Under the pieces are notes generated by a model. The model saw only the letters and a program-made list of their open reading frames with translations, searched no databases and was not told the origin of the DNA. From the NCBI RefSeq assembly GCF_022601895.1, contig NZ_JAKVIO010000035.1, positions 1-46,378 on the forward strand: 46,378 nt of DNA. The letters run 5' to 3'. The DNA comes from Sphingomonas sp. LaA6.9 (lineage in GTDB: Bacteria > Pseudomonadota > Alphaproteobacteria > Sphingomonadales > Sphingomonadaceae). The translations under genes and the position numbers were made by a program. Positions 1 to 46,378 of the stretch are shown here, one piece after another; within the stretch, counting starts at the first letter, position 1; each line of letters opens with the position of its first letter.

Positions 1-883
1 CCTCGGCGAAGAAATGGGTTTCAACCGGAATCTTCTTCGCCTTCAGCGCGTCGCGCAGAAGAAGCGAATTTTCGATCACCACCGACAGGTCATCCTCGGC
101 ATGAACAAGGAAGCAGGGCGGGGTGTCCACAGCGATATTGAGGTGCGGCGCATGCGCGGCCTCGATCGCGGGCGTGGCATCGGTGCCGATCAGGTTGCGG
201 CGCGATCCCTCATGCGCCGTCGGCAGGGTCATCGAGATAACGGGGTAGATCGGCGCCGCAAGCGCCGGGCGCGGCGAAAGCCGGTCCGCGGCGTCGACGG
301 CGGCATAGGTCGGGGTGGCGAAGCGCGCGGCAAGGTCGGCGCACAGATGGCCGCCCGCCGAAAAGCCGAGAGCGGCGACACGCTCCGGGTCTATGCCATA
401 ATGCGCGGCGCGGTGCCGGATCAGTCGCATTGCGCGCTGCGCATCCGAAAGCGGCGTGTCGGGGCCCGCCGCCCAGCCTTGATGCGGCAGGCGATAGAAG
501 AGGACGAATGCGGTGATGCCACGCTCGGCGAGCCACCGGCCGAGCTCATAGCCCTCCTTGTCGATCACCACCCAGCTATAGCCACCGCCCGGCGAGATCA
601 GCACCGCCGCGCCATTGGGGCGTTCCGGCCGGAACACCTCCATTCGCGGGCGCGAAATTCCGAGCATGGCACGATCGTGCAAGCCCGGATCGGTGCTGCG
701 TTCGTTGATCGTTTCGACGGGCGGTTTCGCCGGCATCCCGGGCGCACCGTTCGGCCAGAGCTCGATCGTCTCGTTCGGCACCTGCGCGCTGGCCGGGAGT
801 GACGGCTGCTGCGCTCGAGCCCGTGCAGCAAGTCCAGCGGCTGCAAGACTGCCGAGAAGCGCGGTGCGCCTGTCGAGTGTCAT
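1..883 (-). CDS. Exported alpha/beta-hydrolase, acetyl-esterase type (3' end cut by window)
   Basis: The first 294 codons run off the left edge without a stop. The N-terminus MTLDRRTALLGSL followed by an Ala-rich stretch and ARAQ looks like a twin-arginine or lipid-free export signal ending near residue 25. The nucleophile elbow GFSAGG puts Ser175 as catalytic serine. An oxyanion-type SPGGGY segment lies at about 98-102, and HAEDD at 261-265 is the likely acid region. The catalytic His would lie beyond the window. This is the arrangement of small polysaccharide de-acetylases and esterases (BD-FAE/acetyl-xylan or pectin acetyl-esterase-like). Its ATG overlaps the stop of the upstream GH43 gene (ATGA, 880-883), so the two are translationally coupled. 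I infer removal of acetyl groups from the plant polysaccharide handled by this locus. The exact ester substrate cannot be told. Confidence 0.85.
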   Translation of the reverse strand, partial: MTLDRRTALLGSLAAAGLAARARAQQPSLPASAQVPNETIELWPNGAPGMPAKPPVETINERSTDPGLHDRAMLGISRPRMEVFRPERPNGAAVLISPGGGYSWVVIDKEGYELGRWLAERGITAFVLFYRLPHQGWAAGPDTPLSDAQRAMRLIRHRAAHYGIDPERVAALGFSAGGHLCADLAARFATPTYAAVDAADRLSPRPALAAPIYPVISMTLPTAHEGSRRNLIGTDATPAIEAAHAPHLNIAVDTPPCFLVHAEDDLSVVIENSLLLRDALKAKKIPVETHFFAE

Positions 884-2517
884 GGCAGCGCCCGATAGCT
901 GAAATTGGCGAAGCGCGCCTCACCCGCGCCAGCCGCATAGAGCGCGGGACGCAGGCTCAGAAAGTCATAGGCCACATTATGGTGATAGCCCGAGACTTCC
1001 ATCTGGACGTCGAATTTCTGCCAGCTCGCACCCTTGTCGGTGCTGGTGTGGATCGTCAGGATATTGTGGTCGTTGGTGAGCCTCAGCCGTAATGCGCGAA
1101 CCGCGCCCGTCGCGGTGTCGCGCTGCCCCGGCACCGCGCCGCGCGGGCGCTGCAGCCCATAGCGGTGCATCACCAGCCCCTTGTCGCCGAGCCCGAGCCC
1201 CGCATAGAGGCGGCGGTTGTAGAAGAGCAGCATCCCCGCCTCGGCGCCCGGATCGACCTCGATATCCGCCTCGAAACGGTAGGCCTGATCGCCCGCGAGA
1301 CAGGTAATGGGCGAGCAGTCGCTCGGGCTGGTCCCCTTGCCTTTGACATGCAGCACGTCGCCCGCGCGCCGCACGCGTTTCATCTCTTCGGGTTTCGGAT
1401 CGTAGAAGCTCCACTGGATGCCGAACTTGTCCTTCGAGAAGTCGTCGCTGAGCGGCATGCCGTGCGGCTGGGGTCCCAGATCGACGGGCTTGGCGATGGG
1501 ATTCGAAAGGTCGCCGCCCAGCGGCTTCACCCAGCCATCGGCCGTCCATTCGATCGGCTCGAGCAGCGTCTGGCGACCGAGCGTCCAGTAGCCGTTCTCA
1601 TAGCCGTGATAGATCATCCACCATTTGCCGCCGGGGCCCTCGAAGATCGTCGCATGCCCGCGCGACCACCATTTCTCGGCGGCCGACTTCGTCTTGATGA
1701 CCGGGTTGTTGGGCGCGTTCTCCCAGGGACCATCGACCGAGCGCGAACGCGCCATGATGACCATGTGCCCCGTGGGCGGCCCCGCAGTGCCGCCGACCGC
1801 GAGGATCATGTAATACCAGTCGCCACGCCTCAGGATCTTGGGGCCCTCGGGTGCGAAAGTCTCCACTACCCAGTCTTCTGGGTAGCGCCAGGGGTCGTAG
1901 ACATGCTCGACCGCGCCCACCGTCGACAGCCCGTCGGGCGCCAGCTTCACGCGGTCGCCGCCCGACAGGAACAGCCAGCGGGTGCCGTCGCTGCCTACTG
2001 CATGGCCGGGGTCGATATGGTCGGGCAGGTTGAGGTCGATCGGCTCCGACCAAGGGCCCTCGATGCGCTCGGCATGGATGACATAGGTCGACTTGCGGTC
2101 CGGAAAACGCGCGGGGATATAGCAATAGAAGCGCCCGCCATGCTTCACCAGCTCGGGCGCCCAGACCGAACCTATCGGCGTTTTCAGCGCGGCGGTGATC
2201 GGGCGCCAGTTCACCAGATCGCGCGAATGCCAGATGACGATGCCGGGATAGGCGTCGAAGCTCGAAAAGGTGAGGTAATAATCCTCGCCGTCCCTGAGGA
2301 TCGTCGGATCGGGGCGATCGCCCGCAAAGACCGGATTGAGGAAGCTGCCATTGCCGAGATCGGCCTTGCGCTGTCCCTCGAAGCCCTGTGCCCAGCGCAT
2401 GTCCGCATGCGGATCGAGCGCGCTCGACGCGGCCGAGCCCTGTGCACGCGCTCCGGGAATGAGCGGCAGCAGCCCGGTGGCCGCCAGCGCCCTGAGGCTG
2501 TCTCTACGATCGAACAC
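880..2517 (-). CDS. Exported glycoside hydrolase family 43 enzyme
   Basis: A 545-residue five-bladed beta-propeller glycosidase with a C-terminal beta-sandwich. The GH43 catalytic set is visible: base Asp70 in GDRPDPTI, pKa-modulating Asp169 in HIDPGH and acid Glu224 in FAPEGP (numbered from the GTG start). Residues from about 360 onward match the concanavalin-like domain often attached to GH43 enzymes. I chose the GTG at 2517 because GGGAGAG lies just upstream and the protein then starts with FDRRDSLRAL, a Tat-like signal. An ATG six codons upstream (2535) is possible but would place the RR motif further in. GH43 enzymes are alpha-L-arabinofuranosidases, arabinanases or beta-xylosidases. With a pectate lyase nearby, arabinan side chains of pectin are a reasonable target, but this is inference. 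It is probably cotranscribed with the esterase that follows. Confidence 0.9.
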   Translation of the reverse strand: MFDRRDSLRALAATGLLPLIPGARAQGSAASSALDPHADMRWAQGFEGQRKADLGNGSFLNPVFAGDRPDPTILRDGEDYYLTFSSFDAYPGIVIWHSRDLVNWRPITAALKTPIGSVWAPELVKHGGRFYCYIPARFPDRKSTYVIHAERIEGPWSEPIDLNLPDHIDPGHAVGSDGTRWLFLSGGDRVKLAPDGLSTVGAVEHVYDPWRYPEDWVVETFAPEGPKILRRGDWYYMILAVGGTAGPPTGHMVIMARSRSVDGPWENAPNNPVIKTKSAAEKWWSRGHATIFEGPGGKWWMIYHGYENGYWTLGRQTLLEPIEWTADGWVKPLGGDLSNPIAKPVDLGPQPHGMPLSDDFSKDKFGIQWSFYDPKPEEMKRVRRAGDVLHVKGKGTSPSDCSPITCLAGDQAYRFEADIEVDPGAEAGMLLFYNRRLYAGLGLGDKGLVMHRYGLQRPRGAVPGQRDTATGAVRALRLRLTNDHNILTIHTSTDKGASWQKFDVQMEVSGYHHNVAYDFLSLRPALYAAGAGEARFANFSYRALP

Positions 2518-2609
2518 TTCACTCTCCCAAAGCAAAGGCCAGCCCTGCCACAGCGATTTCTAGTCAGATGGATTCATCTGGCGACTCGGAAATCGCCGTG
2601 AATCAAGAT

Positions 2610-2652
2610 CATGGAGCGGTCGATCCGACGCAGTTGGATCGACCGCTCCATG
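2610..2652 (-). terminator. Perfect long hairpin downstream of the TonB receptor
   Basis: Arms 2610-2626 and 2636-2652 are exact reverse complements (17 bp) around a 9-base loop. The hairpin lies 49 bases after the receptor stop and about 90 bases before the GH43 start. There is no T-run after it on the minus strand, so it is not a classical intrinsic terminator. It may partly stop or stabilise the receptor transcript, setting a high receptor-to-enzyme ratio. Confidence 0.5.
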
Positions 2653-2700
2653 GTGCGAAGGCTGGCCAGTCATCATTTCATGCGGGGAAGCGCACGAAGA

Positions 2701-5562
2701 TCACATCTTGTACCGCGCGCCGAACAGGATGGTGCGGCCGAAATGGTTGAACTCGTAGTTGCGGTTGGCGTCCTCATCGGTCCAGCGGTCGCGATACTCG
2801 TCGGTCAGGTTGACGCCTTCCAGCGAAAGCTCGATCTGCTCGGTGATCTTGTAGCGAACCGATGCGTCGACATTGATCGTCGAGTTGTAGCCCTCGAAGA
2901 TGTTGCCGGTGCCGCTGTTCTGATCGACATAACCGCTGCGATAGCTGACCGATGCACGCGCACTGAACTTGTCGTCCTCGTAATAGAGCGTGCCGTTATA
3001 CGCCTGCTTGGACACACCGAAGAGCGTCGAGGTGCGCGTCTCGTTGATCAGTGCGCCGCCCGGCACCACCGCAGGCCCCGCAACCACATAGTCCGCGTTG
3101 GAGTCGACGAAGGTCGCGTTCACGATGCCGCCGAAATGCGACCAGAAGCCCGGCAGGAAGGTGAAGGGCGCCTGCAGCGCGATTTCGACGCCCTTAAGGC
3201 TCGCGCCCGCGCCGTTGGTGATCGAGTTGATTGTCCAGAGCTGTCCCTCGGGATTCTGTCCGGCAGGCGAGCTGGGCGGAATGATCGAAGTCGGCAGACC
3301 CGTCGAGGCGAAGGTGCCGCTGCGCGTTTCAGCGACCGGGAAGCTCGCGACGTCCTTTTTGAACAGCGCGACCGAGAAGATCGATTGCGGTGCGAAATAC
3401 CATTCGAACGCCAGATCATAGGCGGTGGCGCGGAACGGATCGAGGAACGGGTTGCCGAAGTTCACGCGATAGTTGAAGCCGTCGACGGTGCCGCCGGGCG
3501 TGAGGTTGCCCAGTGTCGGGCGCGTCACGACATCGGCGATCGCCGCCCGAATGATAATGTCCTCATGCGGGAACAGCGCGAGGTTCGCCGAAGGCAGCCA
3601 GTCCTCATAGCTGCGTTCGACGGTGACCGCGGTGCCGCTGCTCAGGCCCGTGGAGGACTGGTCGGTCTTCACATAGCGCATACCTGCATTGGCGGCATAT
3701 TCGAGCCCGAAGATATCGCCCTTGCCATTGAACTCGAGATAGCCGCCAGTCACCTTTTCGACGACGCTGCGCGTATTGCCCGCATCGACCGTGAGAGGAC
3801 GTTCATACAGCTTCGTAAAGGCCGTGCCCGTGTCCAGATTGGGGATCAGCCACTGCGTTGTCGTGCCCGCCGGTGCTCCGGCCCTGCGCAGCGTGAACAG
3901 CTGGGAAAGCTCGGGCGTTGCCTGGAAGCCGTAGACGGCGGTCGGCCCGACATTGGTGTTGGGCGTGCAGGTGATCGTGCCCAGCACGAGGTCGCGCCCG
4001 CCGGCATTGGGGCAAACCACGGTGTCGCGCAGGAAGCCCTCGGTGTCGAAGCTGAACCGGCGATAGACGCCGCCCGCCTTGACCTGGAAGCCGTCGGTCA
4101 CGTCCCATTCGGTCCGCAGCTGGACCGTCCGGAACTTGTTGACCGTATCCGAGGGGCGGTCGCGGATTTCGGCGAGCTGGAAATTGGCCGGATCTGTGAC
4201 ACTGGTGCCGAAGGTCAGGACCGGATGGCGCGAATTGGTATAGTCATAGTGATAGCCCTGCGCATCACGGTCGTCGAAGACCAGCGTCGTCTCGACGGGG
4301 ATGCTTGCGTCGGACTTGGAGAAGCCGCCGAGCAGCGTGAAGCGGAAGCTGTCCGACAGCTCCTGATCCCAGGTCGCGCCTGCTTGGTAAAATTCGGTCT
4401 TCGACTTGCGCAGATAATGCTCGGTGCGCACCCAGGCGTCGTTGAAGGTGCCGCTGATGAGATTGTTGTCGGCGTCGATCGTATAATCGGTCACGTCGAT
4501 CGAGCGCTCGTTGCTGCGGAACAGCACTTCGCCCCATTTCTCCTCGCGCGTCTCCTTGAAGCTCGAATAGAGGCCGTCGATCGAGAGCTTGGTGCGGTTG
4601 CTCGGCTCCCACTGGATGCTCGCGGTCAGGCCCAGCCGGTCGCGATCGTGACGAATCTCGCCATAGCGCGGGATGCGCGGATGGAACGCAAGCGAGACCG
4701 CGTCGCAGGCCGCATTGCGTCCAGGCGTGTAGACACCGCCGCTATTGGGGCGCGGCGTGGTGCTGGTGGCGCTGGCGAACCAGCATGGCGTTCCATTCAC
4801 CGAATCGAAGCGCGCCTGCGCCCAGCGGACGGTGTTGTTGCCCATCTCGAGCGTCTCGCCCTGCTGATAGGCCGCCGATATCGAGGCGCCGAAGGTGCCG
4901 TCGGGCGATTTCCAGCCGATGAGTCCTGCGAGCCGCGGCCCCAGATCCTCGCTCAGCGTGTTATATTGCGCCTGCGCCGACGCGACGAGCGTCAGCCCGT
5001 CCTTGCCCCCCAGCGGATTGCCCGTGTTGAGGTCGACCACCGCGCCCAGCGAGCCTTCGTCGAGCGAAGCCTCGGCGGTCTTGTGCACGACGATCGAGTT
5101 GAACAGCTCGGACGCGAAGACGTTGAAGTCGAAGGCGCGGTCGCGGTTCGCGCTCGCGCCGTCGGTTGAGGTGGCGACCGTTTCCAGCCCGTTGACGCGG
5201 ACGCGCGTAAACTGCGCGCCAAGGCCGCGCACCGAAATCGCGCGGCCTTCGCCGCCGTCGCGCTGGATCGAGATGCCGGGAATGCGCTGTAGCGATTCGG
5301 CAAGGTTCTGGTCAGGGAACTTCGCGATGTCCTCGGCGACGATCGCGTCGACCGCGCTGACCGAATCGCGCTTCACGTCGAGCGCCGCGTCGAGCGACGC
5401 GCGAAAGCCCGTGACGATGATCTCTTCGGCGTCAGCCCCTGATTCCTGGTCTGCGGGGGCGTCCTGTGCGCTCGCGCCGGTGGCGGCGAGCACGGTGACG
5501 GACGCTGCGCACAATAGCCGCAGCGCGGCGCTCGAACCCTGATGGCGATTGATCACCCGCAT
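2701..5562 (-). CDS. TonB-dependent receptor, oligosaccharide-uptake type
   Basis: A 953-residue outer-membrane receptor. Residues 1-32 are a signal peptide ending in GASAQ. A TonB-box-like EEIIVTGFRASLDAA segment follows, then a plug with IVAEDIAKFPDQNLAESLQ and SVRGLG. The rest is a long beta-barrel ending in FGARYKM. This plug wording is that of the large TonB-receptor family of Xanthomonas, Caulobacter and sphingomonads, many of whose members import plant-polysaccharide fragments. The start is supported by the purine-rich GGGGAGAAGAGGA just before the ATG. It is divergent from the pectate lyase and upstream of the GH43 and esterase genes, so the inferred cargo is pectin- or arabinan-derived oligosaccharide. 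There is no extra N-terminal signalling (STN) domain, so it is a transporter rather than a transducer. Confidence 0.93.
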   Translation of the reverse strand: MRVINRHQGSSAALRLLCAASVTVLAATGASAQDAPADQESGADAEEIIVTGFRASLDAALDVKRDSVSAVDAIVAEDIAKFPDQNLAESLQRIPGISIQRDGGEGRAISVRGLGAQFTRVRVNGLETVATSTDGASANRDRAFDFNVFASELFNSIVVHKTAEASLDEGSLGAVVDLNTGNPLGGKDGLTLVASAQAQYNTLSEDLGPRLAGLIGWKSPDGTFGASISAAYQQGETLEMGNNTVRWAQARFDSVNGTPCWFASATSTTPRPNSGGVYTPGRNAACDAVSLAFHPRIPRYGEIRHDRDRLGLTASIQWEPSNRTKLSIDGLYSSFKETREEKWGEVLFRSNERSIDVTDYTIDADNNLISGTFNDAWVRTEHYLRKSKTEFYQAGATWDQELSDSFRFTLLGGFSKSDASIPVETTLVFDDRDAQGYHYDYTNSRHPVLTFGTSVTDPANFQLAEIRDRPSDTVNKFRTVQLRTEWDVTDGFQVKAGGVYRRFSFDTEGFLRDTVVCPNAGGRDLVLGTITCTPNTNVGPTAVYGFQATPELSQLFTLRRAGAPAGTTTQWLIPNLDTGTAFTKLYERPLTVDAGNTRSVVEKVTGGYLEFNGKGDIFGLEYAANAGMRYVKTDQSSTGLSSGTAVTVERSYEDWLPSANLALFPHEDIIIRAAIADVVTRPTLGNLTPGGTVDGFNYRVNFGNPFLDPFRATAYDLAFEWYFAPQSIFSVALFKKDVASFPVAETRSGTFASTGLPTSIIPPSSPAGQNPEGQLWTINSITNGAGASLKGVEIALQAPFTFLPGFWSHFGGIVNATFVDSNADYVVAGPAVVPGGALINETRTSTLFGVSKQAYNGTLYYEDDKFSARASVSYRSGYVDQNSGTGNIFEGYNSTINVDASVRYKITEQIELSLEGVNLTDEYRDRWTDEDANRNYEFNHFGRTILFGARYKM

Positions 5563-5613
5563 TCCTCTTCTCCCCTTGTGCCGTCGCTTTGTCCGACGGT
5601 CCAGTCATTCCTC

Positions 5614-5636
5614 ACCGGTTATGACACCGGTATCTA
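5614..5636. promoter_or_regulatory. Operator-like site 1 (LacI-type, central CG)
   Basis: TTATGACACCGGT at 5619-5631 recurs exactly, inverted, at 5778-5790. A second ACCGGT hexamer lies at 5614-5619. The palindromic ACCGGT core with a central CG step is typical of LacI-family operators. The regulator is not in the window. Confidence 0.5.
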
Positions 5637-5776
5637 TCCGAGTCGTGACAACGCATTTCGATGCGCTCCCGCGACATAAATTGGGGGAGTTCGGGCTGTT
5701 TCGCGGTGCGGCGGCCCCATCCTCTCCCTGTGCGCCGCATTTGATGCGGTCTTTTTCCGGTCATTTGCGTCTAAGT

Positions 5777-5790
5777 AACCGGTGTCATAA
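5777..5790. promoter_or_regulatory. Operator-like site 2 (inverted copy of site 1)
   Basis: ACCGGTGTCATAA at 5778-5790 is the exact reverse complement of 5619-5631. It lies 59 bases upstream of the pectate lyase start and abuts a weak -35 candidate. Two such copies 159 bp apart, facing opposite genes, suggest joint repression of both divergent transcripts, possibly with DNA looping. Confidence 0.5.
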
Positions 5791-5848
5791 GGACATTGAG
5801 ACGAACCCCCTTCTATGTCAAGAAGGCAATGAGAGAGAGGATGACGTT

Positions 5849-7192
5849 ATGCGGTTGATGTTGTTTCTGTGCCTCACACTGGCGGGTGTCGCCCCTGCAG
5901 CCGCGCAAAAGCCGGCATTTCCTGGCGCGGCTGGCTGGGCGGCAGAGACCAGGGGCGGGCGCAGGGGCCGCATTATCCGCGTGACCACGCTCAATGCCGA
6001 TGGGCCGGGCAGTTTCAGGGCTGCGGTCGAGACGAAGGGGCCAAGGACAGTGGTGTTCGAGGTTGCTGGCGTCATCGACCTCGGGCGCTCGACGCTGACG
6101 ATCACCGAACCCTATCTGACGATCGCAGGGCAGACTGCCCCGTCACCCGGAATCACGATCATTCGCGGCGGGATCGACCTCAAGACGCACGACGTCATCG
6201 TCCGGCATATCCGCGTGCGCCCCGGCGTCGACGGGCAGGCCAAACGCAGCGGCTGGGAGGTCGACGCCTTCTCCACCATCGGCGCCTATAATGTCGTCGT
6301 CGATCACTGCACGATGACATGGGGGCTCGACGAGAATCTCTCCGCCTCGGGCCCGCGCTTCACCGGGAGCACGCCAGCGGACTGGCGCAAGGGGACGTCG
6401 CACAACATTACCTTCTCGTACAATCTGCTTGCCGAGGGGCTGGCGGATGCGAGCCATCCCAAGGGCGAGCACAGCAAGGGCTCGCTCATTCACGACAATG
6501 CTACGGGCATTCTGATCTACCGCAATGTCTATGCGCATAATGTTGAGCGCAGCCCGCTCCTGAAGGGCGGGGTGCAGGCCGCGGTCGTCAACAACCTGAT
6601 CTACGATCCCGGCAAGCGCGCTGTGCACTATAATCTGATGGCGCTCGAATGGGCGGGACAGCCCTATCAGACCGGCGAATTGTCGGCGGTGGGTAATGTG
6701 ATGCGCGGCGGACCCTCGACCGATGAGGGGCTGCCCTTCCTGATGCTCGGTGGCGATGGCGATCTGCGCTATCACGGCCGCGACAACATCGCGGTCGACA
6801 AGCATGGCAAGCCGTTACCGATGTTCGGGCGCTATGGCGAGACGCGTGCGAAACTGATCGAGGTGGAAAAGCCGGTCATCTGGCCGCAGGGTCTCGACGT
6901 GCTGCCCGCGCGCGATGTCGAGACGCATGTCCTCGCCAATGCCGGTGCGCGTCCCTGGGACCGCGACGAACACGATATCCGTGTGCTCTTCTTCGTCGCC
7001 GAAGGCCGCGGCGAGATCATCGACGACGAGAAGCAGGTCGGCGGCTTCCCCGTGTTCGCGGAAACGCGCGCGCCCTTTGTCGAGGCCGACTGGAACCTCG
7101 ACACGATGGAACCCAGATCGGGGCGCTATCCGGGGCAGAAGGGGCCGATCCAGGAAAACCAGTCGGCGCGCGACCGCGCGATGCGCAACTGA
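5849..7192 (+). CDS. Exported pectate lyase-like protein (PL1-type beta-helix)
   Basis: A 447-residue protein with a Sec-type signal peptide (MRLMLFLCLTLAGVAPAAA, cleavage near 19). The mature part opens with PAFPGAAGWAAETRGGRRG, followed by VVFEVAGVIDL and TIAGQTAPSPGI, and VVVDHCTMTWGLDEN at about 149-163. These are hallmarks of right-handed beta-helix pectate lyases (PL1-like; the GQTAP group is common in Bacteroidetes and sphingomonads). The open frame extends 300 bases upstream, but the ATG at 5849 has GAGAGAGAGG eight bases before it and begins the signal peptide. Known members cleave polygalacturonate by beta-elimination using calcium. I infer extracellular or periplasmic pectin cleavage feeding the divergent receptor. 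Catalytic Arg and Ca-binding Asp residues cannot be assigned without alignment. Confidence 0.88.
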   Translation: MRLMLFLCLTLAGVAPAAAQKPAFPGAAGWAAETRGGRRGRIIRVTTLNADGPGSFRAAVETKGPRTVVFEVAGVIDLGRSTLTITEPYLTIAGQTAPSPGITIIRGGIDLKTHDVIVRHIRVRPGVDGQAKRSGWEVDAFSTIGAYNVVVDHCTMTWGLDENLSASGPRFTGSTPADWRKGTSHNITFSYNLLAEGLADASHPKGEHSKGSLIHDNATGILIYRNVYAHNVERSPLLKGGVQAAVVNNLIYDPGKRAVHYNLMALEWAGQPYQTGELSAVGNVMRGGPSTDEGLPFLMLGGDGDLRYHGRDNIAVDKHGKPLPMFGRYGETRAKLIEVEKPVIWPQGLDVLPARDVETHVLANAGARPWDRDEHDIRVLFFVAEGRGEIIDDEKQVGGFPVFAETRAPFVEADWNLDTMEPRSGRYPGQKGPIQENQSARDRAMRN

Positions 7193-7295
7193 GGTTGCAG
7201 CGAGTTGCCCACTTCGGCCAGGTCGCGATTAAGTGATGAGCTTTTTCACGTGCGGCTGACCTTCCTGAACTTCGTCCGATTTCGGACAATGGCGC

Positions 7296-7330
7296 AATAA
7301 AAAGACCCCGCCGGATCGCTCCGGCGGGGC
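7296..7330 (-). terminator. Rho-independent terminator of hppA
   Basis: A ten-base-pair GC stem (arms 7306-7315 and 7320-7329) with a TCGC loop is followed on the minus strand by TCTTTTTATT. It lies 23 bases after the hppA stop and is a classical intrinsic terminator. Confidence 0.9.
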
Positions 7331-7352
7331 ATGAAACGCTCGGGCCTGCGGG

Positions 7353-9464
7353 TCAGGCGGCCGCGTGCGCCAGCGCGGCGAGCAGCAGCAGCGCCACGAT
7401 GTTGGTGATCTTGATCATCGGGTTCACCGCGGGGCCCGCGGTGTCCTTGTAAGGATCGCCCACGGTATCGCCCGTCACCGCGGCCTTGTGGGCTTCGCTG
7501 CCCTTGCCGCCGTGATGGCCGTCCTCGATGAACTTCTTGGCATTGTCCCAGGCGCCGCCGCCCGAGGTCATCGAGATCGCGACGAACAGACCAGAGACGA
7601 TGACGCCGAGCAGCAATGCGCCAAGTGCCGCAAAACCATTGGCCTGCCCCGCGATCGCTGTGATCGTGAAATAGACGACGATCGGCGCGAGCACCGGCAG
7701 CAACGAGGGGATGATCATCTCCTTGATCGCCGCCTTGGTGACGAGGTCCACCGTCCGGGCGTAATCGGGCCGGCTGGTGCCGTCCATGATGCCCTTGTTG
7801 CTCGCGAACTGCTCGCGCACGTCCTTGACGACGTCGCCCGCCGCGCGCCCCACCGCGGTCATCCCCATCGCCCCGAACAGATAGGGCAGCAGCGCGCCGA
7901 GCAGCAGCCCGACGATCACATAGGGGTTCTCGAGGCTGAAGCTCACCTGCAGGTCGGGGAAGAACTCGCGAAGGTCGGTGGTGTAGGCGCTGAACAGCAC
8001 GAGCGCTGCCAGCCCCGCCGAACCGATCGCATAGCCCTTGGTCACCGCCTTGGTGGTGTTGCCCACCGCGTCGAGCGCGTCGGTCTTCTCGCGCACACTG
8101 TCATCGAGCCCCGCCATTTCGGCGATGCCCCCGGCATTGTCGGTGACAGGACCGTAAGCATCCAGTGCGACGACCATGCCCGCCAGCGCGAGCATCGCAG
8201 TCGCCGCGAAGGCGATGCCGATCAGGCCTGCCAGCGAATGGCTGATGATGATGCCCGCGATGATCACGAGCGTCGGCAGCGCGGTCGATTCGAGTGAGAC
8301 CGCAAGACCCTGGATCACATTGGTGCCGTGGCCCGTCTCGGAGGCCTTGGCGATGCTACGGACGGGGCGGTAGTTGGTGCCCGTGTAATATTCGGTGATC
8401 CACACGATGAGCCCGGTGACGCCGAGGCCCACGATCATGGACCAGAACAGGTCCATGCCGGTGAACGCACCCTCACCCGTGAGCCCGCCGCCGATCGCGC
8501 GGTTCATGTCGCCCAGCGTCTGCCAGGTGACGTAGTAGATCGCGGGAACCGAAAGGATCGCAGTGGTCCAAAAGCCCTTGTAGAGCGCGCCCATGATCGA
8601 CTGGCTCGAACCCAGCCGCACCATATAGGTGCCGATGATCGAGGTGATGATGCACACGCCACCGATTGCAAGCGGCAGGCTCATGAGCTGCATCAGCTCC
8701 TCGCCACCCGTCTGGACGAGCAGTGCGGTCAGCACCATCGTGGCGCCGACGGTGACGACATAGGTCTCGAACAGATCGGCGGCCATGCCCGCGCAGTCGC
8801 CGACATTGTCGCCGACATTGTCCGCAATCACCGCGGGGTTGCGCGGATCGTCCTCGGGAATGCCTGCCTCGACCTTGCCGACGAGGTCGGCGCCGACGTC
8901 CGCAGCCTTGGTGAAGATGCCGCCGCCGAGACGCGCGAAGATCGAGATGAGCGAAGCGCCAAATGCCAGCGCCACGAGCGAGTCGATGACGAGGCGGTCA
9001 TCGGGAAGATGCCCCGCGACCGAGGTCAGATACCAGAAGAACACCGAGATCGCGAGCAGTGCGAGGCCGGCAACAAGCATCCCCGTGATCGCGCCCGCGC
9101 GGAAGGCCACGGTCAGGCCGCTTTGCAGGCTGGTGCGTGCGGCCTCTGCAGTGCGGACATTGGAGCGCACCGAGATGTTCATCCCGATGAACCCCGCCGC
9201 GCCCGAGAGTATGGCGCCGATCAGAAAGCCGACGCCCGAGGTGAGCCCGAGGAAATAGGTGACAAGGATTGCGACCACCACGCCGACCATGGCGATGGTG
9301 CGATACTGGCGTCCTAGATAGGCCTTTGCGCCTTCCTGGATCGCGCCTGCGATTTCCTGCATTTTTTCGCTGCCCGCGGGGGCAGCCAACACCTGGCGAC
9401 TGGTTATGAAGCCATAGAGCACGGCCAACAGGCCGCACGCTATGGATATGGTGACTACGGTCAT
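7353..9464 (-). CDS. hppA: Membrane-bound proton-pumping pyrophosphatase, K+-independent type
   Basis: A 703-residue integral membrane protein with about 16 hydrophobic segments. The pyrophosphate-binding signature [19 protein letters not shown] spans residues 205-223. [16 protein letters not shown] and the C-terminal [18 protein letters not shown] carry the other conserved acidic clusters. Lys472 in [10 protein letters not shown] marks the K+-independent subclass; K+-dependent enzymes have Ala there. The enzyme hydrolyses cytoplasmic pyrophosphate and pumps protons outward, conserving energy from biosynthesis. The start ATG has GGGGAAGGA seven bases upstream. It is monocistronic or the last gene of the his-nusB-thiL block, with 137 bases to thiL and its own strong terminator. 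Confidence 0.97.
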
Positions 9465-9601
9465 CCGGTATCCTTCCCCTTTTATTCTTGGAAACTGCGT
9501 TGAGACTTCAAGAATATTGGCCCGCTGATTTTTATTTTCGGGCTCGGGGCAAAGGTATGAGGTGCGATTCGCGATTAGGCAAGCGCGTACAAGGATGTAA
9601 G

Positions 9602-10519
9602 TTAGTCGTGCATATAACCGAGCTTGCCAGGAAGCGGGACGGCGCCCGTCCGGTCAACGAGCGCCAGACCGGCGCCCGCGGAAAAACGGCCAACGCGCGT
9701 CGCGGCGACGGGGAGGACGGCGTCACATGGTGCCGCAAACAGCAACTGATAATCGTCGCCCGCGGTGGCCGCGCTCAGCCTGAGTGCGCGCGCTTCAATC
9801 TTTTGGCCGGCAACCTCGGAAGAAAGCGGCATGGCCTCGAGGTCGATCTCGACCGCCAGCCCGCTGGCTTCGGCCATGCGCTGCGCGTCGATCAGCAAGC
9901 CGTCGGATATGTCCATCATTGCGTGGACATGCACGGCGAGCGCCTGCCCCTCGGCCAACAACGGTCGGGGCCGGCGATAGGCGGTAATCGGAGCGGCAGG
10001 GGCGGGCTCGCCCGCCTGCAGCAGCGCCAGTCCATATCCTGCCTCGCCGATCGTCCCTGTGACCCAGAGCGCGTCGCCTGCCTGCGCACCATCGCGTGGC
10101 GGGGCGCCGTCGCTCGCCTGCCCGATTGCGGTCAGCCCGAACGCCCGTGGCGCGCCTCTTGGCAGCGAAACGGTGTCACCACCCAGCAGCGGGGTCTCAA
10201 ACGTTTCGAGCACGACACGCAGCCCGTCGATAAAGCGCGCATCCCAAGCGCTGTCGCCCGTCAGGCCATAGCCCATCAGCACGCCGATCGGTCGGGCGCC
10301 CTTGCCCGCGAGGTCGGAAAGATTGACGGCTGCGAGCTTCCACGCGACATCCTCGGGTGGATCGTCGGGCAGGAAATGCACGCCCTCGACGATCATGTCG
10401 TGCGTGCAGACAATCGCCGTACCGCCAATGTCGAGCACGGCCGCATCGTCCATCAGCCCGCGCGCCGCGGGGTGCGTCGCGATGCTTCTCAGCGCTTCAA
10501 TGAATGTGGCTTCGCTCAT
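9602..10519 (-). CDS. thiL: Thiamine-monophosphate kinase
   Basis: A 305-residue protein of the AIR-synthase-like kinase fold. It shows the family motifs DDAAVL (24-29), [10 protein letters not shown] (40-49), [12 protein letters not shown] (66-77) and MMDISDGL in the second half. ThiL phosphorylates thiamine monophosphate to thiamine diphosphate in the cytosol. A strong AAGGAGGG ribosome-binding site precedes the ATG, 27 bases after the nusB stop. The nusB-thiL neighbourhood is common in proteobacteria, which supports both calls. Confidence 0.95.
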
Positions 10520-10546
10520 TGCCCTCCTTTCGGGCTCGAGCGGCGC

Positions 10547-10990
10547 TCACCCCCGCACGTCCTTCGCGATCGCGTCGAGCAGGCCGTTGACGAAGCCCGT
10601 CTCGCGCTTGTCGTAGAAGGCGTGCGCGACGTCGAGATATTCGTTGATGACGCTCGCGGTGGGCACGTCGGCGCGCGCCAGTAGCTCATAGGCGCCCGCG
10701 CGAAGGATCTGTCGCATCGGTTTGTCGAGCCGCGCGAGCGACCAGCCCTCGGCCAGTTTGCCGCCGACCAGCGCGTCAATCTCCTCGCGGCGCGCGTCGA
10801 CGCCCTTCACGACATCGTCGAAGAAATCGACCTCGGCATCGGCATATTCGACGTCCTCGATCGTCGCGCCGAGCCGGTGCAGGTGGAACTCGTGGAGAAG
10901 CGCCGCGAGCGGGGTCTTCTCCATCTCGAGCTGATAGAGCGCCTGCACCGCGGCGAGGCGGGCGGCGGAACGGGCTTTGGATCGGGTCAT
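10547..10990 (-). CDS. nusB: Transcription antitermination factor NusB
   Basis: A 147-residue all-helical protein with typical NusB wording: ARLAAVQALYQLEM near the start, LARLDKPMRQILRAGAYELL and PTASVINEYLDVAHAF, ending GFVNGLLDAIAKDVR. NusB joins NusE (S10) at boxA RNA to prevent early termination in rRNA operons. The open frame continues upstream into hisD. I chose the ATG at 10990 because it forms an ATGA overlap with the hisD stop and starts with the expected MTRSKAR sequence. Confidence 0.96.
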   Translation of the reverse strand: MTRSKARSAARLAAVQALYQLEMEKTPLAALLHEFHLHRLGATIEDVEYADAEVDFFDDVVKGVDARREEIDALVGGKLAEGWSLARLDKPMRQILRAGAYELLARADVPTASVINEYLDVAHAFYDKRETGFVNGLLDAIAKDVRG

Positions 10991-12276
10991 CTTAGTCGGA
11001 TTCCAACGGAAAGGGCATGGGCGGGAAGCCCCTCGGCGCCCGCGAGGGCAACCGCGGCGGGGCCGATCTTGGCGAGCGAGTTCTGGTCGCACGCGAGGAA
11101 GCTGGTGCGCTTCATGAAATCGAGCACCGAGAGGCCCGAGGAGAAGCGCGCACGGCGGCCCGTGGGCAGCACGTGATTGGGGCCGGCGACGTAATCGCCC
11201 ACGGCCTCAGGGGTGTGACGGCCGAGAAAGACCGATCCGGCATGGCGAACCTTGTCGAACAGCGACTGGGCATCGTCGACCGCAAGCTCGAGATGCTCGG
11301 GTGCGAGCCTGTCGCAAAGCGGGATCGCGTCGGCAAGTGTCGGCACGACGACGATCGCGCCATTGTTCGACCAGCTCGTTCGCGCGGTCGCTTCGGTGGA
11401 GAGCTGGCTGAGCGCACGCTCGACCGCGTCGGCGACGCGATCGGCAAAGCCCGCATCGTCGGTGAAGAGGATCGACTGGCTGGTCGGGTCATGCTCGGCC
11501 TGGCTCAGCAGGTCGGCGGCGATCCAGTCGGGGTCGTTGGCGCCATCGGCGACGACGACGATCTCGGAAGGCCCCGCGACCATGTCGATGCCGACCACGC
11601 CGTAAAGCTGGCGCTTGGCCTCGGCCACCCAGGCATTGCCCGGCCCCGTCACGACATCGACGGGCCTGATGCGTTCGGTGCCATAGGCAAGCGCGGCGAT
11701 CGCCTGCGCACCGCCGATGCGCCACACCTCATCGACCCCCGCAAGCGAAGCGGCGGCGAGCACCAGCGGATTGACCGCGCCGTTCGGGGTGGGTGTCACC
11801 ATCACCAGCCGTTCGACCCCCGCGACCTTGGCGGGAATCGCATTCATCAGCACCGAGGAGGGATAGGCAGCCCTGCCGCCCGGCACATAGACGCCCGCGG
11901 CATCGACGCCGCGCCAGCGCGAGCCGAGGCGCACGCCCGCGCTGTCGACGCTTTCGCTGTCCTGCGGACGTTGCTTTTCGTGGAAATCGCCGATCCGTGC
12001 GGCGGCGAGTTCGAGCGCGATACGCAGCTCGTGGTCGAGTTCGTCGAGCGCGGCACGGCATGCTTCGGCCGATACGCGCCAGCCTGTCGCGTCGAGATCG
12101 TGCCGGTCGAATTGCAAGGTCAGCGCATGGAGCGCGGCATCACCCTCGGCGCGCACGCGCCCAAGGATCGCGGCGACATCGCGCGAGACATCGGCATCGC
12201 TTTCGCGCCGCGCATCGACCAGCGCCGCGAACGCGTCGGCAAAGCCCGGATCGCGCGCGTCGAGCCTAAGCGGCAT
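10987..12276 (-). CDS. hisD: Histidinol dehydrogenase
   Basis: A 429-residue cytosolic enzyme that oxidises L-histidinol to L-histidine in two NAD-dependent steps with a bound zinc. Visible signatures are [50 protein letters not shown] and the C-terminal LAPEHLEL and GNPNHVLPT-like block (here [15 protein letters not shown]). The frame is open further upstream, but [12 protein letters not shown] is the usual start. That ATG lies 11 bases inside the end of hisG. The stop overlaps nusB by ATGA. Confidence 0.97.
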
Positions 12277-12931
12277 CCTTGCCTCCCGCGGCCTTGCGGA
12301 ACGCCTCCACCAGCGGCGCGATTTCGGCGGCACGCATCTTGAAGGCGGCGCGATTGACGATCAGCCGCGCGGAGACCTGCGTGATCACCTCGACCTCGAC
12401 CAGCCCGTTTTCCTTCAATGTCTTGCCCGAAGAGACGAGGTCGACAATGCGGCTCGACAGGCCGAGCTTGGGCGCAAGTTCCATCGCGCCGTTCAATTTG
12501 ACGCATTCGGCCTGCACGCCGCGCGCCTCGAAATGCCGGCGGGTCAGATTGGGATATTTGGTCGCGACGCGGACATGGCTCCAGCTGCGCGGATCGTCGC
12601 GGCTCGCAAGGTCGGCGGGCTCGGCGATCGAGAGGCGGCAATGCCCGATTCCCAGATCAACGGGCGCATAGAGCTCGGAATAGTCGAACTCCATCAGTAC
12701 GTCCGAACCGACGATGCCAAGTTGCGCAGCGCCGTGTGCCACGAAGGTCGCGACGTCGAAGGCGCGCACGCGGATCAGCGAGATGCCGGGATGGTTGGTC
12801 GCAAAGCTCAGCGCGCGGCTGCTCTCGTCCGAGAACGCCGCTTCGGGCACGATTCCCACCTCCGCCAGCAGCGGAAGGGCTTCCTCGAGAATCCGTCCCT
12901 TGGGAACGGCGATGATGACGGGTTGGGCCAT
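12266..12931 (-). CDS. hisG: ATP phosphoribosyltransferase, short form
   Basis: A 221-residue enzyme for the first step of histidine biosynthesis. [19 protein letters not shown] opens the protein; [12 protein letters not shown] and the PRPP-loop region [14 protein letters not shown] follow. At this length it lacks the C-terminal regulatory domain of the long form (about 290-300 residues). Short HisG normally works as a complex with HisZ, and no hisZ gene is in the window. The usual start MAQPVI was chosen over an ATG 13 codons upstream; no clear ribosome-binding site distinguishes them. Only 47 bases separate it from the divergent DUF2332 gene, so both promoters must share that gap or lie inside coding sequence. 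Confidence 0.96.
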
Positions 12932-12978
12932 GACGCTCGCGGCTTTACTTGTGCGGGCGCGATAGGGCAACTGGAGCC

Positions 12979-14022
12979 ATGGTTCCCAAGGCAGCGCCCA
13001 CCGTCCTCGCCACTTTCCGCGCCCAGGCCGAGGCCTGCCGTCAGATGGACGCGCCGCTCACCGCGCGGATCATCGACGCCGCCGCCGATCTGGCGGACGA
13101 GACAACGCTGACCGGCCGGCGCATCCTGCAGGTCGTCGATCATTCGGGCTATGGCGAGGCGACGGGGTTGCGGCTCGCGGGCGGGCTCCACGCGCTGGCG
13201 CGCCGCGGTGATGTGGCGGAACTCAGCGCCTTCTACACGCGCAAGGCCGATGACGCGCACAAGGCGGTCAGAGCCGCGCTGGAGGCACGCGACGCCTGGC
13301 TTGCCGACTGGCTCAACCTGCCTCCCCAGACCAACGAAACCGCGCGCAGCGCCGCAGTGATGGCGGGGATCCTTGTCGCCGCGCGTCGTTTCGGGCTGCC
13401 CTTTCGCCTGTTCGAACTCGGCGCGAGCGCGGGGCTCAACCTCAATCTTGGCCGTTACCGTTTCGATCTGGGGGGCGTGATGGCGGGAGATCCCGAATCG
13501 CCGCTGGTCTTCAGGCCCGAATGGCGCGGCGCCCCGCCGCCTGTGGCGCCCGTCTCGATCCTGTCCGCGCGCGGCGTAGACATCGCCCCGATCGCGACCG
13601 ACACGCCCGAGGCGCGTGAGCGGCTGATCGCCTATATGTGGATCGACCAGCCCGAACGGATTGCGCGGATCGAGGCAGCGCTCGCGATTGCCGGGCGCCA
13701 TCCCCCGCAGGTCGACCGCGGCGATGCCGCCGACTGGACCGAGGCACGGCTTGCTGAGCCGGCGGTGCCGGGCACGATGCGTGTCGTCTATCATACGATC
13801 GCCTGGCAATATTTCCCCGAAAACGCGCGCGGACGCATCCGCGCCGCGCTCGATCGCGAAGGCGCTGCGGCCACCGACACCACACCGCTCAGCTGGCTCC
13901 GGCTCGAGGTCAATGACGACCGCAGCGCTTACGAGCTCAGGCTGACCCAATGGCCGGGCGGCGAGGAACGGCATCTCGCCGACGCGCACCCGCATTGTGC
14001 ATGGATCGAATGGCGGGATTAG
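12979..14022 (+). CDS. DUF2332 family protein
   Basis: A 347-residue protein without signal peptide or membrane segment. The central part carries [19 protein letters not shown], then [18 protein letters not shown], and near the end [11 protein letters not shown], all recognisable from the DUF2332 family. The [10 protein letters not shown] stretch resembles a nucleotide- or SAM-binding Gly-rich loop, so a methyltransferase-like fold is possible, but function is unknown. GGAG lies four bases before the ATG. Its stop overlaps the stop of the convergent hydrolase gene by three bases. Confidence 0.85.
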
Positions 14023-14918
14023 GCGGGAATCCGTGCTTCCAGGAAATCCCTCAGCGCTGCTGTCACTGCGTCAGGATTCTCCCATGGCACGAAATGCCCC
14101 GAATCGACCTTCTCAACTTTCAGGTCGGCGCACAGCGCATCGAGCCCCTCGAGCTGGCTCGGCAGCAGCGCCTTGTCGCCGATTCCCCAGATGACGAGCA
14201 CGGGCATCTGCAGGACGGGGAAGGGGCTGTCGAGCCATGCGGGGCGCTCGGGCGTCTCGTCCATGGTGGGCACCACGATCGCCGAGGCGCGATACCAGTT
14301 GAGCATCGCGGTCATCGCGCCGGGCTGTCCCCACTGGTCGAGATAGACCGCCTTCTCGTCGGCGATCTTCTCGAAGTCGGTATGCTTCATGAAGCTGCCG
14401 TCGAAGAACTTCTCCAGCCCGATGCTGGCGATGTGCGCCTCGAGCGCGGGATTGCGGAAGGTGCGGATATATTGGCTCGCCTCGCGCTGCGCCATGTCGT
14501 CGAACAGTGTGCGCTGGAAGATCAGCGGGTGCGGCGCATTGACGATGACGAGCCGCGCGACGCGCTCGGGATGCTTAAGCGCGGCCATCCATGCGATCGC
14601 GCCGCCCCAGTCGTGCCCGACAAGCGTGAACTGCCCCACGCCGAGCGCATCGGCGAGCGCGATCAGGTCGGCGACGGTGTTGTCGGGCGCGTAATCGGAC
14701 ATGTCGGCAGGCTTTGACGAGCGCGCAAAGCCGCGCTGGTCGGGGGCGACCACGAAATAGTCTCCGGCAAGCGCGGGCATCTGGTGCCGCCATGTCCGGT
14801 GCGATTCGGGAAAACCGTGGAGAAAGAAGATCGCGGGATTGGCGGGATCGCCGCCCAGCGTGACATCAAGCTCGACACCCGTGGGCAGTGCGAAGCGCTC
14901 GGTTCTCAGTTCGGCCAT
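14019..14918 (-). CDS. Alpha/beta-hydrolase, epoxide-hydrolase-like
   Basis: A 299-residue cytosolic hydrolase. The oxyanion motif HGFPE is at 34-38. The nucleophile is Asp103 in GHDWGG, not Ser, which marks the epoxide hydrolase/haloalkane and fluoroacetate dehalogenase group. The acid is Asp248 (WGIGDKA) and the base His275 (DSGHFVPWE). Tyr150 and Tyr209 (LNWYR) lie where lid tyrosines polarise an epoxide, favouring an epoxide hydrolase over a dehalogenase. The substrate is unknown. GGAGAGAAG precedes the ATG, 37 bases after the pirin stop, so it is probably the third gene of a bolA-pirin-hydrolase transcript. Confidence 0.88.
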   Translation of the reverse strand: MAELRTERFALPTGVELDVTLGGDPANPAIFFLHGFPESHRTWRHQMPALAGDYFVVAPDQRGFARSSKPADMSDYAPDNTVADLIALADALGVGQFTLVGHDWGGAIAWMAALKHPERVARLVIVNAPHPLIFQRTLFDDMAQREASQYIRTFRNPALEAHIASIGLEKFFDGSFMKHTDFEKIADEKAVYLDQWGQPGAMTAMLNWYRASAIVVPTMDETPERPAWLDSPFPVLQMPVLVIWGIGDKALLPSQLEGLDALCADLKVEKVDSGHFVPWENPDAVTAALRDFLEARIPA

Positions 14919-14955
14919 TCTTCTCTCCGCTCGATCTTTCCCTTTGTCACAGGGA

Positions 14956-15861
14956 TCAGGGATAGCTCACCGTCTTGGGGATTTCGGGGATCGGAATGAA
15001 CTCCTTCTCGTCGCCCGGAACCTTGGGGAAATTGCCTTCCTTCCAGTCATGCTTGGCCTGGTTGATCCGCTCGCGATCGGAGGACACGAAATTCCACCAC
15101 ACATGGCGCTGCGCTTTGAAGGCCTCGCCGCCGCACAGCATCACGCGGCCGCCCGCCTCGGAGGTCAGCGTCGCGGCATGGCCGGGCCTCAGCACATAGA
15201 GCGTCATCGGCTCGAGCTTCTGCCCGTCAAGCCGCGCCTCGCCGAGCGCGACATAGACCGCGCGCTCATCGGCATCGGCGTCGATCGGGACCATGCCGCC
15301 CGCGCCGAGCACGATGTCGGCATAGATGGTGCCCGCATAGGTCGTGGTCGGCGCGGTCTTGCCCCAGAGCGTGCCCATGATCACGCGCGCCTGCACGCAT
15401 TCGTCCTCGACCACGGGGAGCGCGGCGCGCGCGACATGCTCGAAGGCGGGGTCCATTTCCTCATTTCGCTCGGGCAGCGCCAGCCAGGTCTGGATGCCCG
15501 AAAGTTCGGGGCCGGCGGCGCGTTCGGCCTGGGGCGAGCGTTCGGAATGGACGATGCCGTGACCCGCAGTCATCAGATTGACCGCGCCCGGCTCGATCGT
15601 CTGGAAGGTCCCGAGCGAATCGCGGTGGTCGATCGCGCCCGCGAAAAGATAGGTTACCGTCGCAAGGTTGATATGCGGATGCGGTCGGACGTCGATGCCA
15701 CTGCCCTTGTCGAGCACCGCCGGCCCCATCTGGTCGAAGAAGATGAAGGGGCCGACCATCGTCCGCGGCTTCGATGGAAGCGTGCGGTGGACCTTGAAGC
15801 CCCCCAGATCGTGCGTCACCGGCGTGATCGTCTGGGTGAACAGGTCTTCGGTCACGGTCAC
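14956..15861 (-). CDS. Pirin family protein
   Basis: A 301-residue bicupin. The N-terminal cupin carries the metal-site pattern RPHPHINLATVTYLF and TAGHGIVHSERSP (three His and one Glu). The C-terminal half is the pirin C domain (YVLRPGHAATLTSEAGGRVMLCGG). Some bacterial pirins are quercetinases and others regulate enzymes; function here is open. The frame is open far upstream, but the GTG at 15861 overlaps the bolA stop (GTGA) and has GGGAGA just before it, so it is the likely start. A second GTG two codons later is possible. Confidence 0.9.
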   Translation of the reverse strand: MTVTEDLFTQTITPVTHDLGGFKVHRTLPSKPRTMVGPFIFFDQMGPAVLDKGSGIDVRPHPHINLATVTYLFAGAIDHRDSLGTFQTIEPGAVNLMTAGHGIVHSERSPQAERAAGPELSGIQTWLALPERNEEMDPAFEHVARAALPVVEDECVQARVIMGTLWGKTAPTTTYAGTIYADIVLGAGGMVPIDADADERAVYVALGEARLDGQKLEPMTLYVLRPGHAATLTSEAGGRVMLCGGEAFKAQRHVWWNFVSSDRERINQAKHDWKEGNFPKVPGDEKEFIPIPEIPKTVSYP

Positions 15862-16142
15862 TCTCCCGGTGCGGTAGCCCTGATCGCAAGCGCATGGACA
15901 CGCTCGCGCAGCAGGTCGCCCAGAGCATGGTTCACCATGCGCTGGCGCGCAAGCCGGCTCTGCCCGGCAAAGGCGGCGCTTTCGATCTCGACGGTGAAGT
16001 GCGATTCGCCGCTGCCATCGTCGCCCATATGGCCGTGATGCTTCGCGCTGTCGTTGATCACGGCGAGGCGTGCGGGGGAAAGGGCGGCGGTCAGGCGCTG
16101 CTCGATTTCTGCGGCCACGGGGCCTTGGGTTGGGGCGGTCAT
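15858..16142 (-). CDS. bolA: BolA family protein
   Basis: A 94-residue class II KH-like protein. SAKHHGHMGDDGSGESHFTV is the variable loop and start of strand 2. RMVNHALGDLL and the invariant C-terminal His83 (VHALAI) are typical. There is no cysteine, so it is of the BolA_H type, which binds [2Fe-2S] clusters with a monothiol glutaredoxin through histidines. Known roles are iron-sulfur trafficking and stress response. The ATG was chosen because the family starts here; the frame is open upstream into the divergent gene. It overlaps pirin by four bases. Confidence 0.92.
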   Translation of the reverse strand: MTAPTQGPVAAEIEQRLTAALSPARLAVINDSAKHHGHMGDDGSGESHFTVEIESAAFAGQSRLARQRMVNHALGDLLRERVHALAIRATAPGE

Positions 16143-16156
16143 CGCCCCTATATAGG
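16125..16156 (+). promoter_or_regulatory. Candidate promoter between bolA and the J-domain gene
   Basis: The 40-bp divergent gap contains the perfect palindrome CCTATATAGG (16147-16156), conspicuous in GC-rich DNA. On the plus strand TTGGGT (16125-16130), 18 bases and TATATA (16149-16154) form a plausible sigma-70 promoter about 22 bases upstream of the J-domain start. Because TATATA reads the same on both strands, it could also serve bolA, giving a nearly leaderless transcript. Confidence 0.35.
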
Positions 16157-16182
16157 CAAGTCGACAAGGATCGGGAGCCGTT

Positions 16183-16791
16183 TTGGGCGAGCAGCAGGAA
16201 GAGGGACGCAGGAAACAGAGCCGCTTCCACGGCCGCGTGGAAGGGAGCGGGCGGGCTTGTGCGCGCCCCGGATGCCCCGAGCCCGGCGAATTTCGCGCGC
16301 CCGGCATGCGCGGCCCCGGATTTGACGGCCCGGGCGACTGGCAATGGCTCTGCCTCGAGCACGTCCGCCAGTTCAATCAGGGCTATAATTTCTTCACGGG
16401 CATGAGCGCCGACGAGATCGCCGACGCGCAGCGCCCCTATGCGGGATGGGAGCGCGAGACGCGCGCCTTTTCGTCCAATGGCGCCGACCGGCCGCCGCGC
16501 TGGGCCGATTTCGACGATCCGCTCGACGCGATCGGCGCGCGCTTTCGCGAGCGCATGCAGGCCGAGGCGGCTCGCAAGGATGGCAAGCCGTTGTCCGCCG
16601 AAGACCGCAGGGCGATGAAGACGCTAGGGCTTGGCCTTGATGCGGATCGTCGCGAATTGCGACGTCGCTATACCGAGCTCGTTCACCGCTATCATCCTGA
16701 TCGCAATGGCGGCGACAGGTCTCACGAACGGGCTTTGCAGGATGTGATTTCGGCTTATACGAGGCTCAAATCCGCCCCCGCCTTCGCCTGA
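16183..16791 (+). CDS. C-terminal J-domain protein with Cys-rich N-terminus
   Basis: A 202-residue protein with the J-domain at its C-terminus. Helix 2 and loop read [18 protein letters not shown], with HPD at 171-173, the motif that stimulates DnaK ATPase. The N-terminal half carries C26-x4-C31 and C57-x2-H60, a possible metal site. The start is a TTG with GGGAG about eight bases upstream; no ATG is available further up, so the true start is a little uncertain. It is 13 bases upstream of cobS, and the order J-domain, cobS, cobT suggests one operon. I infer that it delivers Hsp70 to the CobST-type AAA+/VWA complex or a client of it. Confidence 0.88.
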
Positions 16792-16804
16792 CAGGACGCG
16801 TATC

Positions 16805-17812
16805 ATGACCGATATCCCCAACGCCCAGCCCGACAGTCGCGCCGACACCGTGCTCGACGCGCCCGACAAGATGGTGAATGTACGCGATCTGTTTGGGCTC
16901 GATACAGACATGGAAGTGCCCGCGTTCAGCGAGGCGGATGAGCGCGTTCCGGATCTCGATCCCGCCTATGTCTTCGATCCCGACACGACCCTCGCGATCC
17001 TTGCGGGCTTTGCCTTCAACCGTCGCGTGATGGTGCAGGGCTATCACGGCACGGGCAAGTCGACGCATATCGAGCAGGTGGCCGCGCGCCTCAACTGGCC
17101 GTGTATCCGCATCAATCTCGACGCGCATATCAGCCGGATCGACCTGATCGGCCGCGACGCGATCGTGCTGCGCGACGGCCAGCAGATCACCGAGTTCCGT
17201 GAAGGGCTGCTCCCCTGGGCGTTGCAGACCCCGACGGCACTGGTCTTCGACGAATATGATGCGGGCCGTCCCGACGTCATGTTCGTGATCCAGCGCGTGC
17301 TCGAGACCGAGGGCAAGCTGACCTTGCTCGATCAGAACCGCGTGATCCGGCCAAATCCGTATTTCCGCCTGTTCGCGACCGCCAACACGATCGGGCTCGG
17401 CGACACCTCGGGCCTCTATCACGGCACGCAGCAGATCAACCAGGGCCAGATGGACCGCTGGAACATCGTGGTGACATTGAACTATCTGCCCGCCGCGACC
17501 GAGGCGCAGATCGTGCTCGCCAAGTCGGGCGAGTATGACAAGCCCGAGGGCAAGCAGGCGGTCGACAATATGGTCAAGGTCGCCGACCTCACGCGTCAGG
17601 GCTTTATTGCGGGCGATATCTCGACGGTAATGAGCCCGCGCACCGTGATCACCTGGGCGCAGAACGCACTGATCTTCAAAGATATCGGCTTCGCCTTCCG
17701 GCTTTCGTTCCTCAACAAGTGCGACGAGGCGGAGCGTCCGCTGGTGGCCGAATATTATCAGCGCGTCTTCGGCAAGGACCTGCCCGAAAGCGTGGTGGGC
17801 AAGGCGCCCTGA
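16805..17812 (+). CDS. cobS: CobS-type AAA+ ATPase (cobaltochelatase subunit family)
   Basis: A 335-residue MoxR-like AAA+ ATPase. Walker A is GYHGTGKST (79-87), Walker B ends in Asp149-Glu150 (LVFDEYDAG), and sensor 1 is [10 protein letters not shown]. CobS forms a hexameric ring with CobT that drives cobalt insertion by CobN in aerobic cobalamin synthesis. No cobN or other cob genes are seen nearby, so a role with another partner is possible. AGGA precedes the ATG. cobT starts 7 bases after its stop. Confidence 0.93.
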
Positions 17813-17819
17813 CGCGTCG

Positions 17820-19646
17820 ATGGCCGAGCAGACGCCCCTTGACCGGTTCCGCAACGTCCTGACGGGCGCATCGCGCGCGATCGCGCACGAACCCGAGGTC
17901 GAGCTGGCGTTCACCGCCGATGCGCCGGTGGCGGCGGGCAAGAATCTGAAGGTGCCGATGCCGGCGCGCAGCCTGCCGCCTGAGCAGGTGGCCGAGGCGC
18001 GCGGATTTGCCGACGGCTTTGCGCTCAAGCTCAGGCACCACAATGCCGCGCTTCATGTGAAGGCAGCACCCGCCGAGGCCGTTGCACGCGCAGTCTATGA
18101 CGCCGCCGAGCAAGCGCGCGTCGAGGCGCTGGGCGCGCGCGCGATGGACGGCGTGAAGGCCAACCTCACCCATGCGCTCGAGATGCGGATGCGTTCGGAT
18201 CCGATCACGCGTGCGCGTTCCCGCGAGGAGGTGCCGCTGTCGACCGCGGTCGGGCTGATGGTGCGCGAGCGGTTGACCGGGCAGGCGGTACCCGAGGTCG
18301 CGGTTCCGGGGCTCGCGATGGTGCGCGACTGGATCGAGGAGAAGGGCGGCGCCGATCTCGACGCGCTCGCGCTGCTCGCCGACGATCAGGCGGCCTTCCA
18401 GAAGCTCGCCACGCAGTTGCTCGAGGATCTCGAACTCACCGAGGGCGAAATGACCCCCGACGACGCCGACGACGGCGGCGACGAGGATGAAGGCGAGGAC
18501 CAGGAGGAAAGCGAAGGCGAGGAGGGCGACGACGAGTCGAGCGGCGCCGAGGGACAGCAGGACGCGCGCGGCGAGCCTGACAGCGGCGAGACGGGTGAGG
18601 GCGAGCAGAGCATGGCCGACGAGGACATGCTCTCCGACATGGACGCCGAGGCCGATGGCGAGGGCGAGGAGGGCATGATGCCCGTGCGCCCCAATCGCCC
18701 GCTCTCCGACTTCTCGCCGCAGTTCGACTACAAGGCATGGACGACGCGCTTCGACGAGGTGGTCGAGGCCACCGAACTGTGCGACGAGGATGAACTCGGC
18801 CGGTTGCGCGCCTATCTCGACCAGCAGCTGATCCATCTCCAGGGCGCGGTCACCAAGCTCGCCAATCGTTTGCAGCGCCGGTTGATGGCACAGCAGAACC
18901 GCAGCTGGGACTTCGATCAGGAAGAAGGGCTGCTCGATGCCGCGCGGCTGGCGCGCGTCGTCATCAACCCTACGCACTCGCTGTCCTACAAAATCGAGCG
19001 CGACACGGATTTTCGTGACACCGTCGTCTCATTGCTGATCGACAATTCAGGTTCGATGCGCGGGCGGCCGATCTCGATTGCCGCGATCTGCGCAGACATC
19101 ATGGCGCGCACGCTCGAGCGTTGCGGCGTGAAGACCGAAATTCTCGGCTTCACGACGCGCGCATGGAAGGGCGGGCAGTCGCGCGAGGATTGGCTGGGTG
19201 CCGGTCGGACGCCGATGCCCGGCCGGCTCAACGACCTGCGCCATATCATCTACAAAAAGGCCGATGAACCCTGGCGGCGCGCGAAGAAGTCGCTCGGGCT
19301 GATGATGCGCGAAGGGTTGCTCAAGGAAAATATCGACGGCGAGGCGCTCCTCTGGGCGCATAACCGCATCGTCAATCGCCCCGAGGAACGCCGTATCCTG
19401 ATGGTGATCTCCGATGGAGCGCCCGTCGACGATTCGACGCTGTCGGTGAACAGCGGCAGCTATCTCGAAAAGCACCTCCGCCAGGTCATCCACTGGATCG
19501 AGAATCGCTCCTCGGTCGAGCTGATCGCGATCGGGATCGGTCACGATGTCACGCGCTATTACCAGAAGGCGGTGACGATCATGGACGCCGAGCAGCTCGG
19601 CGGGACGATGGTCGAGCAATTGGCGGGGCTTTTCGACACAGGCTGA
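17820..19646 (+). CDS. cobT: CobT-type VWA protein (cobaltochelatase subunit family)
   Basis: A 608-residue partner of CobS in three parts. The N-terminal helical domain covers about 1-200. A very acidic linker of Asp/Glu runs about 202-287 ([18 protein letters not shown] within it). A C-terminal von Willebrand A domain has its MIDAS motif DNSGS at 408-412. The acidic linker is usual for CobT. In known systems VWA and AAA+ proteins act together to remodel a metal-enzyme client. Here the client is not encoded next door. A hairpin follows 28 bases after the stop. Confidence 0.93.
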
Positions 19647-19673
19647 TGGGGCGACACGCCGCCGCCTGACACT

Positions 19674-19708
19674 CGAAAGGGCCGGAACCTGTGGCTCCGA
19701 CCCTTTCG
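19674..19708. terminator. Hairpin between convergent cobT and glycine-zipper gene
   Basis: CGAAAGGG (19674-19681) pairs with CCCTTTCG (19701-19708), and CGGA pairs with TCCG inside, with one mismatch and a 9-base loop. It lies between two convergent genes and may end both transcripts. No U-tract follows on either side, so it is not a textbook terminator. Confidence 0.5.
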
Positions 19709-19745
19709 GCCCCGCTACGCAACCCGGGGAATTGATCCTTCCGGC

Positions 19746-20123
19746 TTAACGGCAGCGGCTGTCCGATTTATCGATCGCACGGCCTGCCAAGGCACCGACG
19801 CCAGCGCCGATGATCGCGCCAGCTGTCTTGTCGCCGTAGCGGCCGACCACCTCATGGCCCAGCAGGCCGCCGGCAACCGCACCGATGATCGTGCCCGTCG
19901 TGCCATCACGATGGCAGGGATAGGCATTGCTGCGATAGTAGCGCTGTCCGCGATAGCCGCGATTATAGCCGTTGTTCCCGTAGTAGCGGCCATTCCGATA
20001 ATAGCGGCCGCCATCATAATCGCGGTAATAGCCGTCGCGCGCCATGGCGGGGGCGGTGGGAACCACCATCGAGCCTGCGCCCATGGCAAGCGCGGCACCA
20101 ACAAGGCTCAGTTTCTTAAGCAT
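19746..20123 (-). CDS. Exported glycine-zipper (2TM) protein
   Basis: A 125-residue exported protein. The signal peptide runs MLKKLSLVGAALAMGAG to TAPAMA. A Tyr/Arg/Gly/Asn-rich repetitive stretch follows (DYDGGRYYRNGRYYGNNGYN and similar, about 30-68). The C-terminus is a glycine-zipper hairpin (IIGAVAGGLLGHEVV and IIGAGVGALAG). Such proteins sit in or under the outer membrane, and sphingomonads often carry several; function is not known. AAGGAG eight bases upstream of the ATG at 20123 fixes the start. Two cysteines remain in the mature protein (in YPCHRDG and at the C-terminus), enough for one disulfide. Confidence 0.85.
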   Translation of the reverse strand: MLKKLSLVGAALAMGAGSMVVPTAPAMARDGYYRDYDGGRYYRNGRYYGNNGYNRGYRGQRYYRSNAYPCHRDGTTGTIIGAVAGGLLGHEVVGRYGDKTAGAIIGAGVGALAGRAIDKSDSRCR

Positions 20124-20220
20124 GACCAAAACTCCTTACGCGACCAAGCCGTTTTTCGGCCGGCATCGACCCGGGGGCAGAGCGGCTCATCGACTGATGC
20201 CCTTATGGCGCGATTCGGTT

Positions 20221-20241
20221 GAGCGCGTCCTGAACGCGCTC
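20221..20241. other. GC hairpin in the gap upstream of the L,D-transpeptidase gene
   Basis: GAGCGCGT and ACGCGCTC (8 bp) enclose the loop CCTGA. It lies in the 216-bp gap between two divergent genes (20124-20339). No T-run follows on either strand, so termination is unlikely; it could be a protein-binding palindrome or leader structure. No promoter pair stood out in this gap. Confidence 0.4.
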
Positions 20242-20339
20242 GTTATCTGATGTTCAGCCTCGATATTGGTCGCGTGGGTGGCATCGTTGGTGCGAAGGAT
20301 GATTTGATCGGCGCGCGATATCGGGTATTTGCGCCAGAT

Positions 20340-21782
20340 ATGCTTCGTTCACTCCTATCCACTTCGATCAAGGTCGCAATCCCCGCGGCGCTCGCATTTG
20401 GCGGACCGGCTTTCGGTCAGGCAGTTGCTCCCACGCCCGCCTCGCCCCCGGCGGCAAATCCGGTGACACCTCCGCTCGTGCCCTTTGTGGTGCAGCCGCT
20501 GCCGACGCTTTCACCGGCGCAGGCGGCTTTCCTCGCGACGTGGCTGCAGAATGGTGCGGATCAGGGGCTGACAACGGACCCCGTGCAGATATCGCCATCG
20601 GGCGGCGATGCGCTGGTGAGATCGGTGCTTGATCGCGCGCGCGCCTTGCACGGCGGCCGTGTCGGTACGTCGGATTTTCTCAGCATCTGGGCGATACGTC
20701 CGGCGCCCTATGATCCCCTGCCCGCCTTTGCAAAGGCGGTTGCGGAAGATCGGCTGCCGCAGTGGACTGCGAGCCTGACCCCGCCCTATGCGGGCTATGA
20801 CGGGCTGAAAAAGGGCCTTGCTGCCTATGAGGCGATTCGCGACGCGGGTGGCTGGCCGAAACTCGACGCCAAGGCCGGGCCTGACGCGATCCGCGCCCGG
20901 CTTGCGATCGAAGACAAGAGCATCACGTCCAACGAAAGCCTTGTCGACGTCATCCAGCGCGCCCAGCGTCGCTACGGCCTCAATCCCACCGGCCAGCTCG
21001 ATGCGCGGACGCTCGCCGCGCTGAACGTGCCGGTGGAAGACCGCATCGCGGCGATCATGGCGAATATGGAGCGGTGGCGCTGGTTGCCACGCGAGCTTCC
21101 GGTCAATCGCGTGCAGGTGAATATTGCGGCGGCGGTTCTGACCGTGTTCGAGGGCGATTCTCCGGTCGCCTCGATGCGCGCGGTGACGGGGCGCCCGGGC
21201 AACGAGACGCCGATGATCGCATCGAGCATCCATTCGATCGTCGTCAATCCGCAATGGAACGTGCCGACCTCGATCGCGACCAAGGAGTTGTGGCCCAAGG
21301 GGCGAGCAGCACTGCTGCGCGAAGGCTACAAGATCGTCGGTACGCCCGAAAAGGGGCAGCGCATCGTCCAGCCCTCGGGCCCGGGCAACGCGCTGGGAAG
21401 GCTGAAGTTCGACTTCGACAACCCGTTCGCGATCTATCTTCACGACACGCCGGCCCGCGCAAAGTTCGCGAGCTATGATCGCCTCGCCAGCCATGGCTGC
21501 ATCCGCCTCGAAAAGCCGCTGCCGCTTGCCGAATTGATGTTGAAGAACGATCCGATATTTTCGGGGCAGGTCCAGACGGTGATCGACGCGGGCAAGACGC
21601 AGCGCGTCAAATTGCCGCAGGAGGTTGCGGTCTATCTGCTCTACTGGACCGCTTTCGCCAGCGCCAACGGAACGATGAACTTCCGGGCCGATCCCTATGG
21701 CTGGGACAAGCTGCTGGCCGAGAAGATCGAGGCGTCGAGCCGTCGCGCCGCCGCGCTAGCAACAGCATCGAAGGAACAGTGA
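20340..21782 (+). CDS. YcbB-type L,D-transpeptidase
   Basis: A 480-residue exported peptidoglycan enzyme. The signal peptide MLRSLLSTSIKVAIPAALAF is followed by a Pro-rich stretch. A peptidoglycan-binding-like helical part includes VIQRAQRRYGLNPTGQLDA. The YkuD catalytic domain has the motif HDTP and SHGCIRL, with catalytic Cys387. These enzymes make 3-3 cross-links in the periplasm or attach proteins to peptidoglycan. No good ribosome-binding site marks either the ATG at 20340 or the in-frame ATG at 20250. I prefer 20340 because it starts the signal peptide. The lipoprotein gene begins two bases after its stop. Confidence 0.9.
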   Translation: MLRSLLSTSIKVAIPAALAFGGPAFGQAVAPTPASPPAANPVTPPLVPFVVQPLPTLSPAQAAFLATWLQNGADQGLTTDPVQISPSGGDALVRSVLDRARALHGGRVGTSDFLSIWAIRPAPYDPLPAFAKAVAEDRLPQWTASLTPPYAGYDGLKKGLAAYEAIRDAGGWPKLDAKAGPDAIRARLAIEDKSITSNESLVDVIQRAQRRYGLNPTGQLDARTLAALNVPVEDRIAAIMANMERWRWLPRELPVNRVQVNIAAAVLTVFEGDSPVASMRAVTGRPGNETPMIASSIHSIVVNPQWNVPTSIATKELWPKGRAALLREGYKIVGTPEKGQRIVQPSGPGNALGRLKFDFDNPFAIYLHDTPARAKFASYDRLASHGCIRLEKPLPLAELMLKNDPIFSGQVQTVIDAGKTQRVKLPQEVAVYLLYWTAFASANGTMNFRADPYGWDKLLAEKIEASSRRAAALATASKEQ

Positions 21783-21784
21783 CC

Positions 21785-22105
21785 ATGCGTATCGCACTTC
21801 TCTCTCTTGCCGGAGCACTGGCACTCGCGGGATGCGGACGGAGTGAACCCGAACCCGACGAGGGCAACTTCGACAACGCAGCGATCGAAGCTCCCGCCCC
21901 CGATATCGAGATGCCAGCGGAAAATCTGGCGACGCCCCCGGAAAATGTGACGAACGCTGTCCCACCGGCGGCGCCACCGCCCGAATTCACCGAGGACGAG
22001 CAGATGCTCGATGACGCCGACGCGACGGGGCTGACCGCGCGACTGCCGCAGAACGAGACGGAATCACCCAGCCCAACCGAGAACGAGGCGCGACCTGCCG
22101 AATAG
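21785..22105 (+). CDS. Small acidic lipoprotein
   Basis: A 106-residue protein. MRIALLSLAGALALAGCG is a lipoprotein signal with lipobox LAGC and Cys17. The mature chain is low-complexity, rich in Glu, Asp, Pro, Ala and Asn, and has no recognised domain. It follows the L,D-transpeptidase by two bases and precedes another transpeptidase-like gene, so an accessory role at the cell wall is possible. AAGGAACA upstream of the ATG supports this start over the GTG two codons earlier. Confidence 0.75.
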   Translation: MRIALLSLAGALALAGCGRSEPEPDEGNFDNAAIEAPAPDIEMPAENLATPPENVTNAVPPAAPPPEFTEDEQMLDDADATGLTARLPQNETESPSPTENEARPAE

Positions 22106-22142
22106 GCCTGTTGTTGGATGATTAACGGCCTGATGATATAGT

Positions 22143-22832
22143 ATGCACATGGATCGTCGTACGTTTTCAAGACTTGCGCTGTCGGGGATCGGCCTTGCCA
22201 TGCTGCCGCGCTCGGTGGCGTTCGGGGCTGCAGCAAAGCCGGCATCACCCCTGCCTGCGCCTGCGCCCGCACCGGTGGTGCCTGCGGCAGCCGCGCTGTC
22301 GCCGCCGCCGGCATATGCCGCAACCCCCTATGCGCGGCTGCTCGACCGTGCCCGCGCAGCGCTGGACAACCATGGTGGCGCCATTGCGCTGCGCGATCGT
22401 GTCGCACTGGCCGATTTCAGTGCGGCTTCGCGCGAACTGCGCTTCCACATTGTCGATCTGGTGGCCGGGCGGGCGAACTCCTATCTGGTAGCCCATGGCC
22501 GTGGGTCGGATCCCGCGCATTCGGGTTGGCTCCACAGCTTCTCCAACGAGCCGGGGTCGCTTGCGACCTCGGACGGGGCCTATCGGACGGGCGAAATCTA
22601 TTACGGGATGCATGGCGCCGCGATGCGTCTCGCGGGCCTGGAGGTGCGCAACAGCAATGCCGAGGCGCGCGCCATCGTGATCCATGGCGCCGATTATGTG
22701 AGCGAGAATCAAATCGCCACCTGGGGCAAGCTCGGTCGCAGCGAAGGCTGCTTTGCGGTCGCGCCGCACATTCTACCTCATGTCCTTGGCCAGCTCGGGT
22801 CGGGGCGGCTGCTCTACGCCGACAAGGTCTGA
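22143..22832 (+). CDS. Tat-exported L,D-transpeptidase catalytic-domain family protein
   Basis: A 229-residue protein. DRRTFSRLALSGIGLAM is a clear twin-arginine signal. An Ala/Pro-rich linker (about 33-57) leads to a YkuD_2-type domain with IVIHGADYVS (His181) and GRSEGCFAV (Cys203). It differs from the classical YkuD domain of the gene two positions upstream. It may be an L,D-transpeptidase or carboxypeptidase acting in the periplasm. Either the ATG at 22143 or the one at 22149 could be the start. Confidence 0.85.
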   Translation: MHMDRRTFSRLALSGIGLAMLPRSVAFGAAAKPASPLPAPAPAPVVPAAAALSPPPAYAATPYARLLDRARAALDNHGGAIALRDRVALADFSAASRELRFHIVDLVAGRANSYLVAHGRGSDPAHSGWLHSFSNEPGSLATSDGAYRTGEIYYGMHGAAMRLAGLEVRNSNAEARAIVIHGADYVSENQIATWGKLGRSEGCFAVAPHILPHVLGQLGSGRLLYADKV

Positions 22833-22935
22833 CGCCCATCCCATGGAGCGATCGGCCAATGCCGCGCATGTGCCGCTCCCGCACGAACGCGGTTCACTGG
22901 GGCGTTTCGCGATCCCGGGCGCCATCTCGGCGGTG

Positions 22936-23934
22936 ATGCTCCGTCTGCTGATTTTTCCCGTGCTGCCCTTGCTGTTCGTCGGCCACTATTCAGGGCCGCC
23001 GCGCCGGCCGGTATTGGGAGGCGATGTGCGCGTCGAGGCGCAACCGATCGTTCTAGATGCCCGCGATCCGGAGCGCAGACAGATTGGTCCGCTGGTGTTT
23101 CTGGGCGGATGGGAACTGAAAGGGCGCGACGATGCCTTTGGCGGCTTCTCGGCCATGGCGACAACGAATGGACGCCTGCAATTTCTGACCGACGCGGGAG
23201 GCCTGGTCAACCTGAAGATCGACGGCGCCGGACGGGTCGAGAATATTCGTTTCGCAGATCTGCCCGGCGGGCCCGGACGGGGTTGGCTCAAGGAGGATCG
23301 CGACACCGAATCGATGGCCCGCGATCCCGAAACCGGCCGGGTCTGGATCGGCTTCGAGCGCGTCAATGCGATCTGGCGCTATTCGCGCGACCTGAAGCGG
23401 GTTGAGGCCAGCGCACAACCGTTGGCGATGCGCGACTGGCCCGAAAATGGCGGCGCGGAGGCGATAGTGCGCCTGCGCTCGGGGCGCTTTCTGGTTTTTT
23501 CCGAGAGGGCAGGTGCCAGCAACACGGCACCGGGTTTTCAGGCGCTTGCTTTCGACCGTGATCCCACCGACCCCGCTGCCCAGGTGACACGCTTCGCTTA
23601 TCGCCCGCCCAGGGGCTATCGCGTGACCGATGCGGTTGAGATGGCGGATGGCCGCCTTCTGTTGCTCCACCGAAAAATCGCTTTCAGGCCATATCTGTCA
23701 GCCAGGCTGACACTCCTCGATCCTTCGGAAATTCGTGCGGGAGCGGTGCTGCTGGTGCATGAAATCGCCCGTTTCGACCCGCCGCTGGCGGTCGACAATA
23801 TGGAGGCGATGGCGCTGGAGGAGGATGGCCGTGGCGGGCAGATTCTGTGGATCGCATCGGATGACAATTTCCGATCGCCGTTCCAGCGCAACCTATTGCT
23901 CAAATTCGCGCTTATGCCGATTCCCGCCTCGTAG
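22936..23934 (+). CDS. Exported phytase/esterase-like beta-propeller protein
   Basis: A 332-residue protein of the family called esterase-like activity of phytase. MLRLLIFPVLPLLFVGHYSG is a signal or anchor. The propeller segments include DAFGGFSAM, DTESMARDPETGRVWIGFE and LAVDNMEAMALEEDG, whose acidic residues resemble the metal-binding loops of beta-propeller phytases. A longer frame with an ATG at 22843 would add 31 residues before the hydrophobic segment; no ribosome-binding site decides. The substrate is unknown. Confidence 0.8.
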   Translation: MLRLLIFPVLPLLFVGHYSGPPRRPVLGGDVRVEAQPIVLDARDPERRQIGPLVFLGGWELKGRDDAFGGFSAMATTNGRLQFLTDAGGLVNLKIDGAGRVENIRFADLPGGPGRGWLKEDRDTESMARDPETGRVWIGFERVNAIWRYSRDLKRVEASAQPLAMRDWPENGGAEAIVRLRSGRFLVFSERAGASNTAPGFQALAFDRDPTDPAAQVTRFAYRPPRGYRVTDAVEMADGRLLLLHRKIAFRPYLSARLTLLDPSEIRAGAVLLVHEIARFDPPLAVDNMEAMALEEDGRGGQILWIASDDNFRSPFQRNLLLKFALMPIPAS

Positions 23935-23946
23935 CGCGTACATGCC

Positions 23947-23980
23947 AAAAGCGGCGTCTCGCTTGCGCGAGCGCCGCTTT
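23947..23980 (-). terminator. Terminator of rpmB (possibly bidirectional)
   Basis: AAAGCGGCG (23948-23956) pairs with CGCCGCTTT (23972-23980), and CTCGC with GCGAG inside, around a TTGC loop, giving 14 bp with one bulge. On the minus strand it is followed by a TTTT run. It lies between convergent genes and could also stop the phytase-like transcript. Confidence 0.8.
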
Positions 23981-24032
23981 CGAGAACGCCTTGTAGAAGT
24001 GGAGGGCGCGCGGTGCGTGCCCTCGCAGAGGC

Positions 24033-24323
24033 TCAGGCGGCCGCCGCGACCTTCTTGGCGACTTCGCGCTTCAGGCGACGTGCCTTCAGGCTCAGCTTCT
24101 CGTCCGAGGTCTTGAGCAGCCAGTTGTCGAGGCCGCCATTGTGCTCGACCGAACGCAGGCCGTGCGTCGAGACGCGCAGCTTGACGCTGGTGCCCAGCGA
24201 ATCCGACATCAGCGTGACGTTCTGCAGGTTGGGCAGAAAAGTACGCTTGGTCTTGTTGTTGGCGTGGGAAACATTGTGACCCACCTGACGACCCTTGCCG
24301 GTCAGTTCGCAAATGCGCGACAT
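24033..24323 (-). CDS. rpmB: 50S ribosomal protein L28
   Basis: A 96-residue basic protein starting [20 protein letters not shown], followed by [15 protein letters not shown] and [12 protein letters not shown], all diagnostic of L28. It is part of the large ribosomal subunit. The Ala/Lys-rich tail ([12 protein letters not shown]) is an alphaproteobacterial extension. The frame is open upstream, but the family start is the ATG at 24323, with AGGA about nine bases before it. It is monocistronic with a good promoter candidate and a strong terminator. Confidence 0.98.
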
Positions 24324-24363
24324 CGTTCTTAATCCTGAATATCGGTTGCCCGGAAAGTCGGTG

Positions 24364-24392
24364 CCGATAGCGGCCGCGACGATTCGCGTCAA
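24364..24392 (-). promoter_or_regulatory. Promoter of rpmB
   Basis: On the minus strand TTGACG (24392-24387) is followed after 17 bases by TATCGG (24369-24364), preceded by GC. This fits the alphaproteobacterial housekeeping pattern TTGACGc...GCTATc. It predicts a leader of about 34 bases before the rpmB ATG. Confidence 0.55.
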
Positions 24393-24453
24393 CCTCGGCG
24401 TGGCATTTCATGCTGATGTTGCAAGTGCCGGGACGACCGTTACACGCTTGTGC

Positions 24454-24906
24454 ATGGCTTTTCCACTGCCCAATCCCATGAAACAGGCGCTTGCGGTCGC
24501 GCGCGCGGCGGCGGACGCGGGCGAAGTGCCGATCGGCGCGGTGCTGATGCGCGATGGCAAGGTGGTTGCGGCTGCCGCGAACGAGACGCGCACCGGTCGC
24601 GATCCCACAGCGCATGCCGAGATGCTCGTCATCCGCCGCGCCGCCGAGACGCTCGGGCAGGAGCGGCTGGAGGGCTGCGATCTGTGGGTGACGCTGGAGC
24701 CATGCGCGATGTGTGCAGGCGCTATCGCGCATGCCCGAATCGCACGGCTCTATTACGCGGCGCCCGATCCCAAAGGTGGTGGCGTCGAACATGGCGCGCG
24801 CGTTTTCGACCAGCCGACCTGCCATCACCGCCCGGAAATATATTCGGGGCTGGGCGAAGCCGAGGCGGCCGCCATGTTGCGTGGATTTTTCGTCGCCCGG
24901 CGATAA
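24454..24906 (+). CDS. tadA: tRNA-specific adenosine deaminase
   Basis: A 150-residue zinc deaminase. His54-Ala-Glu56 (TAHAEM) and Pro83-Cys84-x2-Cys87 (EPCAMC) are the zinc-binding and catalytic motifs. KGGGVEHGARVFD is the TadA-specific loop region. TadA converts A34 to inosine in tRNA-Arg(ACG), which is essential in most bacteria. The frame is open upstream; the ATG at 24454 gives the normal length. It is divergent from rpmB. Confidence 0.95.
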   Translation: MAFPLPNPMKQALAVARAAADAGEVPIGAVLMRDGKVVAAAANETRTGRDPTAHAEMLVIRRAAETLGQERLEGCDLWVTLEPCAMCAGAIAHARIARLYYAAPDPKGGGVEHGARVFDQPTCHHRPEIYSGLGEAEAAAMLRGFFVARR

Positions 24907-24971
24907 ACGCAAAGGGCGCGGAGCTGCGCCCCCGCGCCCTGATACGCGTACGCCACTCTTTACGAAGCCGT

Positions 24972-25652
24972 TTATCCCTTTGCGTCTTGCTGGGTGATCG
25001 GGACGATCTTGATCTCGACTCGGCGATTGGCCTGGCGCCCCTCGGGGGTATCGTTGCTGGCGACAGGGCGGGTCGCGGCAAAGCCCTGGGTGCCAATCCG
25101 CGCCGATTGCACCCCGCGCAGGGTCAGATAGTTGGCCACCGATTGCGCGCGATTCTGCGACAGCGGCACGTTGATCGCGTCATTGCCCGTCGAATCAGTG
25201 TGGCCGTAAACGTCGATGAAGGTCTGGTCGTACTGGCTCAGCGTCGAGGCGACCTGATCGAGCGTGCCCTGAAATTCGGGCTTCACCGTCGCGCTGCTCG
25301 TGTCGAAGGTGACGCCCGAGGGCATGTTGAGTAGAAGTTCGTCACCCTGCCGCACGACATCGACACCCGTGCCCGCGGTCTGCTCGCGCAGCTTCTTTTC
25401 CTGCTCATCCATGTAATGGCCGATACCGGCGCCGGCGAGGCCCCCAAGCCCGGCACCGACGATCTTGGCGGTGCGATCGTTGCGGCCGCCGATCAGGTCG
25501 CCCATCAGATATCCGCCGAGGGTCCCGGCAATTGCGCCGATGCCTGCATTGGACATGCGCTTCTGGCCTGTCTCCGGATCGGTGGTGCACGCCGCTGTCA
25601 GCAGCATCGCGCCGATCGCCATCATGCTCGTCGTTTTCATCATCACACGCAT
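24972..25652 (-). CDS. OmpA-family lipoprotein with glycine zipper
   Basis: A 226-residue lipoprotein. The signal ends in lipobox LTAAC (Cys22). A glycine-zipper segment (AGIGAIAGTLGGYLMGDLIG and VGAGLGGLAGAGIG, about 35-80) precedes a C-terminal OmpA-like peptidoglycan-binding domain (FIDVYGHTDSTGNDAINVPLS, GFAATRPVASNDTPEGRQANRRVEI). The NxxLSxxRAxxV and RRVEI residues bind diaminopimelate, anchoring outer membrane to cell wall. It belongs to the YiaD/Pal-like group. AAGGGAAC precedes the ATG at 25652. The frame stays open for another 374 codons upstream, antisense to the neighbour, and is not coding. Confidence 0.93.
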   Translation of the reverse strand: MRVMMKTTSMMAIGAMLLTAACTTDPETGQKRMSNAGIGAIAGTLGGYLMGDLIGGRNDRTAKIVGAGLGGLAGAGIGHYMDEQEKKLREQTAGTGVDVVRQGDELLLNMPSGVTFDTSSATVKPEFQGTLDQVASTLSQYDQTFIDVYGHTDSTGNDAINVPLSQNRAQSVANYLTLRGVQSARIGTQGFAATRPVASNDTPEGRQANRRVEIKIVPITQQDAKG

Positions 25653-25802
25653 TACAGTTCCCTTGCTTTCAATTTTCCGGGCAACAGCCCGCAAACACAA
25701 GATAAACCCGTGCACTGCCTCCTTGTTCCGCATCCGATCTGAACCGGGGATGACGAGGATGTTGTTATCGCCTCGAAATGCTGACAATAGAGGTGGCGAG
25801 CC

Positions 25803-27119
25803 ATGCCGTCGCTTCCCCCCTTTCCCTGGATCGATGTCGCGATCATCCTTGCGTTGATCGCGCTGAACGGCGTCTTCGCCATGTCGGAGCTGGCGATCGT
25901 TTCGGCGCGCCGGCCACGGCTTCAGGCCATGGCGAAGACGGGACGCCGCGGCGCGCGCACCGCGCTCGCGCTTGCCGCCGATCCGGGCCGTTTCCTGTCT
26001 ACTGTCCAGATCGGAATCACGCTGATCGGTATCCTTGCGGGTGCTTATTCGGGCGCCAGCCTCGGTCAGCCTGTGGGCGCACGCCTCGCGCTGCTCGGCA
26101 TTCCCGAAAGCACTGCCGACGAGCTTGGCTTTGCGCTCGTCATTGCCGTCACGACCTATGCCTCGCTGATAGTGGGCGAGCTTGTACCCAAGCAATTCGC
26201 GCTGCGTGCCCCCGAACCGATCGCGGTGGTCGTCGCCCGACCGATGCTCTGGCTCTCGCGCATCACCGCGCCGGTCGTCTGGGTGCTCGACAGGTCGAGC
26301 GCGATGATCTTCCGCCTGCTCGGTATGAAGCGCGAATCCGACAGCCACGTGACCGCAGAGGAGCTGCACCTCATCGTGGCCGAGGCGAGCAAATCGGGCG
26401 TGATCGAGGAGAGCGAACGCGCGATCATCTCGGGCGTGGTGCGGCTCGCCGATCGACCGGTGCGCGAGGTCATGACGCCGCGCACCGAGGTCGACTGGAT
26501 CGACGCCGACAGCGACGCTGCCGCGATCCGCATGCGTCTTCTCGAGACACCGCACACGCGACTTCCGGTAGCCGAAGGATCGGTCGACAAGATCATCGGC
26601 GTCGTCCAGTCGCGCGACATCGTGGCTGCAATGATCCGCGGCGAGGCGCTCGCTCTTCGCACGCTGATGCGCACGGCCCAGGTCCTCCCCGATCAGCTCG
26701 ATGCGATGGATGCGCTGAACGCGCTGCGCCAGGCCGAAGTGCCTATGGCGCTGGTCCATGACGAATATGGCCATTTCGACGGACTTGTGACCCCCGCCGA
26801 CCTGCTGATCGCGATCGCGGGTGAATTCGCATCGGACGCCGACATCGGCGCCGATCCCGCACTTGTCGAGCGTGAAGACGGCTCACTCCTCGTCTCCGGG
26901 GCGATGGCCGCCGATCAGCTTGCAGAGCGCCTCGGGATAGACCTGCCCGAAGACCGCGATTACGCCACAGTGGCGGGTCTTGCGCTTGCCGTTCTGCGCC
27001 ACCTGCCCGTGGTGGGCGAATATTTCACCGAGCAGGGCTGGCGTTTCGAGATTGTCGACATGGATGGACGCAAGATCGACAAGCTGCTTGTGAGCGAAGC
27101 ACGCGGCAAGCGCAGCTGA
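25803..27119 (+). CDS. HlyC/CorC-type membrane protein (CNNM domain, CBS pair, CorC-HlyC domain)
   Basis: A 438-residue inner-membrane protein. Residues 1-180 form the DUF21/CNNM transmembrane domain with NGVFAMSELAIVSARRPRL and GELVPKQFALRAPE. Two CBS motifs follow (about 220-340; REVMTPRTEVDWID marks the first) and then a C-terminal CorC_HlyC domain (GLALAVLRHLPVVGEYF). Relatives act in magnesium or cobalt efflux or homeostasis; the haemolysin name is historical. The CBS pair usually senses adenine nucleotides. It is divergent from the OmpA lipoprotein and convergent with the GNAT gene. Confidence 0.93.
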   Translation: MPSLPPFPWIDVAIILALIALNGVFAMSELAIVSARRPRLQAMAKTGRRGARTALALAADPGRFLSTVQIGITLIGILAGAYSGASLGQPVGARLALLGIPESTADELGFALVIAVTTYASLIVGELVPKQFALRAPEPIAVVVARPMLWLSRITAPVVWVLDRSSAMIFRLLGMKRESDSHVTAEELHLIVAEASKSGVIEESERAIISGVVRLADRPVREVMTPRTEVDWIDADSDAAAIRMRLLETPHTRLPVAEGSVDKIIGVVQSRDIVAAMIRGEALALRTLMRTAQVLPDQLDAMDALNALRQAEVPMALVHDEYGHFDGLVTPADLLIAIAGEFASDADIGADPALVEREDGSLLVSGAMAADQLAERLGIDLPEDRDYATVAGLALAVLRHLPVVGEYFTEQGWRFEIVDMDGRKIDKLLVSEARGKRS

Positions 27120-27132
27120 CGTTGCGGTGCCG

Positions 27133-27615
27133 CTAAAGCGGGCGGAACATCACCAATGCATCGACGAAGCCGAGCCGGGGATGCTCGAATGCGAGCGGCA
27201 GTCGCCCGACGATTTCGAAGCCGAGCGATTGCCAGAGCCGCACTGCGCGCTCATTGGTGCTGACCACGAAATTGAACTGCATCGCGCGATAGCCGCGAGA
27301 CCGCGCATGCTCCATCGAATGCTCGCACATGCTTCGGGCAACACCGCGCCCGGTTGCGGCGGCGCTCGTCATGTAGCCGGCATTGCAGACATGGCAGCCG
27401 CCGCCGGCCTGGTTTGCGCGCAGATAATAGGTGCCGAGGATCGCGCCATCCTCTTCGGCGACGAAGGTTTCCTTGTCGGAGGCCAGCCAATAGCCCAATG
27501 CGTCCGTTTCGCTCATGTGGCGATCGAGGGTGTAGGTTTCTCCCGCGCGGATCGTTGGGGAGATTATCGACCAGATGGCTGCGGCATCGTCGGCGTGGGC
27601 GCGGCGGATAAGCAT
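27133..27615 (-). CDS. GNAT family N-acetyltransferase
   Basis: A 160-residue acetyltransferase. MLIRRAHADDAAAIWSII is the typical opening strand and helix. The acetyl-CoA loop is ATGRGVARSM (87-96). NERAVRLWQSLGFEIVGRLP is the usual C-terminal AVRLWxxLGF motif. Substrates of this subgroup range from amino acids to protein N-termini and cannot be assigned. Confidence 0.92.
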   Translation of the reverse strand: MLIRRAHADDAAAIWSIISPTIRAGETYTLDRHMSETDALGYWLASDKETFVAEEDGAILGTYYLRANQAGGGCHVCNAGYMTSAAATGRGVARSMCEHSMEHARSRGYRAMQFNFVVSTNERAVRLWQSLGFEIVGRLPLAFEHPRLGFVDALVMFRPL

Positions 27616-27626
27616 GCCATCCCCCT

Positions 27627-27668
27627 AAAGGCGCCCGCGCCGTTGGCAAGCCGTCAGCGGCGCGGGCG
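27627..27668 (-). terminator. Terminator of the helix-hairpin-helix gene
   Basis: CGCCCGCGCCG (27632-27642) and CGGCGCGGGCG (27658-27668) form a perfect 11-bp stem with a 15-base loop, 23 bases after the upstream stop. On the minus strand the stem is followed by CCTTTAG, a short U-tract. It separates the gene from the GNAT gene. Confidence 0.6.
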
Positions 27669-27691
27669 GGGGGGCGTTGTCGGCCTCCCCG

Positions 27692-28507
27692 TCAATTCTC
27701 GCTGTCGAGCTTGCCGAACTTCGCTTCGAAGCTCTTGATGTCGCCTTTGGCGAGATAACCGGCCTGCTCGATCCAGAGGTCGCGGGTGATGCGGCCCTTG
27801 AAGGTGCCGAGCTGACCGTCGACGCGTTCGATATCGGCCGGCCCCCATGCAGCGATCTGCGCGAAGCTGTTGACGCCGAGACCATTGAGCAGCGTCACGA
27901 GCTTGGGACCGACGCCCTTGAGCTGGAGCAGGTTGTCGGGTTTCGCGGGCGCAGCGGGCTTCGCTGCGGCCTTGGGCTTCGGAGCCGCCTTGGCAGCTGC
28001 AGGTTTCGCAGCCGGCTTGGCAACCGGCGCCTTGGCAGCCGGTGTTTTGGCGGCGGGCTTCGCTGCTGGCTTTTTCTCGACAGGTGCCTTTGCTGTCTTG
28101 GCGGCCGGCGCTGCCGCCTTCTTGGCAGCGGGTGCCTTGGCCGGGGCGGGTTTGGCCTCTGCCTTGGGCTTGGCCGCAGGCGTCTTTGCCGGGGCCTTGG
28201 CGACGACTGGCTTGGGCGCTGCCTTCTTGGCGATCGGCGCCTTGGGCGCGGGCGTCACCGCAATCGGAACGGGCGTGTCTATGTGCTCTTGCGCGGGGAT
28301 CTCGCCAGCAAAGGCAAGCGGTTCGGAAGGCTTGGCGATGGGTTCCGCGATCTTTGCAGGTTCGGCTGCGGCGCCGGGGGGCGTTGCTGGCTTTGCCGGG
28401 ATCGAAGGCTTGTCCCCGGGTGCGGCGCCGCGCCCCCAGACCCACCAGATGATGCCCGCGCCGAACGCCAGTACGATCAGCACAAATACCCAGTTTACGT
28501 CGGTCAT
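27692..28507 (-). CDS. Membrane-anchored helix-hairpin-helix protein with Ala/Lys/Pro linker
   Basis: A 271-residue protein. Residues 6-25 form one membrane segment (WVFVLIVLAFGAGIIWWVWG). A low-complexity Ala/Lys/Pro linker (about 85-190) made of PAAK, APAK and KPAA-like units resembles histone H1 or AlgP tails. A C-terminal helix-hairpin-helix domain follows (LLQLKGVGPKLVTLLNGLG, about 193-211, then WGPADIERVDGQL). This C-terminal domain is seen elsewhere alone or fused to NADH dehydrogenase subunits. HhH motifs bind DNA backbone non-specifically. I infer a membrane-tethered nucleoid contact; a purely protein-binding role is also possible. Confidence 0.85.
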   Translation of the reverse strand: MTDVNWVFVLIVLAFGAGIIWWVWGRGAAPGDKPSIPAKPATPPGAAAEPAKIAEPIAKPSEPLAFAGEIPAQEHIDTPVPIAVTPAPKAPIAKKAAPKPVVAKAPAKTPAAKPKAEAKPAPAKAPAAKKAAAPAAKTAKAPVEKKPAAKPAAKTPAAKAPVAKPAAKPAAAKAAPKPKAAAKPAAPAKPDNLLQLKGVGPKLVTLLNGLGVNSFAQIAAWGPADIERVDGQLGTFKGRITRDLWIEQAGYLAKGDIKSFEAKFGKLDSEN

Positions 28508-28555
28508 GTCCGCGTCCCCTATTCCGACGGGCTTCTCGCCCCCCTCAGACAGAAA

Positions 28556-28583
28556 AGCCTAGCGAATCGCGATGCGCTGTCCA
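28556..28583 (-). promoter_or_regulatory. Candidate promoter of the helix-hairpin-helix gene
   Basis: On the minus strand TGGACA (28583-28578) and, after 16 bases, TAGGCT (28561-28556) within GCTAGGC. It resembles alphaproteobacterial housekeeping promoters and leaves a 42-base leader with AGGGGA before the ATG. Confidence 0.4.
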
Positions 28584-28606
28584 CCCCCCAATGGGTTACG
28601 CGGAGG

Positions 28607-30373
28607 TTACCGCCCTCCGCCGCCCCCGGTGTCGCGAGATCCGGCGAGGCTTGCGAGCTTCACGAACTCCTGCCGCCAGAAATTCTGCTGGACCCCCGCA
28701 AGCCGCTGAACATCGACATAGCCGAAGCCGTTGAGATATTTGTCACCCCGCAGCTTCTGGCCAAAGCCCGCTACCGCGACCGCAAAGGCCATGTCGCCAT
28801 GCGGACGTTGCGCGGCAGCGATCGCGCGCGCGGGGACGGTACGCTCTATCAGCCGGGAGGTGGCGCCATCGGGCAGCTTGTAGCGCAGCTTTACATAGGC
28901 GAGCTCGGAGGCCGGACCCGCGCCGGGCAGGCGCTGGTTCATCTCGTAGCGCCGTTCGGGCAACCAGCCCTTGGCGCCCGCGGGCACGACCTCGTAGATC
29001 GCGGTCACCTGATGCCCGGCGCCGATATCGCCCGCATCGACGCGGTCATTGTCGAAATCGTCCTCGGCGAGCAGGCGGTTCTCATAGCCGATCAGCCGGT
29101 ATTCGCTGACCCAGGCGGGATTGAACTCGACCTGGATCTTGACGTCCCTGGCGATCGTGAAGAGCGTCGAGCTCAACTCCTCGTCGAGCACCTTCTGCGC
29201 CTCGGTCGCGCTGTCGATATAGGCATAGTTGCCGTTGCCGACATCGGCGATGCTCTCCATCAGCGCTTCATTATAGTTGTTGTCGCCAAAGCCCAGCGTG
29301 GTGAGCGTGATGCCGTGTTCGCGCTCGCGCTTGACCATGTCCTCAAGTGTCTCATTATTGGTGACGCCGACGTTGAAGTCGCCATCGGTGGCGATCAGGA
29401 TACGGTTGATGCCGCCCTTGATATAGCTGGCGCGCGCGGTGGCGTACGCGAGCGACAGGCCAGCGCCCCCCGCCGTCGAGCCGCCCGCCTGGAGGCAGTC
29501 GAGCGCCTGCTTCACATAGTTCTTGTCATGCGTCGGCTCGAGCACGATTCCTGCCGCGCCCGCATAGACGACGATCGAAACGCGGTCGCGCGGGGTCAGC
29601 TTGTCGGCGAGCATCATCAGCGCCGATTTCACCAGCGGCAGCCGATCGGGCGGCGACATCGATCCCGAGACGTCGACGAGGAAGACGAGATTGGCCGGCG
29701 GCCGCTCGGCGCTGGTCGTGTCATAGCCGCGCAGGCCGATGCGCATCAGTCGCGTCTCCGCATTCCAAGGCGTGCGCGCAACGTCGGTCGTGATCGTGAA
29801 GGGAGTCTCGCGCGATTTGGGAGCAGGATAGTCGTAGCGGAAATAGTTGATCATCTCCTCGGTGCGCACCGCGGCGGTCGGTGGCACCTGGCCCTGATTG
29901 AGGAAGCGGCGGACGTTGGAATAGCTGCCCGTGTCGACATCGACCGAGAAGGTCGAGACGGGCGTCTCGGCCACCGACTGGATCGCGGCAACTGCGTGAC
30001 CTTCGTAACGCGCGGTGTCGGGCGGGGGCGCATGGTGCGCTGCCGTTGTGACGATCGGCGCTGCGGCGTTGAGGGGCGGGCTCTGGACCCTTGTCCCCGT
30101 TACGACCATTTCCTGCGTGCCTTGCGACGCCCTGGGCGGTGGAGGGGGTGCGGGTGGTGGCGGAGGCGGCGCGATCATCGGCTGTCTGGGCGCGAAGACC
30201 TTGCCAGTGCGCGGCATCGGCCGCGCAGCGTCGTCGATCGCGCGTGGATTGCATCGCACTGGCGAGGGTACTGGCGGCGCGACACTCAGTGCCGATGCGG
30301 GCAGGGGCAGCGGGGTGGCGGATGTCAGGATGACGGCGGCGAGTGCCATGCCGGTCAATGGTCGTGAGCGCAT
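28607..30373 (-). CDS. Exported YfbK-like von Willebrand A protein
   Basis: A 588-residue exported protein. A signal peptide is followed by a proline-rich run (DNA 30134-30169) and an EMVVTGTRV segment (about residues 88-96) like a TonB-receptor N-terminus. The YfbK N-domain (FSVDVDTGSYSNVRRFLNQG, EEMINYFRYDYP) precedes a VWA domain with MIDAS DVSGS (Asp234, Ser236, Ser238) and the DUF3520-type C-domain (TLGFGDNNYNEALMESIADV, GDMAFAVAVAGFGQKLRG). The function of YfbK is unknown. GGGAGGG just upstream of the ATG at 30373 supports this start rather than the ATG 13 codons earlier. No membrane anchor is seen at the C-terminus, which ends in a Gly-rich tail. Confidence 0.92.
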   Translation of the reverse strand: MRSRPLTGMALAAVILTSATPLPLPASALSVAPPVPSPVRCNPRAIDDAARPMPRTGKVFAPRQPMIAPPPPPPAPPPPPRASQGTQEMVVTGTRVQSPPLNAAAPIVTTAAHHAPPPDTARYEGHAVAAIQSVAETPVSTFSVDVDTGSYSNVRRFLNQGQVPPTAAVRTEEMINYFRYDYPAPKSRETPFTITTDVARTPWNAETRLMRIGLRGYDTTSAERPPANLVFLVDVSGSMSPPDRLPLVKSALMMLADKLTPRDRVSIVVYAGAAGIVLEPTHDKNYVKQALDCLQAGGSTAGGAGLSLAYATARASYIKGGINRILIATDGDFNVGVTNNETLEDMVKREREHGITLTTLGFGDNNYNEALMESIADVGNGNYAYIDSATEAQKVLDEELSSTLFTIARDVKIQVEFNPAWVSEYRLIGYENRLLAEDDFDNDRVDAGDIGAGHQVTAIYEVVPAGAKGWLPERRYEMNQRLPGAGPASELAYVKLRYKLPDGATSRLIERTVPARAIAAAQRPHGDMAFAVAVAGFGQKLRGDKYLNGFGYVDVQRLAGVQQNFWRQEFVKLASLAGSRDTGGGGGR

Positions 30374-30485
30374 ATATCCCTCCCAGCGGGTGTGCCGGGC
30401 CGATATCTTCATCGCGCCCGGATCAAGCGACCTCGAAGGCGATCATTGCGCTGTCAACATGACCGGCGGATTAACGAATGTGACA

Positions 30486-31763
30486 TTATATCGCTTCGCG
30501 TTCGACCTCGCGCCAGCCGATGTCGCGGCGGCAGAAGCCGGTGGGAAAGCCGATCGCGTCGACCGCGGCATAGGCGGAGGCTTGCGCGCGGGTGACGTTC
30601 GGTCCGCTCGCGGTAACGTTGAGCACGCGCCCGCCATTGGCGACGAGCGCGCTGTCCTTGAGCACTGTACCCGCGTGGAAGACCTTTGCGCCCGTCGCCT
30701 CCGCCGCCTCGATGCCTGTAATCGCTCCGCCCTTTTCGGGGGTGCCGGGGTAACCCCGCGCCGCCATGACGACGGTGAGCGCGACCTCGGGCTTCATCGC
30801 GGGCGGCTCCATCCCGGCAAGCCGCCCCTCGGCGGTTGCGAGCAGCAGGTCGAGCAGATCGTCGGCGAGTCGCATCATCAGCACCTGGCATTCGGGGTCG
30901 CCGAAGCGGACATTATATTCGATCAGCTTCGGTCCCTCGTCGGTCAGCATCAGTCCGGCGAAGAATACGCCCGAATAAGGCATCCCCGCCTCGGCCATCG
31001 CGCGTGCGGTCGGAGCGACGATCTCATCCATGACGCGCCGCTCAAGCTCGGGGGTGAGCACGCGCGCGGGGCTATAGGCGCCCATGCCGCCGGTATTGGG
31101 GCCGGTATCGCCCTCGCCGACGCGCTTGTGATCCTGCGCCGAGCCGAAGGGCAGCACGGTGGTGCCGTCGCACAGCGCGAAAAAGCTCGCTTCCTCGCCC
31201 GTCATGAACTCCTCGATCACGACCTCTGCGCCCGCCACGCCGAAGCTGCCTGAGAACATCTCCTCGACCGCGGCCTCGGCGGCCTCGCGCGTCTCGGCGA
31301 TGATCACGCCCTTGCCCGCCGCGAGTCCGTCCGCCTTCACCACGACGGGGAAGCCGAAATCGTCGAGTGCTGCGAGCGCGCCGTCCTTGCTTGTCGCGCG
31401 GACATAGGCGGCGGTGGGGATATTGGCGCGCGCGCACAGGTCCTTGGTGAAACCCTTGGAACCCTCGAGCTGCGCGGCGGCCTTGTTCGGCCCGAAAACC
31501 GCGATGCCCATCGTCCTGAGATTGTCGGCAAGGCCGTCGACCAGCGGCGCCTCGGGTCCGACAACGACGAGTGCGATCGAATTGCGGATACAGAAATCGA
31601 TCACCGCGCGGTGATCGACGGGATCGATCTCGACCAGCTCGGCATGCGCGGCTATGCCCGGATTTCCGGGGGCTGCGAACAGCCTGGTCAGCCTCGGCGA
31701 TTGCGCCAGCTTCCAGGCGAGCGCATGTTCGCGGCCCCCCGAGCCCAAAAGCAGGACATTCAT
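30486..31763 (-). CDS. purD: Phosphoribosylamine-glycine ligase
   Basis: A 425-residue ATP-grasp enzyme of purine synthesis joining glycine to phosphoribosylamine. [19 protein letters not shown] opens the protein; [18 protein letters not shown] and [15 protein letters not shown] are the ATP-binding and metal-binding parts, with [20 protein letters not shown] diagnostic of PurD. The ATG at 31763 overlaps the xseA ATG on the other strand within the palindrome CATG. GAAGGGA about eight bases upstream acts as ribosome-binding site and lies inside xseA codons. Confidence 0.97.
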
Positions 31764-33138
31764 GAGCGATCCCTTCGACAACGAGAATTCCGGGCGGCTG
31801 TTAGCCGAGGAGCGCGGCGGGGACAACGCGCCTGCACAGTCGGTGAGCGAATTGTCAGCAGCACTGAAGCGGATGGTCGAGGGCAATTTCAGCCATGTCC
31901 GGCTGCGCGGCGAGATTTCGGGACTGAAGCGTGCGGCGTCGGGCCATGTCTATCTGGCGCTCAAGGACGAGAATGCGGTCATAGATGCGGTGATCTGGAA
32001 GGGCGCGGCTAGCCAGATCGCCTTTCGCCCCGAGGACGGGATCGAGGTGATCGCGACGGGGCGGCTCACCACCTATCCCGGGCGCTCCAAATATCAGATC
32101 GTCATCGAGCGCCTCGAGCTGGCGGGCGAGGGCGCGCTGATGATGCTGCTCGAGCGCCTCAAGGCCAAGCTCGGCGCCGAAGGGCTGTTCGATCCCGCGC
32201 GCAAGGTGCCGCTGCCCTTCCTGCCGCGTGTGATCGGCGTGGTGACATCGCCCACCGGCGCGGTGATCCGCGACATCCTGCACCGCCTCGCCGACCGCTG
32301 CCCGACGCGCGTCATCGTCTGGCCCGTGCTTGTGCAGGGAGAGGGGGCGGCGGCGCAGGTGGCGGCCGCGGTCAACGGCTTCGATTCGATGCCCGCCGAT
32401 GGTCCCGTGCCGCGTCCCGATCTCGTCATCGTCGCGCGCGGCGGCGGCTCGATCGAGGACCTCTGGGCCTTCAACGAGGAGGTCGTCGTGCGCGCGGTCG
32501 CCAATTGCACGATCCCGATCATCTCGGCGGTGGGGCACGAGACCGATACGACCTTGTGCGACTATGCCGCGGACGTCCGCGCGCCGACCCCCACCGCGGC
32601 TGCCGAGATCGCGGTGCCCGTGCGCGCGGATCTCATCGCGCATCTGGGGCAGCAGCGGCTGCGCATGGCGCGCGCGGCCAATCGCTATCACGAACGCGGC
32701 GCCGAACGGCTTCAGGCGCTGGCGCGGCTCCTCCCCAAGCCGCAACAGCTGCTCGATCCCCAGCGCCAGCGCACCGACGATCTCGGCGAAAGGCTCAGGC
32801 GGGGGCTTGCGCACCGCTTGTCGGACGCGCGCGGCGAGCTGGCGCGTGCGAGCGGCGCGCTGCGTCCAGCGCTGCTCACCCAGCGCATCGCGCGCGATCG
32901 CGACCGTTTCGAGCGGCTCTGGCGCCTGATGGAGTCATTGAGCCCCAATCGCGTGCTCGACCGCGGCTATGCCTGGATCGAGAAACGCGGTGGCGGCGTG
33001 GTCACCAGCGCGGCCGGTGCGCGCGCGGCGGGCGCGCTCACGCTGCATTTCGGTGACGGCGCGGTCGACGCCCGGGTTGAGCGACCCGGCGGCAAGGCGT
33101 ATGATCCTGCCAAGCCAGAACAGCCTGAGCTCTTCTAG
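31762..33138 (+). CDS. xseA: Exodeoxyribonuclease VII large subunit
   Basis: A 458-residue nuclease. The N-terminal OB-fold has [20 protein letters not shown] and [20 protein letters not shown]. The catalytic domain has [16 protein letters not shown] (225-240) and [20 protein letters not shown]. The tail is a long coiled coil. With XseB it degrades single-stranded DNA; xseB is not in the window. The frame is open upstream over the antisense purD gene; ATG 31762 with AGGA seven to eight bases before it gives the family start. Confidence 0.97.
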
Positions 33139-33170
33139 CACAGGCCAATGAACAGGAGCGTAAAGACCCG

Positions 33171-33371
33171 ATGTTGATGTCGCATTCCGGACGGCCGGCG
33201 AAACTCCATTACATGGCGAACGGCTTCCGTGTGCTTGCATCGGGCGACCATGTGGTGTGCGCGATGACGGGCGAGAAGATACCGCTCGATCATCTGCGCT
33301 ACTGGAGCGTGGCGCGGCAGGAACCCTATGCCAGCGCCGAAATATCGGTGCGCGCCGAGCTTGATCGGTGA
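33171..33371 (+). CDS. DUF2093 family small protein
   Basis: A 66-residue soluble protein. GRPAKLHYMANGFRVLASGDHVVCAM and IPLDHLRYWSVARQEPYAS are typical of DUF2093, a small family of Alphaproteobacteria with unknown function. AGGAG lies about 12 bases before the ATG (9-10 before the alternative start at the third codon). It follows xseA by 32 bases and overlaps the M23 gene by GTGA, suggesting one transcript. Confidence 0.85.
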   Translation: MLMSHSGRPAKLHYMANGFRVLASGDHVVCAMTGEKIPLDHLRYWSVARQEPYASAEISVRAELDR

Positions 33372-34252
33372 GGCGCGCGACAGGCGTTGCGATCGCCCTC
33401 TCGCTCGCCGCCTGCACATCTGCGCCGGGGCCGGCGCCTTCGGTCATCAGCGCGCCCGTCCCGACCGCACCCCGCCCACCGGTTCGTCCGGACGTCGAGA
33501 TTGCCGGTCCCTTCAACCAGGGTGGCATCGCGCTCGGACGCGCTCCCTCGGATGCAGTGGCGCTGACCTTGGATGGCAAGCCGGTCGACGTCGCCTCCGA
33601 TGGCCGTTTCCTGATCGGCTTCGGGCGTGATGCGGCCGCGTCCGCGGAGTTGGTTGTCCGCCGCGCCGACGGTTCGACGGAGACGCGAATCCTGACCATT
33701 GCGCCGCGATCCTGGCGAATCGAGAATCTCGCGTCCCTTCCGCGGGTGCCGAGATCCAGCGCGGAATTCGAGCGGCTGCGTCCGCTCGAGCTCGAAGAGA
33801 TTGCGTCGGCCCGCACCGTCGCGTCCGGAAGCCAGGGCTGGCGGCAGCGCTTCGCATGGCCCGTGATCGGCCGCATATCGGGATTGTTCGGGTCGCAGCG
33901 CATCTATCGTGGCGAACCCGGCGCCTATCACTCGGGGGTCGATGTCGCGCGTCCGACCGGCACGCCCTTTTTCGCGCCCGCGGACGGCGTCGTCATTCTG
34001 GCCACCGACCGTCCGTTCACGCTGGAGGGCTACCTGCTCATGATCGATCACGGCATGGGGCTCAACAGCGCCTTTCTTCACCTGTCGCGTATCGACGTGA
34101 AGGCGGGTGACGTCGTGACGCAGGGGCAGATGCTCGGCACCATCGGCGCAAGCGGCCGCGCGACGGGGCCGCATCTTCACTGGGGCATGAAATGGCGCGA
34201 CGAACGGCTCGACCCGCTGCTCGTCGCGGGCGCGATGCCGGGCGGCAACTAG
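33368..34252 (+). CDS. M23-family metallopeptidase lipoprotein
   Basis: A 294-residue protein with a GTG start overlapping the DUF2093 stop (GTGA). The signal ends in lipobox SLAAC, giving a lipid-modified Cys16. The C-terminal LytM domain keeps all zinc and catalytic residues: His188-x3-Asp192 (YHSGVDVA), His238 (LHLS) and His269-Leu-His271 (GPHLHWG). It is therefore probably an active peptidoglycan endopeptidase rather than a degenerate activator such as EnvC. The region 42-120 forms an Ig-like beta domain. Its TAG stop shares CTAG with the convergent gene. Confidence 0.93.
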   Translation: MRRATGVAIALSLAACTSAPGPAPSVISAPVPTAPRPPVRPDVEIAGPFNQGGIALGRAPSDAVALTLDGKPVDVASDGRFLIGFGRDAAASAELVVRRADGSTETRILTIAPRSWRIENLASLPRVPRSSAEFERLRPLELEEIASARTVASGSQGWRQRFAWPVIGRISGLFGSQRIYRGEPGAYHSGVDVARPTGTPFFAPADGVVILATDRPFTLEGYLLMIDHGMGLNSAFLHLSRIDVKAGDVVTQGQMLGTIGASGRATGPHLHWGMKWRDERLDPLLVAGAMPGGN

Positions 34253-34788
34253 TTTTCGCGCCTGACCCTGACCGACGGCTGTCCGTTGAATGAGGCAAAA
34301 TACGAACCCAGCGAGGCGCGTCGGATTCTGACCTTTGTCCCGGGCTTGGGGCCCACGGCCACGGGCTTCTGGTCGATCTGCGACCAGCTTGCGCCGTCTT
34401 CCAGCGTGAACCGCCATCCGCCGTCGGCGGTGCGCCCCGTTCCGCGGACCACGGCCTCGATTTCCTTGATCTCCTCCTTTTCTTCGGCGTCTTCGCTGTC
34501 CCCGAAGATCTTGAGCGAGGGGAGGGTGAAGCCGAAAAGGCCGCGGCGGGCTTCGCGCACCTGCTCCTTGTCGACGATCACGACGTCGCGCTGCTTCTCG
34601 GCGCTTTCGAGCGCGCTGACCTGTGCATCGTAGCATGCGAGGCGCTGGGCGGCGTCGCTGACCGCCTTGCAGTCGAGCAGATTCTGGAAAGCTGCGGAGC
34701 GGGGCTTCTCCTCGTTTGCCTCCCTGGCCAATCCGGGTGCGGCGGCGACGAGTGTAGAAATAGCAATCAGAAGGGCGGCGCGCTTCAT
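34249..34788 (-). CDS. Exported conserved hypothetical protein with Cys pair
   Basis: A 179-residue protein with a signal peptide (MKRAALLIAISTLVAAAPGLA). The mature N-terminus has LLDCKAVSDAAQRLACYDAQ with Cys40 and Cys52, a motif found in several small sphingomonad periplasmic proteins, probably forming a disulfide. An acidic stretch (EDAEEKEEIKEIE) separates it from a C-terminal beta-rich part (WRFTLEDGASWSQID, KVRIRRASLGSYF) resembling a small OB- or SH3-like domain. The function is unknown. GGGAGA eight bases upstream of the ATG supports the start. Confidence 0.8.
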   Translation of the reverse strand: MKRAALLIAISTLVAAAPGLAREANEEKPRSAAFQNLLDCKAVSDAAQRLACYDAQVSALESAEKQRDVVIVDKEQVREARRGLFGFTLPSLKIFGDSEDAEEKEEIKEIEAVVRGTGRTADGGWRFTLEDGASWSQIDQKPVAVGPKPGTKVRIRRASLGSYFASFNGQPSVRVRREN

Positions 34789-35076
34789 TCGATATCTCCC
34801 TGTGTCGCCGGCGTTGTGAAGCGGTCTGCGGCACGATGCAAGAATGCGCCGCGGCTCGGGCGAAACCGCGCCCCGTACTGTGTGGCATAATGGATACACA
34901 CCGCCGAGAACTTAGTCTTCAGCCCGTATCCGGCGTTTACAACCCGCCGATCATTGGGGCATTTCGCACCACAGTCTGTTGGGAGAGCGCCGTGCAGGGA
35001 GCGCGTGCTTTGCCCAGACAGCCAACATATCGGGTCGAACAATTCGCCTCGATCGCTCCAGAAAAGGGACTGGAAA
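34789..35076. promoter_or_regulatory. Divergent gap upstream of the second TonB receptor
   Basis: This 288-bp region must hold promoters for the minus-strand hypothetical gene and the plus-strand receptor. A CATAAT sequence near 34885 is the only -10-like element I noticed, without a good -35. The open frame of the receptor extends back to 34954 but lacks a signal-peptide start there. No small gene is supported. Confidence 0.4.
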
Positions 35077-38000
35077 GTGAGCAAATCTCTCAAATATACG
35101 AGCCTGCGCGGGGGCGTTGCGTCCTTTGCACTTGGCTTGGCCATGATCTCGGCGCCTGCCTTTGCGCAGGACGAGCCCCAGGCCGCCGAAGCGGCCGAAG
35201 GCGAAGCCATCATCGTCACCGGCTCGCGCATTCCGCAGCCCAACCTCGAATCGGCTGCGCCGGTTACCGTCGTTGGCGCCGAGGACATCAAGCTGCAGGG
35301 CACCACCAAGATGGAGGACCTGCTCAACTCGCTGCCCGGCGTGTCTGCAAGCCAGGCCTCGACGCTCTCCAACGGCGCTGACGGTACGGCATCGGTCGAC
35401 CTTCGTGGCCTCGGCACGAGCCGCACGCTGACCCTCGTCAACGGCCGTCGCCTGCTGCCGGGCGATCCGAGCCCGACCAGCGGTTCGGCTGCCGACATCA
35501 ACATCATACCCGCTTCGATCGTGAAGCGCGTCGAGGTCCTGACGGGCGGTGCGTCGTCGACCTATGGTGCGGACGCGGTCGCGGGCGTCGTGAACTTCAT
35601 CATGGATACCGATTTCGAGGGTATCAAGTTCGACGGCCAGTACAGCTTCTCCCAGCACAACAACCGCAACGAGTTCATGCCGCCGCTGCTCGATGCGCGC
35701 GCGGCTCAGGGTCTTGCCGGCTATGGCTATCCCAAGGGCAGCGTCGTCGACGGCGGGACCATCGACGCCACGGTCTCGATCGGCACCAAGTTTGACGATG
35801 GCCGCGGCCATGCAGTCGTCTATGCCGGCTACCGCAAGGCCAAGCCGGTCCTGCAGTCGCGCCGCGATTTCAGCGCCTGCACCCTGCAGAACACTGGCGC
35901 TGGCGTACCACGCTGCGGCGGTTCGGCGACCTCGGACAACGGAAACGTGATCGTGTTCGACGATTTCGGCGGTGCTCGTGCGACGTCGACGATCTACACC
36001 TTCGCGCCCGGTGGCGGTTTCAACAACTCGACCACGCTCTACAACTTCGCACCGACCAACTATTTCCAGCGGCCGGACGAACGCTACACTGCGGGCCTGT
36101 TCGCGAACTACGAGATCAACGACTCGATCAAGCCGTATCTCGAGTTCATGTTCATGGACGACCGCACGGTTGCCCAGATCGCGCCTTCGGGTGACTTCGG
36201 CAATACGCTGACGATCAACTGCGACAATCCGCTCATGTCGGCGGCTCAGCGCGCCGTAGTCTGCGACAACGAGAACCTGATCAACGGCTTCCTGGGCGTC
36301 TTCCCGCTGGCGCAGGGCGCTCCCTACAACCCCAATCCGGGGGCGGCGCCGATCGACTTCACCGATCCGACGACCGGAGCGACCTATAACAGGGCGTTCT
36401 TCCAGTTGCTCCGCCGCAACGTCGAAGGTGGTCCTCGCCGGTCCGACCTGCACCACACCAATTTCCGTACGGTCATTGGTTCGAAGGGCGATCTGGATAA
36501 TGTCTGGTCGTACGACGCTTATTACCAGTATGGCCGGTCGAACTACACGCAGGTCTATTCGAACGAGTTCTCGGTAGCGCGTCTTACCCGCGCGCTCGAT
36601 GTCGTGACTGGTCCCAACGGCACCCCGGTGTGCCGCTCGGTCGTCGACGGCACCGATCCGAACTGCGTGCCCTATAACGTCTTCGGCGGCGCGGGCTCCG
36701 TGAGCCCCGCAGCGGTTGCCTATCTGTCGGCGACCGGCTTCCAGAAGGGCCAGACCTCGGAGCAGGTCGCGAGCGCCTCGTTCACCGGTCTTCTTGGTGA
36801 ATATGGCTTCCAGACCCCCTGGGCCGAAGACGGCGTTGGCATCAACGTCGGTGTGGAATGGCGCAAGGAGTCGCTGGAACTGAACACCGACAACGCCTTC
36901 CAGACGGGTGATCTCACCGGTCAGGGCGGCGCGACGCTGCCGCTTTCGGGCAACTTCCGCGTCTATGACCTGTTCGGCGAAGTCCAGATCCCGATCGTGC
37001 AGGACAGCTTCATCCACGATTTTTCGATCAACGCGGGTTATCGCAAGTCGTGGTACGAGACGAGCGCCGATCGCAAGTATGACACCGACACCTACAAGGT
37101 CGGCGTCGAACTCGCGCCGATCCCGGATATTCGCCTGCGCGGTGCATATAACCGGGCCGTCCGTGCTCCGAACATCCAGGAACTGTTCGCCACCAACACC
37201 GTCGCTTTGAACGGCAGCGTGGATCCCTGCGCCGGCATCACGATCACCGCAACGGATTATGGCTGTCTTGCTCAGGGTCTTCTGGTCGGCCAGCGGACTG
37301 CCGCGAACCCGGCGGGCCAGTATAACGGCTTGATCGGCGGCAACCCCGATCTGCAGCCCGAAAAGGCGACGACAAAGACCTTCGGTGTGGTCCTTCAGCC
37401 CGGCTTCCTGCCGCGCTTCGCGCTGACCATCGATTATTTCGATATCAAGGTCGACAACGCGATCCGTGCTTTCGGTCAGGATGCAGTGCTGGGTGACTGC
37501 GTCGCCAACTCGACCGCAACGGCGGCGGCCGCATCTTGCGACCTCGTCAATCGTGACGCGGCCGGCTCGCTGTGGCTGACCCCGGGCGGTTTCGTTACCG
37601 ACCTTCCGAACAACGTCGGCAAGCTTCGGACCAAGGGTATCGAGGTCAACGGTTCGTACTCGCACAGCCTCGACTTCGGCACGATCTCGGCCAGCTTCAT
37701 CGGGACCTATCTCGACAAGTACAAGATCGACAACGGTCTGACCGAGCCCTTCGACTGCGCGGGTCTCTATGGTCCGACCTGCACCATCGGCGGCACCACC
37801 AACGCCGGTGCGCCGCTGCCCGAATGGCGGCACAAGGCGCGCGTGACGCTGAACACCGAAATGGGTCTCGGCTTCTCGGTGCAGTGGCGCTATGTCGGCG
37901 AGGTCACGGCCGAAACGCTGGAAGACAATGAGTCGATCGGCGCTCCTGTCAGCTCGCAATTCGATCCGGGTCTGAAGCTCAAGGCGCAGAACTATATCGA

Positions 38001-38214
38001 CATTGCGACCACCTTTGCCTTTGCCGAGAACTACCAGTTCCGTCTGGGCGTGAACAACGTGTTCGACAAGCAGCCTCCGCTGGTTACGTCGGGCAACGCC
38101 GGCCGTGCGGGTTCGAACCTGTGCCCGACTGGTCCGTGCAACGGCAACACCTATCCGGCCACCTATGATGCTCTGGGTCGCTACGTCTATGCAGGCGTGA
38201 CGCTCGAGTTCTAA
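35077..38214 (+). CDS. TonB-dependent receptor
   Basis: A 1045-residue outer-membrane receptor starting with GTG; GGGACTGGAAA just upstream serves as ribosome-binding site. The signal peptide ends AFA before QDEPQ (about 30). EAIIVTGSRIPQPN (about 43-56) is the TonB-box region. The plug has VDLRGLGTSRTLTLVNGRR and TGGASSTYGADAVAGVVNF. The barrel ends in AGVTLEF, with a terminal Phe as needed for barrel assembly. This type differs from the receptor at 2701 and is closer to the one at 43847. It has a strong terminator of its own but is followed in the same direction by three modification-type enzymes. The ligand is unknown. Confidence 0.94.
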   Translation: MSKSLKYTSLRGGVASFALGLAMISAPAFAQDEPQAAEAAEGEAIIVTGSRIPQPNLESAAPVTVVGAEDIKLQGTTKMEDLLNSLPGVSASQASTLSNGADGTASVDLRGLGTSRTLTLVNGRRLLPGDPSPTSGSAADINIIPASIVKRVEVLTGGASSTYGADAVAGVVNFIMDTDFEGIKFDGQYSFSQHNNRNEFMPPLLDARAAQGLAGYGYPKGSVVDGGTIDATVSIGTKFDDGRGHAVVYAGYRKAKPVLQSRRDFSACTLQNTGAGVPRCGGSATSDNGNVIVFDDFGGARATSTIYTFAPGGGFNNSTTLYNFAPTNYFQRPDERYTAGLFANYEINDSIKPYLEFMFMDDRTVAQIAPSGDFGNTLTINCDNPLMSAAQRAVVCDNENLINGFLGVFPLAQGAPYNPNPGAAPIDFTDPTTGATYNRAFFQLLRRNVEGGPRRSDLHHTNFRTVIGSKGDLDNVWSYDAYYQYGRSNYTQVYSNEFSVARLTRALDVVTGPNGTPVCRSVVDGTDPNCVPYNVFGGAGSVSPAAVAYLSATGFQKGQTSEQVASASFTGLLGEYGFQTPWAEDGVGINVGVEWRKESLELNTDNAFQTGDLTGQGGATLPLSGNFRVYDLFGEVQIPIVQDSFIHDFSINAGYRKSWYETSADRKYDTDTYKVGVELAPIPDIRLRGAYNRAVRAPNIQELFATNTVALNGSVDPCAGITITATDYGCLAQGLLVGQRTAANPAGQYNGLIGGNPDLQPEKATTKTFGVVLQPGFLPRFALTIDYFDIKVDNAIRAFGQDAVLGDCVANSTATAAAASCDLVNRDAAGSLWLTPGGFVTDLPNNVGKLRTKGIEVNGSYSHSLDFGTISASFIGTYLDKYKIDNGLTEPFDCAGLYGPTCTIGGTTNAGAPLPEWRHKARVTLNTEMGLGFSVQWRYVGEVTAETLEDNESIGAPVSSQFDPGLKLKAQNYIDIATTFAFAENYQFRLGVNNVFDKQPPLVTSGNAGRAGSNLCPTGPCNGNTYPATYDALGRYVYAGVTLEF

Positions 38215-38239
38215 GGTTCAGTCCGGTTAACACTGTCGG

Positions 38240-38276
38240 GGGGCGGTCGATCCTGGGATCGGCCGCCCCTCCTTTT
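38240..38276 (+). terminator. Rho-independent terminator of the TonB receptor
   Basis: Arms 38240-38252 and 38257-38269 pair over 13 bp (one G-T wobble) around a 4-base loop, followed by TCCTTTTAT. It lies 25 bases after the receptor stop, so most receptor transcripts should end here and the sulfotransferase group needs its own promoter or read-through. Confidence 0.85.
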
Positions 38277-38345
38277 ATGGTCTGCCGACAATCTTGACAT
38301 GCATTTGGATTGCATTGGCGCGGCGGAACGGGGCAAACAATCACG

Positions 38346-40361
38346 ATGGCAACTGCACCAATGCTCGATCCGATTACTGCCGATGTGTTGAGAGAGGCTG
38401 TGGGCGCCGCCCAGACCGGTGACCTTCAGCGCGCCCGACAACTGGCGGAGAATGCGCTGCTACGTGGCGGCGATGTCGTTGCACTCAATGCCTTTCTTGG
38501 AATGCTGCGTGCGCGTGCGGGAGATGCAGCAGGCGCAATCCGCCATCTCAAGGCGGCCCATGGTGGCCGGCCTGGCGACGTCACGATCGCATGCAATCTG
38601 ATCGCTGCCCTGATCGAATCGGGCGATCTGGCCGGCGCGCTCGAGGTCGCCACCAGCAAGCTCGCATTCTCCGACGCGTCGCTGCGCGTTGCCCGCTATC
38701 GCGGCTTTGTCGCGCAATCGCTCGACCGGTTCGCGGATGCGGCAGAGGCCTATGACTATGTCGTCGCGCGTGCTCCTGGTGATTTCGAGAGCTGGAACAA
38801 CCTCGGAAATGCACGTTCCGCGCTCGGCGATTTCACTGGCAGCGTCGATGCTCTGGAGCGCGCGGTAGCGCTTGATCCTCTCGCGTCACCGACACGATTG
38901 AACCTCGCCAATGCGCTTCGCGCGGCCGATCGTGATGAAGAAGCTGAACAGACTTTGCGCGCTGCCGCGGCGGATTTCCCTGATGACGCCCGCGCGCTCA
39001 ACGAACTTTACGTGCTTTTCAAACGCCAGGCGCGACAGGAGGAGGCTCTGCCGGCGCTGGAGGAGGCCGTCCGTCGCGATCCGAAGGATCCGGACCTTCA
39101 GGTCAAGCTCGGCATCGAATATGGGCTGGTCAATCGCATTGCCGAGGCGGAACGCGCGTTTCGTGAGGCGATTGCGCTCAACCCGGTCATTTCGGACGCG
39201 TATCTCGGGCTTGTCATCCAGTATGAGCACACAAATCGCGAAAACGAATTTGCTCCGCTGATCGCACTCGCCGAAGCCAATGGCGTTGACCCCGGTACGC
39301 TCGGCTTTCTCCGTGCCATGGAGAATCGCCGACAGGGCGAGTTCGAAAGTGCCCTGGAAAATCTGTCGCATGTGCCGCCAGCCACCGAGCCCGAGCGCAC
39401 GGCGCATATTCGCGCAACCGTGCTCGACCGTCTGGGCCGGACCGACGAAGCCTTTGCGGCATTCGAGGAGACCGCACGGCTGCATCAGGCACATCCCACC
39501 CAGCCCCTCAGACGCGGTGCCGAGATGCGTGACGAGATCCGCAAGGAAGCAGAACTTCTCACGCCCGATTGGATCGCCGGCTGGCGCCCGGCGCAGGCAG
39601 CAGCTGACGGCTTTGCGGATCCGGTGTTTCTCGTCGGCTTTCCGCGGTCGGGCACGACATTGCTCGACACGATCCTGATGGGGCATCCCGGAACCACGGT
39701 TCTGGAGGAGCAACCTCCGCTTAACCTCGTCGACACCGCGATCGGCGGATTTGAAAAGCTCGCCGCACTCGATGATGCGGGAATCGCAAAGGCGCGGGCG
39801 CACTATTTCGAGGAGGTGCGCAAGATCGAGCCTTATGACGGTTCGACGCTCCTCGTCGACAAATCTCCGCTGTTTCTGCACAAGGTGCCGCTGATCCAGC
39901 GGCTCTTTCCGAACGCGCGCTTCATCCTCGCGCTGCGGCATCCCTGCGATGTGTTGCTGAGCTGCTACATGAGCAATTTCCGCCTCAACGCGGCGATGGC
40001 CAACTTCCTCCGGCTTGAGGATGCTGCCGAATTCTATGATCTGACCTTCCGCTACTGGGAACGCTCGGGCCAATTCTTCCCGGTCAACGTGCACACGATC
40101 GTCTATGAAAAGCTGATCGAGAACGTTGAGGGGCAGGTCCGTCCGTTGCTCGAATTCCTCGGCCTCGAGTGGCACGAGGGCGCGCTCGATCATCAGCGTA
40201 CCGCCAAGTCGCGCGGGCTGATCACGACGGCCAGCTATTCGCAGGTCACCGAACCGATCTACAAGCGCGCGGCCGGCCGCTGGGAACGCTATCGCACGCA
40301 TCTGGAACCGATCCTGCCGACTCTTGAACCCTGGGTCGAAAAGTTCGGCTATTCGCTTTGA
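38346..40361 (+). CDS. TPR-containing sulfotransferase
   Basis: A 671-residue cytosolic protein. Residues about 10-400 are tetratricopeptide repeats (for example NNLGNARSALGDFTGSVDAL followed by ERAVALDP). Residues about 425-671 form a PAPS-dependent sulfotransferase: FLVGFPRSGTTLLDTIL holds the 5'-phosphosulfate loop, and ALRHPCDVLLSC (Arg531 region) the 3'-phosphate site. There is no signal peptide, so sulfation must take place in the cytosol. The repeats probably dock a protein or peptide substrate. The ATG at 38346 was chosen over an upstream TTG; ATG 38361 is also possible. Its stop overlaps the TTG start of the next gene (TTGA). Confidence 0.92.
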   Translation: MATAPMLDPITADVLREAVGAAQTGDLQRARQLAENALLRGGDVVALNAFLGMLRARAGDAAGAIRHLKAAHGGRPGDVTIACNLIAALIESGDLAGALEVATSKLAFSDASLRVARYRGFVAQSLDRFADAAEAYDYVVARAPGDFESWNNLGNARSALGDFTGSVDALERAVALDPLASPTRLNLANALRAADRDEEAEQTLRAAAADFPDDARALNELYVLFKRQARQEEALPALEEAVRRDPKDPDLQVKLGIEYGLVNRIAEAERAFREAIALNPVISDAYLGLVIQYEHTNRENEFAPLIALAEANGVDPGTLGFLRAMENRRQGEFESALENLSHVPPATEPERTAHIRATVLDRLGRTDEAFAAFEETARLHQAHPTQPLRRGAEMRDEIRKEAELLTPDWIAGWRPAQAAADGFADPVFLVGFPRSGTTLLDTILMGHPGTTVLEEQPPLNLVDTAIGGFEKLAALDDAGIAKARAHYFEEVRKIEPYDGSTLLVDKSPLFLHKVPLIQRLFPNARFILALRHPCDVLLSCYMSNFRLNAAMANFLRLEDAAEFYDLTFRYWERSGQFFPVNVHTIVYEKLIENVEGQVRPLLEFLGLEWHEGALDHQRTAKSRGLITTASYSQVTEPIYKRAAGRWERYRTHLEPILPTLEPWVEKFGYSL

Positions 40362-41518
40362 ACGCTGAGCTGCCCGCGCTGCTCGCCGAGGCCGATCGCG
40401 CCTCGATGGCGCAGGACTTCGCGCGCGCACAGGCCTTGCTGCGAGAGGCGGCCGATGCGCGTCCCGATGATGCGTCGATCTTCCTGAAGCTGGCGGGCGT
40501 CAGCCGCGCTGCGGGCCAGCCGCGTGTCGCGCTCGAGGCTATTCATCGCGCGCTCGCGATTGCGCCGCTCGATTTCACCGCCTTGCTCATGAAGGCAAGC
40601 CTGCTGGATCGGGTCGGAGATCCGATGGCGGGCGAGGCATGGGGGCACGCGCTCGCGCAGAAACCCGACGGCGATCTGCCGCCCCAGATTGCCGCTGTGC
40701 TTGCGCAAGGGCAGCAGCGTTACGACGCGTGGCGTGATGCGCGCGAAGGCCAGCTCAAGTCGGCGATGGTCGAGATCGAGGCGCGCGCCGGGGATGAGGA
40801 ACGTGGCCGTATCGATCGCTTTTGCAGCAATGTGGTGCGGCGGACGCGCCATTTTCACAGCGAACCAACGCATTTCCATTTCCCGGGATTGAGCGAACGC
40901 GAATTCCACCCGCGCCGGCTCTTTCCCTGGCTGGAGGAGATCGAGGCCGCGACCGACGTGATCGGCGCTGAGCTCGAAGCCGTCATGGCTGCCGAGCGCG
41001 CCGAACTCGTCCCCTATATCCAGTACGAAGCGCATCAGCCGCTCCGCCAATGGAAGCCGCTCAATCACAATCCTGACTGGACCGCGATCCATCTTTGGAA
41101 AAACGGGCGGCAGGTCGAGGCCAATGCGCGCCATTGTCCGCGCACGCTGGCGCTGCTCGATCGCTTCGATCAGCCTGCGATCCCGGGGGCATCGCCCAAT
41201 GCGATGTTCTCGCTGCTTGCGCCCAACACGACGATCCCCCCGCATGTAGGCGTCAGCAACGCGCGGCTCGTCTGTCATCTGCCGCTTGTCGTGCCGCAGG
41301 GATGCTGGTTCCGCGTCGGTGCGGAAACGCGATACTGGCAGCGCGGGGAGGCCTTCGTATTCGACGACACGATCGAACATGAAGCGATGAACCCGAGCGA
41401 TCAGTTGCGGATCGTCTTCATATTCGATCTGTGGCACCCCGATCTCAGCGCCGTCGAGCGCGAGGCGGTGGCGACGCTGATCACGGCAGCCGGGGGCGCC
41501 CCGGCCGCCGGGCTGTGA
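40358..41518 (+). CDS. TPR-aspartyl/asparaginyl beta-hydroxylase family oxygenase
   Basis: A 386-residue protein. Residues about 1-110 form TPR-like helices; the C-terminal half is an AspH-type double-stranded beta-helix. The iron ligands are His296 in PPHVGVSNARLVCHL and His341 in FVFDDTIEHEAMN. The residue two after the first His is Gly, as in AspH, which lacks the usual carboxylate ligand. Arg351 (LRIVF) would hold 2-oxoglutarate. Known relatives hydroxylate Asp or Asn in proteins, or lipid A. It has no signal peptide or membrane segment. The start is a TTG overlapping the sulfotransferase stop, and the stop overlaps the next start by GTGA. Confidence 0.9.
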   Translation: MNAELPALLAEADRASMAQDFARAQALLREAADARPDDASIFLKLAGVSRAAGQPRVALEAIHRALAIAPLDFTALLMKASLLDRVGDPMAGEAWGHALAQKPDGDLPPQIAAVLAQGQQRYDAWRDAREGQLKSAMVEIEARAGDEERGRIDRFCSNVVRRTRHFHSEPTHFHFPGLSEREFHPRRLFPWLEEIEAATDVIGAELEAVMAAERAELVPYIQYEAHQPLRQWKPLNHNPDWTAIHLWKNGRQVEANARHCPRTLALLDRFDQPAIPGASPNAMFSLLAPNTTIPPHVGVSNARLVCHLPLVVPQGCWFRVGAETRYWQRGEAFVFDDTIEHEAMNPSDQLRIVFIFDLWHPDLSAVEREAVATLITAAGGAPAAGL

Positions 41519-43026
41519 GCATCGAAGCCGCGCTGACCGCCGCGCGCGCCGGGCGCGCCGATGTCGACGGCCTTGATGAGCTTGCGCGGCTGGCGCTTGC
41601 CGAAGGGGAAGAAGAGCGCGCGTTGCCGCTGGTGCGCGCAGCGGCGCAGCGGCACTCGAGTGCGCGGCTGTGGCAATGGAGCGGGTTGCTTGAGCGCGCG
41701 CTCGACGAGCATGAGGCGGCACTCGAATCCTTCATGCACGCGGCGCGGCTTGCGCCTTCGGATGCGGGCATCGCGCACGGGCACGCCCAGGTTGCGCTGG
41801 AAGCGGGCCTTGATGCGGTGGCGCTATTCGAGCATGCGAACCGTCTTGGACCTCCAAAGGGCGACATACTCGTCGGTCTCGCCGCGGCGCGCATGGCCGC
41901 GGGAAGGGGCGAGGAGGCAGCGGCCGAGCTCGATGCGATCCTGGCGCAGGCGCCGCTCTGGCTTCAGGGGCATCAGCAGCTGGCGCAGCTCCGCGCAACA
42001 ATGGGACGTCCCGATCTTGCGAGCGCCTCGCTCGAACGCGCAATGGCGGCAGCGCCCGGGGAAGCGGCGCTATGGCAGGGCCTGTTCGATCTCGATCTTC
42101 GACGCGAGGACTTTGCGCGATTGCGCGACGACGTGGAGCGCGCCCGCGTCGCGGGACTGGCTCACATTCACCACGCCGAGTTCGAAGCGATCGCGGCGGC
42201 CGAATTGGGGGAAACCGGGCGCGCCGACGCATTGTTCGATGCCGCGCCCTCTGACCGGCAGCCGGCGCTTGCGCTGTGGAGGATCCGGCATCTTCTGCGC
42301 AGCGGACGCGCCGACAGTGCAGTGATGCTCATCGACCGCGAGCTTCGCTCCGAGCGTTCGGCGATGGTCTGGCCCTATGCCGCCGCGGCATGGCGCCAGA
42401 CCGGGGACGCGCGCAGTCAGTGGCTCGAGCAGGACGCGCATTACGTAAAAGTGATGGACCTCGGCGATGCGTTGCCGGGGCTCGATGCGCTGGCCGCGCG
42501 GCTGCGTGCACTGCATGTTGCCAAGGGCGAGTATCTCGACCAGTCGGTTCGTGGCGGCACCCAGACCGATGGCCCGTTGTTGAGCCGCATAGAACCTGAA
42601 ATTCGGACGGCGCGCGCCGCGATCGTCGGCGCGATCGAGCGCTATGCGGGCGAGCTTCCTCCACCGGATGACGCGCATCCGCTGCTGCGCCAACGTCGCG
42701 ACCGGCGCATCCGCTTTGCGGGGAGCTGGTCCGTCCGCCTGCGCGGCGCGGGGCATCATGCCAATCACGTCCATCCCCAGGGGTGGATCAGCTCGGCGCT
42801 GTATGTGGCGTTGCCCGGGAGGCAGTCGCACGAGGACGCGCATGCGGGCTGGCTCGCGCTCGGCGTACCGCAGGCCGAACTCGGCCTTGATCTGGCGCCG
42901 GTGCGCATGGTCGAGCCCCGCCCTGGACGGCTGGTGCTGTTCCCGTCATGGATGTGGCACGGCACCCGGCCCTTTGCCGCGGGCGAACGGCTGACCATAG
43001 CCTTCGATGTAGCCCCGCCAAGATAG
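41515..43026 (+). CDS. TPR-containing 2-oxoglutarate/Fe(II) oxygenase
   Basis: A 503-residue cytosolic protein. Residues about 15-340 are TPR-like helical repeats (ALDEHEAALESFMHAARLAP is a clear one). Residues about 395-500 match the putative 2OG-Fe(II) oxygenase family: HANHVHPQGWISSALYVALP (His418, His420) and GRLVLFPSWMWHGTRPF (His482), with Arg492 (ERLTIAF) for 2-oxoglutarate. I see HVH where many dioxygenases have HxD, which is usual for this subfamily as far as I recall. The GTG start overlaps the upstream stop. Three consecutive TPR enzymes suggest a shared peptide or protein substrate. Confidence 0.9.
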   Translation: MSIEAALTAARAGRADVDGLDELARLALAEGEEERALPLVRAAAQRHSSARLWQWSGLLERALDEHEAALESFMHAARLAPSDAGIAHGHAQVALEAGLDAVALFEHANRLGPPKGDILVGLAAARMAAGRGEEAAAELDAILAQAPLWLQGHQQLAQLRATMGRPDLASASLERAMAAAPGEAALWQGLFDLDLRREDFARLRDDVERARVAGLAHIHHAEFEAIAAAELGETGRADALFDAAPSDRQPALALWRIRHLLRSGRADSAVMLIDRELRSERSAMVWPYAAAAWRQTGDARSQWLEQDAHYVKVMDLGDALPGLDALAARLRALHVAKGEYLDQSVRGGTQTDGPLLSRIEPEIRTARAAIVGAIERYAGELPPPDDAHPLLRQRRDRRIRFAGSWSVRLRGAGHHANHVHPQGWISSALYVALPGRQSHEDAHAGWLALGVPQAELGLDLAPVRMVEPRPGRLVLFPSWMWHGTRPFAAGERLTIAFDVAPPR

Positions 43027-43115
43027 GCAAGCTGCTGTCGCCGGTCGAAAAACCTTGGAACCGGCGTTCGAATGCTGCAGTCTCGCGGACAGGGTTTGTA
43101 CCGAGAGGAGTAATG

Positions 43116-43385
43116 ATGCGCCCGATTGCACGTTTGACCGCATTGGGGGCCCTGATCGCCTGTGCGCTGACGGTCCCGGCGGCCGCTGAAGAAGCGTCGT
43201 CAAAGGCCAAAAAGCAGGCCGATCCGGACGAAGTCGTCTGCGAGAAGCAGGAAGTGCTGGGAAGTCGACTGGCGGTTAAGAAGGTCTGCAAGACGCGCGC
43301 CCAATGGGCGGAGCAACGGCGGGCCGACCGCGACGCTGTCGACAAATCCCAGCTCAACTCCTGCATGCGACAGGCGGGCTGCTGA
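43116..43385 (+). CDS. Small exported four-cysteine protein
   Basis: An 89-residue protein with signal peptide MRPIARLTALGALIACALTV and cleavage near PAAA (24). The mature chain has Cys42, Cys58, Cys83 and Cys89 and the pattern VCEKQEVLGSRLAVKKVC followed by a charged helix (WAEQRRADRDAVDKSQ). The VCxxxxVxGSRLxxxxVC pattern occurs in small periplasmic proteins of sphingomonads; no function is known. GAGAGGAG ends five bases before the ATG at 43116 (two bases before the ATG at 43113). It lies 89 bases after the oxygenase gene, so it may be the fourth gene of that unit and is one candidate substrate. Confidence 0.75.
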   Translation: MRPIARLTALGALIACALTVPAAAEEASSKAKKQADPDEVVCEKQEVLGSRLAVKKVCKTRAQWAEQRRADRDAVDKSQLNSCMRQAGC

Positions 43386-43453
43386 GGTCGCGGACCTCGC
43401 CATTGTAATCTGAAGGAGGCGCAGCGCGTCCGGTCACAGGGGGGCCGGCGCTG
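43384..43453 (+). terminator. Two hairpins after the four-cysteine gene
   Basis: GAGGTC-GCG-GACCTC (43384-43398) overlaps the stop codon. A larger imperfect hairpin pairs CAGCG and CCGG (43422-43433) with CCGG and CGCTG (43445-43453) and is followed by TTTGCG. Together they may end the transcript, but neither has a proper U-tract. Confidence 0.4.
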
Positions 43454-43846
43454 TTTGCGCTTGTGCGGCTAAGGAGCCGTTCTGTCCCGAAACGCGCGTG
43501 ACGCCAAAGCCGATGGTCTTGCCCCTGTTCTGATCAATCATCGCTGCGTCTCGCCACCGATGCATCGGGCCATCGTCCTGCTGGCGCAGGGATTAAATAG
43601 TTTTATAGCAAACATATTAATCTGCGGTTCATCCGGACCGGAACGCGTCTCGATCTGACTGTTGCAAATATGTGACGGTCGGAGATTCGTATGATTCTGC
43701 ACGCAAAGCTCAAATTTACAACCATGTGCAACTGAGCCATGTGATCGCCGCGGCGTGGGAAAGCCAGAATTTCCTGAGGCCGGCGACCAGAGGTCCGGAA
43801 CGATCTTCGTTCCAAATTAGTGTTGTACAAAAGGATATCGACCCAA
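43386..43846. promoter_or_regulatory. Long leader/promoter region of the third TonB receptor
   Basis: A 461-bp non-coding stretch. Its middle (about 43593-43625, around TTAAATAGTTTTATAGC) is AT-rich compared with the rest of the window and is the likeliest promoter site. TATGAT at 43690-43695 is another -10-like element, without a -35 at proper spacing. If transcription starts in the AT-rich part, the receptor has a leader of over 200 bases, long enough for an RNA-level control element. No known riboswitch was recognised and no small gene is supported. Confidence 0.45.
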
Positions 43847-46378
43847 ATGAACATGTGTTTGTTGCGTCTCCGGACGGGTGCCGCGCATTTGGCACTCGGC
43901 CTGGCCGTCGTGTCTCTGCCGGCCCATGCACAGGAAGCTCCCGAAGCCACCAACGAGGACGATGCCATTGTCGTCACCGGCTCGCGCATTGCGCAGCCCG
44001 GCGTCGAATCGAACATCCCTGTCGTCGCGGTCTCTGCCATCGACCTGCAACGCGAGGGTGTCGTCAACATCCAGGACTCGCTTCAGGAACTGCCCCAGAT
44101 GGGCGTCGGCAACAGCCGCACCAACACCAACTTCCTGACCTCGGGCAACGGCGTCGCCACGCTCAACCTGCGCAATCTCGAGGACAAACGCACGCTCGTA
44201 CTCGTCAATGGCCGTCGTTTCGTCTCGGGTCTCGCGGGCAGCTCGACCGTCGACATCAACAACATTCCGACCGATTTCATCGAGCGTTACGAAGTGATCA
44301 CCGGCGGCGCCTCGGCCGTCTATGGCTCCGAGGCGATCGCGGGCGTCGTCAACTTCATCCTCAAGGACGAGTTCGAAGGCATCTCCGCGCGCGCGCAGTA
44401 CAACATCACCGAGAAGGGCGATAACCCGCGCTATTTCGCAAGCATCACCGCCGGCACCAGGTTCGGCGCGGATGATCGCGGCTCATTCATGGGCAATTTC
44501 TCGTACGACAAGGATACCGGCCTGTTGTCGCGCAAGCGCCGCATCTCGGCCGAGGACTGCTATTTCGACATCTGCGGACCCGGCGGGTACAGCTCCTATT
44601 CGCCGCAGGGCCGCTTCCAGCTGTTCAACGCGGCGGGCGCCCCACAGAATGCCTATCTCGGCGGCAGCCTGTTCTCGTTCGACGACAACAACAACGTCAT
44701 CGCCGGGGGTGGCGCAGGCTTCAACCGCAACTCGGTGCGTCGGATCTCGACCCCGGTCGAGCGTTACCTCGCCAGCGGTATCTTCAAATATGACCTGACC
44801 GACGACATCCAGGCATTTGCCGAGATCACCTATTCGAAGGTGAAGTCGAATTCGGATATCGAGGCGCTCGCGCTCGCCGACACCGACATCTACGCTCCGG
44901 GTTTCGGCATCGGTATCGACAACCCCTTCATCCCGGCAGATGTGCGGGCTGCGATCGCCGCGCGCAACAGCGACGGCGACGCCAGCAACGACGTTTCCTA
45001 CCTCGGCTTCCGTCGCCGTCAGAACGAGGTCTTCGACCGTTCGAACAACAACACGCGTGACACGTGGCGCGTCGCCACGGGCTTTCGCGGTTCGTTCGCC
45101 GAGAACTGGAACTTCGACGCGAGCTATGTCTATGGCCGTCTGAAGGACAACACGACCAGCCAGGACATCGACAATGCGCGTTATCGCAACGCGCTCGACG
45201 CGGTCCAGCTCGCCGATGGCTCGATCGTCTGCCGCAGCGCGACCGCACGGGCGGAGGGTTGCGTTCCGATCAACATCTTCGGTTTCAACACCGCCAGCCC
45301 GGCAGCATCCGCATATGTCCAGGCGGTCGTCCCCAAGTCCGAGAAGATCACCAACGAGCAGCATGTGCTGGCTGCCAACATCACGAACAGCCAGCTCTTC
45401 TCGCTTCCCGCGGGTGATGTCGGCGTCTCGTTCGGTACCGAGTACCGCAAGGAGAAGAGCGTCGACGATCTCGACATCCTGACCAACACCGGCGGCAATT
45501 CGGGCAACATGATCCCCGACACCGTCGGCCAGTTCGACGTCTGGGAAGCCTATGGCGAGGTCAAGGTGCCGCTGCTCGCCGACACAGCCTTCTTCAACTA
45601 TCTCGGCGTGACGGGCGCGGCCCGCTATTCCGATTATAGCCAGGGCAATGTGGGTGGCGTGTTCTCGTGGAACGCTGGCGCAGAATGGTCACCGGTGGAT
45701 GGCGTCCGTTTCCGCGGCGCCTATGCACAGGCAAACCGTGCGCCCAACATCTCCGAATTCGCCTCGGCACCCGCGGAGACCTTCGAGGGCGTGACCGATC
45801 CCTGCAACAACGTAACCGCGACCAGCAACCGCGCCCAGGACAACGCCTGCCGCGCCATCCCCGCGATTGCGGCCGCTATCGCTGCCAATGGCACCTTCGC
45901 CTACACCCCGGCGGATCTGCAGGGCATCAACGGCTTCGTCGGTGGCAACCCCGATCTGAAGGAAGAGACCGCCAACACGATCACGATTGGCGGCGTCTTC
46001 ACGCCCAGCTTCGCGCCCGGTGTCGCCCTGACCGTCGACTATTACGACATCAAGGTGAAGGACGCGATCGCGCAGGTCGGCCGTGACCTTTCGATCGAGC
46101 AGTGCCTGCTCACGGGCCTCGCGGACTTCTGCGACAACGTGACGCGCAATGCCGCGACGGGTTTCGTCACGCGCGTCGACGATCAGCTGATCAACATCGG
46201 CAAGATCCGCACCAAGGGCATCGACGTTGGCCTTCGCTACGGCCGCGCCCTCAACTGGTTCGGCGATGACCGCATCGACCTGACCGCCAACTACACCTAC
46301 CTCATCGACTTCAAGCAGCAGGCCAACCCCTCGGCTCCGGTCGAGGAGTTCGCAGGCGAAGTCGGTTATGCGAAGCAC
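43847..46378 (+). CDS. TonB-dependent receptor (3' end cut by window)
   Basis: The first 844 codons of a receptor open to the window end. The signal peptide ends LPAHAQ (about 28). AIVVTGSRIAQPG is the TonB-box region. The plug has LNLRNLEDKRTLVLVNGRR, VDINNIPTDFIERYEVITGG and SAVYGSEAIAGVVNF, close in wording to the receptor at 35077. The barrel follows (RFRGAYAQANRAPNISEFAS). About 100-150 residues are probably missing. AAGGAT lies about 12 bases before the ATG; an ATG two codons later would leave the signal peptide intact. Paralogous receptors on both sides of the modification genes suggest a functional link. The ligand is unknown. Confidence 0.92.
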   Translation, partial: MNMCLLRLRTGAAHLALGLAVVSLPAHAQEAPEATNEDDAIVVTGSRIAQPGVESNIPVVAVSAIDLQREGVVNIQDSLQELPQMGVGNSRTNTNFLTSGNGVATLNLRNLEDKRTLVLVNGRRFVSGLAGSSTVDINNIPTDFIERYEVITGGASAVYGSEAIAGVVNFILKDEFEGISARAQYNITEKGDNPRYFASITAGTRFGADDRGSFMGNFSYDKDTGLLSRKRRISAEDCYFDICGPGGYSSYSPQGRFQLFNAAGAPQNAYLGGSLFSFDDNNNVIAGGGAGFNRNSVRRISTPVERYLASGIFKYDLTDDIQAFAEITYSKVKSNSDIEALALADTDIYAPGFGIGIDNPFIPADVRAAIAARNSDGDASNDVSYLGFRRRQNEVFDRSNNNTRDTWRVATGFRGSFAENWNFDASYVYGRLKDNTTSQDIDNARYRNALDAVQLADGSIVCRSATARAEGCVPINIFGFNTASPAASAYVQAVVPKSEKITNEQHVLAANITNSQLFSLPAGDVGVSFGTEYRKEKSVDDLDILTNTGGNSGNMIPDTVGQFDVWEAYGEVKVPLLADTAFFNYLGVTGAARYSDYSQGNVGGVFSWNAGAEWSPVDGVRFRGAYAQANRAPNISEFASAPAETFEGVTDPCNNVTATSNRAQDNACRAIPAIAAAIAANGTFAYTPADLQGINGFVGGNPDLKEETANTITIGGVFTPSFAPGVALTVDYYDIKVKDAIAQVGRDLSIEQCLLTGLADFCDNVTRNAATGFVTRVDDQLINIGKIRTKGIDVGLRYGRALNWFGDDRIDLTANYTYLIDFKQQANPSAPVEEFAGEVGYAKH

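Follow-up and report, generated by a model that had tools for sequence, protein, structure and literature searches.

Genes for TPR-containing sulfotransferases and 2OG-Fe(II) oxygenases recur beside genes for unrelated TonB-dependent receptors, and the enzyme sets encoded there follow receptor clades. To judge by the encoded sequences, receptors next to such sulfating- and hydroxylating-type enzymes may undergo chemical modification on their way to the cell surface. We analyzed one such locus in a 46,378-nucleotide stretch of DNA (the window) from Sphingomonas sp. LaA6.9. The original prediction for this locus, ordered modification of one shared substrate in the cytosol, is borne out in part: the enzymes show a conserved and recurring linkage to receptors, but an ordered pathway is not supported.

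Sphingomonads have dozens of TonB receptors, and to our knowledge ligands have been assigned to only a minority of them. If receptors are modified as proposed, sulfated and hydroxylated receptors would form a largely unexplored layer of the outer membrane, parallel to eukaryotic secretory-pathway modification, with a possible bearing on phage and bacteriocin resistance and on ligand choice, and receptor-adjacent enzymes would gain a substrate. Titles and abstract beginnings of open-licence full-text articles in PMC contained no report linking receptors with these enzymes.

Layout and components of the locus

Synteny of the locus (positions 35077 to 46378) is maintained across sphingomonads, among them Sphingomonas cavernae K2R01-6 (L132); the order of the enzyme genes differs among loci. 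The features are as follows (evidence in parentheses).

30486-34788, strands as given: upstream syntenic anchors purD (-), xseA (+), a small ORF, a peptidoglycan-metallopeptidase-like protein (+), and c31 (-) (NCBIfam; synteny)
35077-38214, + strand: TBDR1, TonB-dependent receptor, 1045 aa, syntenic with the enzymes (Pfam PF00593 and PF07715; start from our own gene caller; tree; synteny)
38346-40361 (ORF from 38310), + strand: TPR-sulfotransferase, Sulfotransfer_3, tyrosylprotein-sulfotransferase-like (Pfam; PDB sequence match to TPST1/2)
40358-41518, + strand: AspH, aspartyl/asparaginyl beta-hydroxylase-like, its N-terminal region weakly TPR-like (PF05118; human AspH match)
41515-43026, + strand: TPR-2OG, putative 2OG-Fe(II) oxygenase, PF13759 (Pfam; 21-row alignment)
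43113-43385, + strand: SMALL, small secreted protein with a signal-like stretch (72 homologous ORFs; invariant residues; structure model)
43847-46378, + strand: TBDR2, the other receptor, incomplete because the contig ends within it, a variable neighbor (Pfam; not in the TBDR1 clade)

Among the anchors, purD and xseA scored above NCBIfam cut-offs and the peptidoglycan-metallopeptidase-like protein below; c31 (conserved, 179 aa) had no Pfam family above cut-off. The genes from purD to c31 probably do not belong to the system. Scans of the whole window for Rfam families and for tRNA genes gave no match.

The sulfotransferase and AspH genes overlap by TTGA (40358-40361), with AspH starting at TTG, and the AspH and TPR-2OG genes by GTGA (41515-41518), with TPR-2OG starting at GTG, which agrees with the NTGA overlaps first noted. 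A crude hydropathy scan found signal-like stretches in TBDR1, TBDR2, and SMALL and none at the N-termini of the three enzymes, which agrees with the claim that these carry no export signal.

Two receptors do flank the three enzyme genes, but their description as a related pair failed. Each has plug and barrel domains above the Pfam cut-off (the TBDR2 barrel is incomplete at the contig end); they share 32% identity, and TBDR2 was placed outside the TBDR1 clade in a tree from which receptors with identical last 300 residues had been removed (182 reduced to 169; several named loci duplicate other genomes, e.g., L036 and L134). Because the host genome holds about 61 TonB receptors in 4.39 Mb and TBDR2 lies outside the TBDR1 clade, the likeness of the two plugs carries little information. 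TBDR2 is also a variable neighbor among loci, and a matched pair was rejected.

The sulfotransferase matched Sulfotransfer_3 (PF13469; 117.4 bits; cut-off, 27; E = 1.4e-33), with many TPR matches above cut-off (Pfam), and aligned with TPST1/2 structures 9wp1 and 5wrj (E = 1.4e-12 to 1.8e-12; PDB sequence search). Its P-loop motif GFPRSGTT, presumably the donor-binding motif, aligned to TPST, and domain and motif together make it a candidate TPST-like protein sulfotransferase. AspH matched Asp_Arg_Hydrox (PF05118; 152.6 bits; cut-off, 22.6; E = 1e-44; Pfam) and human AspH (E = 6.7e-29), with both His positions, which we take to be metal binding, aligned; H296 and H341 were invariant in a 25-row alignment. 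TPR-2OG matched 2OG-FeII_Oxy_5 (PF13759; 77.3 bits; cut-off, 27; E = 1.3e-21) and TPR above cut-off (Pfam), and H415, H418, H420, H482, and R492 were invariant across 21 aligned rows; the domain and conserved His/Arg residues mark it as a putative 2OG-Fe(II) oxygenase. TPR repeats, claimed for all three enzymes, were borne out in the sulfotransferase and TPR-2OG, but all TPR matches of AspH fell under the curated Pfam cut-offs (best, TPR_14, 23.0 versus 23.5 bits; E = 1.1e-4). The nearest solved relatives of two of the catalytic domains, tyrosylprotein sulfotransferase and human aspartyl/asparaginyl hydroxylase, modify proteins.

SULX, present at other loci, is a candidate sulfotransferase fold (model pLDDT, 87.4; best Foldseek match, TPST2; E = 5.8e-6; TM, 0.44 and 0.48). 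One divergent member matched PF13469 below cut-off, and a sequence search of SULX against PDB gave no match at E ≤ 1.

Linkage of the enzymes to receptors

By chance, about 19% of genes would lie within 5 kb of a receptor (hand estimate from ~61 receptors/4.39 Mb). Among the best 80 of 586 relatives of TPR-2OG, a receptor lay within 5 kb at all 62 named relatives with 5 kb on both sides; those with short flanks were evenly divided (receptor, 9/18; none, 9/18). The 2OG-receptor linkage is above chance, at loci that share ancestry and are not independent of one another.

Family samples were drawn from genome searches, with receptors detected in six-frame ORFs around each place. For 2OG genes of at least 290 bits (53 places and the window, of 64), a receptor was found within 5 kb at 43 of the 53 places plus the window, with 7 clear negatives and 3 short flanks. 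Sulfotransferases of at least 140 bits (17 places and the window, of 25) had a receptor at 16 of the 17 plus the window; of the many weaker sulfotransferases (25 to 37% identity), only four, picked by hand, were considered. Neither enzyme, then, occurs mostly without receptors, but TPR-AspH of at least 188 bits (44 of 55 places) had a receptor within 5 kb at 27 of 44, with 15 lacking one and 2 on short flanks. Standalone genes do occur, at 15 TPR-AspH and 7 TPR-2OG full-flank places that are receptor-free within 5 kb.

The linkage recurs at other sites. A second TPR-sulfotransferase in the host genome (contig C67) lies directly upstream of another receptor, near an amino-acid permease gene, and three more hand-picked TPR-sulfotransferase paralogues each adjoin a receptor. 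With flanks viewed to at most 1.5 kb, TPR-sulfotransferases of at least 43% identity to the C67 copy, itself included, had an adjacent same-strand receptor in 8/8 cases; at 40% identity or less, a receptor within 1.5 kb was found in 0/22, five of these having flanks shortened by a contig end. Elsewhere, receptors with TPR-sulfotransferases sit near BCCT or MFS genes. Halogenase-type loci account for 14 of the 71 receptor-positive 2OG loci among the best 80 of 586 relatives; a receptor stands beside a tryptophan halogenase at 18 halogenase-type 2OG loci, 12 of which also hold a GH32-like gene (with a Pfam check on proteins of L200, L204, and L206). The ligand-type neighbors (GH32, amino-acid permease, BCCT, and MFS) differ by locus, and the receptor is the constant partner. 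In one genome, genes read from Pfam matches as a putative cysD and a cysN/APS-kinase fusion lie beside TBDR1 and would make the sulfate donor. One locus holds a TauD-type dioxygenase.

Enzyme sets vary within the TBDR1 clade yet follow receptor clades (tree and locus gene content). The gene orders sulfotransferase-AspH-2OG, AspH-2OG-sulfotransferase, and 2OG-sulfotransferase all occur, and 12 of 92 TBDR1-clade receptors lack a detected enzyme. That tally is an upper bound: L085, counted among the 12, does encode 2OG and sulfotransferase, L187 and L177 encode a 2OG relative, and the gene rows miss or shorten some 2OG, sulfotransferase, SULX, and SMALL genes (e.g., L037, L085, L090, L240, L155, and L214). 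On these grounds a fixed ordered pathway was rejected, and the claims of ordered modification and of one shared substrate as a pathway are not supported.

Receptor precursors as the proposed substrate

Our preferred explanation, held tentatively and at somewhat less than an even chance, is that the TPR-fused enzymes are receptor-tailoring enzymes. We infer the substrate, the activities, the site of action, and the effect as follows. The TPR domains would bind the new, unfolded receptor precursor in the cytosol, where the AspH-like and PF13759 domains would hydroxylate receptor side chains and the sulfotransferase domain would sulfate one. Export of the modified receptor via Sec and its outer-membrane assembly would follow, and once in place the new groups could alter ligand binding, loop structure, or phage/bacteriocin recognition. 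Each receptor clade would have its own enzyme kit. The receptor had been one of several substrates put forward; it is now the preferred one and the most economical, since the ligand genes change among loci while the receptor stays, and its modification is proposed from sequence. Against this explanation stand the receptor-free AspH and 2OG places, the more distant TPR-sulfotransferases with no receptor within 1.5 kb, the sub-cut-off TPR matches of AspH, and its best NCBIfam matches, which are lipid hydroxylases. The clustering of receptors and enzymes may also be due to co-regulation only.

A modified residue was sought by comparing alignment columns between TBDR1-clade receptors (92 in all) that are accompanied by a given enzyme and those that are not, and nothing convincing emerged. 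The AspH contrast gave no column in these receptors, the sulfotransferase-or-SULX contrast gave one (T670), and the SULX and 2OG contrasts gave many, spread clade-wide. The sulfotransferase contrast gave three columns (N400, S499, and Y549), with Tyr at Y549 in 91% versus 29%; this column is unconvincing because TBDR2 also has Tyr at the aligned place.

SMALL, other candidate substrates, and related systems

The structure model of SMALL comprises a signal-like stretch, a linker, a hairpin with two invariant cysteines, and a helix. C42, G49, C58, and W64 are invariant in the family alignment, so of the four cysteines first noted, all present in the host protein, two are family-invariant. SMALL had no convincing match in Pfam, its model had no fold match at E ≤ 0.001, and as a family without a Pfam model it is a concrete new family for study. 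The hairpin tip, V-[T/I/L]-G-S-[R/L], bears a weak likeness to the TBDR1 TonB box (VTGSRI or VTGSLI); the residue after GS is the same in 43 of 55 SMALL-TBDR1 pairs and different in 12, with few independent changes. A broader proposal, which we regard as rather unlikely, would combine a modular, receptor-specific cytosolic code (TonB receptors hydroxylated, sulfated, and elsewhere halogenated before export by dedicated TPR enzymes or halogenases) with SMALL as a periplasmic partner of TBDR1 at the purD-clpB site, able to bind TonB instead of the receptor and so gate transport.

Alternatively, the substrate could be SMALL or a similar peptide, its precursor modified by the cytosolic enzymes before export and the product imported or sensed by TBDR1, as in a RiPP-like cluster. 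SMALL is kept at the TBDR1 locus. Its homologous ORFs number 72 across 64 loci (some duplicated); an enzyme gene is no more than 300 bp away from 56 of these ORFs, and a receptor no more than 9 kb away from 67. The SMALL sequence type at SULX loci differs from that at 2OG/sulfotransferase loci. Against this, SMALL also accompanies TBDR1 where no enzyme was found (L215 to L218), did not turn up at any of the 18 halogenase-type 2OG loci, lies outside receptor loci at 12 of 20 extra places (L219 to L222 and L224 to L231), and has no conserved Tyr in the family. A single gene in the host genome belongs to PF13471, which we take to include lasso B2 proteins; its presence fits the peptide reading, but this only match is on another contig (C93), and none was found at the locus. 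Also in favor, lasso B2, sulfotransferase, and AspH genes of two erythrobacter genera are tabulated as adjacent numbered clusters (PMC10040529). If consecutive numbers denote one cluster, these lasso clusters have sulfotransferase and AspH in common with the window locus, which differs in lacking a PF13471 gene. On balance, a peptide substrate seems unlikely.

An imported nutrient or a siderophore- or signal-like small molecule, with receptor proximity reflecting common regulation, has the same low probability. The GH32 and transporter genes adjoining receptors and the TauD-type dioxygenase at one locus fit this reading. Receptor genes commonly lie beside catabolic genes. The same TPR enzyme types, however, stand beside receptors whose neighbors hint at different nutrients, and the TPR domains and the kinship with TPST and AspH fit proteins better. 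Lipids or envelope glycans (ornithine lipid, lipid A, or polysaccharide) are very improbable substrates: OlsC and LpxO lead the NCBIfam matches of AspH, and small molecules and glycans are among the substrates of same-fold sulfotransferases (to judge by structure titles), but the OlsC and LpxO scores (87.7 bits; cut-off, 450; and 51.1 bits; cut-off, 500) are far too low, so that membership in either family was rejected, and the receptor linkage would be left unexplained. Slightly less likely still is the absence of any functional link, with hitch-hiker genes at a conserved site accumulating receptors and mobile enzyme genes, since receptors of other families show the linkage at other sites too, even though enzyme content at purD-clpB varies greatly and receptors are numerous in the host genome.

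The sulfotransferase and AspH of the locus resemble eukaryotic TPST and AspH in catalytic-domain sequence, and in human AspH the hydroxylase domain is combined with a TPR region. Oxidized, folding proteins in the ER/Golgi lumen are the substrates of the eukaryotic enzymes; the locus enzymes, by contrast, appear to be cytosolic, and their genes belong to a receptor gene cluster. RaxST is a Xanthomonas sulfotransferase for a secreted peptide that is sulfated before export; we know of no TPR region, partner hydroxylases, or receptor linkage for it. PiuC/YbiX-type PKHD hydroxylases are 2OG-Fe(II) oxygenases beside siderophore receptors, belong to another oxygenase family, and are not known to come with TPR or a sulfotransferase. 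A PKHD hydroxylase is listed in a regulon table (PMC4176598, in part). The window locus differs from TonB receptor/tryptophan halogenase clusters in having no halogenase; the only halogenase match of the host genome is on contig C35. Association of receptors with halogenases has been reported elsewhere. In these clusters, too, the receptor adjoins a cytosolic tailoring enzyme, and the TPR-2OG gene is common to both cluster types.

Gene content and enzyme domains

The window spans contig C56 completely, within a draft genome of 4.39 Mb, and carries the described order of receptor, three enzymes, small protein and receptor at 35077-46378:

35077-38214, + strand, TonB-dependent receptor (TBDR1)
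38346-40361, + strand, TPR-sulfotransferase (ST; Pfam)
40358-41518, + strand, aspartyl/asparaginyl beta-hydroxylase-like protein (AspH; Pfam)
41515-43026, + strand, TPR-2OG-Fe(II) oxygenase (2OG; Pfam)
43113-43385, + strand, small secreted protein (SMALL)
43847 onward, truncated at the contig end, + strand, second TonB-dependent receptor (TBDR2; Pfam)

The enzyme genes are coupled by NTGA overlaps, as described (TTGA, ST/AspH; GTGA, AspH/2OG). In a simple hydropathy scan, an N-terminal hydrophobic stretch was present in both receptors and SMALL and absent from the enzymes, in agreement with their proposed lack of export signals. TPR repeats had been assigned to all three enzymes; this holds for ST and 2OG (best matches over the Pfam cut-off) and is weaker for AspH (all matches below). 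The receptors, proposed to be related, are 32% identical, which is unremarkable because the genome has about 61 receptors. The observation holds, and it is stronger than could be told from the sequence alone; its interpretation as a modification system is a partly supported, good testable hypothesis.

Leaving TPR matches aside, the ST domain comes closest in the PDB to human tyrosylprotein sulfotransferases 1 and 2 (sequence match; best E, 1.4e-12), and its donor-binding P-loop aligns with theirs. The top PDB relative of AspH is human aspartyl/asparaginyl beta-hydroxylase (E, 6.7e-29); assignment as the lipid hydroxylase OlsC or LpxO was rejected on scores far under those families' cut-offs. 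The PF13759 domain of 2OG has uncharacterised proteins as nearest PDB entries, and H415, H418, H420, H482 and R492 are invariant (21 relatives aligned).

The receptor site and its enzyme sets

Neighbourhoods were taken around AspH matches (119 sampled family genomes) and around c31, a conserved 179-aa protein gene upstream of TBDR1. The expected conservation of gene order across sphingomonads stood for the TBDR1 site, which is syntenic, but not for the enzyme set, which is modular. TBDR1 is found at a single chromosomal site with the order purD-xseA-(small ORF)-peptidase-c31-TBDR1-(enzymes)-clpB (clpB named from Pfam domains, purD and xseA from NCBIfam matches), seen complete or partial in Sphingomonas, Sphingopyxis, Novosphingobium, Stakelama, Parasphingopyxis and others; in erythrobacteria, TBDR1 and the enzymes are often together at loci where purD and xseA are not in view. 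Sets within 9 kb of 92 TBDR1-clade receptors were ST+AspH+2OG (25), ST+2OG (17), ST+AspH+SULX (7), AspH+SULX (7), other mixes (24) and none detected (12, an upper bound because gene calling misses some enzymes; L085 has both 2OG and ST), and they track receptor clades. SULX, a family of ~340 aa without a Pfam model, lies near 22/92 of these receptors (examples at L045:8140-9141, L050, L160 and L169); its predicted fold is sulfotransferase-like, with TPST2 as the best match and TM-scores that are modest.

Additional members at some loci are a 2OG-FeII_Oxy_4 type oxygenase and a TauD-type dioxygenase. At L055:9326-12165, cysD-like and cysN/APS-kinase-fusion-like genes (sulfate-donor synthesis) adjoin TBDR1, with AspH and SULX nearby. 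A variant kit (L101:8350-11704; similar at L084, L087 and L099), adjoining a receptor that falls outside the TBDR1 clade, combines a 2OG-FeII_Oxy_4 oxygenase, a TPR-2OG and a 303-aa methyltransferase-like protein.

Candidate substrates

The TPR-docked enzymes may act on the receptor precursor in the cytosol, with export following modification, a reading to which we give slightly less than an even chance; each putative chemical step is read from the domain family. Comparison of receptors that have a given enzyme with those that lack it pointed to no convincing modified residue; the ST contrast yielded one Tyr column, Y549 (Tyr in 91% with versus 29% without ST), and TBDR2 also has Tyr at the aligned place.

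The substrate could instead be SMALL or another peptide, a rival kept alive by clusters of sulfotransferase and AspH genes that are listed close to erythrobacter lasso-peptide genes (PMC10040529). SMALL lies ≤300 bp from one of the enzymes in 56/72 cases; it also occurs with TBDR1 where enzymes were not found (L215-L218) and stands outside receptor loci at 12/20 extra places. In 64 loci, 72 homologous ORFs were identified, with duplicates at some. Family members include:

43113-43385, window copy
L132:11602-11868, family member
L146:13366-13611, family member
L169:12615-12905, family member

It is present in at least 58/90 TBDR1 loci (genes that are small or at an edge can escape detection; L214 has one) and matched in 81/119 family genomes, several times in some (four in G074). 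Pfam searches of 37 members gave no family matching more than one (best E, 0.0041). Described as a four-cysteine protein, SMALL has four Cys in the window's copy, but only two (C42 and C58) are invariant in the family, together with G49 and W64 (C-x6-G-x8-C-x5-W in the window). The model places both invariant cysteines, which may form a disulfide, in a hairpin (40-46/54-60) that leads into a helix, a region modelled at high confidence. The hairpin tip, mostly V/E-T/I/L-G-S-R/L, resembles VTGSRI of TBDR1 (VTGSLI in the SULX clade), which we take to be the TonB box; in the window, SMALL residues 47-52 (43254-43271) read V-L-G-S-R-L against IIVTGSRI at TBDR1 residues 45-52. The residue after GS is the same in 43/55 SMALL/TBDR1 pairs and different in 12. 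This apparent likeness is a lead, not a result.

Receptor linkage within and beyond the site

Receptor/halogenase and PiuC-type oxygenase associations are published. Full-text searches of open-licence literature showed no description of the link seen here, and a sphingomonad receptor review (PMC7142613) and a Xanthomonas receptor paper (PMC1790865) contained no word beginning sulfotransferase, hydroxylase, halogenase or oxygenase ("dioxygenase" not covered).

Named genomes were scanned with the 2OG alignment (best 80 of 586 relatives used): a receptor lay within 5 kb at 62/62 loci with ≥5 kb on both sides and at 9 of 18 with short flanks (none at the other 9). The family sample was limited to stronger matches (2OG, ≥290 bits; ST, ≥140 bits; AspH, ≥188 bits). 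There, a receptor lay within 5 kb of 2OG in the window and at 43 further places, with 7 lacking one and 3 lacking one but with short flanks (64 places in all, 10 outside the neighbourhoods examined); of ST in the window and at 16 further places, with one at 6.7 kb and a short flank (25 places, 7 outside); and of AspH at 27, with none at 15 and none but short flanks at 2 (55 places, 11 outside). The background is near 19% (hand estimate, ~61 receptors in 4.39 Mb); counts were compared without a P value because loci share ancestry.

Recurrence at unrelated sites is a stronger argument than these counts for a receptor link, and against the rival that enzymes and receptor have no functional link. 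A TPR-2OG gene is joined to a tryptophan halogenase and a distant receptor at 18 loci, which belong to Novosphingobium and others, two gammaproteobacterial bins among them; at 12 of the loci a GH32-like gene is close by (custom HMMs; Pfam check on proteins of L200, L204 and L206). At L200:5785-12659, L204 and L206 the order is receptor, halogenase, TPR-2OG, GH32. A second TPR-sulfotransferase of the window's genome (contig C67; 31% identical to ST) precedes a different receptor at a distance of ~140 bp, and an amino-acid permease gene comes after that receptor. Three further paralogues, hand-picked from ST matches, each touch a receptor, near BCCT, MFS or Met-gamma-lyase-type genes. Across 190 class genomes, TPR-sulfotransferases ≥43% identical to the C67 copy had an adjacent same-strand receptor in 8/8 (C67 included), versus a receptor within 1.5 kb in 0/22 at ≤40% (5 with flanks cut by contig ends); receptor linkage is therefore a trait of particular subfamilies, not of TPR-sulfotransferases as such.

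Modification of the ligand and modification of a lipid are further rivals; the receptor polypeptide is the most economical common substrate because it is the constant partner of varying ligand genes. In the genome that holds the window, C35:74172-79260 carries the single halogenase match, ~2 kb downstream of the end of a receptor match, and a DUF6445 protein (PF20043) adjoins the TPR-2OG gene in one receptor/halogenase cluster (L206:4258-4989).
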